From Acholoe squamosa (lineage: Eukaryota; Annelida; Polychaeta; Phyllodocida; Polynoidae): a stretch of 64,000 nucleotides of DNA. The position numbers and the translations under genes were made by a program. Where the stretch lies: contig OX439044.1 in NCBI GenBank assembly GCA_949317995.1, positions 54,082,166-54,146,165 on the forward strand. Direction: 5' to 3'. The notes beneath the pieces were generated by a model. That model worked only from the letters and a program-made list of their open reading frames with translations, was not told where the DNA came from and made no database searches. Positions 1-64,000 of this stretch are shown one piece after another. Positions within the stretch are counted from its first letter, which is position 1, and every line of letters begins with the position of its first letter.

Positions 1-1
1 T

Positions 2-1523
2 GAACGGCGACGCACTGGATGACACCGACATGGTGGCTCTGGTGAACAACTTGGCTCACTCGCTCTTCAAGGATGTCCAAGTCTCCATCGGAGGTTTCAA
101 AGTGTCTGGTAACATGAGACCTACCCCTAGGTGTTAAGGAGAACATCATGAACGTCCAAGGTTGGCACCAAGACAGGGCTGGTCACTTTGACGCCTTGAC
201 CAACGACAACTCAGGGTTCAAGGCTCGCCAGAAACTTATCTCCAACGGTCGCTTTTCGCTGATGTCGAGACTCCACTCTGACCTAGCTCATCAACCAAAG
301 TCCAAAAATCATAGAAAGTGTGCATATGGGGCCTCACATGTCATTCGCCCAGACATGTGCCCAGAATCATGAAAAATAATTCTTATAAGTATGCTTCTTT
401 TATGATAGCAAGGACACATCTGACATAAATGATAATGTGATTTTCTTAATCTACAGGTCAAAATAGTCTGGACCTGAGATTTTCATGGAGGTATGATGAT
501 TGTTTCTGTAGGAAATGAAGCCCCCAACATGGCTTGTAACTTAGGCCCCTAAATGTCATTCGCCCAGACACAATTTCGCCCAGACAATTTTGGGCCCATT
601 TTACCCCCTGGAGCCCAAAATATTCATATGGGACCATCAAAACCCATATGTAACACAAAGATCTCATCCAGCCTGACACTTTGAGCCAAAAAAATAGAGG
701 GGGAAACTAAAATTCGAAGAGTAGGGGCTGGAATACCTCCAAATTCGTCATATGCAAACCTTCTATGATTTTAGACCCAAAGTTCATAGCTGGAGAGACC
801 GAAATCAACCTCTGAAACAAGCCGCCCCTGGTTTCTATCTGATGAGCGCTGGCACCACCGCATACAAACTCAAGATCCACAAAGCTAAGCTCTACGTGCA
901 TCGAGTGATCATAGCTGATTCTGTGGTGGAAACACACGAAAAGGCAGTGATAGAACAGGGTCCTTCGACTACCCAGTGAACAGAGTGGAGGTGACTACTT
1001 ACGCCATCCCTGCAGGCAACAGAGATCACACCTACACGCACTTTAACACAGGTCAACTACCCAAGTCCATGATGATTTGTTTCCTAGACCACGACACCTT
1101 CAACGGATATTAAGCCAAGAACCAGTTCGAACTGAAACATTGCAACGTCAACTCGGTTCAAGTGAGAGTGAACGACCAGAAGGTGCCGAACAACGCCTAC
1201 GTCCCCGACTTTACCAAAAGGGAAGCGGTGAGGGAGTACCTAGCACTAAACACGGAAACGGGGATGTACGAGGGTTTACGCTCCTGCGACATTTCCTACA
1301 ACGATTTCCTGAACGGTTACACGCTGTTCCCCCTGGATTTAACTCTGGATGGATTGCATGACGGGTGTAGAGTGAACCTTATAAAAGCGGTCAGCTGAGG
1401 GTGGAGCTCAGTTTTGGCGCGGCGCTAACTGAGACCACAACGGTACTGCTCTACTTGGTGTACGACAACATCGTCGAGCTGACCAGAGATCCACATCCCA
1501 TCACAGACTACCACATGAACTAA
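2..1523 (+). pseudogene. Polinton/Maverick major capsid protein relic
   Basis: Conceptual translation in shifting frames resembles the double jelly-roll major capsid protein of Polinton/Maverick elements (adintovirus-like). Landmarks in order are a segment with NNLAHSLFKDVQVSIGG (about 42-95), SRLHSDL (about 273-293), APGFYLMS with KLKIHKAKLYV (about 826-900), and PVNRVEV, GQLPKSMM and DHDTFNGY (about 973-1110). A C-terminal part around 1162-1523 ends at a TAA (1521-1523). It is not functional: there is a stop at 135-137, a frame change by 148, a 477-bp MITE insertion at 300-776, further shifts near 810 and 960, a TAA at 1111-1113 and a shift near 1380. The 5' end lies outside the window. Family assignment rests on remembered motif patterns. 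The protease relic downstream on the same strand supports it. Confidence 0.8.
300..776. mobile_element. MITE copy 1 (GTC...GAC ends), inserted in the Polinton capsid relic
   Basis: A 477-bp non-coding element has inverted ends: GTC then AAAATCATAGAA at the left, and TTCTATGATTTT then GAC at the right, extending inward to CATATG with few mismatches. It is flanked by CCAAA at 295-299 and 777-781, a 5-bp target duplication. The capsid reading frame resumes directly after the right-hand duplication, so this is an insertion rather than native sequence. A second copy, about 90% alike by eye, lies at 50758-51229. The interior contains several repeats of a CGCCCAGACA motif. No transposase is encoded, so the superfamily is unassigned. 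Confidence 0.85.
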
Positions 1524-4029
1524 AGACAAGAAAATGCATGAACACACTTGAAATAGACAAAGTGTTGAAGGATAAGGGTGAATGTCAGAAAAAGTGCACA
1601 TATCTGGTGCACACAGTACACTAAGATAAAAGTCAAGATAACATTACAAAAGTGTTTTATATTGATAATGCAACATCTTGGCCTTATGAAAACCCCTGGT
1701 GGACTGGCTTCCTCCAAGAACTGCAGTTTTTATTCATGGTCAACCGGATGTCAGTGAATTTTATGAGGCGTCTGTGACGAAAACCCTAGGATTGCTCTAA
1801 AACAAGTTAGAACCATCAGAAAATTAAAATTTGGGCTGCAAGTACCTATTACTAACTAGATTAAGCATACAAGAATGCAAAACTGTATCTTTAAAAAAGA
1901 TTTGTGGGAGCCCAGACATAATTATCAAATTATTGAAAAATTGGACAATTTTCTCATCAAATTACTAACTTGACTGTAATTCTATGAATAATGCCCTGAT
2001 TAGCTCCAGAATTGCTATAACAAATCTTCATTATGCCTAGTTTTAGGAAAATGAAACAGTAGAGGCCTCACTTAAACCAATTTTGTACCCTTGAGTGTTG
2101 AATGTCTGCCGAGATGGAAAAAAATGAGGAAAATCCAAATTTCACACAGGTAAAGGCGCCCCGAAAAAGGTTTCTTTCAGCAATTGCAAAGCTGCTCTGT
2201 ACCAAAATGGCTAGGGGCATCTTGTGGTGAAGTATTAGTTGGTTATATGGACTGAAAATATTTTTTTGGGGGGAAATTGTTGAAATGAGGCATCTGTGAC
2301 GAAAACTAAAAATGCAATAAATTTAGATAAATATGCTGGAAATGTAATTATTTTATGTCAGGAGATTGAATAAAAATGTATCTTAGTCTACCAAGAATAA
2401 ATATTGTATAGATGATGCTTTGCAAGATTACAAGACCAGAATTTCATTTCCGTCGGAGGCGTCTGTGACGAAAACTCATTTCTGCACTTTGGTGCTTGTT
2501 GTGGCCAAATGAGTAATGGGATTCTAATTATAACACACACAATTGATGAATAGGAGTACAAAGCATCATATCAACCACAGAAAAGTCAATTGGATACCCT
2601 CATTTTGTGTAGAGGTGGGAATTTCTGGAGCAATTTAAGGCAATTTTAGGTCAAACACAATTTTAGACCTACCAACTCTTGAATAAAATCAACAGAACAT
2701 GTAGCAAATGCCCTAAGATAATTGGGGCACATCCTTTCTGCTCATTTCAATCCATTTTTGACCTTAGGGCAGCATATGGTGCTCGCCAGAGAGAATTTTG
2801 TTCAACAGGAGTTTTCGTAACAGACGCCTCACGAATATAAGTATATATCGAATATCGCCTAAAATCAACATGGCAGGCACCTGCCCAGTCCAAAAGGCTT
2901 GCTGATTCAATCAAGCTATACTGTTTCCATCAAAATGAGGTCAACTTAACCAAATCTAACCACATCAGCAAGTACTAGGGGGTATATTCTTTGGACTGCG
3001 AAAGAAATCTGATCGGATTCCTAAACTTTGATGGCAAAATTTGTCAAAGTCTGCAGAGAATCTTCAGAAAATCTTTGATAAACAACCAAATGTAACACTT
3101 ATTTGACAAAAACAAGGCTCCCCCAAGTAATTGACTTCCACTGGGTAACACCAGACAATTCTGACTTTGCAACAAAGAAAATCGTGAGGCGTCTGTGAGG
3201 AAAACCCTCTATATGAGAAATAGTACTCAAAATGCTACACTGCAGGCCAACAGCCTACCAATGCTTGTCAGAATTGATAAGCAGGCTGTGTTGGTTGATA
3301 TAACATGTAAGAAACGCAAATGGATACTTAAATAAATTAACAACATTATAACAAGGAGTTGAGGTGTCTGTGACGAAAACCCAGTCCGCATTGACATTCT
3401 GACCCACAAATCAGAGACCATTTCACCGATGGCTAAAATCTTTATACCAACTTCACCCCCTTATAAGTTCTTTATGTGACATATATATTAGACACATTAT
3501 ATCACTATTATTTATGGAGTTATTCTGACCTAAGAGTTATTGTCACAGATGCCTCGAAGAGTAAAATTCCACACACGAGTGACCATAGTGAAAAATTCTC
3601 AATCAACTTCATCCTAAACTGACATAAATAGTGTAGGCCTAATATATGCCTAATATCACAGGCAATTTTGGATGAGTTTCTATTCTTTGAGTGGACAATA
3701 GGACATGTGCAAAATGACCTAAACTGCAAAAAAAACCCCAGAATTTTCAGTGATTAAGGGACTTTGGGACTCCTTAACTCAAAGAATTCTTACCCGACAG
3801 ACACAAATTGATATTTTTCTGAAAGGCTAGAATGTCTTCTGTAATATGAAACCATGGAAACAAGATTGGATAAGCATAATTTATTCTATAGCTGCATAAA
3901 GGCCAAAAACCATGGTTTTCCAGGTTTTGTACACTTATTCTGACACTGACCCATAACATTCACACAAAACACGATTTCCTAGGTGTTTTCTCTTGTGACA
4001 CAATCCCCGAGCACCCTATCAAGAACACT
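1524..4029. other. Non-coding stretch inside the Polinton relic
   Basis: Apart from the dispersed 20-nt motif I see no coding region here. Frames are short and none matches a Polinton protein I recognise. It is AT-rich and may represent decayed or foreign DNA separating the capsid and protease relics. Confidence 0.5.
1765..3555. repeat. Seven dispersed copies of a 20-nt motif between Polinton genes
   Basis: The motif GAGGCGTCTGTGACGAAAAC recurs with 0-4 differences at 1765, 2287, 2456, 3186 and 3361 on the + strand, and at 2811-2830 and 3536-3555 on the - strand. Intervening sequence is not obviously repeated. I found no copy elsewhere in the window. Opposite-facing neighbours (2456/2830 and 3361/3555) could be ends of small palindromic elements, but the other three copies have no partner. 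One frame of the motif is open and reads EASVTKT, although the surroundings have no long ORF. Function is unknown. Confidence 0.8.
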
Positions 4030-4288
4030 TGAAGAGTTTGGTTCCAAAACGCAATAAACGCCATTTTGAAAAAAGAGGCCAATATTTCAAAAGCCTACAG
4101 ATGAGACATACTTGAATGTAATACAAAAATTATTTTCTTAAGGAAATATATTTTTCAACTGTCCAGGTTTTGTTTAGTAAAGATTTTGTCACGATAGCAC
4201 TATAATTGACTTCAGGGGAGCACTACAGAAATGGGTATGTGCTGAAAATCTGGAATGGATTTATTGCGTTTTGGAACCAAACTCTTCA
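4030..4288. repeat. 29-bp perfect inverted repeat at the protease 5' end
   Basis: Positions 4030-4058 and 4260-4288 are exact reverse complements over 29 bp, beginning TGAAGAGTTTGGTTCC in the left arm. They are separated by 201 bp. The right arm covers the first codons of the protease frame. The left arm may be an inverted duplication of that gene's start. The right-arm sequence, plus about 50 bp upstream of it, also recurs near 37840-37922 on the opposite strand. Confidence 0.85.
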
Positions 4289-4632
4289 CTTGTTTCGTGA
4301 GTAACACAGATCCTCATCATTTACCAGGTCAACATTGGGTGGCGTTTTACGTGTCGAGGACAGGAGAGGTGTACTACTTTTATTCATTTGGCTTACCTCC
4401 GCTGAGCACAGAGTTCTTAGCTTTCCTGAAGCGTTCTGCTCCGTTCAAGTGGCAAAGAAACTGTGTTCAACTCCAAGACACTACTGCTGACACCTGTGGC
4501 CCTCATTGCGTACATTTCCTGATTGAAGCATGTCGAACAAGAAACCCCAAGAAATGCGTCATGCGGATGAGCAAAAACCCAAAACTGAGTGACCGGTCGG
4601 TAAGTCAGAGGCTCGCAATGATGATGATGTAA
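4255..4632 (+). pseudogene. Polinton adenain-like cysteine protease (C5/Ulp1 fold), probably inactive
   Basis: This 125-residue frame matches the virion-maturation cysteine protease of Polintons and adenoviruses. It has NTDPHHLPGQHWVAFY near residues 18-33 with the catalytic-type His, a FYSFGLPP block near 46-53, and DTCGPHC near 81-87 with the nucleophile Cys. The block normally reads with Asp (FDS-G) just before the Ser; here it is Tyr, so one catalytic position appears lost. The N-terminus is short for the family and the sequence upstream of the ATG continues in another frame. The known role is cleavage of capsid precursor proteins. The enclosing element is decayed, so I call it a relic. 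The DNA overlaps an inverted-repeat arm (4260-4288) and the next small ORF (4530). Confidence 0.75.
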
Positions 4633-4820
4633 AGAATTCGGAAAAAGAGGAAACGGGATGCTGCAAGCATCTACAATTCATCCAGACAAAGGTCCTATAT
4701 CTGGCCGAAATAGTGTTGGATTTATCCAAACTAGTGCAATGTATGATGGAGAGAGTCAGTGACTGTGACACTGGCAATGTGAGACTTTGCGGTCTGTTCG
4801 GACGAAAGAAAAATGATTGA
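4530..4820 (+). pseudogene. Small Polinton-associated ORF overlapping the protease 3' end
   Basis: An ATG at 4530 opens a frame that overlaps the last third of the protease in another frame. It hits a TGA at 4590-4592 after 20 codons, then stays open for 75 more codons to a TGA at 4818-4820. The downstream part has an acidic/lysine-rich stretch followed by a possible helix with regularly spaced Leu/Ile/Val (LYLAEIVLDLSKLVQCM). I do not recognise the product. Position after the protease suggests a minor structural protein of the Polinton, but that is inference. The sequence GGTAAGT near 4599 resembles a splice donor, which may be coincidence. Confidence 0.45.
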
Positions 4821-5001
4821 TTAAAAATGATAAAAAAAAAAGATCATTCATGAAAATAAAATAAAATGAAAATGATTTATTTTGTTGTGTTTTATTTCAT
4901 ACATAACTTATTAAAAAAAGAAACTAGTTGATTTATCATTATCATCATGTTGTTTACAAACAAGGGGTCATGTGACCGCACTAATCCCCTAATTAGGTCA
5001 T

Positions 5002-5122
5002 GTTACCATGGTTACCAGAATACTGGCCTCTGATTGGCTGAGAGCTGGTCCCTAATCCCCTAAGTAGGTCACATTGCCATGGCAACGGGTCACTTGACCA
5101 AATGGAGGCTTCTGATTGGCTG
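5002..5122 (+). promoter_or_regulatory. Two X-box/CCAAT-box pairs (RFX plus NF-Y type)
   Basis: A roughly 75-bp unit is repeated with divergence. Each unit carries an RFX X-box-like palindrome (GTTACCATGGTTAC at 5002-5015; ATTGCCATGGCAAC at 5073-5086) followed by an inverted CCAAT box (GATTGGCTG at 5032-5040 and 5114-5122). X-to-Y start spacing is 30 and 41 bp, about one helical turn apart. GGTCATG/TGACC-type half sites lie nearby. This resembles the RFX/NF-Y promoter module of animal genes. No recognisable gene follows, so regulatory function is only a suggestion. Confidence 0.4.
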
Positions 5123-5183
5123 CATCCTGAGGGAGTAATATCCTGTAGTTAGCTATAGTCCCATTCCGATACATACTATACTA

Positions 5184-6465
5184 CTAGGGGAGTAGGAGTT
5201 AGGGCAGGAGTAGAAGCCAGTGTCTGATGTTACAGTAAGCTTTAACAGGAGAGTGAGTGCACATGCAGTCACAGTGATCCTAATACATGTGGAGATATCC
5301 CAGTTAAAGCCTTGGCTCAGTGCCACTCAAGATTCAGGGGAACTTTTCTCACAGGTGCTCAGAGACAAGCCTGGACACTGCCTGAAGGACTACTGTATGG
5401 GCAGCAGCTATTATGGGTTGGAGGTAAGCACCTATACTGATTCCCTAGTTTCCTACCACTAATACACCCCAGCTTTCAATGTACCTTACCTGGATGCTAT
5501 GTATGAACTAGTAATAGATTTACAAATATGACATATAGAGGTAAGGGGGCAATAACTCAAAACTGCCTGCTTGCTTTATTCGAAAGACACACTACCTAGA
5601 TATTATCTCTGCATCATGGTTGGTTCTCATGGAGATACTCTGCACTGTCTCTGAAGTAGCACTTCTTGCTAATGAAACAGTATATCCATTAATGGTATTG
5701 GCACTTTCCCTTAGTGGCCCCTCTCCCCTGGGACATATTCCATTCTGGTATGTACACTGCCATGTCTGTTATCTGAGATCTGTTGGACTTATAATCATGA
5801 ACAGCCAAGTGGAAAGGATGACCCACTGATCCTTACACTAAGCATCTTTTCTGTAGCTGCTGAAACTACTCACACACATATATGGCCATGGTGTCTTCTT
5901 TATAGTAACACTAACTATAGTTTGTATTTACCCTTCAATAATGATCTGTGAATGCCAACTGGTACAAGTAGGCCATCTAGTTTGAGGGAACACCCTAGTA
6001 GCTCAATAAGGTTAGACCATAACTGTATATTTCCAGTCAATACGAAAACTCGCAGGACACAGGCTTTTGTCAGCAAAATCTGCCGGGCCTGGGGACATTG
6101 CCAGACTGCAGGACAATAGGTCTCACTCTAATCTTGGGACCTTGTGCAACAATTTGCCTTTACTACTTGCAAATTGGACCATTAAAAAGGTTTATACAGC
6201 CTAAAATAAAATGCATTACTTTTTATTAATATCTAAAGAGTTGAATGATTAAAATAAAGAGTTAATTCTTGTTTTCTTTCCTGAAACTAATAACCTTAAG
6301 GAGTTCGGTCCTTCCAAGATCAATCTTGGCCTGTGGAACAGTAAAATCTGAGGGACCTAATGGCCTGCAAGGGGAAAAGCTTTCCGTATAGACTGTATTT
6401 CTAATAAAACATGTAAAGTGGTCTCTCCTCCTGCACCCTCAGAATGAGAGGATCTTCTATTATAC
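5184..6465. repeat. Segmental duplication, copy 1
   Basis: This block is clearly similar to 10794-11729 and its continuation from 25202, which are separated by the gypsy insertion. Shared anchors include AGTGAGTGCACATGCAGTC, GGACACTGCCTG, CTTTATTCGAAAGACACAC and the CACCCTCAGAA run near 6435. No long ORF is conserved between the copies, so it looks non-coding. Similarity continues beyond the small LTR element from about 7352 (TATCAATTAGGG...GAACTGTGCAGTA), matching 25300-25320. Confidence 0.75.
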
Positions 6466-6513
6466 TTAGATATCTTTTTATAATAACTGTGTAGAGGTAG
6501 GCAAAGACGTACT

Positions 6514-6585
6514 TGGAAACACCGGGTTTCGAACCCGGGACCTCTTAACTTGCAAGCAAGCACTCTACCACTGAGCTACATCCCC
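6514..6585 (-). repeat. tRNA-like unit (anticodon GCA) in the TRIM 1 left repeat
   Basis: 72 nt on the - strand fold as a type I tRNA: 7-bp acceptor with G-U pairs, TA at positions 8-9, a 4-bp D stem with AGTGGTA loop, an anticodon loop TTGCAAG giving GCA (Cys), and a perfect 5-bp T stem with TTCGAAA loop. Pol III A and B boxes are intact. The anticodon stem has a mismatch and the genome context is an LTR-like repeat, so I treat it as part of a mobile element rather than a cellular tRNA gene. Confidence 0.75.
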
Positions 6586-6762
6586 AGCCTTGACATTCTC
6601 TACCTTCCACCTACACCTGGATCGGTATGACACAAGGGGGCAGTGTTCACTGGCTGACCAGCCCCTGGGGGCTGGTGCAACCCTACTCCTCCAACCCAAC
6701 CTCCAGCAGGTGACTAGTTTACCCCTAGCAGGTTGAAGCGAGTTCCGTAGCCTCCCCTCTTA

Positions 6763-7065
6763 CACTGTAAAAACAGTGTTTAAGGATTGAACACCAGTGT
6801 TTAAGACTTAAACACTTGTTTAAACACTTATTTGTCCCACTTTTATAAATGCTTTTTTAGTGCTAAACGCATTCAATTCTAAACGTGTTTAAATACAAAG
6901 TGTTTAACCAAGTGTTTAAATGATAGGCACTTAAACCCTTCAGTGTTTAGATGTTTAAGTACAAGTGTGCATGAGCTAAACACCTAAACACTTCAAATGT
7001 TTAGGTGTTTAAATGTGGGTGTTGAGAAAATTTGGTGTGTATCTTTAAACACCTTTTTTGCAGTG
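6763..7065. mobile_element. TA-flanked palindromic MITE (TAAACAC-rich), copy 1
   Basis: The ends CACTGTAAAAACAGTGTTTA and (inverted) CACTGCAAAAAAGGTGTTTA are flanked by TA on both sides, a Tc1/mariner-like target choice. The interior is almost entirely degenerate direct and inverted repeats of GTGTTTA / TAAACAC. There is no ORF. It sits inside the interior of TRIM element 1, so it is younger than that insertion. A larger relative lies at 25664-26531. Confidence 0.8.
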
Positions 7066-7085
7066 TATACGGGCAGGGCCACTCA

Positions 7086-7097
7086 GTGTTTCCACCA
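7086..7097 (-). other. Putative primer-binding site of TRIM 1
   Basis: On the - strand, one base after the repeat's terminal ...CCTCTACA, the sequence is TGGTGGAAACAC. This begins with TGG, as primer-binding sites do. It is exactly complementary to GTGTTTCCACCA, the 3' end expected for the element's own tRNA-like unit after CCA addition. Complementarity weakens after 12 nt. Confidence 0.6.
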
Positions 7098-7122
7098 ATG
7101 TAGAGGTCAGCGAAAACGTACT

Positions 7123-7194
7123 TGGAAACACCGGGTTTCAAACCCGGGACATCTCAACTTGCAAGTGAGCACTCTACCACTGAGCTACATCCCC
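7123..7194 (-). repeat. tRNA-like unit (anticodon GCA) in the TRIM 1 right repeat
   Basis: Second 72-nt tRNA-like copy, with the same fold and GCA anticodon. The T loop is TTTGAAA rather than TTCGAAA, so the B box carries one change. It is in the same orientation as the first copy, about 609 bp away, as expected for terminal direct repeats. Its acceptor 3' strand plus discriminator reads TGTTTCCA. With an added CCA that end would pair for 12 nt with the adjacent primer-binding site. Confidence 0.75.
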
Positions 7195-7351
7195 AGACCT
7201 GACGTTCTCTACCTTTCACCTACACCTGGATTGGTAGGACACAAGGGGGCAGTGTTCACTGGCTGACCAGCCCCTGGGGGCTGGTGCAACCAGAACGGGG
7301 ACAGATAGCATACCACCATGGGCTCACAGCCAGAGCTGGCCCCTACAACTG

Positions 7352-9164
7352 TATCAATTAGGGAGAACTGTGCAGTACACTCTCAGCCCCAACTGTTGGT
7401 CGGCACTAACTCCCCCTGTAAGTAGGCAGCCAAACCACCTACAGCTATAGCTAAATATACATCCAGTATAGGCCTTCATGCCTATACAAGGTATTACTGT
7501 ATAGTAGAATAAGAAGAGTGGGCTAATGGTGTATGTCTGTTTTTGTAGCTCTAATACTGTAGCTTAAAGAGAATACTGCTACATATGAGACTCGGACGCC
7601 TGCTTTGCATGATCTTTGCAATAATATGGATAAGCGATAAGCCAGGTGCCTGGTTGATGTACATTACAACTTTCTCACGCCTTCATCCTAACCCCTTAAG
7701 GCCTCTGACCACTAAAGGGCAGTATCTGTGAATGACGGATCCAATATTGAGCTGTTCTCAGTAGGATTTATCAATTAATTTCTCCATTTACGTTGCATAT
7801 AAGGTGCACTCTCTGCTCAGCCTGAAAATACTGGGATGTGTCTATTGATTCTATGATATGATTGTATGCTGAATAAGGTGTTAAAGGTTTAGGATAACAG
7901 GGCCTGAGATGTATATTCGCCTGTTTGTGTTAACCCTATAAGGGCCTTAGGCCTTTTAGGGTGAAATAATGATGTTTTCTGCCATGGTGATGGCCCCCCC
8001 CTGTTTTACCCCCTACCCCCCCCCCCCCCCGACTGATGGTCCCGTATGTGTGTAATATCATCTCTCAGTCTACCTATATTTTTCCCGTATGTGTGACGTC
8101 ATTTAGGGAATTGCCTAGGGGGTTTCCTGGAATGTAAACTATTTTCATCATTAAGCCTTGAATCCACAAAAAAAAAATCTGTATTTATCAATTAATTTCG
8201 ATATTTTAAGCTCTTATATATGGACACTACACGGAGGTCATTTAAAAACAATTTTATTGATATAAAAATATAATCCCACATAGGTCCCGCATTTGACCCC
8301 CCGGATGTGCTTATATAACGTTTATGTGGAAAAACAGCATCCAGGAGCGTGTTTCACCACATAACATACGGTCCCCACATGTCACATATGGCCCCTCCAT
8401 ATGTCACATACGGCCCTTTTTCTGTTTCTGTTCAAATTTCCGCATCCTACAATCATGGATGTGGATGCAGAATTTTACCTGTTTCAAGATGCTCCAAGCC
8501 CTTAATGAGCTTCTCTTCTCACACTCCTCCAATGTTCAAAGTGCCATGGTAATCATGTCACGTAAGGATTGCTAGTAGATGGGGAGCAGATCTAGTTGTA
8601 CATGAGCACGGTCCCTGGCCCATGGCCCTCCTCCACCAGTGGCAATCCACAGTCATCCTCCTCCAACCCTCCTCGAGCAAAAGGCAATCAGATTCCCTGT
8701 GAGCAACTTGGAGAATAGTTTTAAAGAGCAGCTCCTGAAGCAGTTTGTCAGAATAAGGTCTCTAACCACACATCATTGACCTGAGAGACCAGGAGTAGTG
8801 CCTTACACTAAAGACTTGGATAGAAATTGTCCAAATTAGGGTCATATGGATGGGTCACAACTGGCTTTATTAGCTGTTTTGTTGCAAAACACCCATGTCT
8901 TATCAGGTCACGTAAAAGATTGCAAGTGGGTGTAGAGTAGATCAATTGATACGTAAGCCAGGTACCTGACCACGGATGTTTTTAAACGAAACTGCTTTGC
9001 AAGTTGCTTTGCCTTGATAGCTCCATCCTGTGTCTATTACCCTCTTTTCTCCATTCCTTCTAACTGCAGCCCTGCTCCGACTGCTATCTCTTGCACCTCC
9101 CCATCCCCCTCACTCTCATAGCCACTGGTACTACAGTTCCATAATGGGTCTGGACCCCTAAATT
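7352..9164. other. Non-coding DNA; no gene seen
   Basis: The first part continues the duplicated block (match to about 25300-25440). The rest holds short homopolymer runs (C-rich near 7996-8030) and no frame I can support. Similar CATATG/CACATATGG phrases near 8365-8412 make a short open frame that looks accidental. Confidence 0.5.
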
Positions 9165-9375
9165 CGACAGGGTGACATGGCCATTTCTTAAATTCGACAT
9201 GTGACATGGAGCTTAGTGACAAGAACATGAAGGAGTAAAAATTTAGTGACATGACACAAGGCCTTATCTTAAAATCGACATGTGACATGGAGCTTAGTGA
9301 CAAGGACATGGGAAAATAGAAATTTAATGACATGTGACATTGCCTTTTCTTAAAATCGACATGTGAAATGGCGAC
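9165..9375. repeat. 81-bp tandem repeat, about 2.5 copies
   Basis: Units beginning CGACATGTGACATGG start at 9195, 9276 and 9357 (the last with one change), giving an 81-bp period. A partial unit precedes them. Each unit carries TTAGTGACA-type submotifs. No function can be assigned. Confidence 0.8.
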
Positions 9376-9589
9376 CCCTCATCTAGACCCCCTCCATACT
9401 CCTTCATATCAGGGACTTGGCTCTGCTCTAGCGACGCCATTTCATTGTGATTTCTCCTTAATACTGATATAAGACCTTTGTTTAGTTTGCAAGTGTTCAT
9501 GGTTGAATGGTTGAAATAGACCTTGGTTTATTGTAAATCTTCAATATGGGTTAAACAATGTATATATTGGCTGGTTCTACTTAACCAAT

Positions 9590-10650
9590 TCTAAGTGTGG
9601 AAAGAGAGCTGGCCTCAGACCCTGGCTTCCTCTTGGGAACACAGCCAACCAGCTGCCAACCCTAGGCCATCCCCTGAACTGCTCACACCCACTTGCATTT
9701 GCTGAGGCACTTTGTGGAAGATTAGTCATCTTGCATCTGGGTTTGGTGCCTGTGTACTCATGGAATTGGGGTGATTAAACCTTAAGACGGCTTAGTTGAG
9801 GTTTGAAGGTTTGTAATTGCAAGACAATAAAGCTCACATTATCATGGCTATCAATGACTGGAGGTTATTTCTTAAGATACTACAACTGAACACTCCAAGT
9901 CATACCAAAATTAACATAGAAATAGCATTGAGTTGAATTGTGTGTGATTGTAATACATTAGGAAATGACTTCCAGATGTAGAGTTGGCATAATGCACCAC
10001 AATTAAAAGAAAACAGGTCACTGCTTACATGATAACACATTTTGTATCAAATAAAATGATATGACTTCTGTGTATAATATAAACTGTATCCACCTATTTC
10101 CTGCACACTCAGTTAGAGAACAGGTTTTAAAACTCACAAACAGTGTCTATTTGTTAACTAACAATGTCGTGGAATTATTGCTGGGTTGGATTTGGCTTCC
10201 TCTTGGGCACATATTCAACCAGACACCCACTCCAGGACATCTCCTGAACTGCTCACACCCACTTCCATTTGCTGAGGTACCTTGGGGGGGTTAGTCCCTT
10301 TACTGCCATACATGATGCCTGTAGTTCAGCCTGTTACGGTGTACTCATGGAACGGGAATGATTAAATCTTTAAGGATTGCATGACTAAGGTTTCTTGGTT
10401 TACCAAGAAACCTAATTGCAAGACAATGAAGCTCACTCTATCATGCCTACCAATGACTGATTAGCATAATGCACCTTGCACCTCAGTTAAAAGAAAACAG
10501 TTTGCTACTTTCATGATATCATATTCATGATCCAAATAAAAGGATGTTCCTTTGCTGTATAAGCTGCATGGATCTGCCTTAGTATTAGCTGCACCCTGAG
10601 TTAGATGATAAACTATAAAAAAATACAAAAATCTACAAACATCATCTCCC
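9590..10650. repeat. Divergent tandem duplication (about 570-bp unit)
   Basis: Segment 9590-10150 is repeated at about 10180-10650. Shared phrases include GGCTTCCTCTTGGG, CTGAACTGCTCACACCCACTT, AATTGCAAGACAATRAAGCTCAC and TTAAAAGAAAACAG. The copies differ substantially and share no long ORF, so this looks like an old non-coding duplication. Confidence 0.7.
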
Positions 10651-10793
10651 ATGGAGATTCAATGGCACCTACCACACCATAACATACCCCTGGGAAGATC
10701 ACAGGTTTGTGTAGAGGGGACTATTGATGGAATGGGTGCAGCTTAGGGTGGTTGGTGGTGGTTCCCATGTCTGACAGTAGGAGACACTGTAGG

Positions 10794-11729
10794 AGTTAGG
10801 GTAGGAGTAGAAGCCAGTTGCTTAGGCTACAATAAGCTTTGAGAGAAAGGTGAGTGCACATGCAGTCACAGTGATCTGATACATGTGGAGATATTCCAGT
10901 TATTTGAAGCCTTGTCTGATTCGATTACCGCTGGGAACTGCTCACTGGAGCAGCAGGAGAAGCTCAGTACCACTCAGTAGCCAGGGGAACTGCTCATAGA
11001 GCTGCTCAGCTACACACCCGGACACTGCCTGGAGGACTATTGTACTGGCTGCAGCTATATATTGGATAGATGTAGGCACCTATACTGATTCCCTAGTACC
11101 CTTATACCACTGATGCACCCCAGCTTCCAATTTACCTGGATGATATGTACACTTGTAATACTTTTATCCATATGGGATATAGAGGTAAGGGGCAATAACT
11201 CAAAACCGCTTGCTTGCTTTATTTGAAAGACACACTTTCCTTCCTTGATCATAATTATCTCTATGGTTTATTCTCATGTAAACAATCTTCCCTGTTTCCA
11301 AAGTAGCACCTCTTTTATTAAAACCCTATAGCAGCTAATGGTGTCAGCACTAGCAACACCTCTACAATTGGGACATATCCCTTTCTGGCACAACGCCATG
11401 TCTGTTATCTAAGATCTATTGGGCTTATAACCATGAACAGCTAAGCAAATGAATGAAACCCTGATTTTTACACTAAACATCCTTTCTGATACCTAGCCAT
11501 GGTGTTTCCTAATTGACAGATTTAGTTCCAAAGTTTGCCAACAAAAAAATGATTATGTAAAATAAAACACTAAAAATGTAAAAACTTGTACTCAAAAATG
11601 TTTTTATTTGCTTGAAAATTGGTTGAAAAAAACAACGTTTTTTTTGCCAAATGGGTTTCTTTACAGCAACACTAACTCTAGTTCATGTTAACCCTTCAAT
11701 ACACATTGGCAAATGCCTACTCATACAAA
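10794..11729. repeat. Segmental duplication, copy 2 (interrupted by the gypsy element)
   Basis: Counterpart of 5184-6000. The similarity stops at 11729 and resumes at 25202, immediately outside the gypsy element's LTRs. This dates the duplication before the retrotransposon insertion. The 4 bases CAAA on either side are the target duplication. Confidence 0.75.
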
Positions 11730-12147
11730 TGTAGTGGTTCGTCTCGTTAAGTTAGATTAAATCATAACGAAGAGAGAGAAAAGTTTCCGGGTAGGCAACC
11801 GAGCTTTTATTTCAGAGCTTGCGTTACATACGATCACAGCCTCAGAGGACTACATGCTGCTAGTGCATTCGGTTACCCTTTCGGGTAACAACCTGGTTGA
11901 GCAGTGGGTAAACCACTACTGAGGAACCTAGGGGTAGGACCAGCCTTATATAGGGGAAAAGCCCGCGAAACTCAGACCGGCCACGTGACGTGTGGCGGAC
12001 GAGTGGTAGGCCCCCTGGTGTAGTGGATACGAACCCAGAGGCAGGTGCTGCCACCTGCCATCCGGATTCCCCCACCACACCCGAAGGACCTAGGTCTGAG
12101 TCTCACGGGTGCATGAACGTTAAAGTGTAAAATACCATACCCCTACA
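11730..12147 (-). repeat. 3' LTR of the gypsy element
   Basis: 418 bp, with + strand ends TGTAGTGG and CCCCTACA (perfect TGTAG/CTACA termini). On the - strand it holds a TATA-like box CTATATAAGG near 11944-11953 and an AATAAA at 11806-11811, a U3-R-U5 arrangement consistent with - strand transcription. It differs from the 5' LTR at one base near 12119. Confidence 0.95.
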
Positions 12148-12162
12148 CTGCCCCCCTTAGAC
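12148..12162 (-). other. Polypurine tract of the gypsy element
   Basis: Immediately upstream of the 3' LTR on the - strand is a purine-rich run, AAGGGGGGCAG, ending at the LTR boundary. This is the expected site of plus-strand priming in reverse transcription. Confidence 0.75.
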
Positions 12163-13532
12163 AATAACTTGGGGGTAATTAAACCGCAGTGTATTAATAA
12201 CCTAGTAAGTGATTGTTTACAATACTAAAAAGGGGTATTAATTACACTTGCTCGATGTGAAATAGGCTATAGTATAAGACTATCCTATTTCTGAAAAATT
12301 ATACAATAATAGCATCGAGTGTCGTTCATGTTATTTCCATCACTAGCTTATAACAACCATAAATGATAAATATACAATTATCACAGATTTATAGTAACGT
12401 TTTGACAACAGTAGGGTCCTGAAAAGGACCGGTGGTTGTTAACAATGATCGTATTATGGTTATTGAACCCGGAAAAAAATTTTCGACTTTTTAAATTAAC
12501 AGCTCTGTCTACTTTACAGAGTGAATTAAATATTAATGATCAGATATGGACAATTAATCTGATACTATATGAACACAATTAGGTATTAACCTGAGTAATA
12601 CAATACTAAGTTTAGAGAAATCCGTTGGACCTTCTCTTATTTTATAGAAAAATATTTATACTTTTGAGACGCAGCTCAGTTTATACCTTAGTGTTTTATA
12701 TTTACAAGTTACAGAAGAATTATAGTCTCTTAATATATTGAGACCAGGAATGACCTATATAGACAGTTATAGGTCTAGGATTACCTTAAATAACTTTTAG
12801 GATTCGCAGATCCAGTATATTTATAGGTACCCTTATATAATAATATATCTTTATAAAAGACATTATATAGTTATAAATACAATTTTACATACAATATAAT
12901 AATATCAACAAAGTTACTTGTTTTCATGATTGGAGGATGTAACAGGAGTCGGATGCTGTTGATGGCTTGGTATGGGCGAGCTGAACCCTGATGCCTGAAG
13001 TGCTATAGTAAAACTTGTTGGTGGGTGTAGCTAAACCCTGATGCCTGTAGTGCTAGCTAACTGGAGGTTATAGTAGATCCAGTTGTAGACTGTTGATGGA
13101 CTCTATGGGCGTAGCTAAACCCTGATGCCTGTAGTGCTAGCTAACTGGAGGTAATAGTAGATCCAGTTGTAGACTGTTGATGGACTCTATGGGCGTAGCT
13201 AAACCCTGATGCCTGTAGTGCTAGCTAACTGGAGGTAATAGTAGATCCGGTTTGTAGTTCAAAAGTCCATATTAGTGTAAATTGTCCATGATTTTATAAT
13301 AGGCACAGTCATTACATTGTGGCACAGTACAATTATGGTGTTTACAGCATTCGTACTCCTCCTCCAGAGTGACTTGTTTGTTTTCTCCTTCTGTTTTCAG
13401 TTTCCGGATTAGGGTACAGTTTGGTACCCGAATCAATACGGGTTGGATAAAAAAATGGTTTCTTATCCAACAATGCATGGGTAATAGAACCCCGGGACAC
13501 ACAATTATGTCCGATCTTCATGCAACAGTTTT
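12163..13532 (-). other. 3' untranslated region of the gypsy element
   Basis: About 1.4 kb between the third ORF and the polypurine tract. It is AT-rich near the LTR and contains an 84-bp tandem repeat (13027-13258). No convincing ORF was found. Confidence 0.6.
13027..13258. repeat. 84-bp tandem repeat in the gypsy 3' region
   Basis: Units beginning GTAGCTAAACCCTGATGCCT start at 13027, 13111 and 13195, an exact 84-bp period with very few differences. A partial, more diverged unit begins near 12974. Such arrays often arise by slippage during reverse transcription. Confidence 0.9.
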
Positions 13533-15122
13533 TTACTGTTCCATGTTCTCCTCGGGTGGCTGGTTTGGACCCGGTTGTTGAGCCAGTGGCTGAACAGGGG
13601 GGTTCATACCAGTTCCATCCGTAGGTGCCAATGCGGGGACAGCAGGTGTAAGTTTCACCTTTTGGCGTGCTTCGAACAGCTTCAAAGCATGCTCAGGTGT
13701 ACCGTCCCAGTTATCCATGATAACTCCGAAGACCTTGAAGAACTTTTGCTGGTTCTTCATGTTCGTTGCTCGTTCTAGGTCGAGCATCTGAGAAGCTGTT
13801 TCCTTCTCGGATAGGGCCTCCTGCCGCAGATTAGCAGCTTCCTGCTTATCTTTGGCAACATCCGCTTTGATCTGAGTCGAGATTCGGTTGATCTCTGACT
13901 TCTGGATCGCGTCAATACACTGGAGAGTGCTCGACACGGTCCGACGATACATGTCCAGGTGGAGGTTTTCCAGATGGTGCTGTAGCGTCTCAAATTGCTT
14001 GCTCTGGATATTGCAAGACAATTTGTCCTCCTTCTTGAAGAAGGTCTCCACTGTCTGGATCAGCTTAGGCCGATGAACCACAGCACCAGGTGGGGGTACC
14101 TGACCCTGAGGCTTCGGCTGTGCTCCAGACCCACTCGCAGTGACAGCTACCTGCGTGTGCGAAGAAGCAACCGCAGTAGTAACCGCACTAGCAGTGGTCG
14201 AAGAAGGGCCTTGAGTTGGTAATCCCTGAACCAGGGGCAACCGTGACAATTCCCTTCTAAGGTCTTTGGCCGTCAACAATGGTGCGGGTGGACGTTGTCT
14301 CACCACAGCACTCATTGTAGGTCGGGGAGCTTGACCTCCTACTGTCGGCAGTTCCTGCTTGACCCTCCCGTACTGATCAAAGATTTGCATCTCTGGTCCG
14401 GGTGGGCCCATAGCAGGGTACTGCTTCGGGTCTTTGACATTCAAAGGCGCGTGTTTCCGGGCGGACTGGCCACTCGGTCCACTGACACCAAAGAATGTCG
14501 GGTTCTGTGCACCTCGTGGAGTTGGTGCTCGCCCATAATGGGAAGGAGTTCCAGTAGGAGATGGAAGATGTGGCTTCTTCCTTCCCCCATTTGTCTGCCT
14601 CTCCAGCGCCTCCAGTGGTGACCTGGCTCGGCTTGGAGATTCAGACGCCTGTCTCTTCCTATCTGCTGCAGAGGGTCCCTGGCGGTAATCCCTGCGGCTT
14701 CGGACCTGTTCTCCGGATGGAGTTACATAAGCCCCACCACGACGGCGGGCCTTGTTGCTTCTCCATTCGTTTAACAGATCGTACTCCTCCTGAGCGTACT
14801 CTAGTTTGCCGGACCCGGGAGTCTGGGCAAACCGAGCCTTTAGTTTCTGGTTAGTACCAGGAACCGTAGGCGCAAACTGCTTCGTACTCGGTGTGAGGGA
14901 AGCCAACTTCTCTGCATTGAGGCCCCTAAGGTTGCCATAGAGTTCGGAGTGAATTTTCATCACCCGATCTATGGCTGCCTCCAGGCCCTCTCCATGCGAA
15001 GTCACATAGTGCCGGACCATGTCTCCGCGTCGGGGGGTGACACATCCTGTGCATTTAGCACATTTCTTGCCAACCTCTCGGTCGCAGACATATTCCGGCC
15101 TCTGGTGCATATGAACCTCCAC
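13533..15122 (-). CDS. Gypsy third ORF, second part: zinc-binding motif plus coiled coil
   Basis: 529 codons in the -1 frame relative to the end of the preceding ORF. The listed start is a GTG, so this is more likely a continuation than an independent gene. Near the N-terminus is a Cys/His cluster (CAKCTGC...HYVTSH) resembling a zinc finger. Residues about 100-330 are Pro/Ser/Gln/Arg-rich and probably disordered. Residues about 345-470 form an amphipathic, coiled-coil-like region (ETFFKKEDKL...ALSEKETASQMLDLE), and the C-terminus is Pro/Gln-rich. There is no signal peptide, membrane segment or envelope feature. I do not recognise the family. A nucleic-acid-binding or capsid-associated role is only a guess. 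Confidence 0.7.
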   Translation of the reverse strand: MEVHMHQRPEYVCDREVGKKCAKCTGCVTPRRGDMVRHYVTSHGEGLEAAIDRVMKIHSELYGNLRGLNAEKLASLTPSTKQFAPTVPGTNQKLKARFAQTPGSGKLEYAQEEYDLLNEWRSNKARRRGGAYVTPSGEQVRSRRDYRQGPSAADRKRQASESPSRARSPLEALERQTNGGRKKPHLPSPTGTPSHYGRAPTPRGAQNPTFFGVSGPSGQSARKHAPLNVKDPKQYPAMGPPGPEMQIFDQYGRVKQELPTVGGQAPRPTMSAVVRQRPPAPLLTAKDLRRELSRLPLVQGLPTQGPSSTTASAVTTAVASSHTQVAVTASGSGAQPKPQGQVPPPGAVVHRPKLIQTVETFFKKEDKLSCNIQSKQFETLQHHLENLHLDMYRRTVSSTLQCIDAIQKSEINRISTQIKADVAKDKQEAANLRQEALSEKETASQMLDLERATNMKNQQKFFKVFGVIMDNWDGTPEHALKLFEARQKVKLTPAVPALAPTDGTGMNPPVQPLAQQPGPNQPPEENMEQ

Positions 15123-17248
15123 GAGATGACGAAGGAACGCTTCTCTTTCTCGATGAAGAATTCAACCTCACCCTCACTTTGAGTACAACGTTGGAAGGGA
15201 CAATCCTTACGATCCTCCCCGTAGTACTCATCTAGAGCAAACTTGAGCTTGCCCTTCTGGTCATAATTGTACAGACCATTGGGCGAATTCTTAACGAATT
15301 CCCAATAGATCCAGTACATATTGGCCGGCTTTCTATCAGAGAGCTTCTTGCGAAGCCACTCCTCCATATCTTCCTGCCTCTCACAGGTGATCCGGGGGGG
15401 CAGTCTCCATACGGATTTACTCCCCTTCAGGTGTCCCCTGTGTAGAGGAATGAAGTCGGCAAAGTTGCTATTGGCGTTAGCCCAGATAGCAGCCTCTTGC
15501 TCGTCAGTCGGAGTGACATCCACAACTGGGTCAACCGGCTCCTCTCCCTCCGGGTCGGATGGTACATCCACAGGTTGCACAACGGGTTGTTGACCCGCGA
15601 GGACCTGGGCTGCAGCATCTTGAGCGTCTCCACTCAAATCGGCCATTACGTCGTGTAGCTTGACGATTGGCACACCGAGCTCAACTTTTACGGTTGGGAC
15701 AGCCGGTTCAGCTTCTGTATTATCAGCTTGAACGTCTACCTCGATAGGTTCAGGTTTGCGTTGGTCAACCTTCTTCTTATTCCTCCTGCGGGATCTGCCG
15801 TTAGTAGAAGTGCCAGGCTCGGATGCGTCCGTCTCATTGCCGGAGACATCCGAAGCCTTAGCGCCCTTCTTATTGGCCGAGCGTGGAGACACCCGACGGG
15901 TTCGGGTACTGTCGTCCACACTCGTGCTGGTAGAGGGTTCGGTTCCTGACCGCTTCCCTTTACCCTTACCTTTGGTGGGGGTTGTTTTACCCTTTCCACC
16001 AGCTGCTTTCTCCTTGACTTGCTCAGTCTTCGTAGGGGTAGACTGAGCAGTTTTAAGGGAAACATCTGCATCAGGTAGGGCCTTCTCAGGTACTACTGCT
16101 GCGCCTCCCAAGGTGGGAGCTTCAGCAGGAGACATGAGACGGTCCATCCGATCGGCCATCTTGGCTGTTACTTGCACGGGTGCTGGTCCGGGTACTAACT
16201 CCGGATGCGCCAGTGCATATTGTCTCTCCAATAGACGTACTACGAGGTCTTGTATTACCCCGAGTCTGTCTAGTGGAGACACACCAATACGGGCCTCTTC
16301 TGCCTCAATGGTTTGAGACGTAATAGGGACCCCTGGACAGTAATCCACAACAGCGTTACCTGCTGCTTCATACTCATCCGCTGTGCTTAACAGTAGGATC
16401 TGGTCTCTGTCTATGTATCTAGAGACCTCATCTGCCTTGACACCGGTGTAACCCGTTTTGTCAGACACATAGGAAGGCCTATAAGAGGTATTCCTTCGGA
16501 AAGCCATTTCTGCGTCCCAGACGGCTTTACGAAACCATAAGTGGACTACCAATCCTTTGGCCATCTGATGGTAATCCATCAACCAGGACTCCGGAAAGGT
16601 ATTAGCCCACTGCGGATGAGCACATTCCCAGATTGCGTTGACAACACGCTCGTCAACCTCTCTGGGCGTCCCATAACAGGTGGGTATCAGCATTTCCTCG
16701 GAAATTGCTAACATCCGTCCGTCATATGGACAGGCTACATCATGCCATTCGGGACTGTCTGGGAAGGGCAGCTCTAGGTGCATTGGCCTGTCAACCGGAG
16801 AAGCAGGTCCCAAAGCACCGAATGAGGTACTCCCACCAAGACGGGGCGGCAGTTGAGGGGGAGGTGGCATCAGAGCCCTGTCAAGAGACTGGGCTCCTGC
16901 CGGTTCTCCACTCAAACCTTCGGATGGAGGGGCTACATAAGGCTCACCTACATCAATTTGTTGTTGAACGCCTCGGCGTTCAGGACTAACTTGTCTGGAG
17001 TTGTCGGATGCGTCGTAGAACGATTCTACGTCGCTATCGTCTACTCCAGAGAAGTACTGATCAACATTCATTTGTTGATCCATTTGATCACAATCAGCAT
17101 CGTATTGCTGATCGTCGTATGTATAAGTGGGACTCTTGGGAGAACCACTTCCATACTCTGGCGGGGTGCTGGCACCGGCACCGCCGCCAAGACGGACGGC
17201 CTCTTCTGCCATCGACAGAAGTGGCTGTTCGGGGATAAAATATCCCAA
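15002..17248 (-). CDS. Gypsy third ORF, first part: large low-complexity protein
   Basis: 748 codons downstream of pol. The frame opens at a TTG; the first ATG is codon 13 (17212), which is the likelier start. The N-terminus is acidic and Gln/Asp-rich. A structured-looking middle (about 150-330) contains CPYDGRMLAISEEM and a region rich in Trp/Tyr. About 400-510 is Lys/Ser/Thr-rich like a nuclear-localising tail. The last 130 residues look folded (WRLPPRITCERQEDMEEWL...) and reach a CPFQRC pair. Around 15127 the zinc-finger-like pattern continues in the -1 frame (the following feature), so the last 40 or so residues here are probably out-of-frame read-through. This is either a 1-bp loss or programmed -1 shifting. 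It sits in the env position but shows no env character. Confidence 0.75.
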   Translation of the reverse strand: MGYFIPEQPLLSMAEEAVRLGGGAGASTPPEYGSGSPKSPTYTYDDQQYDADCDQMDQQMNVDQYFSGVDDSDVESFYDASDNSRQVSPERRGVQQQIDVGEPYVAPPSEGLSGEPAGAQSLDRALMPPPPQLPPRLGGSTSFGALGPASPVDRPMHLELPFPDSPEWHDVACPYDGRMLAISEEMLIPTCYGTPREVDERVVNAIWECAHPQWANTFPESWLMDYHQMAKGLVVHLWFRKAVWDAEMAFRRNTSYRPSYVSDKTGYTGVKADEVSRYIDRDQILLLSTADEYEAAGNAVVDYCPGVPITSQTIEAEEARIGVSPLDRLGVIQDLVVRLLERQYALAHPELVPGPAPVQVTAKMADRMDRLMSPAEAPTLGGAAVVPEKALPDADVSLKTAQSTPTKTEQVKEKAAGGKGKTTPTKGKGKGKRSGTEPSTSTSVDDSTRTRRVSPRSANKKGAKASDVSGNETDASEPGTSTNGRSRRRNKKKVDQRKPEPIEVDVQADNTEAEPAVPTVKVELGVPIVKLHDVMADLSGDAQDAAAQVLAGQQPVVQPVDVPSDPEGEEPVDPVVDVTPTDEQEAAIWANANSNFADFIPLHRGHLKGSKSVWRLPPRITCERQEDMEEWLRKKLSDRKPANMYWIYWEFVKNSPNGLYNYDQKGKLKFALDEYYGEDRKDCPFQRCTQSEGEVEFFIEKEKRSFVISWRFICTRGRNMSATERLARNVLNAQDVSPPDAETWSGTM

Positions 17249-17766
17249 TCCACCGGATAAGCAGTGAGTACTGCTTACCCAGTGAAAGGCGGGTGCCTTT
17301 TAACGAGGGCACACCTCGGAATATGGCTGTCACGGGCTATCAGACTCCAACAAGAGTAAGACCACCCTCGGCCACGTCTTCTTCCTTCGCAGGAATAAGA
17401 CAATATGGCGGGATACTCGAACTTGAATCGCTGCGCATGATCAAACCGGCGCCTCACGTGACCATTCGAAAATGGGTCAACAACTTTCCCGCGTGCCCTT
17501 AATTAGGTCACGCGCCCTTACATAAAAACAATACAATACCCGATCGGTCGTCCGTCCGTACTCAGGGTTCGACTATGACAATTCGCTAGGTATTCTGGAG
17601 TTTATGGATAGCATAAGCATATCCATCGGATTATCCGTCCAAAACCATGGGTTCATTGTCATAGGACCTTTTCCAGAGACTCTTGACCGGCTCAAATATA
17701 CATTGAACTAGGTTACAACATATAACAGTACACAGTACAGGACAACACACTCGTTGTGTTAACAGG
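17249..17766 (-). other. Spacer between pol and the third ORF of the gypsy element
   Basis: About 520 nt without a convincing ORF. It could hold a splice acceptor or internal promoter for the third ORF, but I see no decisive signal. Confidence 0.5.
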
Positions 17767-20700
17767 CTAGGTTACGGCAGTCCGTAGCAACCTTGGACTG
17801 CGTCTAAGAGGTTTTGAGGCCTCTTTTATTGACCTGGTATCCATAAGAGCCTTTTCCAAGGTCTTCTTAGCCTTAGAAGGACCTTTCCTCTTATTTTTAC
17901 CTGCGCCTGCCGAGACTTTTTGTATCTTCCCCTGCTTTCCGGATGTTACGACAGGGGGCACCACCCTCTTCGGGTCTGCAACCTTCCGTGGCCGCCCGGG
18001 TCCTCGCTTTCGGGTCGGTACCACTTCGAGTTGCTTAACACGACTCTGTTCCATTACTTCCAATAGACCATCGCCGTACATTTCGGTGGAGGTATCCCTC
18101 CCCCTCCATGGGCGTAGTCTCGCTACATTTGACTTGTAACATTTACCAAGCTGTGATTTAATAATCACTGTGCAATCACTAATAACCTGAGTTATAGTGA
18201 AAGGTCCATCCCAATTACTGGCTAATTTCAGGTTAGCTAGAGGTTGGTGTAGACGCAGTACTCTATCCCCTAGATTAAAAAATCTAGCTTTTAGACCTGT
18301 GTCATAGCCAACTTTCTGCCAACGCGCAGTTTTCTGCAACTCGTCTCTAACCCTCTCATAGGCTTGTTTGAAATTATCCCGTAGGGATTCTACAAACATC
18401 ACCTGGCAAGGGGCTTCCGGATTCATTCTTATTACGCCGAACACCAAATCGGCTGGCATAATCAAATCCTCTCCAAAAACGAGGAGATTAGGAGAACAGT
18501 TTGTGCTCGAATGCACAGTGCCATTATAGGCATGTACCACGAATTCACATTGTTCATCCCAATCATCCATCTGCTCATTTACCAGAGATTTCAATACTTG
18601 GATCAAAGTCCTATTGAATCTCTCTACTTGTCCATCGCTCTGTGGTCTATAGGGATTAGTTCTTGTCTTGCAGATCGCCAGACAATTACACATCTCCTGC
18701 CACAGACTAGACTCAAATTCTCTGCCTTGGTCACTATGTAACATGAGTGGGACACCTAGGTGCAGCACCCACCCTTTTACAAAGGCCATAGCACAAGTAA
18801 CAGCCTTATGATCCGGTAAAGGGAACACTCGGGTGTACTTGGTATAATAATCAGACACGACCATCATACACGTGTTGCCACTAGGAGTGGGGGGAATCCC
18901 ACTAATAATGTCAACAGCTATTCTAGCAAACCTTACACCAAACAGTTCCTGGGATAATGGCAGCTTGCCTAACCCGGGTCCTGGTTTGTTCTTACAGCAC
19001 TCGGGACAGGTCTCCACCCATCGGGTGAGATCTGTACTCATGCCGGGCCAATAGTATCGTCTGGTCAGACGTTCTAGAGACCTTTTCTTTCCAAAGTGCC
19101 CACTAGTTCTATGTCCATGACAGAAAAACATAATATCTCGTCGCATAGCACTAGGTATGACAACTTGCAAGGTTTTGTTCCTATTAGAATGGTTCTTCCA
19201 TCGAAACAGAATACCATCCCGGACTTTTAGCTCGGCCCATTGAGCTAAGAATCGTCTCATCTCTCTGTTCTCCAATGACACTACGGGTCTTGGGGGACAG
19301 ATACCCTGATTAAGGAATTTAATCAAACGTGATGTGACTGCATCAGACTTCTGGAACTGCCTGATGGTCTCCAAGGACCAATTCAAGACATGTTCCGGAT
19401 GGGTTTCGAATGGAACTCGAACCCCTGCCAACACAGCATTGTGTGCTCCACAATCAGTGCACTCAGCATTTGCACATTTCCTCACTGGGATTCTAGACAA
19501 AGCATCTGCATTCAAATGCTTTGCCCCGGCTCGGTGTTCAATCTGGCTGTGATTTAGACCGAATTCGGATAGGTGCGCTAACCAGCGACCTATCATCCCC
19601 TCTGCATCTTTGAAGTTCAATAACCATCTGAGGGAAGAGTGATCAGTCCGTAGAGTGAAATCACTCCCCCACAAAAAGTGCTTGAACTTCTTCGTATAGA
19701 CCACCACAGCCAACAACTCACGTTTAGTGGTACAATAGTTTCTTTGAGATTTACTCAACGTGTTACTAGCGAAGGCTATAGGAACTTCGACCCCATCCTG
19801 GACCTGAGAAAGGGCGGCTCCTATGCTTTCATTACTAGCATCAGTATCTAGAATGAAATGATCATTCTCCGTGGGGTATCTCAACACAGGTGTGATAGCA
19901 AACAAATCCTTTATTTTCATAAAGGCCTCGTCTTGCTCGGGTCCCCAAGGGAATCGTTCCTTCCTGATCCCGGGTGTCCAGTGGGACAAACTCTGGATAG
20001 GAAAGGCAACCCTTGAATATCCTGGGATAAAGTCCCGGTAGTAGGAACAGAATCCGAGGAAGGACCTAACTTCTCTCGCATTCGTGGGTGCTTGCCAATT
20101 TGACACGGCATCCAGTTTCTCCGGATCGGCTTTAATCCCTTCATTCGAGATTATTCGCCCCAAGTAATTAATAGATCTTTTGAAAAGATCGCACTTCTTG
20201 GGTTTCAGCTTCAAACCATTAGTTATGATCCTTTCCAGGACCATACCTAAATTTTCCAAGCATTCTTCGTATGTCTTTCCAAAGACAATCACATCGTCTA
20301 GATAGACGAGACATTTTTTCCATAAAAGGTCACTTAATAAAGTTTCCATCATGGCTTCAAATGTCGCCGGTGCATTGCACAATCCAAACGGCATCACATT
20401 ATACTGGAATAATCCAATATGACTGGAAAAGGCCGTCTTCTCCATATCTTTCGGATGCATACCCACTTGCCAGTACCCGGATTGTAAGTCTAGAGAGCAA
20501 TACCATTGCTTACCTCCAAGGGAGTCTATAGTCTCATCGATCCGTGGTAAGGGATATGAATTCTTCTTGGTCATACCATTCAATTTCCGGTAATCTATGC
20601 AGAAACGGATGCTACCATCTTTCTTGGTCACCATGCACACAGGGCTAGACCAAGGACTGGTTGATGGAGTTATTACATCCTGTTCAAGCATTTTAGCTAT

Positions 20701-21960
20701 CTCCTCCTCAGCTACCCTTTTTTTGGCTAGTGGGAGTCTTCTATAAGGAATCTTAAAAGGTTCATTCTCACCAGTGTCAATCGTATGCAGTACTTTATCG
20801 GTACGCCCCAATTGTTCACTCGGTGCTGCAAAAGCTTTACGGTACTTGTACAACAAGTCAGTTAGAGCTTCACGTTGTTCATCACTTTCTACATGGCTTT
20901 CGGCTACTAGAGTGTCTAGTTCCGGGCTCCTTTCGGGTGAGGAAGGGGCTCCGGGTGCCGAAACATGTTTACAGTCTTCTATCAATTCAGATAAGACAAC
21001 CGATCCAAGGATCGTATCCTTCTGTACATAGACAGTCTTGTTACCGGTATTGGATATAGGAACCACCGTCCAAGCAGCGTTAGCTACTAGAACATCAGCG
21101 GATTCCAATCCGATACTTGACAACATGGCCATGTCTGGCTCTACAACTCCAGTTTTTCCTGAAAACTGTCTGTCCGCTCGACATAAGACATCACAGGCTG
21201 TGCCTGGTGGTATCTTAACAGTCTGGGCTACACTGGCTACACTGCTTACTTGCCTAAGTACACATTGTACTTCGAGATGGTACGGGTCTCTCACTTCCAA
21301 TATTCCCCTCTGGGAATCTAACCTTGCTCCATATAATGCAGCAAAATCCAGACCGAGTATACCATCATCCGCGATGTTCGCCACAGTAGGGGTAAGGATG
21401 AAGTCCTTATCTTCCTGTAGACTGAACCTCATACATGTTCTACCGAACGTTTGTATCATGCTACCGTCGGCCGTACGAGCATTTCCTTCCGTTGTGAAAG
21501 TTTCATGATTCGTAGGCAAAAGATCGTAGAATCTCTTAGCAATACAGGAGTGGCTAGCACCCGTATCGACAAGAAACTCAGCGGATCTACCACTCACAGA
21601 TACAACTGCGTACCACCTCCTACCTTTCAAGTAGGTAGGACTACTTGCATACTTAGCAAGTTCCGTCTTAGCGCCGAGGTCAAATCCACATCCCTTTAAG
21701 AATTCGAGACAAGGATGACCCGGGGGGAACTGGGCACACCCCACCCTGGCCAACTCATTGGCCGCTCCCTCTGGACTGATATCGGGTTTCCCCTCTGTGT
21801 TCTTCTGCCGGTTCTTGACACCTGGTGTACTATCAGTCTCCCCAGCCTCATGAGTAAGGAACTGATCAGGCTCCTTAGCTTCACTGCTGGGCGAAATCGC
21901 TAGAGGATTCTTGCCAGTACCGCAAGCTGCGATAGGCTGGCAGTCATGGCAATCACTCAC
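17767..21960 (-). CDS. pol: Gypsy Pol polyprotein (protease, RT, RNase H, integrase)
   Basis: 1397 codons counted from a GTG; the frame is open a little further upstream to about 22026 and overlaps the gag end. Domains are: aspartic protease with DTGA at 132-135; reverse transcriptase with SLDLQSGYWQ (about 489-498) and YLDD (553-556); RNase H with D705, E748 and D773; integrase zinc region H948/H950-H955-C985-C988; and a catalytic triad D1017, D1077, E1113. A GPF-type motif (WDGPFTITQV) follows near 1240. The C-terminal tail is very basic and contains an AT-hook-like RGPGRPRK, which may bias target choice or DNA binding. All catalytic residues I can check are present. Expression is probably by -1 frameshift from gag, since no ATG lies at the frame opening. 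Confidence 0.95.
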   Translation of the reverse strand: MSDCHDCQPIAACGTGKNPLAISPSSEAKEPDQFLTHEAGETDSTPGVKNRQKNTEGKPDISPEGAANELARVGCAQFPPGHPCLEFLKGCGFDLGAKTELAKYASSPTYLKGRRWYAVVSVSGRSAEFLVDTGASHSCIAKRFYDLLPTNHETFTTEGNARTADGSMIQTFGRTCMRFSLQEDKDFILTPTVANIADDGILGLDFAALYGARLDSQRGILEVRDPYHLEVQCVLRQVSSVASVAQTVKIPPGTACDVLCRADRQFSGKTGVVEPDMAMLSSIGLESADVLVANAAWTVVPISNTGNKTVYVQKDTILGSVVLSELIEDCKHVSAPGAPSSPERSPELDTLVAESHVESDEQREALTDLLYKYRKAFAAPSEQLGRTDKVLHTIDTGENEPFKIPYRRLPLAKKRVAEEEIAKMLEQDVITPSTSPWSSPVCMVTKKDGSIRFCIDYRKLNGMTKKNSYPLPRIDETIDSLGGKQWYCSLDLQSGYWQVGMHPKDMEKTAFSSHIGLFQYNVMPFGLCNAPATFEAMMETLLSDLLWKKCLVYLDDVIVFGKTYEECLENLGMVLERIITNGLKLKPKKCDLFKRSINYLGRIISNEGIKADPEKLDAVSNWQAPTNAREVRSFLGFCSYYRDFIPGYSRVAFPIQSLSHWTPGIRKERFPWGPEQDEAFMKIKDLFAITPVLRYPTENDHFILDTDASNESIGAALSQVQDGVEVPIAFASNTLSKSQRNYCTTKRELLAVVVYTKKFKHFLWGSDFTLRTDHSSLRWLLNFKDAEGMIGRWLAHLSEFGLNHSQIEHRAGAKHLNADALSRIPVRKCANAECTDCGAHNAVLAGVRVPFETHPEHVLNWSLETIRQFQKSDAVTSRLIKFLNQGICPPRPVVSLENREMRRFLAQWAELKVRDGILFRWKNHSNRNKTLQVVIPSAMRRDIMFFCHGHRTSGHFGKKRSLERLTRRYYWPGMSTDLTRWVETCPECCKNKPGPGLGKLPLSQELFGVRFARIAVDIISGIPPTPSGNTCMMVVSDYYTKYTRVFPLPDHKAVTCAMAFVKGWVLHLGVPLMLHSDQGREFESSLWQEMCNCLAICKTRTNPYRPQSDGQVERFNRTLIQVLKSLVNEQMDDWDEQCEFVVHAYNGTVHSSTNCSPNLLVFGEDLIMPADLVFGVIRMNPEAPCQVMFVESLRDNFKQAYERVRDELQKTARWQKVGYDTGLKARFFNLGDRVLRLHQPLANLKLASNWDGPFTITQVISDCTVIIKSQLGKCYKSNVARLRPWRGRDTSTEMYGDGLLEVMEQSRVKQLEVVPTRKRGPGRPRKVADPKRVVPPVVTSGKQGKIQKVSAGAGKNKRKGPSKAKKTLEKALMDTRSIKEASKPLRRSPRLLRTAVT

Positions 21961-21998
21961 TCTGGGGGTAATCCAGTTGCCATTGTGGACACCCCCTC

Positions 21999-22823
21999 TC
22001 AGTTTTCCTTCTTCACTGAGTCCTCCTTACCCGGATTGCTCCGGTAACGAGTGTTTCTATAAACTGGCTTATCTGCCTCACACTCGGCAGCATAATGCCC
22101 AGTTTCCTGACATCGGAAGCATGTCACAACACTCCTATCAGGCTTAGGCCTCCTAAGATTTTCAGTAATCTTCTTTACCAAATTGTTAACCAGGTCCTCT
22201 GATAAAGAAGGACCCGTCGTGGGTTTGGTATCGGGTTGAGTCACAGGAGGTTTAGAAGTGATCACTTTCTCCTTGACGTAACCCGGTTTCTTTCCCCAGT
22301 TCCGGTTGTACCGGGGGTTCCCTTGGCCAATGGCCCCAACGTTTTCATCTTCGTCAGGTTCCCCTGATTCGGATGAATCGGTTTCGGGTATTCCCTCCGG
22401 GATTATCATTGCTGACATCCGTTGGGGTACCTTCCCGGCAAAGATACGGGCCTTTCGATCATAATGATCTAGGGACTGGAACAAATCTGTCAAAGAGGCA
22501 TCATTCTTCCAAGCTTCACAGGCTACTGTCCTGTGTTCTTGATTCCGCAATCCTTCAATGAATTGTTTAAACATCTCATCTAGGAAGCATTCATCATCTA
22601 GTCTCCATTGAGGTCTGGCTTTATGCAACAGTCGTTGACATTCTAAGCCGAACACTTTGGCAGACTCCTTGGGCTTCTGTGTTCTTTTAGTGAACGTCAG
22701 CCAAGGGTCTTCTCCAACTATATTCCCATATAAATATGAAGCAATCTCTATGAGTTCATCATACTTCATATGGGCTGAGAGTCCTGTTATTTGAGAATCT
22801 CTCCATTGTTCCACGGCTCCTTC
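21999..22823 (-). CDS. gag: Gypsy Gag, second part: capsid C-terminal region and zinc knuckle
   Basis: The region is in frame with the preceding ORF and separated from it only by a TGA at 22824-22826. It has no ATG at the start (first usable codon GTG at 22814). The sequence continues a retroviral capsid fold (WRDSQITGL... EDPWLTFTKRTQ ... DDECFLDEMFKQFIEGL), then a linker and a CCHC zinc knuckle (CFRCQETGHYAAEC) near residue 231, typical of nucleocapsid. It ends at TGA 21999-22001, where pol overlaps in the -1 frame for about 27 nt. The overlap contains the run AAGGAAAACTGA, which may include a slip site. It is not a canonical heptamer. Confidence 0.85.
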   Translation of the reverse strand, partial: EGAVEQWRDSQITGLSAHMKYDELIEIASYLYGNIVGEDPWLTFTKRTQKPKESAKVFGLECQRLLHKARPQWRLDDECFLDEMFKQFIEGLRNQEHRTVACEAWKNDASLTDLFQSLDHYDRKARIFAGKVPQRMSAMIIPEGIPETDSSESGEPDEDENVGAIGQGNPRYNRNWGKKPGYVKEKVITSKPPVTQPDTKPTTGPSLSEDLVNNLVKKITENLRRPKPDRSVVTCFRCQETGHYAAECEADKPVYRNTRYRSNPGKEDSVKKEN

Positions 22824-24740
22824 TCAGTCGCCTTCCTTTAACCAGCATACTAAATAAGGCAGAGCTTCCGCTTTACCCCATCCATTGCAGTTAAAGACAT
22901 CCGCGCAGCCTTGATACTCCTCCTTCCAAGGGTTCTTGGCATTAAAGGGGGTAGGTATCTTAGCTACTCTACGAGCCGGATTCGTGGATCCAGTAAGGGT
23001 TAAACCCTTACTCCATTCCATGATCTCCGTATCGTCCAGACCTTGATTGTAACAATCAACACCTAAGTTAGCAATCGCTGCATTAGAATCATGCAGCGCT
23101 TGTAACCCTGGAGAAAGAGATACTCGGCGACTGAGTCTCTTTTTCCTTGGAGGATTCGTACCATAAGTACTTCTAAAGCCTCCGGATGGTGGTCCTCCTC
23201 CACCTCCTGATCCCCCTGTTCCGTATGGAGGCACCTGTGAAAAGGTGTATCCACTGGTTTGGGGAGCCGGCCCTGGACCATTGGTGGGTTGTGTATTTCC
23301 ACCAAAGCTAAAGAAACCACTATTGGGATTAGTATTTCCTCCTGTTCCATACGACTGATTTCCATTATTGAAACCAGTCCCACTGGCAGAGGGTCTGCTC
23401 CTGGAACGATCGCTTGAGGGTCCGGATCCTTGATCACATCCGGATTGCCCCCCAGCTGTACTGGAACCTCCGGGTGCTCGTCCGGTTGTTCCTCCGGACG
23501 TGTTCCGGGTGTTACCATTGGACGGATTCGTTCCTGTTTGGGACTGATTCCATCCATACTGGGCATACGGGCCATTTGGTCCCCCTAAAGGTGACTGTTG
23601 TGGCCATCCGCCGTCAAAGGTGGAGCTTCCTGCCGAGCGGCTTTGTTTAGCTCTACTCGCAGAATTATCCCCTTTATTTCCCGTACCTAGACCAAGAGGT
23701 ATAGAGGTATTATCTGTAAATCTAACCTGATGACTCTTTACTCCTTCATAACGAGGTACAGTTGTCTCTGTTACCCCGTCATTGCCCCTCAAAGAGAACA
23801 TCTGGTTACTTGTTGTGTTTAGGGCAATTCCTGAAACAGTGAAGTCTGATTCAAGAGTGCCTACTGCACGACCAGTATCTTCTAGATACTTTGACATCTG
23901 GATAGCTTTAGCCTCCAGTTCGGAATAATCATCCATCATTTTAGTCTGTTTAACAGCCAAATCTGTGGATTCGCGTATCAATTGATCTTTGAGTTTTTCA
24001 TGCTCATCGGTCTGTTTTTGGTACGTTTCCCGAGCATCTTTGAAGGCTGATTCTATTTTCTTCAGCTCTTCTTGATACTTGCCGTAGGCCGATTGAGTTG
24101 AATTTAACTCTTGTTTAGTTCTATTCAACTCATCATACGAGGCTCTGTATTCCAGATCCGCCGTATATAGTGCATCACGATACTGTTCGTGCTGGAGTTG
24201 AAAATCTTGCTTTTCTTTCTCCATCTGATCCAACAACAATTGTTGTTGGCGTCTACAACTCTGATCGTAATCGAGACGTTCCGATATCAACTGTTTGTTT
24301 TCAGTCAGAATCTTGTCTCGGGTTCCGGTCAGTGTAATAAGGTCCTTCTGGATCTTCTCGTATTCAGCTCTCATGTCTTCAAGCTCGTCCATTTTGTTCT
24401 TTTCGAATCCACATTTTTGGTGTTTAATTCGAGAACTGTATGGAGTTTCAAACATACCTGCACTAGGCTTTGGTACCTCAAATGGTAATTTACCAAATTG
24501 AGCAGTACTTTTATGCATTGGTGCAGGTTTCGAAGTACCTCCTGGCATGAATAAGGAGTCTCCAAATTCATCCAGTTCATGATGTAAGTTTCTTCTTACA
24601 TCTTCTAACCCATCAGGGTAGTGTTCTAGAGGATCCCTCCACTCCGTACCTTGGGGTGGTGACTTGATTTCACCATCCTCCATCGGGGAGTCTAGCTCAC
24701 GATTTGAGCCATTTCCCCTAACTGGGCTCAGCTCAGTCAT
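22824..24740 (-). CDS. gag: Gypsy Gag, first part: long coiled-coil N-terminus and start of capsid
   Basis: 638 codons from an ATG 43 nt downstream of the 5' LTR. Residues about 110-290 are a strong coiled coil (heptad-rich Glu/Lys/Gln/Leu), unusual in length for Ty3/gypsy Gag. About 335-530 is Gly/Ser/Asn/Thr-rich low complexity. The last 80 or so residues (PTPFNAKNPWKEEYQGCADVF...) begin the capsid domain and stop at a TGA in the middle of it. With LTRs nearly identical, the TGA is either a very recent nonsense mutation or a readthrough codon that limits full-length Gag. The neighbouring codons give no recognised readthrough signal. Confidence 0.85.
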   Translation of the reverse strand: MTELSPVRGNGSNRELDSPMEDGEIKSPPQGTEWRDPLEHYPDGLEDVRRNLHHELDEFGDSLFMPGGTSKPAPMHKSTAQFGKLPFEVPKPSAGMFETPYSSRIKHQKCGFEKNKMDELEDMRAEYEKIQKDLITLTGTRDKILTENKQLISERLDYDQSCRRQQQLLLDQMEKEKQDFQLQHEQYRDALYTADLEYRASYDELNRTKQELNSTQSAYGKYQEELKKIESAFKDARETYQKQTDEHEKLKDQLIRESTDLAVKQTKMMDDYSELEAKAIQMSKYLEDTGRAVGTLESDFTVSGIALNTTSNQMFSLRGNDGVTETTVPRYEGVKSHQVRFTDNTSIPLGLGTGNKGDNSASRAKQSRSAGSSTFDGGWPQQSPLGGPNGPYAQYGWNQSQTGTNPSNGNTRNTSGGTTGRAPGGSSTAGGQSGCDQGSGPSSDRSRSRPSASGTGFNNGNQSYGTGGNTNPNSGFFSFGGNTQPTNGPGPAPQTSGYTFSQVPPYGTGGSGGGGGPPSGGFRSTYGTNPPRKKRLSRRVSLSPGLQALHDSNAAIANLGVDCYNQGLDDTEIMEWSKGLTLTGSTNPARRVAKIPTPFNAKNPWKEEYQGCADVFNCNGWGKAEALPYLVCWLKEGD

Positions 24741-24764
24741 TTCTGACTGCGCTTACCCGAAGAC

Positions 24765-24782
24765 CAACTGGTCACGGCACCA
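24765..24782 (-). other. Primer-binding site of the gypsy element
   Basis: On the - strand, one base after the 5' LTR end (CCACTACA), the sequence is TGGTGCCGTGACCAGTTG. This is the expected TGG start of a tRNA-primed minus-strand site. The primer should have a 3' end complementary to this; I cannot name the tRNA with confidence. Confidence 0.8.
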
Positions 24783-24783
24783 G

Positions 24784-25201
24784 TGTAGTGGTTCGTCTCG
24801 TTAAGTTAGATTAAATCATAACGAAGAGAGAGAAAAGTTTCCGGGTAGGCAACCGAGCTTTTATTTCAGAGCTTGCGTTACATACGATCACAGCCTCAGA
24901 GGACTACATGCTGCTAGTGCATTCGGTTACCCTTTCGGGTAACAACCTGGTTGAGCAGTGGGTAAACCACTACTGAGGAACCTAGGGGTAGGACCAGCCT
25001 TATATAGGGGAAAAGCCCGCGAAACTCAGACCGGCCACGTGACGTGTGGCGGACGAGTGGTAGGCCCCCTGGTGTAGTGGATACGAACCCAGAGGCAGGT
25101 GCTGCCACCTGCCATCCGGATTCCCCCACCACACCCGAAGGACCTAGGTCTGAGTCTCACGGGTGCATGAACATTAAAGTGTAAAATACCATACCCCTAC
25201 A
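24784..25201 (-). repeat. 5' LTR of the gypsy element
   Basis: 418 bp, near-identical to 11730-12147. The - strand TATA-like box lies at about 24998-25007, and the AATAAA equivalent is present. This copy should drive the genomic RNA. Confidence 0.95.
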
Positions 25202-25663
25202 CAAAGAAGCTTTATGAGAAACCGCATACTTCTAATAAAACATCGAGACAGTGGTATCTCCTCCTACACCCTCAGAACAGTTGTTTATTATGATCACTGT
25301 ATTAATCAGGGCGAACTGTGCAGTATGGCTGTTTTTGTAGCTCTCCTACTGTAGCTTAAAGCGAAAGCTGCTACATGAAACTACTTAAGATGCCTGGTTT
25401 TTGTGATCTTCCTGATTATATGGAACTATCCAGTAAGGGATTAAAGCAATATGTGCTGCCATCCACCTTGTGAGGTACCATTAGGTTTATCTAGTGATGG
25501 GTGAGGTAGGGTTCGGAAGGCGCAGCACTATGGAGGAGAGTGAAAGATAAACATAGAGGAAGGTAGTGGGGTAAGGGATGTGAGACAGACAGAATACATA
25601 ATCCCACTTAGCCCTAGGCCAAAAGAAGAAGGTGTGTTTCCAGTTACATCAGCTGCAATGCTA
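25202..25663. repeat. Continuation of segmental duplication copy 2, with the TRIM empty site
   Basis: Matches the 6370-6465 and 7352-7620 parts of copy 1. ACTG at 25296-25299 is the unoccupied target corresponding to TRIM element 1. No ORF of note. Confidence 0.7.
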
Positions 25664-26531
25664 CACTGCAAAAATGATGTTTAGATTTGAAACTTGTTTA
25701 GGTCTAAACACGTTTAAAACCTAAACATATAGGTCAGTTAGGTGTGTCATTGACTACACATTTAGGAAATGAACACTTTTATTCTAACTACATAAACATT
25801 ATTGCTAAACATGTTTAGATGTTTAGAGTTTAAACAGTTGAATAATAGGTGTTTAGATTTAAACATCATTATGTTTAGATACTTGGATGTTGAATCCAGA
25901 CCAGGTAGCAGCACTACCTTTGAATGGACTATCCTTACACAATTATAATCAAATTTTGTGACAAATGTACCCAAACCCCATGTTTATTATAGTTTCTATT
26001 CATTGAATGTCATGAGAATAGAAAGGGCAATAGAAAGTTGACTAGATTCACCTTACACCACCATCATAAGCATGAAATAATCAATAAGCTCAATGACTGA
26101 CACCTATTTCATGTTATTCTGGAATAGACAAGGCAATTTCCTTCCTGCCAAGCTGGTGTACTTTCTCAAGTCTCTCATTCTGATGCAGTGTGTACATACA
26201 TGCACACGTAAATAGGTGTGGCTGACATCTTTGGAGACTTTAACATGTAAATACCCCCCCCCAAGTAAATGAGAGACAAACAAAAGACATCTTTTTTTTT
26301 AATATAAACATGTCTGTTCACCCCAACTCTCCGTCAAAACATTTAGACATCTAAACACAAAAATTCATAGATATCTAAACACAAAGTTTAAACCTAAACA
26401 CCTAGATTTCTAAACACATGAGCTAAGCACATTGTTTGGCTAAACATGTTTAGGAAATTCATGTGATTACAAAAACGTTGTAAGAATATGCTTAGAATTG
26501 TGTTTAGGATCTAAACACCATTTTTGCAGAG
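25664..26531. mobile_element. TA-flanked palindromic MITE (TAAACAC-rich), copy 2
   Basis: 868 bp with ends CACTGCAAAAATGATGTTTAG and (inverted) CTCTGCAAAAATGGTGTTTAG, flanked by TA. Both outer thirds are dense in degenerate TTTAGRTGTTTA motifs. The central part (about 25950-26290) is unrelated AT-rich sequence absent from the shorter copy. No transposase is encoded. Confidence 0.75.
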
Positions 26532-26540
26532 TAGCCTTGC

Positions 26541-26870
26541 AGACTTAATTAAACAACAGGGCCATAGACTTTGCGCTTCACTGCCAGTGCTCCCTTAGAA
26601 CTAGGCAGAATTGATCCTTACCTTTTTTTCTATTACCTGGTCTGTCCCTACACAGTAAACTTGGTTTTGTAGCACTCATACTGTGACTTAAAGGAGACTG
26701 GTTGTCTTATCTTCCTGATTAGATTGATAAGGAAAATATAATCAAGGTCAATAAAGCATTTCGTGCTCCCATGCAGTACACATTCATCACATGAGAGTAT
26801 TGTTAGAAACAGATAAGTAATGAGAGAAAAACAGAAATGGGAGACATTATTGTACTGTAATGAGGGTTGC
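26541..26870. repeat. Dispersed repeat, copy A
   Basis: Similar to 37480-37800: ACAACAGGGCCATAGACTTTG, TTTTGTAGCRCT, ATCTTCCTGATT, GCTCCCATGCAGTRAACATTC. Weaker similarity is seen to 7545-7620 and 25325-25440. Non-coding. Confidence 0.65.
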
Positions 26871-28507
26871 AACAATTAAATAACTTAAACATAAACAAGA
26901 TATATCTATTTTACTATATAAAAAAGACAGGAAATAGACCTCGCTCCTAGCCATACCCCTGTACTATAATGGGGATTTTATACTGATTGACCCATACATG
27001 AATCAGTCAATACTATGTGAGGAGGTTCTGACATCCAGAAAAGATCCATAAAAAACAGTGGGGGTCCCGGATTTGGAGGAGGCGGGGTGCAATCCAAAAG
27101 TGCAAAATTCTTGGGTCCAAAATAGGCAATGGACAATGACACAATGCGGCATAATGTATGTGTAAAGATTGTTTGCCTGTAAAACCTGAAACAATGAATT
27201 TCTACCTGCAAGTACAACTGTGATATCCCATGTCATGATACCACTGGTGTCTCCGGAGTAAGGGTGGGCTGAATCTGATATAGAGATAATGCATTCGGCA
27301 CTCAGCATAGGAGTAAACTAAGTAGGTGCATATTATTATGTTTCATTGTGACTCGTAAACATGGCAAGAGGCTCTTGCCCTAAAGGGTGTATCAAGATCC
27401 TAATAACTTCCTTTTTCTAGAAAGGCTGCCTTTCTCAATAGTGCTTTTCAACATTATTGGGAACCCCCCCCCCAGGTTACACATTACTGTACTACTTAGT
27501 TCTTTCCTATTAGCTTTGGGCAAGACAAAGAAAAGGCTGGGCCAGAAAATGGCCAAGTACTGCAGGTTGCGCACAGCTTCAATTAAACTATCTTTACCCA
27601 TTTCAACAAGGCCCTCCTGGTCCGGGAAAGGTCCTGTCATTGGACTGGCTCATCGTACAGTCACGTGTGTGAAAAAGAGAAGTCAGACCTCCCTCTTCAA
27701 ATCTCAGTTTAATTAAGAAGGGATGGTGCTTTGTAATTAGATAGAGTTGGGATAAGCCATTATTTCCTTCTACTTGACAACAGACACCTTGTCAATCCCC
27801 TAATGACAGGAATACAGAATCATATTTACAAATTCAGTGCAGACTTTTTTACGGTGCATTATAATGAACCTTGTGAAACGTTATTTCAAATGGAATCATT
27901 GATTCTCCTATTTGGAATGAAAATCCTGTTTCCATGGCGACATATGTCAACAAAAATCATGATGTTATGCCAAAAACATTTTTTTACCGCCCAATTTGGA
28001 ACCTTTTCACCCGAAATAGAACGTTTTATCAAAAAACGTTGTATTCTCCATCAAAAAGTAACATAAAGTAGATTTAGGCACATAAAACCTTCCCTGATAT
28101 CGCCCATAGTGGTGCCCCTGGTGGCTAAATCAGGTAATAAATCCCGGCGGAACCCCCATTTCTGCTTGCTGGCTCACATGTGTCATCCATTATGAAAGGG
28201 TTCTCTGGAAATATTTATCTCTGGCTGTCTTTATCTATGTTTCTTAAGGTTCATTGCTATCCGAGAAGTACTTATGACAAGAAGTAGCATTCTCATAACA
28301 GATTATAGCATCGAGTGAAGTTTAAGATTGACAGTTAAGTTGTAATAAGATCTTGAGGGGTGCAAAATGCCTGAAGCTATGGGTTTTGGTCATCATTATA
28401 CCTTAGCAATGCATACATGTACAGGACACGGAACACCCTCCCCCGACAAGCCCCATTTTAGATGTTCGAGGGAAGACAAGACTTTAAAGGATAGACAATA
28501 AAGACAG
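26871..28507. other. Non-coding DNA; no gene seen
   Basis: Only short scattered open frames on both strands, with no domain I recognise. A 9-nt C run lies near 27465. Confidence 0.5.
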
Positions 28508-29405
28508 GATAGGCCAATAATGGTTTTTACACATTTAAGAAAAAGAAGTGAACTTCATAGATATGGGGAAATAAAAGTAGATCTGGATACTTCTTGGTTA
28601 TAAGATGTACCATAAATGTAGCCCCGCTGTATCACCAATTGCCATGGTCATCATGCAATGTCCTCCATGGCTTTCTGGTATTGGCCATCTTATAGTCCCA
28701 GCCACCAGCCCAGCCAGAACACACATCAACAACATTGACCAACCCAGGGTAAACTGACTCAATCACATAGCTGGGTAACCATGCACATAATCACCCATGC
28801 CTAGTCCTTCTGAAGGCTTAAGTAATGGAGTGGCCATGGCAGAAGGTCAAGGTTTTAGGGAAAGAGGTACATTAGTCTAGTAATAATGGCAAAGGAAGAA
28901 TAGCATTTTAGCAGGGTAGGTTCTACAGATAAATGTATACCATTATTTGTAATTCCGGTTCTTCTAATAAAAAAGAGCTAGCACCAATGTATGACCGATT
29001 ACATAAAAATCTTGATGCTGCAGTATATGACTGAGTAATGAACAGACATCCCATTATCTCCATGTCATCACACAATTTATTTTTCACATGAAACCACATC
29101 ATCACGAAGATTAGGATAATTGGGGGAGATGTTCAACTCCAAAACGTGCATTACCTACTTCACCCCAATTTCTAGAGAGGTAAGACAGGGAAGGGAGAAG
29201 GGAGGATAGACAATAAGTTAGATGATAACTAATAATTGGTTGTTGTACATTTAAGAGAAAGAGAAATATATTATTTCTAAAATATTGGCAAATGAAAGTA
29301 GATTTGGGTACGTTTTAGTTATAAGATGTACCTTAAATTTAGCCCTGCTGTATCACCAATTAATAGAGCCAGGGTCAGTATGCAATGTTCTCCATGGCTC
29401 TCTGG
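28508..29405. repeat. Old direct duplication (about 190-bp unit, 700 bp apart)
   Basis: 28508-28700 and 29206-29405 share TTATAAGATGTACC, GCTGTATCACCAATT and ATGCAATGTYCTCCATGGCT in the same order. The DNA between holds no recognised gene. Confidence 0.65.
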
Positions 29406-31859
29406 TCTTAGCAAAAGCCAGCAGAGAGAACACTTTCAGTCAGGTAGGTTTATAAGAGCAAGCAGTCCATAAGAAAAAGACAAAATACTTCTTGCGCTGG
29501 TGGGGACCCGTACTGGCTCCATTTAAAAAAACAACAGAATTTTACCCTTGTTACCCTTGCCAACATATTATGCTGATGGCGACCCAAAACACCCCCTATC
29601 ATAGCACAACAGTCGGTATGGACTCTATACAGGATGGTTATTTCATTGAAAATAGAAAATTCTTTTTATTTTGAATCTGTTTTCAAAACAATCAAGGTTA
29701 TCATTCCATTTAGTTTCGATCCCAATCTTTCTTCTTTTTCTTTTTAAAAGAAAGAGAAAGATCATGGCTAATGGCCAGGCTTTGAATGAGGTAACCTATG
29801 ATTAGTTCTGCTCTCAATGCCCCGGAGCTCATCCTTTCTGAACTGGAACGGCAAGGAAACCTCTCAGATATCTGGGGAGGGAAACCTGAGGACGCCTAAT
29901 TAACAAGCACAATGTGCTGCATCCACACAAATAGGAGACAATTGTAAAGGGGGCATAAGGATCCCTTTCAGGTGAAGATATTATGATAAAGATAAATGTC
30001 ATGACCTTTCTCTTACTAATTAGGGTGGGTGATAAGTCCACCTGTCTTAATGGATAATATCTAACATTGACACATGATATGAGGAGATCAATTTTGAATT
30101 GGGTAGTGATTACTTTAAGATGATTGATCATCACATATCATTAATGAACATCAAGTGTGAGACATATGCATCCAAGGGATCTGAACCTTCCTACTGTAGT
30201 TCAAACTGTTCTCCCCAGGATCAATATATCATCAATGCCAACGACACTTACAGAAAAGCTATAGATTCAGCTAGCCTACCTAATTTTATATACTTGTGAT
30301 CCAAGTCGAATCCCTCAGCTACCAGTGATTTTAATTTGAGCGGTAAATGCAATTGCCACTTTAACTGAATGCATCGTAAGAATTGTGTGGTGTAGCTGAA
30401 ATCTAGCACAATCCAGATTTGTAATCCCTGTCGAAAATCCTCAGGTCAAATATATGCAATCAGCTGTCTTCTTTTGGTAAGGAGGTACTGACCCCTACTG
30501 CATACATATGTCATGAATACACCACATCTTCTAACAAATCTATAGTCCCATGGCTCTACCAATGTCTCATGGACATAAATATGTGTGCAAATATCATTTC
30601 AAATATGCCCCTTGCCTGAAAATCCAGCAATACATATTGCTATGTATCAGTTCATATGTTGATAATGAGTGTTTGGTCTATGCTTTGATAGGGGTTCACT
30701 AGTGGTGGCCTATAATGATAAGCTATTTACACCTTAATCATACCAGGAAAAAACGGTCCAGGTCCTAGATGAATGCAAGTGTTAGCAATTTTTTCACTAT
30801 CCAAATAGGCATTTTGAATAATTGAATCAATTTCAAATTTAAGCTATTATAAAGATTTAGACCCCTCCTGTAGTACTGGTATAATATTATGTCCCATAAA
30901 TCCATTTGGGACAGTCTAGGGCATATAAAATGTTGAAACCTTTAGCACTGTGGTACATATGGAGGTGACAATCGAGTCCACATGTAGACTACCTACTCAT
31001 TGGTCATTAAGGATATTCTAGGCTATTGCGGTATGTAGAGGTCGGGTTCTGTTTGATCAAAATAGAGGTTGTCATTTTTTCCTCTGATGGTATCATGTAG
31101 ATGTGAGGAGGCAAACAGGAAGGGTACCACCTGGGCTATCCTTTGTGCCTGTTTGCTAACAGTTTTGATCAATAAATTATTAAGGTACTCCCGCAGTGTA
31201 AAATGTCACAACGTTTTTGTGCATACATGGTATTGCCATTCCTAAACCAGGGGGTTGGTTCATAAGATTAAAAGAAACTTCTTCATTGAAACGAGCAGGA
31301 TGACAAGAACGTTTCAGACTCAAGATAAAACTCTCATTTTGAGGAGGGACCCCCCCCCCCCTCACCTGAAAGAAGAAAAGAAGGAAAATAAGATGAACCA
31401 CAAAAGGAAAGGAAACCAATACTTGTCTGTGGAAATCATATATATCTTTGGACACTTTTAATGCAGATTGCATGTAGTTGTTGTAATTACAGTAGGATTG
31501 AATAAAACAATGCTGCTACTGGAGGAAGAAAAAAATGTAATAAAGCAGCATCAAACAGCATAAACCTGAGAGAAGATCCTCGTCCAGCATTGCTTAGAGG
31601 AAATCTATGACAGATCGCTGAAATTTGTGCAGAATAACACAAAATGTATAACTGACAATCTGTTAATTCTAGACAAGGCCAATAGAACATTGTGGCATAA
31701 CATCTGAATAACTGAATTGAGGAACAACTTTTTTTCAGACTGTGTCTAAATGTGTATGACATCATTAAATTCACAATACATAATGTAGCATCATAAGCTG
31801 TTCTATTCACCACCCCACTCCTTTCTGAATACAGTAAGGTATAATGAGCCTTCATCACA
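29406..31859. other. Non-coding DNA; no gene seen
   Basis: No frame with recognisable protein features. Contains a C run near 31350 and A/T-rich segments. Confidence 0.45.
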
Positions 31860-34500
31860 ATCTGATAGTTGGCAGTCTCACACTCAGCCTATTACGCTTA
31901 TGAATTAGTTATGAGGCTGACCTTTAGGGATATTGAGACTAACTCTATTTACTTACAAGAAGCACCTTTGATTGGCTACACTGTTACCGGTATATCTATT
32001 TAAAGAATAGGGCGATAGTATGTCAACTTGGTAAGTACGTGTTTAAATCCTAAACAGAGGGTTGAATAAACACGTACTAGGCTTTAAAGTTGAGACCTGA
32101 ATCCTTTTTAGATCTGTAATTAGTAATTTTTTGAACCCCAATACCTTTGGTATAGTGTACAGGGGGCATGGGCATTGAGCTGAGCACGAGGCTTAATATA
32201 ACAACTGCTTGACCAAAATTGAAGTTCAACCTGTCTCTCAGGCCAAGGGTCTTTCTTACATAACCTGTTTTTGCCAACATGATTTGATAAACATAGCAAA
32301 ACCCTGCACGGTTATCAGAGGTAGGTTGTTTTAATCTGACATTTCCAAGCAAATCATTTCACAGCCCAGCTGCAGGCGATAAACGTTTTTGCTGACACAA
32401 TTCTAAGATTGAGAAAGAGACAACAACAGCTCCCTTTGCAGTTTTGCCTACTTACAGTCTCCATCATAATGCACTGAATGACACTTCACATCATTGCTAA
32501 TCAGTAAAAGGACAATCAGCAGCCCCGTCATTTGAAACCATGAGAGAAATGTCAATACCAATCAATCAATGGTAATATTTCAGTTTGTGATGATTAATCT
32601 CACTCAGATACCTGGGACAATGTCATTGGACCTTTGTTATTCTGGCAGTGAAACTGGCATTCCAAGTGTTTAATAGAGATAGGACCCCAGGGGAATTCAC
32701 AGAAGCAAAGTGAACAAATATCGGAGCCAATGCATACATTGTATTAATTGTTTACACTAAGTTTTCTATGGATTGTTGAGCAATAAAACCCACCGTGGTG
32801 AGCTGATTGATGAGAACAACTTATCTTTTCTCATTATTGGGATTTTATTTTGAAGGAGCTTTTTTTTGTAATGATCATCTGAAACTATAATAGAAATATC
32901 GATACCAATCATTGAGACCATTCAAGTTTATGATGACTAATTTCTCTTAAATACTTTGGTCTATGACACTAAATTATTGATAGTTTTTTTTCTTTTCCTT
33001 ATTTACCACTGTTTACTCTGGCATTGGTCAACACTGACATTGCAGAAACCCAATTGCGATAGGACCTACTTAAGGGGAATCCATACTATTGAGACAAGCA
33101 AATGTGAGATTCAATTTGTGCATTGTTGCTTTATGCTAGGTTTATTTGGCATCATTCAGTAATACAATAAATAAACGGAAATGACCTTTCTCTTGTGATA
33201 TAGGAAGCATTATTCTATTAGATTCTTTTTTGTAATGGTCACTGCCATGAACTGGTTACAACTGTATTTACAATCAAAATTGGAAAGTGACACATTGGCC
33301 AATTATCAGGGGATAATTGATGTTGATTAAAAAGAAAAAGAGACAAGCAATAAGCAATAAAAGTATCAAATGCATAACTATGGGGAGACCATCTTCTCTT
33401 CACGGCTCATATGCCAAGCCTTTGATAGAAAGTATGACGGGAAGAACTGTACATTCGTCCCATCAAGCATACATAATCAGTGGATAATGACATTGACTGA
33501 GTATGCTTCTTCTCATCATTAGGTAGGCTATGTCTAATTAATTAATGCCTAAGATGCCAGCTGCCTGGTCTTACAGCCCTAGGTGGGAGATAAAAAAAGC
33601 AATAAGGAGAAACAAATGCCTATCTAAAACCATGGTCTTGACTGAGGACGTGATTAAAATGATTAATTACTCTCTGAATGCATTTCTATAATACAATAGT
33701 CATGGTTGAATATAAGAAAAATGCACTTGGGCTGAGACCATGCTCTTGAATTGTTATTTCTGATACCCCTACTCATGTACACCATAAGAGACAATATCAA
33801 TTTTAAGATCTTTATTATTCTGAGTACCTAGTGATATATCTGAGTGATAAGGGCCAAGATGTTTCCTGGCAACCAGAGAGTGTCATATGTGTCAATTTTC
33901 CATGAATATGTCTTTTAATGTCCAAATATGGTCATCTGGTTTCATGAAAGTAATGCAGATCTGGTTCTGAAAGGGTGAAATACTTCTTTATGTAGTTGAG
34001 TCAAAAGCAGTATATAACTATACTAAAGATGTTATGAACTAGGTATAAAAAGGCAAGCTTTATACAATTCTTTAGCAAACATGAAACATGAAACATTCAA
34101 TGGGAATACCTGTGATATACATTGTTATACCGCTGAAAGTCTTTTACAGTAGATTGCTTCTATTTTTGGAAATCAGTGGTAGTTACTGTCAGTGCAAATC
34201 CAATGGTCTGACGTGGGGTTTACTGTACCTACTAGAGTGGTCTTTATAGCCCATTTACAATTGGGGCTGAGAGTGTAGCTATAAGTATAAGGAATAAATT
34301 GGTCTCCAAAAAATAATTTATCAATGTGGGTTTGAAGAATCCACAGTGTGCTGGTAGTGTGAACCTACTAGGGTTACCAATTAAAAGCAGAGATTCTGAA
34401 TTTTCATAGACCCCATTTGAATAAGTCAATATTCCATCAGTTTGGGGAGGCTAGCACTGCAATTTGTCGATGCCAGCTGATATGTCAAGCAGCTACGCCT
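31860..34500. repeat. Ancient segmental duplication, copy 1
   Basis: Collinear, diverged similarity with 40195-43690. Anchors include CACACTCAGCCTATTA (31881/40212), AAGCAAATSATTTCACAGCC (32347/41328), AGAGAAATRTCAATACC (32546/41527), TGCTTTATGCTAGGTT-like (33125/41969), TTTTGTAATGGT (33228/42073), and ACCCCATTTGAATA with TCAATATTCCAT (34409/43577). No shared ORF. Confidence 0.7.
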
Positions 34501-34787
34501 CTAGACTGGCTGAAAGCAGCCCTGATCTCTATTTTATAATGGACACTCAACTTCCAAATAAGATGCAAACGCTCCTTTTCCATCCATGCTTGGGCCATGT
34601 GATTGGTCTATTTTGATTGATTTTATTGGCTCGAAGATATCTCAATTCATGGTAAAACGTACAATGAGCTTTTCAATAAGGGCTACCCTAAATTGACCCC
34701 AATATTATAATCATACCAGTAAATTTATACTGCCAGAGGAGACCCCATTATCCTTATAATAGATGCCACACTATGAATGTAATATCA

Positions 34788-34862
34788 AATGAATAGACTT
34801 GCACTCGTTGGCTTCAGGGGGTGATAGAACCCATGAAGCCAACAAGTGCAAGTCTATTCATT
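34788..34862. repeat. 29-bp-arm hairpin
   Basis: Left arm 34788-34816 and right arm 34834-34862 are reverse complements with one mismatch, around a 17-nt loop. A transcript would form a long, stable stem. The arm includes GACTTGCACT...GGCTTCA. Similarity of the outer flanks is weak, so it could be a small palindromic element or a hairpin RNA precursor. Confidence 0.8.
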
Positions 34863-35912
34863 ACATATTGCATATATAACATGGTTTCCACCTTTAATTC
34901 TAAGTATTTACCCTTAAAATGGAAAGAATTCATTGTTTTCTTTTGCGAGTCGACAAGATGGCCCTCTGCCATCTTGGTTTCATGTTAACGTATGGTTAAG
35001 CAGGCAACCTCCTGCAACTCCCATTCTCGTAGGTCTACTAGTGCGAATACATTGAGACAGAGCTGTGCCAGTCTATGGCCTAATCCATTCTGTACACACC
35101 AGGCGGTGGCACCTGTAGTGTTGACAGTCACCTGCTTCGAATCTGTATAATTTTTTTATGTTAAATTCAGCCATAATATCAAGTAATCTACCCAACAGGG
35201 AGTTAGAATAACATGTAGAGGATATACTGCTGAAATTATTTCGTCAGATTTGGTCTATAAGCTTAAAAAAATGGAGGATTTACTTTCGTGTCAACTTGTT
35301 GTCAAGGTATGTCTGGTCAGCTGTCAATTTTGGGTTCCTTATCCCGAAATATCAGAACTCATGTTATCCATTTTAGGAACTGAAATCAGTGCCTAAACTC
35401 GATAACCATGTTATATAACGTGGTACATCATAGAATATTCCTACAAGAAGAGGAAACTGTGATCCGAGCTGGAGAATTCAAGTAAATAGACTTAATCTAT
35501 CAACATTTAACCTCTCGGGAAATTAAGACCCCCTCCTACATTTTGAAAAAGGACCCATGTATTCTACATACAACCTGTAAAATTGATAAGTGGGACAGAG
35601 CCCCCTAGTGGGAATGGGGGCAAATGAAGTGGAGAATATTCACTGCTAAAAGAGGATGAGACAAAGTAATGATTTAGGACATCACAAAAGAAAGGCATAC
35701 CTCGAATTCTCCATGATATTGTATAAAGGGTGAACTCTTTCACATAAATTTAGCCTAAATTCCATTTTTGTTTTCTTTGGCAGGATCGTAGCGTTTGCCA
35801 ACTGTTGCATTCAGTGAGTTTCCATTGTGCCATACACAGTGCTATGGTTAGAATTACCCTTTAAACTATGAAAGATATATTTGCATTGTTCCATTAAGGA
35901 CTTCCTTTACAT
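34863..35912. other. Non-coding DNA; no gene seen
   Basis: Short inverted scraps such as CAAGATGG/CCATCTTG near 34950-34977. No coding evidence. Confidence 0.45.
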
Positions 35913-35914
35913 TA

Positions 35915-37378
35915 CCCAGCAAATTGTCGTGACTCCTCGTCAACCTGTGTGAAGTGGCTCACACATGTCGCTAGATGGAACACGACATCGCTATAGCACA
36001 AGATCACCAGGAATAGCAATGGTGGTGATCACATGGCCTCACCTCAGATGGCGAGGATGGTGATCACTCAGACTCACCAGTGATGGCGACGCAGGTGATC
36101 ACTCACCTCGCTAGATGAAACACGCACCTCGTCATAGCACATGTTCACCAGGGATGGCGAGGATCGTGATCACTCATCCTCACCAGAGATGGCGACATGA
36201 GTGATCACTCACTTCGCTAGATGAGACGCACACCACGTCATAATGCACGTTCAGCACGGATGGCAAGGATTGTGATCACTCACCTGGCTAGATGAAACGC
36301 ACACCATGCCATAGCGCATGTTCACCATGGTTGGCGAGGATCGTGATGACGCACACTCACCAGGGATGGCAAGGCGGTTGATCACTCACCTCGCTAGATT
36401 AAAAGCGCACCACATCATAGCACAGGTTCACCATGGATGGCGAGAGTGGTGATCACTCAGACTCACCAGTTATGGCGACGCTGGTGATCACTCACCTTGT
36501 TAGATGAAAAGCTCATGATCATCGACATTGGTAATCATGCAGCCTCACATCTGCCAGATCAAAGTATGTTTTGCCAGAGAAGGTATTGCCATATGTATCT
36601 TCCCTCTAACCACAGACAAGGTGTTCATGTTGATATTTCCCTATGTATTTTTCCTGTAACCAGAGAAAAGGTGTTTATGGATAGTTGCTTTCATTTTAGA
36701 GATACCTCTATCTAAATTCAATTGATATTCTCTCTATATAATCTTGTTTGATTCAACTCTGAAGTATTACATGGAAATCAGTGTGAAACAAAGCACATTT
36801 GATATGTTTGGGACTTATACTTCATACCCACACTTCCTAGATAGGCTACATGTTGAACAGTGGTGCTGTCTCAACAACTTTGGCAATGGTGGTGATAAGT
36901 TGCCACTGTGAGTGAGAGTGAGTGACAGATGATGCAATCCTCAGAGAGCATTGACTTGGAGTGACACAAATTCACATATTGAGTGAGACCAATGTTGGCA
37001 ATGGTGGTGATAAGTCGCCATTTTGAGAGAAGATTAACTAGGAGTGATACACACTCATGCAGTGAGTGAGAGCCATGTGGCAATGCAGGTGAAAAGTTGC
37101 CATTCTGACTGAGAGTTGACAGGCAGTGGCACATACTCACGCAGTGAGTTAGATCCATGTTGGCGATGGTGGTGATAAGTCACCATGCTTTGTGAGGGAT
37201 GACAAGGGGTGGCACATACTCACGCAGTGAGTGAGATCATGTTGGCGACTGTTGTTATAAATCACCATGCCATGTGAGACTGACACACAGTGGCGAAAGA
37301 TGACGCAGTGGGTTATCACTCAGAAAGGAGTCACCATTGATGACCAATCATGGCGACAGATAACGACAATTTGCTGGG
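35915..37378. mobile_element. TA-flanked TIR element filled with minisatellite
   Basis: Terminal inverted repeats CCCAGCAAATTGTCGT (35915-35930) and its complement ending at 37378 are flanked by TA. The left third (about 35960-36510) is a minisatellite of about 105-bp units, each with two GTGATCACTCA palindromes and ATGGCGA boxes. The right part (about 36880-37330) has a related array with GTGATAAGTCACC and CACGCAGTGAGTGAG. A short unique centre lies between. No transposase is present, so it is non-autonomous. Confidence 0.8.
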
Positions 37379-37479
37379 TAGATAACCTTTAGAAGAAAGG
37401 AGCACCATCACCAGAGGCCTTCCCACTTTCAGAAATACATTCTTTAATAGCTGGCCTGATTCAGCGAGAACCAATATAA

Positions 37480-37800
37480 CCACACTTCATTAAGCAACAG
37501 GGGCATAGACTTTGTACTCTGCTCCCAGTACGTGTCCCTTTGAACTAAGCAGGATTGATTTTAATTTTTAATAGCTGTGCCTGATCCATCAGCCTAAGCT
37601 TTAATATTATACATACTTGATTTTGTTGCGCTAGTATCATGGCTCAAAGAGAAGCTTCAGCAGAAGACTAAGAGGCTGTGGTTCTCTAATCTTCCTGATT
37701 GGATTGAAAAAGAAATGACGGCTGAAGGATTAAGCATTATATGCTCCCATGCAGTGAACATTCATAAGTGTAATATTACAGATAAACAGGAAGAGTGAGA
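37480..37800. repeat. Dispersed repeat, copy B
   Basis: Counterpart of 26541-26870, in the same orientation. It ends beside a Polinton protease fragment. Confidence 0.65.
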
Positions 37801-37839
37801 CAGGCAGATGGAGGCAGATTCTTTTTTTTCAATATTGAA

Positions 37840-37922
37840 AAGGTTCGGTTCTAAAACGCAATAAATCCATTCCAGATTTTCAGCACATACCCACATTTGT
37901 AGTGCTCTCAGGACTGAAGTAA
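37840..37922 (-). pseudogene. Fragment of the Polinton protease 5' region
   Basis: About 83 bp match the opposite strand of 4207-4285: the GCACTACARA..GGGTATGTGCTGAAAATCTGGAATGGATTTATTGCG region, with a few changes. Only the sequence upstream of and across the protease start is present. It is a second, very short Polinton remnant. Confidence 0.7.
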
Positions 37923-38051
37923 ACTTTTCAAGAAATGTTCTCTGACAATATCTGATTCTTACTGACTGTCTCTCTGTTTCTGTCTGAGTTTGCCTGTCTG
38001 CCTGTCTCGCGTGCTCTCTTTCTAAATAGTGACAAAAGTTGTCACAAAAAT

Positions 38052-38054
<3 letters not shown>

Positions 38055-38109
<55 letters not shown>
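38055..38109. repeat. (AT)n microsatellite
   Basis: About 55 bp of uninterrupted AT dinucleotide. Confidence 0.98.
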
Positions 38110-38112
<3 letters not shown>

Positions 38113-39042
38113 AACTATAACCAGCACATTGACCCGCTGCTGCGTACACCACAACAAAGTAAAATAACTGATGAGTGAGATAATTTAACATCACAGGTCA
38201 AGTCATACTCATTTTATTTTTGAGGGAAGTACATTCACATGCACATGGACGTTTATTTTCAGCATTGGCTGCTAAAAATGTATATAGAAGAATGGAAAGA
38301 AAAGGTTGGCAATAATTGTATTGCAACATATAAGAAATTATTCCCAGATGTCTATACATATGGGTCAGGTCGCCAGAAAGCAGTAGATTTGGTGTTTTTG
38401 GGCCATTTTGTACTTTTATGGGTCTGGAGAAATAAGTTGTGAACCAATCTTGTCTTACATAGACTCATTTGATAGAGAACACTTAGGGCTATCAGAAAGA
38501 TGTAAATTTGTTGTCATTCATCAAAAACTCTAAGACTTATAGCCTGTCAAAGAGAAAAAACGACCAAATTTCTTCTTTTTATATTTTTTTTTGTATTTTT
38601 TACAAGTGTCCTGTATTGAATAAATACCATCTTGAGTATCCCAAAGTTATTTATTGTATTGTATATGATCATAGGTATCATTTCCATGAGGTTCAGACAT
38701 GTTACTGAGTGAGAATTTTTCATGATGTGTCTTTCAAAATGGAAATCTGTAATTTGTAACGTCCGGTACCTAAATCTAAATCAGTTATAAAACATGGAAA
38801 AAATGAAACTTCAAAAGCTTTGTTATTACCCATATGGAGGGCCCTATTGTCCCCTACTCTGGTGAAAAAATTGTGTATCTGTCAGCATTTGTCTCCATGT
38901 GAGAGTAGCTTATGTGAAATAATTCTGATAAAAGTACTGGACGTTACGTAACGTCCGGTACTTTAATCATCATGTAGGAGGCGGTCTACTGTGCATGCAT
39001 AACTCAAATGTTGTCCCATTTTGTAATTGAAGTAAATAATAG
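38110..39042. other. Non-coding DNA with an ACGTCCGGTAC motif
   Basis: AACGTCCGGTACYT recurs near 38757 and 38949, and a partial GGTACCGGACATTAC (inverted) appears near 39811. No gene is recognised. A 67-codon frame at 38239-38442 has no features I can name. Confidence 0.45.
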
Positions 39043-39708
39043 TGTAGTGGTCAGCGGAAAATGTCATGGAGAAACCGGGACTCGAACCTGGGACCCTCCA
39101 ACTTCGAAGCGGAAGCTCTACCCCTGAGCTACTTCCCCTGGCCTGACATTCTCTACCTTCCAACTACACCTGGATCGGTATGATACACACACTAGGGGGC
39201 AGTGATTACCTGGTACCGAGCTCTCTAGAGATCCCCCTCGCGAGGTGGGACCACTCGGTATCTCCACCAGGTACAGGGAATTACTGCCCCTACACTCCTC
39301 CCCATCAGCTTCAACCACCATCCACTAGCACCCGGCATTCCCCCTCAAACAAGTTACCTGGAAATTGAGGCTTTATCAAGCAGTGTTGGGGCACTCCTGA
39401 CTTCCCAGTGGATGTACCGGTACAATTACCGGATTGGTCGAAGCGTCATCTGTATCATATCGGCCCAGTTCCCGAGTCCTCAATCCATGATTGCGTTAAG
39501 ATACAGGGTTCCCGTACCTTCAATCCGTGAACCCGGGACCCTCCAACTTCGAAGCGGATGCTCTACCCCTGAGCTACTTCCCCTGGCCTGACATTTCCAC
39601 CTTCCATCCACACCTGGATCGGTATGATACACACTAGGGGGGCAGTGATTACCCGGAGACCCGCCCCTGGGGGTCTGCCACCGAGTACAGGGAATTACTG
39701 CCCCTACA
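39043..39708 (-). mobile_element. TRIM-like element 2 with tRNA-like units in its terminal repeats
   Basis: On the - strand: a 5'-position repeat (39708-39529, lacking its last ~65 bp), a roughly 230-bp interior, a purine tract GATGGGGAGGAG, then a complete 252-bp repeat (39294-39043) with TGTAGGGG and CCACTACA ends. Those are the same 8-base termini as the gypsy LTR. Each repeat holds an inverted GGGGCAGT..ATT stem and a tRNA-like unit. Flanks ATAG (39039-39042) and GTAG (39709-39712) may be a 4-bp target duplication with one change. The primer-binding site is lost with the truncated repeat end. There is no ORF. Confidence 0.7.
39067..39138 (-). repeat. tRNA-like unit (anticodon CGA) in TRIM 2
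   Basis: 72-nt type I tRNA fold: acceptor GGGGAAG/TTTCTCC, D arm GCTC-AGGGGTA-GAGC, anticodon loop TTCGAAG (CGA) and T loop TTCGAGT. A and B boxes are good; the T stem and anticodon stem each carry a mismatch. A cellular tRNA reading CGA would be Ser with a long variable arm, which this lacks, so it is not a normal tRNA gene. A 3'-truncated second copy ends at 39583. Confidence 0.7.
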
Positions 39709-39987
39709 GTAGATATATTGGTCTTGTTATTTTATGTGTTTGTTATGCATAATGGGACATTCTTATGTTACTGAGAGCAACTTCAATTACCTCCATATTT
39801 TATCATTTTGGTACCGGACATTACATGATACAAAACAAGCAATGAAAATGATACCAGATGTCCTAGATGGGTATTTTTTGTTTTTCTGAGCTGAGGAGAC
39901 AAATTTGTTAAGGTTACATAAAGTAATTAGAAAATTAATTTTTCAGGGCCTTCAAGGGCAAAACCTTACACTTTCTGACGACCTGAC

Positions 39988-39990
<3 letters not shown>

Positions 39991-40083
<93 letters not shown>
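39991..40083. repeat. (TA)n microsatellite
   Basis: About 93 bp of TA dinucleotide with a single TG interruption near 40031. Confidence 0.98.
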
Positions 40084-40086
<3 letters not shown>

Positions 40087-40194
40087 ACTCACATTCCATG
40101 GTATATAATGCAGCTTAAAGATAAGTTGTGAAGTGTACCTTAATCTTCATCCCCTTTCCCATTCTCAACATTATCTAGCAAGCCTTAATTACAA

Positions 40195-43100
40195 TTTTAT
40201 AGGTTGGTAGTCCCACACTCAGCCTATTAAGCCCCTCCCCTCAGTAGCTGTTGTAATTAGTTATACAGTTGACCTTTAGGGCTGTGCAGGGTAATTCTAG
40301 CTACTTACCACAAGCACTATCAGCTACAATGTGGTAGATCTAGGATCTGGAGGATATTCACCATTGAAGTTGAGTATTATAAATCGTCCTCCTAAGCCCA
40401 GCTTCTACTAAAATATAGTTACAATAATAATGGCACTCATGATTCATCTACAAATCACCCTAAACTTTGCATTTTCTTATAAGGCTTCAATAGAGCAAAA
40501 CTGACTGCTGAAAAATACAGGAATTCTATTTTTTTTAGCCCTGGTATACGATCTTCAAACTGACAACTTTCGAGGATTGCCGGAACACTCCTCTGTCACA
40601 AGATCCCAATAAATCGGCCTAGAACTGATAACCTATTCTGACAGTAGATGGTCTTTCATTGGTATAGGATAACACAGACGGTTATTTCAATACAGCCTTA
40701 CTGTCACCCTCTTCAATGACTCAAATATCTCTGTGAATTTGAATCTCTTGTATATAACTACAGTAGGGTGAATAGAACACAAGCACTTTTTTGAGATTTT
40801 AGGCCAGGATATACATAATCCACAGAGATATAAACACCAACAAAGGCAAAATAACCCAAGGAGTACATGAATAAACACAACAGTGCCCTTGTGTTCTATA
40901 CTCCCTACTGCAGTTATATCCTTGCGAATTTGGGAAAGGTCCCAAATTCGCAAGAGATTCAAAATCGCAGAGATATTTGAGTCATTTTTCGCCAAGTGGG
41001 ATTCGACCTTAAATATCTGCCTATGATAAGCCACATCTCTGACACAATCTCCAAAAGGGAGGCTTGAAAGTGCATAGGGTTAAAAGATCATTTCTCCAAG
41101 TCCATGTCATATTATATTCTCTTGTTTTAACTGATTCTATAAGTCATATTAAGCCTCTGATTCATGTATTGGCCACGACTTATAGATGGAAGTTTACAGT
41201 ACCTATAGTTGCCGTGGGAAGACTGCAAGCTGCAGCACAGCAGCTACTACATCAGCTTATAATGATAACAGCAGTGTCTAATGAAAGCAAAGCCTGCCTT
41301 ATTCATTAAGGGTGGATTCGTTTTCAAGCAAATGATTTCACAGCCAGCCTGCTGCCAATTAGTGTGTTTATTGACACAATCCTGAGTTTAAGAAAGAGGT
41401 AACAAAAGTGTCCTTTGTAGCTTTGATTGTTAACTCACTTGTCATAATGCTTCATCATAATGAATTGAAGGACATTGCTTATCAGTAATAGGACCACTCA
41501 GCAGCACCATCATCTGGAACCATAAGAGAAATATCAATACCGAGATCTAATTGAGTATAATCCATAGAAGTGTAATGGTTTGTATTGCCACTTAGGGGGT
41601 TCGAGTCTTGTTATTCGAAAGAAACACAAAGACAGTATTCCGAGTGTATGCCAACTGGTTTTATTTGGGTCACACTTCCCGGCTACCCTGTTAGGTATTT
41701 TTTAGGGAAGCAATGTTGCTACATGTGTAATGTACAGAGGTCTACCTGGCCTATGAAGTAGCAGGTGAGCTCGAGGCTTTATATAGGTACCCCAGGGTAT
41801 GTCGCCAGATGTCCCATAGGCCCAGATCAGTGCTGCCACCTATCCAAAGCCTCAGGAACACCAGGCGACAGGACTCACCTGCCATGCCAGATGGCACCAA
41901 ACACTACCCATATAACTATATGCCTCTACACTAGCAAAACAAATATGAGGGGCAATTTGTACATTGCTGTTTCATGCTAAGTCTCTTTTTAATCTATTTT
42001 TTAAGAAAAGGAAAAAGAAATAATCAGGTTGTGTGATGGGATTGGCTTTCTTCTGTGATATTGAATGCCTCTTTTGTAATGGTAACTACTATGAAGTGAT
42101 TAAAAGCTGTACCCTCTATCCGGATTTTAGAGTGACATTTGGGCCAATTATCTGTTATAATTGGTGAGTATAAAAAGAAAACTCAAAATTTTGGATATTT
42201 ATATTTTCCATCTGGCATCCCATTTTATTCTAATCAAAGACCTATTATATTTCTAGATTTAAGAGATGACATCAAGACACCACAAAAATAGGTGACCTTC
42301 TGTAAGCCATAATAAAATATCATTCCATCACGATGAGTACACAGCTAAAGTTTTAAATACATAGCTATTGGAAGACCACCCCTCCTCAAGTGTGATATGT
42401 TAAGCCTCCGATATAAGTAAAGGGCCATCTGTGATCACTCACTACCAATGATGACTTTGACTTACAAAAGACCTCCTTTACTCTTGTTAGGTAGACTAAG
42501 ATGTCAGCTGCCTGCCCTGACTCAGAGATAGAACAAATAGGGACCATAACCATAGCTGATGGCGTGATGTAATATCTTCCTTTGTGTATTGTGAAAAAGA
42601 TATCTATTTCATGTTGGAAGCAGTGAGTGTAATATAAACGCTCCATGTACGTTTAACCCAGGGGCTCCATATCTCACACCCCCATGAGATAACCCTCCCT
42701 TGAACCGAATCTCAGGGCCAGTATCAGAACCCAAAAGATCATATAACATGTAAACAATCATCATTGTTCTTTTGAATGAGTTTTGAATATCTCTTATTTG
42801 GATAACATGAAATAAATAATTTGCCTTATAGGATACCGTAGGGGCCCGTATAAGCGTCAGGGCGCTCATTAATTTCCAACCCACTGTAACCCCGGCACTG
42901 AGACAGGCGCTTATTTGAATACTGTTTTCAGTGCTGAAGATTAATTTCAATACCCCTGGACCCCCGGCGCTTATGCCATGACAATATCCAGATCGTATTG
43001 ACATGGGATTGTCTTGGTATTTCAGTGGATATTATATGTCATAAATGCCTAGTTTGGCGCAGTGACATTTTTTATGTATTAAGACAATGCGAGTGATAAG

Positions 43101-43690
43101 ATTATTATGAATAACTCAAATAATATAAACTGTTTTCTTCTTGTTGTTACAGGTGAGTCTGTGCAGTACAAAAGACCTTCACTCCCAAAGGTATACAATC
43201 AGTTCTAATAGGTTGATGTTCTTAAGAGCTTCCAACTTCATGACAAAAAAAAAACAAAACAAAAATAAAACAACAACATAAAAAAACAACAACAATAAAA
43301 ACAGACGAAAGAGCCTTATGCCATTCCCCATCAAATTGCTGTAGGATGACACACTCAAAGGGGTTTGACTTTCTTTTTGTGATTCCAATGAACAACAGAA
43401 TTAATCCCCAGAAAATAAATAGCCTGTTATAACCTTTAACATCGTCTTAGATATTCTAAAATAAACCAAATTACTATCTAGATGTGTTTTCCTTTGAAGA
43501 ATCAACAGCAAATTGGGAATCTGGACTGGTCAACTAGAGTTCCAAAGTAAAAGCAGCGATTCGGAATTGCCGTAGACCCCATTTGAATACATCAATATTC
43601 CATTGGGCTGGGGAGGCTACACTTCGATTTGTCAATGTCTACTGATATGCTCAACAGCAAGGCCTACCTCTACACTAGCTACAGGGAGTT
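40195..43690. repeat. Ancient segmental duplication, copy 2
   Basis: Collinear counterpart of 31860-34500, longer because it received a solo LTR at 41571-41930 and has local gains and losses. The similarity is clearest at 40212, 41328, 42073, 42355-42520 and 43540-43640. Confidence 0.7.
41571..41930 (-). repeat. Solo LTR of another gypsy-like family
   Basis: 360 bp with TGTAATGG...CCTCTACA ends. On the - strand it has a CTATATAAAG box near 41778-41787 and an AATAAA complement near 41662, the same architecture as the full-length element's LTR but with mostly different sequence. No internal region and no partner LTR are nearby. The flanks show no clear target duplication. Confidence 0.7.
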
Positions 43691-43692
43691 CT

Positions 43693-43948
43693 GGGAGGCA
43701 TTTCTAAATATGGTATGACTGAACACAGCCACTACGATTTGATAGAGTTGGTGGTAGTAGGTTATGCACTATGACTGCTCTGTACGATCAGCACTTAATG
43801 CAGTAATTACATGGGGTTTGGTATGGCAGTCGTACCAGTGTAATCATTACTGACCACTATAGTTGTAGGGCTTTAATTGAATTAGAATGAGGAATCCCAC
43901 TACGCTTTGAAGGGGTCTAGTCATACCATCTTGAGAAATGCCTTCCAG
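43693..43948. mobile_element. Palindromic MITE family (GGAGGCATTTCT ends), copy 1
   Basis: Left end GGGAGGCATTTCTAAATATGG and right end its near complement (..CATCTTGAGAAATGCCTTCC). The interior has GTACGACTG/CAGTCGTAC-type sub-repeats and CACTACGATTT. Related copies are at 56094-56361 and 60848-61030, with a fragment near 56515-56580. Confidence 0.7.
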
Positions 43949-46900
43949 GTCCTTATAATGTAGACTCAACTCCCGGTTGAATTATTTTGAATGCTGATAT
44001 CTTTACCTGCCCACTCGTCTAGGCACATATTTGCTCCCTTACACAGCCTCAAGCAGCAGATTCTACTCTGAGAGATAAAGGGATTCTGGGAGCATTAAAA
44101 TTAAAATAACTAACAATAAGAAAAACTAAGAAAAACTATCACCAAGACAATGATACAAAATGATACAATCATGTCCACACACCCTCCTTTTAAGCTTTTC
44201 ATCGCTGATCACAAATGCAAAGTCTATTCCAAAAGTCTTCAAATGCCTTTACACAGCTAGTAGAGGTATGTTGATATCTGCTCAATAATTACGCTTTTAT
44301 ACTATGTGGTTCCATACACAACTAGGAATGTAAATGGAAACATCATGTAAAATGCACTACTCGGAAAACCCAAAATTTAATAGGAAAGCACATATATTCC
44401 AGGTTCTTTTTCCCTTATTCTTTTAACATCCTTTCCCTTTATATATCGGTACCTCTACACTAATTACACAGTAAGGCAAATACCCAGGTTATTGATTAAC
44501 ATCAGCTCTGTAGTCACAGCTGCAATCCCCACCACTGATGGCCTTCACATAGAGGATATCACTTAAACATGATTAACCCAGGAGAGATTTGCCCTATAGT
44601 AAAAGGAAGAGCTGGCTAAAAATGCCCTCATTTCCAGTCCTTTCTTTTCATAAAGCTATAACTTATCCCTTTTGCTGCTCACAAGTGGCCATTCGAGTAT
44701 GGTGCTAAAAAAGGGTGATTTGGGGGAGTTGGGAGAAGTCAGTCAGTATAATATACTATAGAGTGTGTGACATGAGTAGGTATACCTGATAGTGCAGCTC
44801 TCTCTGTTTTAAACAAGGCAGGTGACTTTTCAGACTAATGTGGTGAGTGCAAATACTTTGGTGAAGCGGTGCACGACTTGTTTAGAAAAGAAGGCACATA
44901 CTCACAGCTCTTTTTACAATAGGAGCAACACCCTCCTGGGTTAACTCACTCTCTAGAAATTGTGTAATGTCGTAATTCTGCCATCAGTTTAACACGTTAC
45001 TGATTCCAGAAAAAAAACGAGCAACAAACACAATGCCATTGTTCATGTTGTCCCCTTGAAGTTGACCCTGAAAGAAAAGGCTTGCTAAAATCATGGCATT
45101 AGGTGCCGATCTTTTTAAAAGTCAAACGACCAACCATGATTGAGTTTCAGAAAAGAGATATGATATTTCATTTGGATGATACAATTATCCTCCATGATAT
45201 TGTTGCAAGTAGGACGACCCTGAGAAAACCTTGAGATTGACACACGTGAGATCCTAAGTCTCAAAATGGGCCTATTTCCATAAATTACCCCTTTTGAGAG
45301 ATGGGGACCATGTGAGGCCCCCCTGGAAGATCTCACAAACATTAATTTTTGTGTCTACCTGAGGCCCCTAAACCACAAATAATTTTACATTGGCCCAAAA
45401 TGTCATTCAAATCCTTAGCAATATTGGAGCTCATTTCAGAACACATGTGCAAATTTGTCTCTAAGTCAGGCCATTCCCCAAATACAGAGAAACGACCCTA
45501 AATCTCAAAATTTCATTCCTCACTTTAATTGGTGTAAACTATTTTCATTACCCACATGTGGTACATCATTTATACAATGACTTATAGACCATTTGCCATC
45601 TGTTATTTAGACGGTCTAATACAGTAGGGGATCATTTTAGAATACATGTGCAAATGAATTTGTCTACACTGTCGGACCGTGGGTAGCTTTTAACAGTAGA
45701 TTGCTTCTACTTTTGAAAAAAAACAAAAAAAAAAAAAACAGTGGTAGTTACTGCTAGTACAAAATTTAATCCAATGAGTCAACAATCAGTTCTACTATAC
45801 CCACTAGAGTGGTCTTAATAGTCCATTTACAATTGGGGCTAAGGGTGTATGTCATCTAATATGCACGCAATATATTACACACCGCCTGCTTAATGCGGCA
45901 TCCGTGTGCAAACTCTATGGCCCTGCAATATTTCACCGTAAATACAATGAGATAAATATATAATGAGGTGTCTAGATACACACATTAATACGGTCCCTGA
46001 GCAATCTACAGAAAGATGCACACCATAATACACTAGAGACCATTGTTTTCAAAGAGAAGCCACGCCAGGGGATGTTTACATCAAACTGAATAATACTCAT
46101 ACAAATCCATGCTATGCCCTTGATATGTTGTCCAATGCAAGCTTCCATATCTAAATGACTCGAAAAAGGTCAATGAAATAATACATTGGAAAGATGCAGA
46201 TACAAAATGAGTTGTAGTGAAAAACTCTATATTGCAAATATCCATATTTATGCCTCAAACAATGAGCGAATTTCCCAGTAATTCTGACGCATTATATAGA
46301 GAAATATCATCCCTCCACATGCTATTAGATTCTATAGAGAACAATTCAAGAAGTACATGAAAGCAAAAGTGGTATAATCATGCAGAACAAGTCATCCTCA
46401 TTTTTATTTTATTTATTTATTCATTCATTTATTTATCAAAATTCAGTTTGCATCACGTCAAAGAAACAGTCACTTGCTAGTATGCAGTTACCTTATACTG
46501 GGTATTGTCCTTAGGTGTGAGGAAATCAATACTGATGCCTCTCTCCTCAGCACTATTCAAATCTCCATCATGAGCAGTGTGTAGTACACATTTCCAGGAA
46601 GAATGGGACTTATGGGTTACATAATGTGGGACAGTGGGTAGTCCCTCAATGCTGTCAGGATTAAGGTTAATTCTGATACTATGGAAAAGGAGGTTTGTAA
46701 CCAAATTGAGATTAATTTACACATGTTGAAACCCATCAGCCCTCACTAGGCCCTCACTAGGCCCACACCAACCAGTATTTATGTTCTGTTGAAGAATAAA
46801 CGCAGAGTGGAAATGTTAACCAACTGGAGATAAAAACAGAGATTCAGAATTGTCATATCATATCCCATTTGAATATATCAGAATGCAATTCAGCATTTAC

Positions 46901-48780
46901 AGTTGTACTTGGATAATACAGAGTTAAATCGAATCTGGGAGCTACACCTAAAATGAAATAAAATTCTGATCAATGAAATTACTCATTTCATCGCTTATGC
47001 CATGTAATATTCTGAACCATAACATGCGCTCATTAGTGGTATAATCGACATCAAATCAACCAACACATCTTAACACAGAGCATGCGTCGCAGGAGGAAAA
47101 TGGGATGTGCCCATCTTAAATAACAGATATATTTAAAAAGAAAAACTGATGTACTGGAAAATAAAAAGATAATGCCTATTTTTCGAAAATGCCTTTCCCT
47201 CCTTACTTGATTGCCATGACTGACCAGTTTTATGCTTAGAAAACTACTTGCAGAGTGGCGTGGTGATTAGGAGTCCATGTGTCTCTTACCAGAGGAACTC
47301 CAATAGATCTCATTAGGAAAGATTATAGCCTTGTCACTGGAGATTTGTTGATGTCACTGGGAGATTTGTTGATGTCACGTTCAACATAAAATTTGTTTAC
47401 CCCAATTCTCTGAAGTTTTAGAACTGTAATTAAGAACGTTTTATGATGGGGATGAGGGAATGCTGCAGAGCCCTGGGGCTCATTCCAATATACCTGACGA
47501 TAACATAGGCTTCAGATCGTCAAGAAATCAACTATATATGCCACTCATATTGACCTTTGGTGACATCAGTGCTAGAACTACTCTACCAAATCCTTTTGAT
47601 TTTAAAGATCGTATCCCACTTAAAATTCTGTCGGTTTTCAGTCAGGCCACGTTTGAATGAGTTATACATTCCTATAAGTCCATCCTAGGTTTTGAAACAA
47701 TTTGCAATATATTTCAGCATGAAGAATGGACATTATTACACAGAATTTTTACTGTAGTTCGACACTAAAACCACCGGATAACATAACAAGTGTTTTGTGC
47801 TTCATGGATGATTAATCACCTGTGTAGACTTGATTCCTAATGGCCCAATAGTGGCACCTTGTGGTGAATAGATACACTTCATACCCTCAAATTGTATTTG
47901 AAAGGAAATGCTCACACTAACAAGTGCTTGTCTTACAGATTCCAAAGGGTTACCAGATGTAATAAAGGATAGATTGTAACACTTAACATATTATAACAGA
48001 CAACACCAAAGGGCAATTAGCAATGTGGTGGTAAACATGTTATTGTAGGGGCCAGCTCTTGGTGCCCTCTTCAGTTATAGCCTCTACCTACCCCATGAAC
48101 TAGTAAAAACCTTTCCTGCCACAGAGAAGAGGTATTGTGCATCTAGGTGTCCTCTATTTGCACATACAGTGTGCATGCATATCAATATATGGTATTCACC
48201 ATTAATTGGGAGAAGGAGTAACAATGACCACAGTATGGTTCTGTAATAACTTCCCACCTGGCCATTTTAGTTGAAATTGCATCTTTAACATTAGATAAAT
48301 CAAATAATAGAAAATAATCATGCGTGCCACAGGCGATTGCTGTTAATCTCAAAGGTTTTCAATGTTTCCCCTGAATCCTTTCTGCTTGGTACATTTACAG
48401 TCAAATTCCTTCGGAAAGTGAGAGTAATCTCCACTTCCCCAGGAATAGAATATTTGCACGTCCCTCACTTATGTGTCAGTTTTCGGTGCCATCCTGTGTA
48501 TCATGGAAAGCCCAACCAGGCCAAAGTGTTGGAAAATGAAGTAATTACTTCATTTAATTGCCAGTCAAATACAACATTACATGATCATAGGTGCTGCTCG
48601 CAGTATCTTAAAACTCTAGAAAAGTGGAAAAGATGAGACAAGCATAGTGCCTGTAATTCATTCTGTTCTTGAGAATAGTTTCGACCTACCGAGTAGGCCT
48701 GTATTGAGGCCATCTGTAACTACCCAATTCTACTTAATATTTCTATGCTTTATGCTCTAAAGACATCTAAGGACAAAATG
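43949..48780. other. Non-coding DNA; old dispersed repeats, no gene seen
   Basis: 45690-45850 resembles 34150-34265 (GTAGATTGCTTCTA...ACTAGAGTGGTCTT...CATTTACAATTGGGGCT). 46813-46880 resembles 34380 and 43540. An A-rich run lies at 45715-45740. Short frames (for example 47460-47660 and 48337-48636) have no recognisable domain. Confidence 0.5.
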
Positions 48781-49065
48781 GCGTTCAGCGAGTAAGGACC
48801 TGCCTCAGACGGCGCGCTCTCTATATTTTACCGAATTCTTCATTCAAAGTGAAAACCCACGGGTAAATTTTAGTCAGAGTGTACCTTTGATGGTAGGGAA
48901 TCACCAGAAGAGGCTAAATCGAGGATATTCCCATCTAATTGCCCATTTCTGGGTGATTTATACTTTCGCCATTGGACTTCTACCTGCCTTCACCTGTCAA
49001 CACCAGTCAGCCCACCCACACCTGTCACTGCCATACACAAGCTTGACACCGGCGGCGCAGTCAAC

Positions 49066-50772
49066 ATGGCGTCAGGAGGAGTTCAGACCGATATCAAAGA
49101 ACTCATTGCTCAAATAACCAAGCCAGTAGGTACAGACTTACCAGAATCACTTATCACAGAACAAGGTAAGATTGGTGAAGCCCTTAGACATCTGTATGAA
49201 GACAATCTCACTGGTCAAGAAAATTCTAAATGGAACCACGACGAGATTATTACTTTAAAAGGGGAGAATGACAAATTAAATAATGAACTCAAGGCCCTGA
49301 AAATTCGCTTAAATGAGGCCGAAAGAGTCACACGTGTAAACAAGGCTGATATTCAGGAAAACAAAACCCAATTATGTGTCCTAGATCACAATATAAGACG
49401 TAGGAATATTATCGTCGAGGGGCTTGCATACAGACAAGGTGAGAGGACCAATGATGTGGCCTATAATCTTTTGGTATCAATCTGCCCCGGACTAGAGTAC
49501 TACGAGTTAGATTATGCATACAGACAAGGTCCTCCCAGAAATGGTATCCGCACTATGGTTATTGTAATGCTCAAAGCGAGTGTTAGAGATGATATATTAT
49601 CAAGAAAAGGCGAGCTAAGAAATAGAATGCCCAATGTGTTCTTATCTGATGACTCTAATGCTACAATAAAAAGGCAAAAATCTGATATTCGCACCATAGC
49701 CATGCTGGGCCAAGAAGCTGGGATTGATGTCCAACCAAGGGGTCGAGGACTCACCATAAATGGTAAATACTACCCACATCAGGCACTAAATGACCTACCA
49801 GTGGGATTACATCTTGCTAACGCCAAAACCTGTGTTACAGACTCGTATGTGGCCTACCAAGGTGAACTTGCCCCACTGTCAAATTTCTACCCTTGTACCA
49901 TAGTCATCAACAATATTTCATTCAATTGTGTTGAGCAAGCTTTTGCCTACAAGAAAGCAATCTATGCTGGTAAAAAAGGAAAAGCCCAACGTATCCTGGA
50001 TTGTGAGTCTCCAATTGATGCAAAAAAACTGTCCAAGTTCGAGTGTGAAGGCTGGAAAACCATAGACGAGGGTGAACTACTTGAACTCAATATCCAGAAA
50101 TTCGAGCAAAATCCCCCACTGCTGGAAATACTTATAGGCACAGGGACTAGGAAGTTGTTAGAATGTGTTGGTTCAACACACTGGGGAACAGGGTGCTCTG
50201 TTAACTCGAAGTCCACTAAAGAAGGCACATACACAGGAGCAAATAGGGGTGGTGTCATTCTAATGGAAGCAAGACGCACTCTACGAGAAAGGCACCCTGA
50301 GCTGATCCCAACCCCCCCTCCCTTAATACCACCAATGCACCAGCCCACTATTGATCCAGCTACGCCTGCTGTATCTGTTCCCATCGTCATGCCTACGATT
50401 AACGATGCTGGAGGTCCCACCATCGACATTCCTGTTACTATGCCTACCACTTCTGTAAATGCCCCAGCCACGACAACTGTGCAAGTACCAGCATCTACAA
50501 CAAAGACAACAACAACAACAACAGCAACAGAGGCACCAATCATACCATTCTCAACAGCTACTATAACTCATACCTCCCCCAAAACAACGAAACAAGTCAT
50601 TACCATACAAGACTTGCAAGCTGCACATGCTTCAATCCCACCTAGAGGTCAATTTAACACCTTTACCACCCAAGCCAGACCAGCCCCTGCCATGTCACCT
50701 GGCCATAAGAGATCAAGTGCCCGTCTACTGAATAAGTCAACTCCTAAAATCACACAGGGTCACAAATCATAG
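49066..50772 (+). CDS. LINE ORF1 protein with NADAR (YbiA-like) domain
   Basis: 568 codons from an ATG in a GTCAACATGG context. Residues about 50-110 are a coiled coil. About 110-245 match the RRM/C-terminal core of LINE ORF1 proteins (RRRNIIVEGL ... AYRQGPPRNGIRTMVIVML ... LTINGKYYP), which bind and chaperone element RNA. Residues 264-407 are a NADAR domain: NFYP (273-276), CVEQAF (E290), W330, KFEQNP (345-350), TGTRKLLE (359-366), HWGTG (372-376), GANRGGVILMEAR (391-403). NADAR/YbiA proteins hydrolyse N-glycosidic bonds in riboflavin intermediates or ADP-ribosyl adducts; in this context the substrate is unknown. The remainder is Pro/Thr-rich. The stop (50770-50772) belongs to the inserted MITE. 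Past the MITE and one CACAG duplication the frame continues 22 codons to TAA at 51301. Confidence 0.85.
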   Translation: MASGGVQTDIKELIAQITKPVGTDLPESLITEQGKIGEALRHLYEDNLTGQENSKWNHDEIITLKGENDKLNNELKALKIRLNEAERVTRVNKADIQENKTQLCVLDHNIRRRNIIVEGLAYRQGERTNDVAYNLLVSICPGLEYYELDYAYRQGPPRNGIRTMVIVMLKASVRDDILSRKGELRNRMPNVFLSDDSNATIKRQKSDIRTIAMLGQEAGIDVQPRGRGLTINGKYYPHQALNDLPVGLHLANAKTCVTDSYVAYQGELAPLSNFYPCTIVINNISFNCVEQAFAYKKAIYAGKKGKAQRILDCESPIDAKKLSKFECEGWKTIDEGELLELNIQKFEQNPPLLEILIGTGTRKLLECVGSTHWGTGCSVNSKSTKEGTYTGANRGGVILMEARRTLRERHPELIPTPPPLIPPMHQPTIDPATPAVSVPIVMPTINDAGGPTIDIPVTMPTTSVNAPATTTVQVPASTTKTTTTTTATEAPIIPFSTATITHTSPKTTKQVITIQDLQAAHASIPPRGQFNTFTTQARPAPAMSPGHKRSSARLLNKSTPKITQGHKS

Positions 50773-51229
50773 AAAGTGTGCATATGGGGCTTCACATGTC
50801 ATTCGCCCAGACATGTGCCCAGAAAAAGAAGTCTTATAAGTATGCTTCTTTTACAATAGCAAGGACACATCTGACATAAATGATAATGTGATTTTCTTAA
50901 TCTACAGGTCAAAGTAGTCTGGACCTAAGATTTTCATGGAGGTATGAAGATTGTTTCTGTAGGAAATTAAGCCCTCAACATGGCTTGTAACTCAAATGTC
51001 ATTCTCCCAGACACAATTTCGCCCAGACAATTTTGGTCATTTTGGGCACATTTTACCCCCCTGGAGCCCAAAATATGCATATGGGGCCATCAAAACCCAT
51101 ATGTAACATGAAGATCTCATCCAGCCTGACACTTTGAGCCAAAGAAATAGAGGGTGAAACTAAAATTCGGAGACCAGGGGCTGGAATACCTCCAAATTCG
51201 TCATATGCAAACCTTCTATGATTTTCGAC
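50758..51229. mobile_element. MITE copy 2, inserted in LINE ORF1
   Basis: Same family as 300-776, 472 bp, with GGTCACAAATCATAG and CTATGATTTTCGAC ends. The target duplication CACAG lies at 50753-50757 and 51230-51234. It supplies the premature TAG of ORF1 four codons after entering. The reading frame fits exactly across element plus one duplication, which confirms the boundaries. Confidence 0.9.
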
Positions 51230-51303
51230 CACAGCAGCCTAAAAGCCAGGAATCAAACACTCTGCAAAAAATGATGAGTCGTATCAGTCCTAAGAAAAAA
51301 TAA

Positions 51304-51899
51304 TGCAAAATACATCTCTATCTCAGTTGGGAGGTCAAACTGTCCCCAAAAGGTGTAATGCTATTAATACATAGACATTGTTGCATTATTGAGAATGTAC
51401 CTTGATCATTACCATGTCCGATAACGGGGCGACTGCACTTACCCACTGAAAAATGTCCCTATGCAATAAAACCACCTTGGATTGATACCAGTTTAAGTTA
51501 TATGTTGTGCAGATGATGCAATGCTATAGCTTACAGCGTCCAAAATAGGATTGATTGCATGTTAAACCTATGACGACTCTAAGGGTCGCGACGCGGTTCG
51601 ATGAACACACAACAACCATGCCTTTTCCAGGTGGGCTGCCTGACCTAGTGACACTGTGAATCAGCTGACTGTATATAATCTATCACTTAACCACTAACTC
51701 TATGATCTTAACCATGTCAAACCTTTTTCATGTTTTACACTCTAATATGTATGTAATTGTTTAATTGTACCTGAGCGCGCTGTTCCCCTTACCATGCCAC
51801 GCCATATTATGCCCAGACTAGCAACACACCGGTCACCTTTCATACCAGGAATCAATTCATTCTCAACTCATAATCCTTCATATTATACACATTGTTTAC
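51304..51899 (+). other. LINE region between ORF1 and ORF2
   Basis: About 600 nt with no open frame longer than a few dozen codons. It may hold the true ORF2 start, now decayed. Confidence 0.45.
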
Positions 51900-54719
51900 T
51901 ACAAAATAGTGTTATTAAATGAAATAGATTGTAAAAAAGGCCTTAAGGTCTTTTGCACCAACACTAGATCCATATATGGGAAATGTATTTAGATTGATTA
52001 CTCATGCTGACATTACAGGTATTGTAGTTAAAATCCTGGTTAAAACCTTCCATATTAGATGCTGACTTGTTCATTCCCGGATATCAATATATAAGGTTGG
52101 ACCGTTATCCTAATAGAGAGAAAACAGCTGGAGGTCTTATGTTGTACCTACGAGATGATTTGATTGCTGTTCCAGATCTTCACTGTTCCTTTATTAAAAA
52201 AAAGTATATGAAATCCTATGTGCGGACATAACTGTAAATGCCACTAAATATAAAATTTTTGTATGCTACCGACCACCAGACTGCCTAGATAAGGCTGCTA
52301 TATATAGTAAATTATCTGACCTGTTGAAAAATGTATCGAAAAATAGAAAAAATAATTATAATGGGTGATTTTAATGTAAATCTGCTATGCAAGAAAGATG
52401 TCGATGATTCAAAAGTCGATGAATTCTGTACCGGTAACAAGGTTTTCCAGCTAATTAATGAAGTTACACGTCCTGTGTCTAATACTCTATTAGATCATAT
52501 TTATACAAATGTCCACAATACATCTAGCTCTGGCCTAACTGATGTGCATATTTCCGACCACACTCCTATCTATATGATTATTAAATGTGATAGAACTAAA
52601 GAAAAAGCTGGTCACAGCTAGGTCTTACAGACGCTATGATTATCTTACTTTTAAGAATATGTTGATACGAGTTAATTGGGCTGATGTTGTACTATTACAA
52701 GATCCCAATGAAATGTGGGACAGAATTATTTCTGAAATTCTATCTACCTTGGATATAATGTGTCCTGTCAAACAATTAACTATACCAGAATACACTGCTA
52801 TCTGGCTAACACAACCAATCCTAGAATTGATGCGTGTTAGAGACAAGCTGTATGCCAGAGCTAGACAAACTAATAGTGTAAATGACTGGGATATTGCTCT
52901 ATAATACAAAAGGATAGTCAAAAGAGAATTGTTTAATAGCCAAAAAAATGAAATCCGCGCCTTATTGGAATATAGGAAAACGGACCCCACCAAATTTTGG
53001 AAAGCAATTCAATTATTATTACCCCATAAGACAAGTAGCACTCTTATAAAACTACGAAATAATACAACAAACCTTATTGTCCCCCCCAGCAATGTGCTAG
53101 TTATATAAATAACTTTTTTACAAATGTTGGTGTTAAACTTGCAACTGCCCTTCCACCTGCTGAGGGGAATGGCAATGAACCTCCATTGTATGGGGATCCT
53201 GGTGTAGATGTCAATTTACTGCGAGAGATATCATATTTAGACTTTATTAAATTGGCAAAATCTATCAATATTAAGAAACCTTCTGCCATTAAGCATTGCA
53301 AAAATTTTATACTTAAGGATGCTTTCTTCGCCATCTCTGAAGTCATACATGTTCTTTATAATAGATGTCTACAAAAATCTATTTTTTCCTGTGAGATGGA
53401 AGGCTGGGACAGTGGTACCCCTCCATAAAAAGCCAAACTCCCTTGACGTAAATGACCTTAGACCTATAAGCCTATTACAAACCCCAGGTAAACTACTAGA
53501 AAAGATTGTATGTACCAGACTGCAAAAATACATGGAAGATAGAAATTTGTTATGCCCTTCGCAGCATGGTTATAGAAAGAAGTACTCGACCCAAACAGCC
53601 ATCACTGAACATCTTTACACTATAATGCAACACATTACTGTTAATAAACCTGCCTACTGTCTATATTTAGATTACAAAAAAGCATTTGATACCATCTCAC
53701 ACCCAAAGCTATTGGAAAAATTGAAGGTCTTAGGATTAAATGAGGCGACTTGTAAATTTTTCAAGAATTATTTAACCCAGAGAAAACAATATACCCTAGC
53801 TAATAATATTGTATCCCCCTACCAACAGCTAACATATGGAGTCCCCCAGGGCTTGGTACTGGGTCCTGTACTTTTTTCTGTCTATATAAACACCCTACCA
53901 AAATGTGGAAACTTTGATTGTTCTTTATATGCGGATGACACTGTTGTTATAACGGACACCCCTCAAGCGATGAGGAGTGCAATCGCTAGAATTAGCAAAT
54001 AGTGTATAAATAACTCCTTGACAATCAATACTGCTAAAACAAAATGGTTGCTGTTTAATGACGTATTACATGACAATTCTCATTTTATGTTAAATGGATC
54101 TATAGTTGAAAGGGTATATAATTTTCCATATCTTGGTGTCACCTTAGATCCTGATCTAAAATTTGTAGAACACAGAGAGAAATGTGTAAATAATATTAAG
54201 AACAAAATCTATCAACTTGCCAGAGTGAGAAAATTCTTAGACATTCCTTCCGCCTTAGACATATACAAATGCATGATTTTACCTATAATAGATTATTGTG
54301 ACTTCATATGGGACAGAGACTATAGAGGGGAATCTGCTGAATTACAATTACTACAAAATTGGGCCTTAAGAATTGTTTATATGGTCTGATTGGAAGAAAA
54401 TCCATTAATGACCACCATACAAATACAAAATGCTAGCGGCTGTCATGTACTAAGTAGAAGGAGGGATGTACACTTATTATTTTATGCTTTTAGACTAGCC
54501 CAAAACCCCAACTTAGTTGACAATAGGAACCTCCCCACCAGATTACACACTGGTAAAAGACTACTCGTTCCACACTGTCTAAAACCCATATTTGTCAGAA
54601 GTGCCTTTTATGGAGCCTGCTGTAGGTGGAATCAATTACAATCTAAATACACTCACATTGACACAATAGTGCTTTTCAAGAAAGAAATTAAAAATAACTA
54701 TCCTGATTGTTTTATGTGA
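51900..54719 (+). pseudogene. LINE ORF2 relic: endonuclease and reverse transcriptase
   Basis: The endonuclease part begins near 51918 (a GLKVF.TNTRSI-like start) and includes GGLMLYLRDDL, a YRPP block (~52267), MGDFNVNLL (~52360), DHIYTN and SDHTPIYM. The RT part has DYKKAFDTI (~53665), a PQGLVLGP block (~53843) and YADD (~53929). It is broken by several frameshifts before 53385, a TAA at 52902, and two in-frame stops in the RT/C-terminal frame: TAG 54000-54002 and TGA 54387-54389, the latter consistent with a CGA to TGA change. The C-terminal region after 54018 resembles the CR1-type tail (LLFNDV, FPYLGVTLDPDLKF, NWALRIVY). Inactive. Confidence 0.85.
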
Positions 54720-54756
54720 AAACTATCTTGATGTACTGTCATACGCTATTTTTTTT

Positions 54757-54780
54757 ATCTCATCTCATCTCATCTCATCA
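54757..54780. repeat. (CTCAT)n microsatellite near the LINE 3' end
   Basis: Four to five TCTCA units just after the ORF2 stop. Many CR1/L2-type LINEs end in a short tandem repeat, so this could be the true 3' terminus. Confidence 0.7.
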
Positions 54781-54990
54781 TTAGTTGATTAATGATATTG
54801 ATCTGAGGCACGGTCAACCATTTTACCACCTTGATTGTCAATGGCTTGGACAATTATGTTGAACCTTGAATGGTGTTTTTTTATCAGATACTTGTATCAT
54901 TGAGGGGGCCTGATTTAACAACCACAATGCGTGGGTATTCTTAATGCATCTACTATGTATATGTATTAACCCAATAAACTACTTTAAAAA

Positions 54991-56093
54991 AAGGGCTCCC
55001 CTGCAATATGACATACAAACAAATAAAAACACATAGAAGCTGAGAAGCGAAAGTAGCATAATACAGCTTAATAGTAAGGGTTAGGGGCCAGCCCCAGGGT
55101 GGTGGGCTTGTATAAGTTTGCAATCACCTACTCGTCACCCTTCGTCACCTCATTTGAATTCCCATCACAAGCCTACCACTTGCTCTCCCTCATCCTTTCC
55201 ATCAATACTGAAAGGTACAAAATCCCATTCCATTTATGTGCTATACTCATTTCCTTCCCCTATTTAACAACTGATGCACCGGCTATTTTCACCGTTATAG
55301 GTTCCATCCACCTCTAGTATCGTATATTGGGAACTTAAGATGTAAAGTATAGATTTAGATTTAGATATAGATAAGAAAGCCGCTATTACAAGCTTTTCCC
55401 CTTTTCATTTTAAAATATGCCTTTTCTTTTAATATTTGAAGGCCTCCAAATAGTTGTCTGGGCACCAAGTGATAAAAGGCAACCTAGATAAACACCTTGG
55501 ATATTGACTAAGATTAGCTCTGTAGTCACAGCTGCAATATCCCCTGCCACATTTGGCCTTCCACTAGTCCCAGGAGTACATTCTAAATGGGGTTCACTCA
55601 GGCGGTTCTTTAAGGCCAGCCTCCTCTAGGTGGCAAGGGATGGCAGCGTAACATGCGGCACAGGTTTTTCTTTGTTCTGTTTGTTATTGTTGACATTACA
55701 CTTCAGTTTCACATGAATGTCGTGGCAATTTCGTGGCAATATTGCATACCTGTTTCGCCTAGAACAATGTGTCGCCTGTGACGCTGCCACCCGTGTTGCC
55801 TAGTGGAGCCCTGGCATCACTCATTCGTTGGAATTGGTACTTCCAAAGTGATTTAGTAATTTTACATGTCACTGATTCCAGAATACCCACACCCCTGAGA
55901 GGCCAGCAATAAAATCACATTTATATGACCTCAATTATGGATGGGTGGGTTGGCTGAGGGGCTTCGTCCCCTACAGGGCAGTAAATATAAATGACACTGG
56001 TCATGTTAGCTTAACCCTATGCGGTGTGTTTTGTTGCAAAGTTCCATTCAGGATTCATGGAAAACCTCTCTTGAAAAAGATTCATGAAAAAGT
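54991..56093. other. Non-coding DNA; no gene seen
   Basis: Includes GTATAGATTTAGATTTAGATATAG near 55350 and no recognised frame. Confidence 0.45.
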
Positions 56094-56361
56094 CAGGAGG
56101 CCATTTCTCAATGTACTACGACTAGACATAGCCCCAACGATTTTAAAATGCCAAGAATATGCCAGGCTATCGCAGGAACTGCGCTACGACTGCTCACTAC
56201 GATTAGCAGCTATGCAGTAATTACATAAGGTTCAGTAGGGCAGTCGTACTGGTGCAGACATTAGGGACTACTAGTGCATGGTACTGTAATGGCCAAAATT
56301 ATTAGATTCTCACTATGATTTAAAGGACAGCAGTCGTAGTGTGTTAAGAAATGGCTTCCAG
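56094..56361. mobile_element. Palindromic MITE family (GGAGGCATTTCT ends), copy 2
   Basis: Ends GGAGGCCATTTCTCAATGT and inverted TTAAGAAATGGCTTCC. The interior contains GCAGTAATTACATRRGG and GGGCAGTCGTAC, both shared with the 43693 copy. A fragment with CTACGATTTTTTTAAG and GTCGTAGTATGTTAAGAAAT follows at 56515-56580. Confidence 0.7.
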
Positions 56362-57592
56362 AGCTGATAGATTATATGCCATCCAGTGGCCACATCCCCA
56401 AAGAGCAAGATTTCACTAAGAGGCAAAATTCTAAGAGACAATACTTCTCACCCCATAATCCATCCAAAATCCTAGTTCTGCTGGCACTTGTCCCTTCATA
56501 CAAGGGTGTAATATCACTATATTGAGGGTATCCACTACGATTTTTTTAAGTGAGGCTGGTCGTAGTATGTTAAGAAATACCAATAATGCATGAGGCGCGT
56601 AGTTAAGCACTTAATACTTATTTTATTACAAGATCTATGCATCAGAATGCATCAAAATGCATCATGCATTCATTGAAAAAGAGAACATATACTGCAAGTG
56701 GCACACAGTACTAAAAATTTATCTTCTAGAGAGGCAAAAAGGTGGACCAGGCCGGGACACGAAGGCCTGTACCAGGGGTTTGGAGCTCAATGCACTGACC
56801 ACTCCACTATCGGTACACACACCTCGCCACCCGGCTGCTGTTGGTTTAATGTTCTACCATAGCTGTGTGGAGCTGGGAAGGTTTATCCCATTGAACCCTA
56901 TTTTAACCAGAATGAGGCATTGGGCAGGTGATCTGCTGGATCAATGCCTAGTTTTAGGCCTACTCTCAAAGTCTAGCCTCCCTGTTTAGTGTATAAATGA
57001 AACTTAAATTATATCTAATTCTAAAAGAAGGGCCCACTGTAAAGAATGATCAAATTATATAGTACTAATAAAGGGATGCTATCCATTTCTTCCTATTACC
57101 AGGGAATGGAACATAATAGCCTAGCCCTAGTATAGCACTACTAGTAGTAGTACTACTACATGCAGGAGTGCAGGTAAACAACCCCATACCAGGCCAGCCT
57201 TGTACTTGACTTAGTATTGGGTCACTAGTTTGTCATACTACCTGCACCTTGTGATTTTTTATGGTTTTACAGGACTGGCATTAGAGTTTTTTTAACAAGG
57301 GGGGGGGGTCTTGGAAGGCTATAATAGAACACTGATCACTCCCTGTCTGTTGGGGGTTGGGCCGGGGATCACTGGCCTAACCCCGACACACACGGTAGTG
57401 ATCAGTTAGAGAAACAGTGTGTGTTTGCTTGTATATACAATGCCATAGGTTCCACCTATTTAGAAGTGACTCCCAGCTTTCTCGCATGTGCAAAGTTAGA
57501 AATGCATTATATTCATAGAGGCAATCACACCAACAAGAGAGCACGACATACTGGAGACATGTGTACCGATGGTATGGGTAGTAATCGTGTGA
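56362..57592. other. Non-coding DNA; no gene seen
   Basis: Contains the MITE fragment noted above, a G run near 57300, and short frames without recognisable features. Confidence 0.45.
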
Positions 57593-58052
57593 GTCCCTGT
57601 GGCACACTCCATAGGGAGCTTGCATTCAGATCAGTAGGGTATGGGTTCGACCCCTACCTTTGGCAATGACATTCTCCATGGTTTTAACATGTGACATATG
57701 ACATATGCCTGATATCGAGGATAACAGGCACTGGGTGCCTAATATCCAACCAAACATTACCTGATATGCAAGTAAGATTTCATGTCATGATGCATGCAAT
57801 ATCGACAGTTATTACACGATTTCTGTGACTCAGGGTGCTTTTCCTGGATATTCCCATTCTAATACCTGTTGATATTGCACACCATGATGCATGCATCATG
57901 ACCTTGTGTGCTGATATCCATGGATATCAGCACACCTTACATGTCATATGTCACATGTTAAAACCTACGAGAATTCTATTGCCAAGGGCAGGGGTCGAAC
58001 TCATACCCTACTGATCCTAAATCCAACTCACTATGCATTGCGTCACAGGGAC
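57593..58052. repeat. Inverted pair of tRNA-Arg-like SINE heads
   Basis: Left arm 57593-57715 (+) and right arm 57933-58052 (-) are imperfect inverted copies. Each begins with a tRNA-like unit (GTCCCTGTGRC..CA then GGTTCGACCCC or AGTTCGACCCC) resembling tRNA-Arg in its 5' half, followed by a shared body (TTTTAACATGTGACATATGACAT). The centre holds two perfect palindromes: CATGATGCATGCATCATG (57883-57900) and a 30-bp one at 57906-57935. Part of the body (ACACGATTTCTGTG..GTGCTTTTCCTGGAT) recurs inverted at about 58260-58345. They are probably two SINEs in opposite orientation, or a MITE that captured SINE ends. Confidence 0.7.
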
Positions 58053-58362
58053 TGACGAGAAGTGGTTGGCTAGAACCAGGTCTCTAAAAGTGAATGATAT
58101 GATATAAAGCATGGGGAGGTCACTCACATATAACTAGTATACATTCAAAGTGTGGAAATATCCTGCAGTCTGGGTTGTGACCCCCCTCCCTCCCTCCCTG
58201 CCTCTGTGTCCGCCATGGTAGCCTGCGGCTCCTTGTGTGATATCCTAGCATACAACCAACTCAGTGCCTGATATCTATACATTACTTACATAGTATCAGA
58301 ATGGGAAAATCCAGGAAAAGCACTCAGAATCACAGAAATCGTGTAATAAAACTAAATAGCAG

Positions 58363-60285
58363 CTTTTTTTTTTTTTTGGACTTGCTCATTGCATTAATGA
58401 ACTGCTATGTTCATTTAAATAATGCTATAGAGCAGACCAAGTTTTATTGATTTTTCAAAGGAAAGTCACAAATAAAACAATACAATAACTTCATGAATCT
58501 TGACAAATATCAATATGAACACAATCAGCAGATGGAAAAATAGGGACTGGCAATATTCACTCAATAGGGTATTTACATGGAAAGTACAGACAAACAAATT
58601 AAAAGCAAAAAGAGATAGACAGTAAATAATATGTCATACATAGAGATTTGTGTGTCTACACATTATTTCAGTACATCATGATTACAGCTAAATACACCTT
58701 GTCTTTAGTTCAAATAAGTGATAATTAGAGTTGGTAGTATATGCTGTTATATGCATATGGGAACATCAGCAATATCAATATGGATGTAAACATGAAAAAG
58801 GATATGAATGTGAGTATGAATATGAATATGAAGCGGCACAGTTTCCACACCTGCTTCTCATTATCAATTATAACCCAATTTCAGGTTCAACCTTATATTT
58901 TCTATCTTCATCACACCCTCTTTGAATTTTACCTTTGTCGTAGCTTTCTGAATCTCCTCAGGTAGAGTATTCCAGAGAGCCACCCCTCTGTACCATGGCG
59001 ATCTTTTATAGTGTCTAGTAATAACCCTAGGTAGTTCAAAAACGATCTTCTTTTGAGACCTTGTATTATAAGATTGTGGTCTATTGAACACAGTCTTTGA
59101 TTTCTTATACATTAAGCATAATAATAGCATGTCAAATCTTTTCTCTAACACTGGAACCTTACAAATTTCATGCAACTCCTTCACACTATACCGTCTAATA
59201 TTGCATTTCAGACAAACTCTAAGAGCTCTATTTTGCAGTCATTGTAATGCTGCAAGACCATCCTCATTACAACTAGTACTTATAAATGAACAATATTCTA
59301 TAATTGATCTGATTGTACAACAGTATATCTTTACACTCTGCTCTTGTGTTAAAAACTTTCTTAACTTAGCAAACCTAAATAGTTTATTGCATACATTTCT
59401 TTTAATAATTTTAATCTGTTTATCAAAACTAAGTTTACTGTCAATATGTACACCTAGATATGGAAAGAAGGTGACAGTTTGCACAGTGCTGCCATTGAAG
59501 TCTATAGTAGAATCCGGACATCTTTTTAATTTATGAGCACTACAAAACCACATAAATTTAGTTTTAGTTGGATTTACTGTTAGTCTGTTTTCGATAACCC
59601 AACACTTAAAGTTAATTACATCTTCATTCAAATTGTCATTAACCAAGTCTACATCTTTGTTAGAACTATAAATCACAATGTCATCAGCATACAGTTTAAT
59701 CTTGCATTTTTTTAAGACCTTAACAACATCATCAATATATAGGACAAACAACAGGGGACCTAAAACTGATCCTTGAGGGACACCGTAATCAATATCTTGG
59801 CTTGAGGACAATTTATTACCATAGCTAGTTCGTTGTTTTCTATTTTCCAGGTAACTTTTAAACCATAGAAAATTAGATTTACTCAAACCAAGTTTACTGA
59901 GTTTAATTAGCAATTTTGAATGTAATACACTGTCAAATGCTTTAGTGAAGTCTATAAATAGAGCCCCTGTTATCAGACCATTGTTTCTACATTCATAAAG
60001 CTCATTAACAAAGTCAAAAGTGGCATCACCAGTACCTGTCCCTTTTTTGGTTTTCACAAAAAGTACCATTTTTCTTCATACTTTCACATAGGTAATAATA
60101 CATAATTTTCTCAATGACTTTAGATGGCATTGGTAGTATTGATATGGGTCGCCAATTTTTTACCATTGCCAAATCCCCATCCTTAGGTAATGGTCTTACA
60201 ACTGCCATTGCCCAACATTTTGAAAAAATACCCCTGTCCAAACTAATTTGTATCAGATGAGTGAATTGATTTATCAACAACAATA
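58363..60285 (-). mobile_element. 5'-truncated CR1/L2-like LINE
   Basis: On the - strand an RT region and C-terminal tail are followed by a roughly 500-nt 3' untranslated region with AATAAA near 58445 and a 16-nt A tail (T run at 58363-58378 on +). The 5' end is abrupt near 60285, before the start of RT, as in incomplete target-primed reverse transcription. It is a different family from the LINE at 48.8 kb: protein sequence differs and it lies on the opposite strand. Confidence 0.8.
58864..60283 (-). pseudogene. LINE reverse transcriptase relic
   Basis: Three consecutive pieces. 60283-60026 has the RT start (VVRPLPKDGD...NWRPISILPMPSKVIEKI). After a frameshift near 60050, 60069-59239 has FIDFTKAFDSV, GVPQGSVLGPLLF, YADDIVIYS and FFPYLGVHID. 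An in-frame TGA at 59239-59241 (consistent with CGA decay) is followed in the same frame by a tail to 58864 with RSPWYRGVALWNTLPEEI, typical of CR1-like C-termini. Catalytic YADD is intact, but the ORF is truncated and broken, so it cannot be active. Confidence 0.9.
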
Positions 60286-60847
60286 ATGCACAATGTAGTA
60301 TATCTCCCCTTATTCCTTAGCTTAGTAGTACAGAGATATCGCACTGGCTCTACTCTTACCTGCATAGAGGCCAGTGTATTTTCTCAAGCACACTAAAGCT
60401 CATTTGGCACAATTGGTCTGTACTGAGTCGTAGTTTATGTGTCTTATCATACCATATTTAGAATTGCCCTCCAAGACTGGTTCTTAGAAGCACGTATAGC
60501 AGGCCCCATGTGCATTTATGTGATATTAATGAAGGGTACAGCCCAGCCCTTTACCTGGAGGTCCCAATAAGGACAGACTAATACTTGATGAAGATTGCCC
60601 CTTTCCTGTGGCTAGACATAAAAAAGAGAAAATACACTATGATTTATTCATTCCTGGTATTCAAACTGACTGTCACCCTGCATTATCATCATTGCCTGCT
60701 GCACCTCCCTTCTCTTAGCACTGTGATTAGGATAGGGATGTCACTTCAAGTTAAAAAATTATTGGAGTAGAAATAAATTGATTTATTTTCCTCATAAGTT
60801 TAAATCATCAATGAAACTTGAGACTCACATTGGAATACAAACTTCTC

Positions 60848-61030
60848 TGGAAGGCATTTCTCTAGATCGTATGACTAGACACATCCCTCACTCTAATGCC
60901 ATTACATCTCTGCATCTAGTGGATACTAGTGATTTCACTGGTACGACTGTCATAACAAACCCTATTTAATTACTACATTATAAGTGCTGATCGTATACAG
61001 CAGTCATAGTACATTCTAGAAAGAGGCACC
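60848..61030. mobile_element. Palindromic MITE family (GGAGGCATTTCT ends), copy 3
   Basis: A shorter copy with GGAAGGCATTTCTCTAGAT and an inverted end TCTAGAAAGAGGCACC. The interior CAGTCATAGTACATT and GGTACGACTGTCAT match the other copies in inverted order. Confidence 0.6.
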
Positions 61031-64000
61031 TGCTATCCGGTCCTTTATTTGCGTATTGAGGTCTTCCAAGGGAGATCAACATCCCTTTTAGTTGTTCCTC
61101 ACTTTCTAAAAAATGTAAACATGTCCTCTTGCAGATTTCAGGATCGTGTTTCAATAGTTTCCAGGACAGGTTCAGCCAGCGACGACTGGAGATGGGTCAA
61201 ATCTTAGCAAGTGATCTTAGGATTTTGGCCTCGGTGACTAAATAGCTGGCTTCATTACTGGATGTTCGTACTGCCTGCTGGCTAAATAGCCACCACAGCA
61301 GTGACTCAATAAGGGATCCTGTATGACATCTCCATGTGAATAATTAGTGGGTAGCCCTAGCTGCTGCCCTCTGCACTCCTTTGCTCAAATGTACCCAATC
61401 TGGGCTCTTTACACTACTACCTATAAGCCTGTGGCCAGCGCCTTTGGTGCTGGGATGGCATTTTTTTTCTAAAGAATAAAATTTTGAAAAGTGTGGTGTT
61501 TCACCTAAGGATTGAGCATTACATTATGCCTGTCATACCCAACCCTCACCCACCATGGCTTTCTAATAATATTACAAAGGATATTACACTTAGCTGACAC
61601 CTCAGCCCTACTATTAAGAAAGAATAACAGAGCGTACATTGTTTTAGATACAATTAGGTCATTAGATATAGATCTATCATATATGATTTGAAAGGGAACT
61701 ATCTAGAACAATTATACATCATTTGGGCTGGGGGGTCTTGATTGTCTCCCTAAAACCACCTAAAACTTGCCCCACCAGGCCCCTATTCAAGGCCCGACCC
61801 CTATTGATTTGACAGCCCTCCTACCCTGGCCTCTATTCAAGGGAGGCTGCTATTCAAGGCCAGGCTCCTATATGAGACATTACAGTAGTTACTGCAGCCC
61901 TATGCTCATTTGAACACAGGAGTGCTTACTAGACCATGAAGGAGGTGTGACTGGTCACTATGTAGCCAATAGTGGCCCCTACGACTGGGTGCTATGACTT
62001 CATAGTGGTGTGTATTGAGCCAGTAGTTGAATAAATAGCAGCTGCTATTTTGACGCCTCCACTGGAGCTCACTATGTAGTCACTGGTATGGAGTCATTTG
62101 TTACACCTCCTACTACGATTTGAGGGTGTCCAGTCATGGAAACTATTGAAACATGATCCAGAGCTACATAGTCAATCTCAATCGATTTCATTATTGATTT
62201 GCTATGCACGGGAAAGGCTCAAAGTGATTAGCCCTTGAGGTGTTAGTGTAAAAGCTATAGATTTATTGTGAGTAATAGTGGAGGCTGTTGTCTTCTAATT
62301 TTGGGCTTTGTGTAAAAGTAGATGTTAATTATATCCAACACATCCTAGGTTGTTGGCCATCATTTCAGGAACTCAGAAATGCATGTTGGAAATTTTTCTA
62401 ACAACGTTTAGTACCAAACCAACAGCAGAGAAGTTACCCTTATCAAAACTGTAAATCTGTAGTCAGGACTCAGATGGTAGGCGGTGTTAATTCACCTTAT
62501 TTTGTCAAACGATTTGGGATACCAGCATATTAGGACCCTATAAAAACAGGAAATCACAAAAATAATTTTTTGAACCCCTGAACCCCTCTGTAGGGGGGGG
62601 GCAGAAGTCTGCCTATATTGTGAAAATATAGCCAAAATTTAGAATCTTAGAATCCTTATAAGGCCTCATCATAAATTCATGAAAGTGACCATAAAGGTTT
62701 TTATAGGAACCTTAGAGACCCTGAAAAGCCATGTTGTGATTATAAGGGTATAAGCCATGCCGGCGAGGGGGGTCGTACTTGCTAAAACACTGATAAATCA
62801 GCTATTTGGCAGGTATTTGCTCATATACAGCCCATGCGCCTATGCTGTCATAATACCTCAGGATAAGACAATTAGGCAATCTAAATCCTCTGTATATTAT
62901 ATGCCCACTTTTCATTTTTCAGCCCATCCCCCCCAGGCCCCCCCCCCCGGGAACCCACCATATCCCATGCAGAATGCACAATGTATACATATATAATGCA
63001 TAGATCTTTGCTAATTTCCCAGTATCTAAGCATGGACATATTATAGGCCTTCAAACTTCCTTTGTCTGTCCTGAGACAATCATGGCCTCCTTATACAAAG
63101 TAGGGAGGGGAGAACCCCATCAAAATCTGGCTTTCCCTAGCCCACTTAAAAGGGTCTATTTCTCCTCTTTCCTATCCCCTTGAATGTGTATGGTGCACAT
63201 ATGTGGGGGCACTACACATTCATCTGTTAATTGTGTAATGTAGTTCTTGCCATGAGTATGACCTTAGCAGTCAAAATGGCATTAAACATCTATTACTCAC
63301 TCACTCCATCCAAATCACAGAGGAGGCTCCATTCCATTCAGATCACAGAGAATGACTGTAATCATCCAAGGAATGAAATAAGACCACATATAAAAAACTG
63401 TGCGAATAGTCCCAGACATAGAGAAATGAAGGATGTTGGAAGGGTCCTGGACCCCTTATTAGATTTCAATCACTAAAAGTTCTTTATAAGGGGAAAAGTA
63501 CATGTACCTATATATCTCTACAACTTATGCCTATCAAGCTGAATAAGACCTATAGATGATTATATTATGTATCTTATTTCACTTTCCATTGACTACTTCT
63601 TCTTTGGATATATTACCAATTGCAGAGATTGTATGCTAAGGTAAAAAATATTACTTTGTGACTGTCATCTGCCAGTTGTTGACATTCCCCCCCCCCACCT
63701 ATATGCCTTATTAACCACTAAACTAAATTCTAGTAGATTTTGAGCTAAAATTATTGTTATATACCAGGTACTGATGAAAGATTCATGTAAGGACCTCACC
63801 ATAATGTTCCTAAAATGGTAGATCTATGGAAGGTGGAAGTAAGTAGAATACTGGGGCACCTGCCACTCAGTATTTATGCATTTGGGTGGGGAGTGGAATC
63901 TAATTTTGTGGTAATAGGTTGTTCATGATACATCCTGTTCACTGCATATCATAATATTGCACTTTCTTAACTATTCATACATAGGGGCTGGAGGGACAGG
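61031..64000. other. Non-coding DNA; no gene seen
   Basis: Short palindromic scraps related to the MITE family near 61920-62165 (CACTATGTAG.CA, CTACTACGATTTGAG). Homopolymer runs of C or G occur near 62590, 62940 and 63690. No supportable gene. Confidence 0.5.

Follow-up and report, generated by a model that had tools for sequence, protein, structure and literature searches.

A YbiA-type NADAR domain in the ORF1 protein of a two-ORF LINE from the polychaete Acholoe squamosa

The ORF1 protein of a LINE in the Acholoe squamosa genome joins an L1-type RNA-binding core to a C-terminal NADAR domain. The protein is linked to an endonuclease–reverse transcriptase ORF2, the active-site residues of its NADAR domain are conserved, and that domain is under strong purifying selection. 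Of the components of LINEs, ORF1 proteins are understood least, and few of them contain enzymes. We read the whole as a two-ORF LINE whose RNA-coating ORF1p carries a probably catalytic NADAR domain of the YbiA subfamily that would erase base-linked ADP-ribose, a reading on which we are evenly divided. The element lies in a stretch of 64,000 nucleotides, here called the window (C10:54082166-54146165), of a 1.48 Gb assembly of 63 contigs that was searched for further copies. Its features are collected in Table 1.

Table 1. Features of the LINE in the window, in window positions.
Feature	Position	Strand	Evidence or remark
LINE element, full-length	48775..54992	+	homology limits against genomic copies; similar ends in 9 copies
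5' UTR	48777..49065	+	start of homology with copy L094, upstream of ATG
ORF1, 568 aa (residues 1–564 native; 565–568 and stop insert-derived)	49066..50772	+	single ATG frame
Coiled coil, residues 27–111	49144..49398	+	AF2 model
RRM and CTD, residues 112–245	49399..49800	+	AF2; L1 ORF1p by profile and by fold
NADAR domain, residues 255–409 (Pfam 269–407)	49828..50292	+	Pfam, profile, AF2, fold
E290 (E43 of P. nicotianae NADAR, E88 of E. coli C7)	49933..49935	+	67/67 proteins, 18/18 genomic copies
K297 (K50; K95)	49954..49956	+	65/67 proteins, 18/18 genomic copies
E366 (E125; D171), YbiA-subfamily glutamate	50161..50163	+	65/67 proteins, 18/18 genomic copies
Pro/Thr-rich ORF1 tail	50293..50757	+	translation; low model confidence; dN/dS 0.36
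DNA-transposon-like (MITE-like) insert, inverted termini	50758..51229	.	CACAG at 50753 and 51230; second copy at ~303-777
ORF2, endonuclease and reverse transcriptase, several frameshifts/stops	51894..54716	+	RVT_1 7.1e-28 on 53319-53999
3' UTR, (TCTCA)n stretch and AATAAA signal	54717..54992	+	

Architecture, copies and linked ORF2

The Pfam NADAR model (PF08719) matches ORF1 at residues 269–407 with 83.5 bits against a gathering cut-off of 35.1 (E = 2.6e-23), and a profile built from the window's protein (P0001) and six relatives matches both L1 ORF1p (2ykp, 2.9e-9) and a NADAR structure (8bau, 6.6e-27). The AF2 model consists of a long coiled coil (27–111), an RRM (about 114–196), a CTD (about 199–243) and the NADAR domain (255–409), whose fold was confirmed by structure comparison. 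Coiled coil, single RRM and CTD together define a type II ORF1; those of human LINE-1 are alike in sequence and fold, but the human protein lacks a NADAR domain. The first-pass annotation, made from the letters of the sequence, had placed a NADAR domain directly after a LINE ORF1 core in one uninterrupted frame. Profile searches and structure prediction bear out the domain and its position behind the core; the 568-residue ATG frame also stands, except that its last four residues and stop codon are provided by an insert that has replaced the native C-terminus.

Genomic copies of the element are dispersed and have common ends, as expected of a LINE. The 5' end shared with relatives begins at ~48777, homology with L094 starting before the ORF1 ATG, and ATGGC stands near this end in eight of nine copies compared. 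At the other end, the (TCTCA)n stretch was considered as the terminus and rejected, as the element continues to about 54992, where it ends in CCCAATAAACTACTTTAAAAAAA. The 3' ends of all nine copies are A-rich and resemble one another (CCCAATAAAC-ACTT-AAA or a variant of it), in differing flanks; a search of these nine for exact repeats of at least 7 nucleotides gave no convincing target-site duplication.

P0001 has at least 77 scored genomic matches, itself counted (7576 first-look candidates), and 50 of the 77 have no internal stop. The nearest copies are 96, 96, 91 and 81% identical to it, most others 51–72%, and 14 only 40–44%. Twenty of the 76 other copies were fetched (L093–L112; ranks 2–8 and 10–15, plus seven of the 14 at 40–44%), and because those past the first five were chosen as unbroken, the sample is biased to intact ORF1s.

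In 20 of the 21 loci, counting the window, ORF1 is followed in the same orientation by an endonuclease–reverse transcriptase ORF2 related to that of the window. None was found in the span of L103, and it is partial in those of L097 (160 residues), L101 (665) and L096 (784). The spacer between the ORFs, an extrapolated length, is 533–733 bp in 14 of the 20 loci, and the 1111 bp of the window correspond to ~640 plus the insert. Stretches of this long spacer are unevenly conserved in L093–L112, and it may hold a translation signal. Judged by stop-to-stop lengths, both ORFs are open in six of the 20 fetched copies (L098, L099, L100, L108, L109 and L112), with an ORF2 of 939–947 aa; in L111 the open length of ORF2 is 901. 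Distances between ORF1s and between reverse transcriptases are closely correlated (Mantel r = 0.954, n = 16, 0 of 5000 permutations). The open ORF1 and broken ORF2 of the window had raised the suspicion of two separate insertions, which linkage and co-divergence in the other copies reject.

The ORF2s of L099 and L108 match Exo_endo_phos and RVT_1 in Pfam and contain an LYADD motif but no CCHC. At ~940 aa, against 1275 for human L1, ORF2 gives the impression of being unlike the L1/Tx1 type in size and motifs, and by eye, from its motifs, we take it to be of CR1/L2 (Jockey-superfamily) type. Its PDB matches include L1, R2, group II and retron-type reverse transcriptases, which do not discriminate the clade.

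Active site and selection

E43, K50 and E125 of the P. nicotianae NADAR (E88, K95 and D171 of E. coli C7) are reported to be mechanistically important (PMC11543638). The equivalents in ORF1 were followed through 67 NADAR-bearing proteins (P0001–P0076 minus nine without a complete NADAR; P0010 and P0073 among them are not RRM ORF1s), and the predicted active-site residues are nearly invariant in the family: the exceptions are one M and one E in the K297 column, and one H (P0010) and one A in the E366 column. With the E43 and K50 equivalents and a glutamate, rather than Asp or His, at the E125 position, the domain belongs to the YbiA subfamily. The motifs listed in the first-pass annotation are all present in the translation, but the YbiA-type catalytic glutamate is E366 and not E401 of LMEAR. 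E401 was rejected as a catalytic residue since it corresponds to E173 of C7, reported not to be functionally relevant (PMC11543638). This LME glutamate is retained in just 23 of 62 proteins.

E290, K297, E366, W330, W373 and K320 are invariant in 18 genomic copies, window included. Among the 67 proteins, the equivalents of W89 and W133 are kept in 67 and 64, that of D130 in 53 and that of R93 in only two. The D130 (8bau) position, residue 370 (50173-50175), is Ser in all 18 genomic copies, so that with the R93 equivalent the contacts to ADP-ribose are partly lost; the Ser possibly marks a change of specificity in this genome's copies. The E290, W330, E366, K297 and W373 columns rank 3, 4, 6, 10 and 12 in entropy among 153 NADAR columns (65 proteins, P0010 and P0073 dropped). 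The S272, N273, K345, L399 and R403 columns, with no known catalytic role, are equally conserved, and part of the NADAR conservation is therefore structural. Averaged over columns, entropy in the 65 proteins comes to 2.17 (NADAR) and 2.16 (RRM/CTD). P0010 is a protein of 997 aa whose C-terminal region looks SGNH-like by eye; a His at the E125 position, as it has, is stated for phage NADARs (PMC11543638), and P0010 is possibly another retroelement ORF.

Selection was measured by Nei–Gojobori counts on eight pairs chosen from groups, without a tree, so as not to share branches; one of them, L107–L112, has almost no synonymous change. The dN/dS of the NADAR domain (0.053) is level with that of RRM and CTD (0.052; p = 0.89) and lies far below that of the tail (0.361; p = 1e-15), with the coiled coil at 0.166. 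Choosing unbroken copies removes stops, but this alone should not push the NADAR value under that of the tail. No other result speaks as strongly as this contrast for the domain having work to do for the element; together with the Pfam E-value, the low dN/dS rejects the notion of a chance or hitch-hiking domain.

Proposed function and competing readings

In the proposed mechanism, ORF1p would coat the LINE RNA, as its families suggest, and because of this coating the NADAR domain would travel in the particle, in many copies. There it would hydrolyse ADP-ribose on bases, most likely at guanine N2, of the LINE RNA, the cDNA or the nicked target, so that reverse transcription could still proceed on a readable template when nucleic acid is ADP-ribosylated by host enzymes. 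An ADP-ribosyl N-glycosidase activity is our best guess because the NADARs tested, an oomycete YbiA-type enzyme and four E. coli types, removed ADP-ribose from guanine in DNA (PMC11543638, PMC11125620). Pierid butterflies and six edible clams are described as having enzymes that ADP-ribosylate DNA at guanine N2 (PMC11209040). Marks of this kind can therefore be made in certain invertebrates, which together with the guanine chemistry favours erasure from LINE RNA, cDNA or target. An analogous proposal has been put forward for RNA viruses (PMC9503650). The first-pass annotation had likewise suggested that ADP-ribose might be removed from the element's RNA, DNA or RNP, perhaps against PARP-type defence. 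The removal gains from the true NADAR domain, its conserved catalytic residues, its low dN/dS and the published guanine activity; given that activity, a nucleic-acid ADP-ribosyltransferase would be as good an enemy as PARP. YbiA hydrolyses guanine-ADPr in vitro but failed to rescue cells from DarT1 (PMC11125620), and natural substrates may therefore differ. The ADP-ribose contacts lost at the D130 and R93 positions and the structural share of the conservation also speak against the proposed mechanism.

A dN/dS as low as 0.05 would mean that ADP-ribose chemistry is important for retrotransposition in the host. Since intact copies exist and the three residues of the active site are known, host ADP-ribosylation of transposon nucleic acid becomes directly testable.

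A different substrate, namely RNA ends or small ADP-ribose derivatives (in RNA repair, NAD caps or ADPr signals), is unlikely, though it has several precedents: NADARs have been predicted to act in RNA repair and on soluble ADPr derivatives (PMC9503650), processing of RNA intermediates has been suggested (PMC12477816, of 2025), and trans-splicing in nematodes requires SNA-3, a protein containing three NADARs (PMC9303266). The direct biochemistry, however, concerns guanine-linked ADPr and riboflavin intermediates. Less probable still is a non-catalytic reader or scaffold that would, for example, steer the particle by binding host protein that carries ADP-ribose. The variability of several secondary ligand contacts and the frequent loss of the LME glutamate are what such a domain might show, but the equivalents of the three mechanistically important residues are nearly invariant, and a domain that only reads would have little use for the glutamate of the E125 position. 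In bacteria and plants YbiA has a housekeeping role as an N-glycosidase of riboflavin intermediates. Such a role is very improbable here despite the common superfamily, since it makes no metabolic sense in fusion to an RNA-coating protein and one of the residues named as critical for that activity, which from its spacing to Trp appears to be the Asp at residue 370, is Ser in all 18 genomic copies.

The insert bears on whether the window copy, with its intact ORF1 and broken ORF2, has become a host gene. It belongs to a MITE-like repeat of ~470 bp whose two copies in the window are 90% identical, with inverted ends of about 24–30 bp; the site is uninterrupted in L093 and L094. (The other repeat copy interrupts a coding-like stretch that looks capsid-like by eye.) Domestication would account for the comparison of the window with L093, which differ by no frameshifting gaps in ORF1 and eight in ORF2 and have a dN/dS of 0.04–0.05 outside the tail. 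We nevertheless regard it as highly improbable: the family is multicopy with a linked ORF2, low dN/dS is common to all of it, the native ORF1 end has been replaced, the other five pairs of the window's subgroup do show gaps in ORF1 (2–4, with 4–10 in ORF2), and the contrast between the ORFs reaches only about p = 0.01 by our own arithmetic.

Relatives, precedents and origin

The closest prior report that we found, in open-licence PMC literature (subscription journals, Repbase reports and preprints lying outside), describes NADAR in the Pol of a Gypsy element from Ectocarpus and, within a single sentence, in the ORF1 proteins of several Crassostrea gigas Tx1 LINEs (PMC12477816), and so covers the bare ORF1–NADAR fusion. 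New here are the complete two-ORF copies, linkage and co-divergence, the evidence on active site and selection and, as an impression, an ORF2 that does not look like L1/Tx1. The oyster elements likewise carry a YbiA-family NADAR in a LINE ORF1, whereas the ORF2 of the window's family is ~940 aa long, without CCHC and, by eye only, of CR1/L2 type. The Ectocarpus element is also a retroelement with NADAR, but an LTR element with the domain in Pol. P. nicotianae NADAR (8bau) and E. coli YbiA (2b3w) are stand-alone enzymes, and the D130 and R93 equivalents differ in the LINE family. ZfL2-1 ORF1p also bears an enzyme, but this is an SGNH esterase, and ORF1ps of this kind are reported to lack structural RNA-binding domains (PMC3905857). 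NADARs in animal RNA-virus polyproteins, proposed to act against host ADP-ribosylation, are also part of a mobile RNA genome, but one without reverse transcription (PMC9503650).

ORF1s have been classified into types I–V, with possible transfer between LINE lineages (PMC4120745). We suggest tentatively, and with more doubt than confidence, that the ORF1-borne NADAR is an on-board ADP-ribose eraser that would reveal an unrecognised defence against retrotransposons by nucleic-acid ADP-ribosylation, and that the NADAR–ORF1 module passed from one LINE superfamily to another, being joined to Tx1 elements in oyster and to a CR1/L2-like ORF2 in A. squamosa. Animals in which NADAR genes have been reported include molluscs and cnidarians (PMC11125620), and some of these genes may be transposon ORF1s.

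Protein relatives of P0001 numbered six at first; three were added, and residues 138–449 of P0006 as query then gave 67 matches (P0006 counted). In 62 proteins, the window's included, with at least 100 residues of RRM/CTD and 120 of NADAR, distances in the two regions are correlated (Mantel r = 0.69, 0 of 5000 permutations). The RRM tree places P0001/P0002 with P0004/P0005 (97/90) and P0003 (85/78, long branch) outside the main group, inside which the NADAR-less P0074–P0076 cluster together. In the NADAR tree, 63 of 65 LINE rows share one side of a supported branch with P0010, P0073, P. nicotianae NADAR and a single viral-contig NADAR out of 32; on the opposite side are the remaining 31 together with YbiA and P0004/P0005. 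P0004/P0005, also RRM–NADAR ORF1s, fall among the viral-contig NADARs, the starred branches require at least two label changes, and a second NADAR capture is possible; an AU test did not reject a single clade of all LINE NADARs (p = 0.43). Two viral scans and a genome-contig scan found no relatives. A further viral scan gave 41 NADAR loci, at which no tblastn match to the ORF1 queries began before their residue 200; this check covered those 41 and not the 43 loci of another viral scan.

Several other elements lie on the minus strand of the window. A Gypsy-like LTR element (13533-24740) encodes protease, reverse transcriptase, RNase H and integrase at 17770-21960 and a zinc knuckle at 22002-22814, and its other large frames have no Pfam match. 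Three Rfam tRNA matches (6514-6585, 7123-7194 and 39067-39138) inside repeated blocks probably represent a tRNA-derived SINE. A second reverse transcriptase fragment (59242-60069; RVT_1, 2e-27) belongs to a different LINE, as it is only 30–49% identical, over matched stretches, to that of the NADAR-bearing element.
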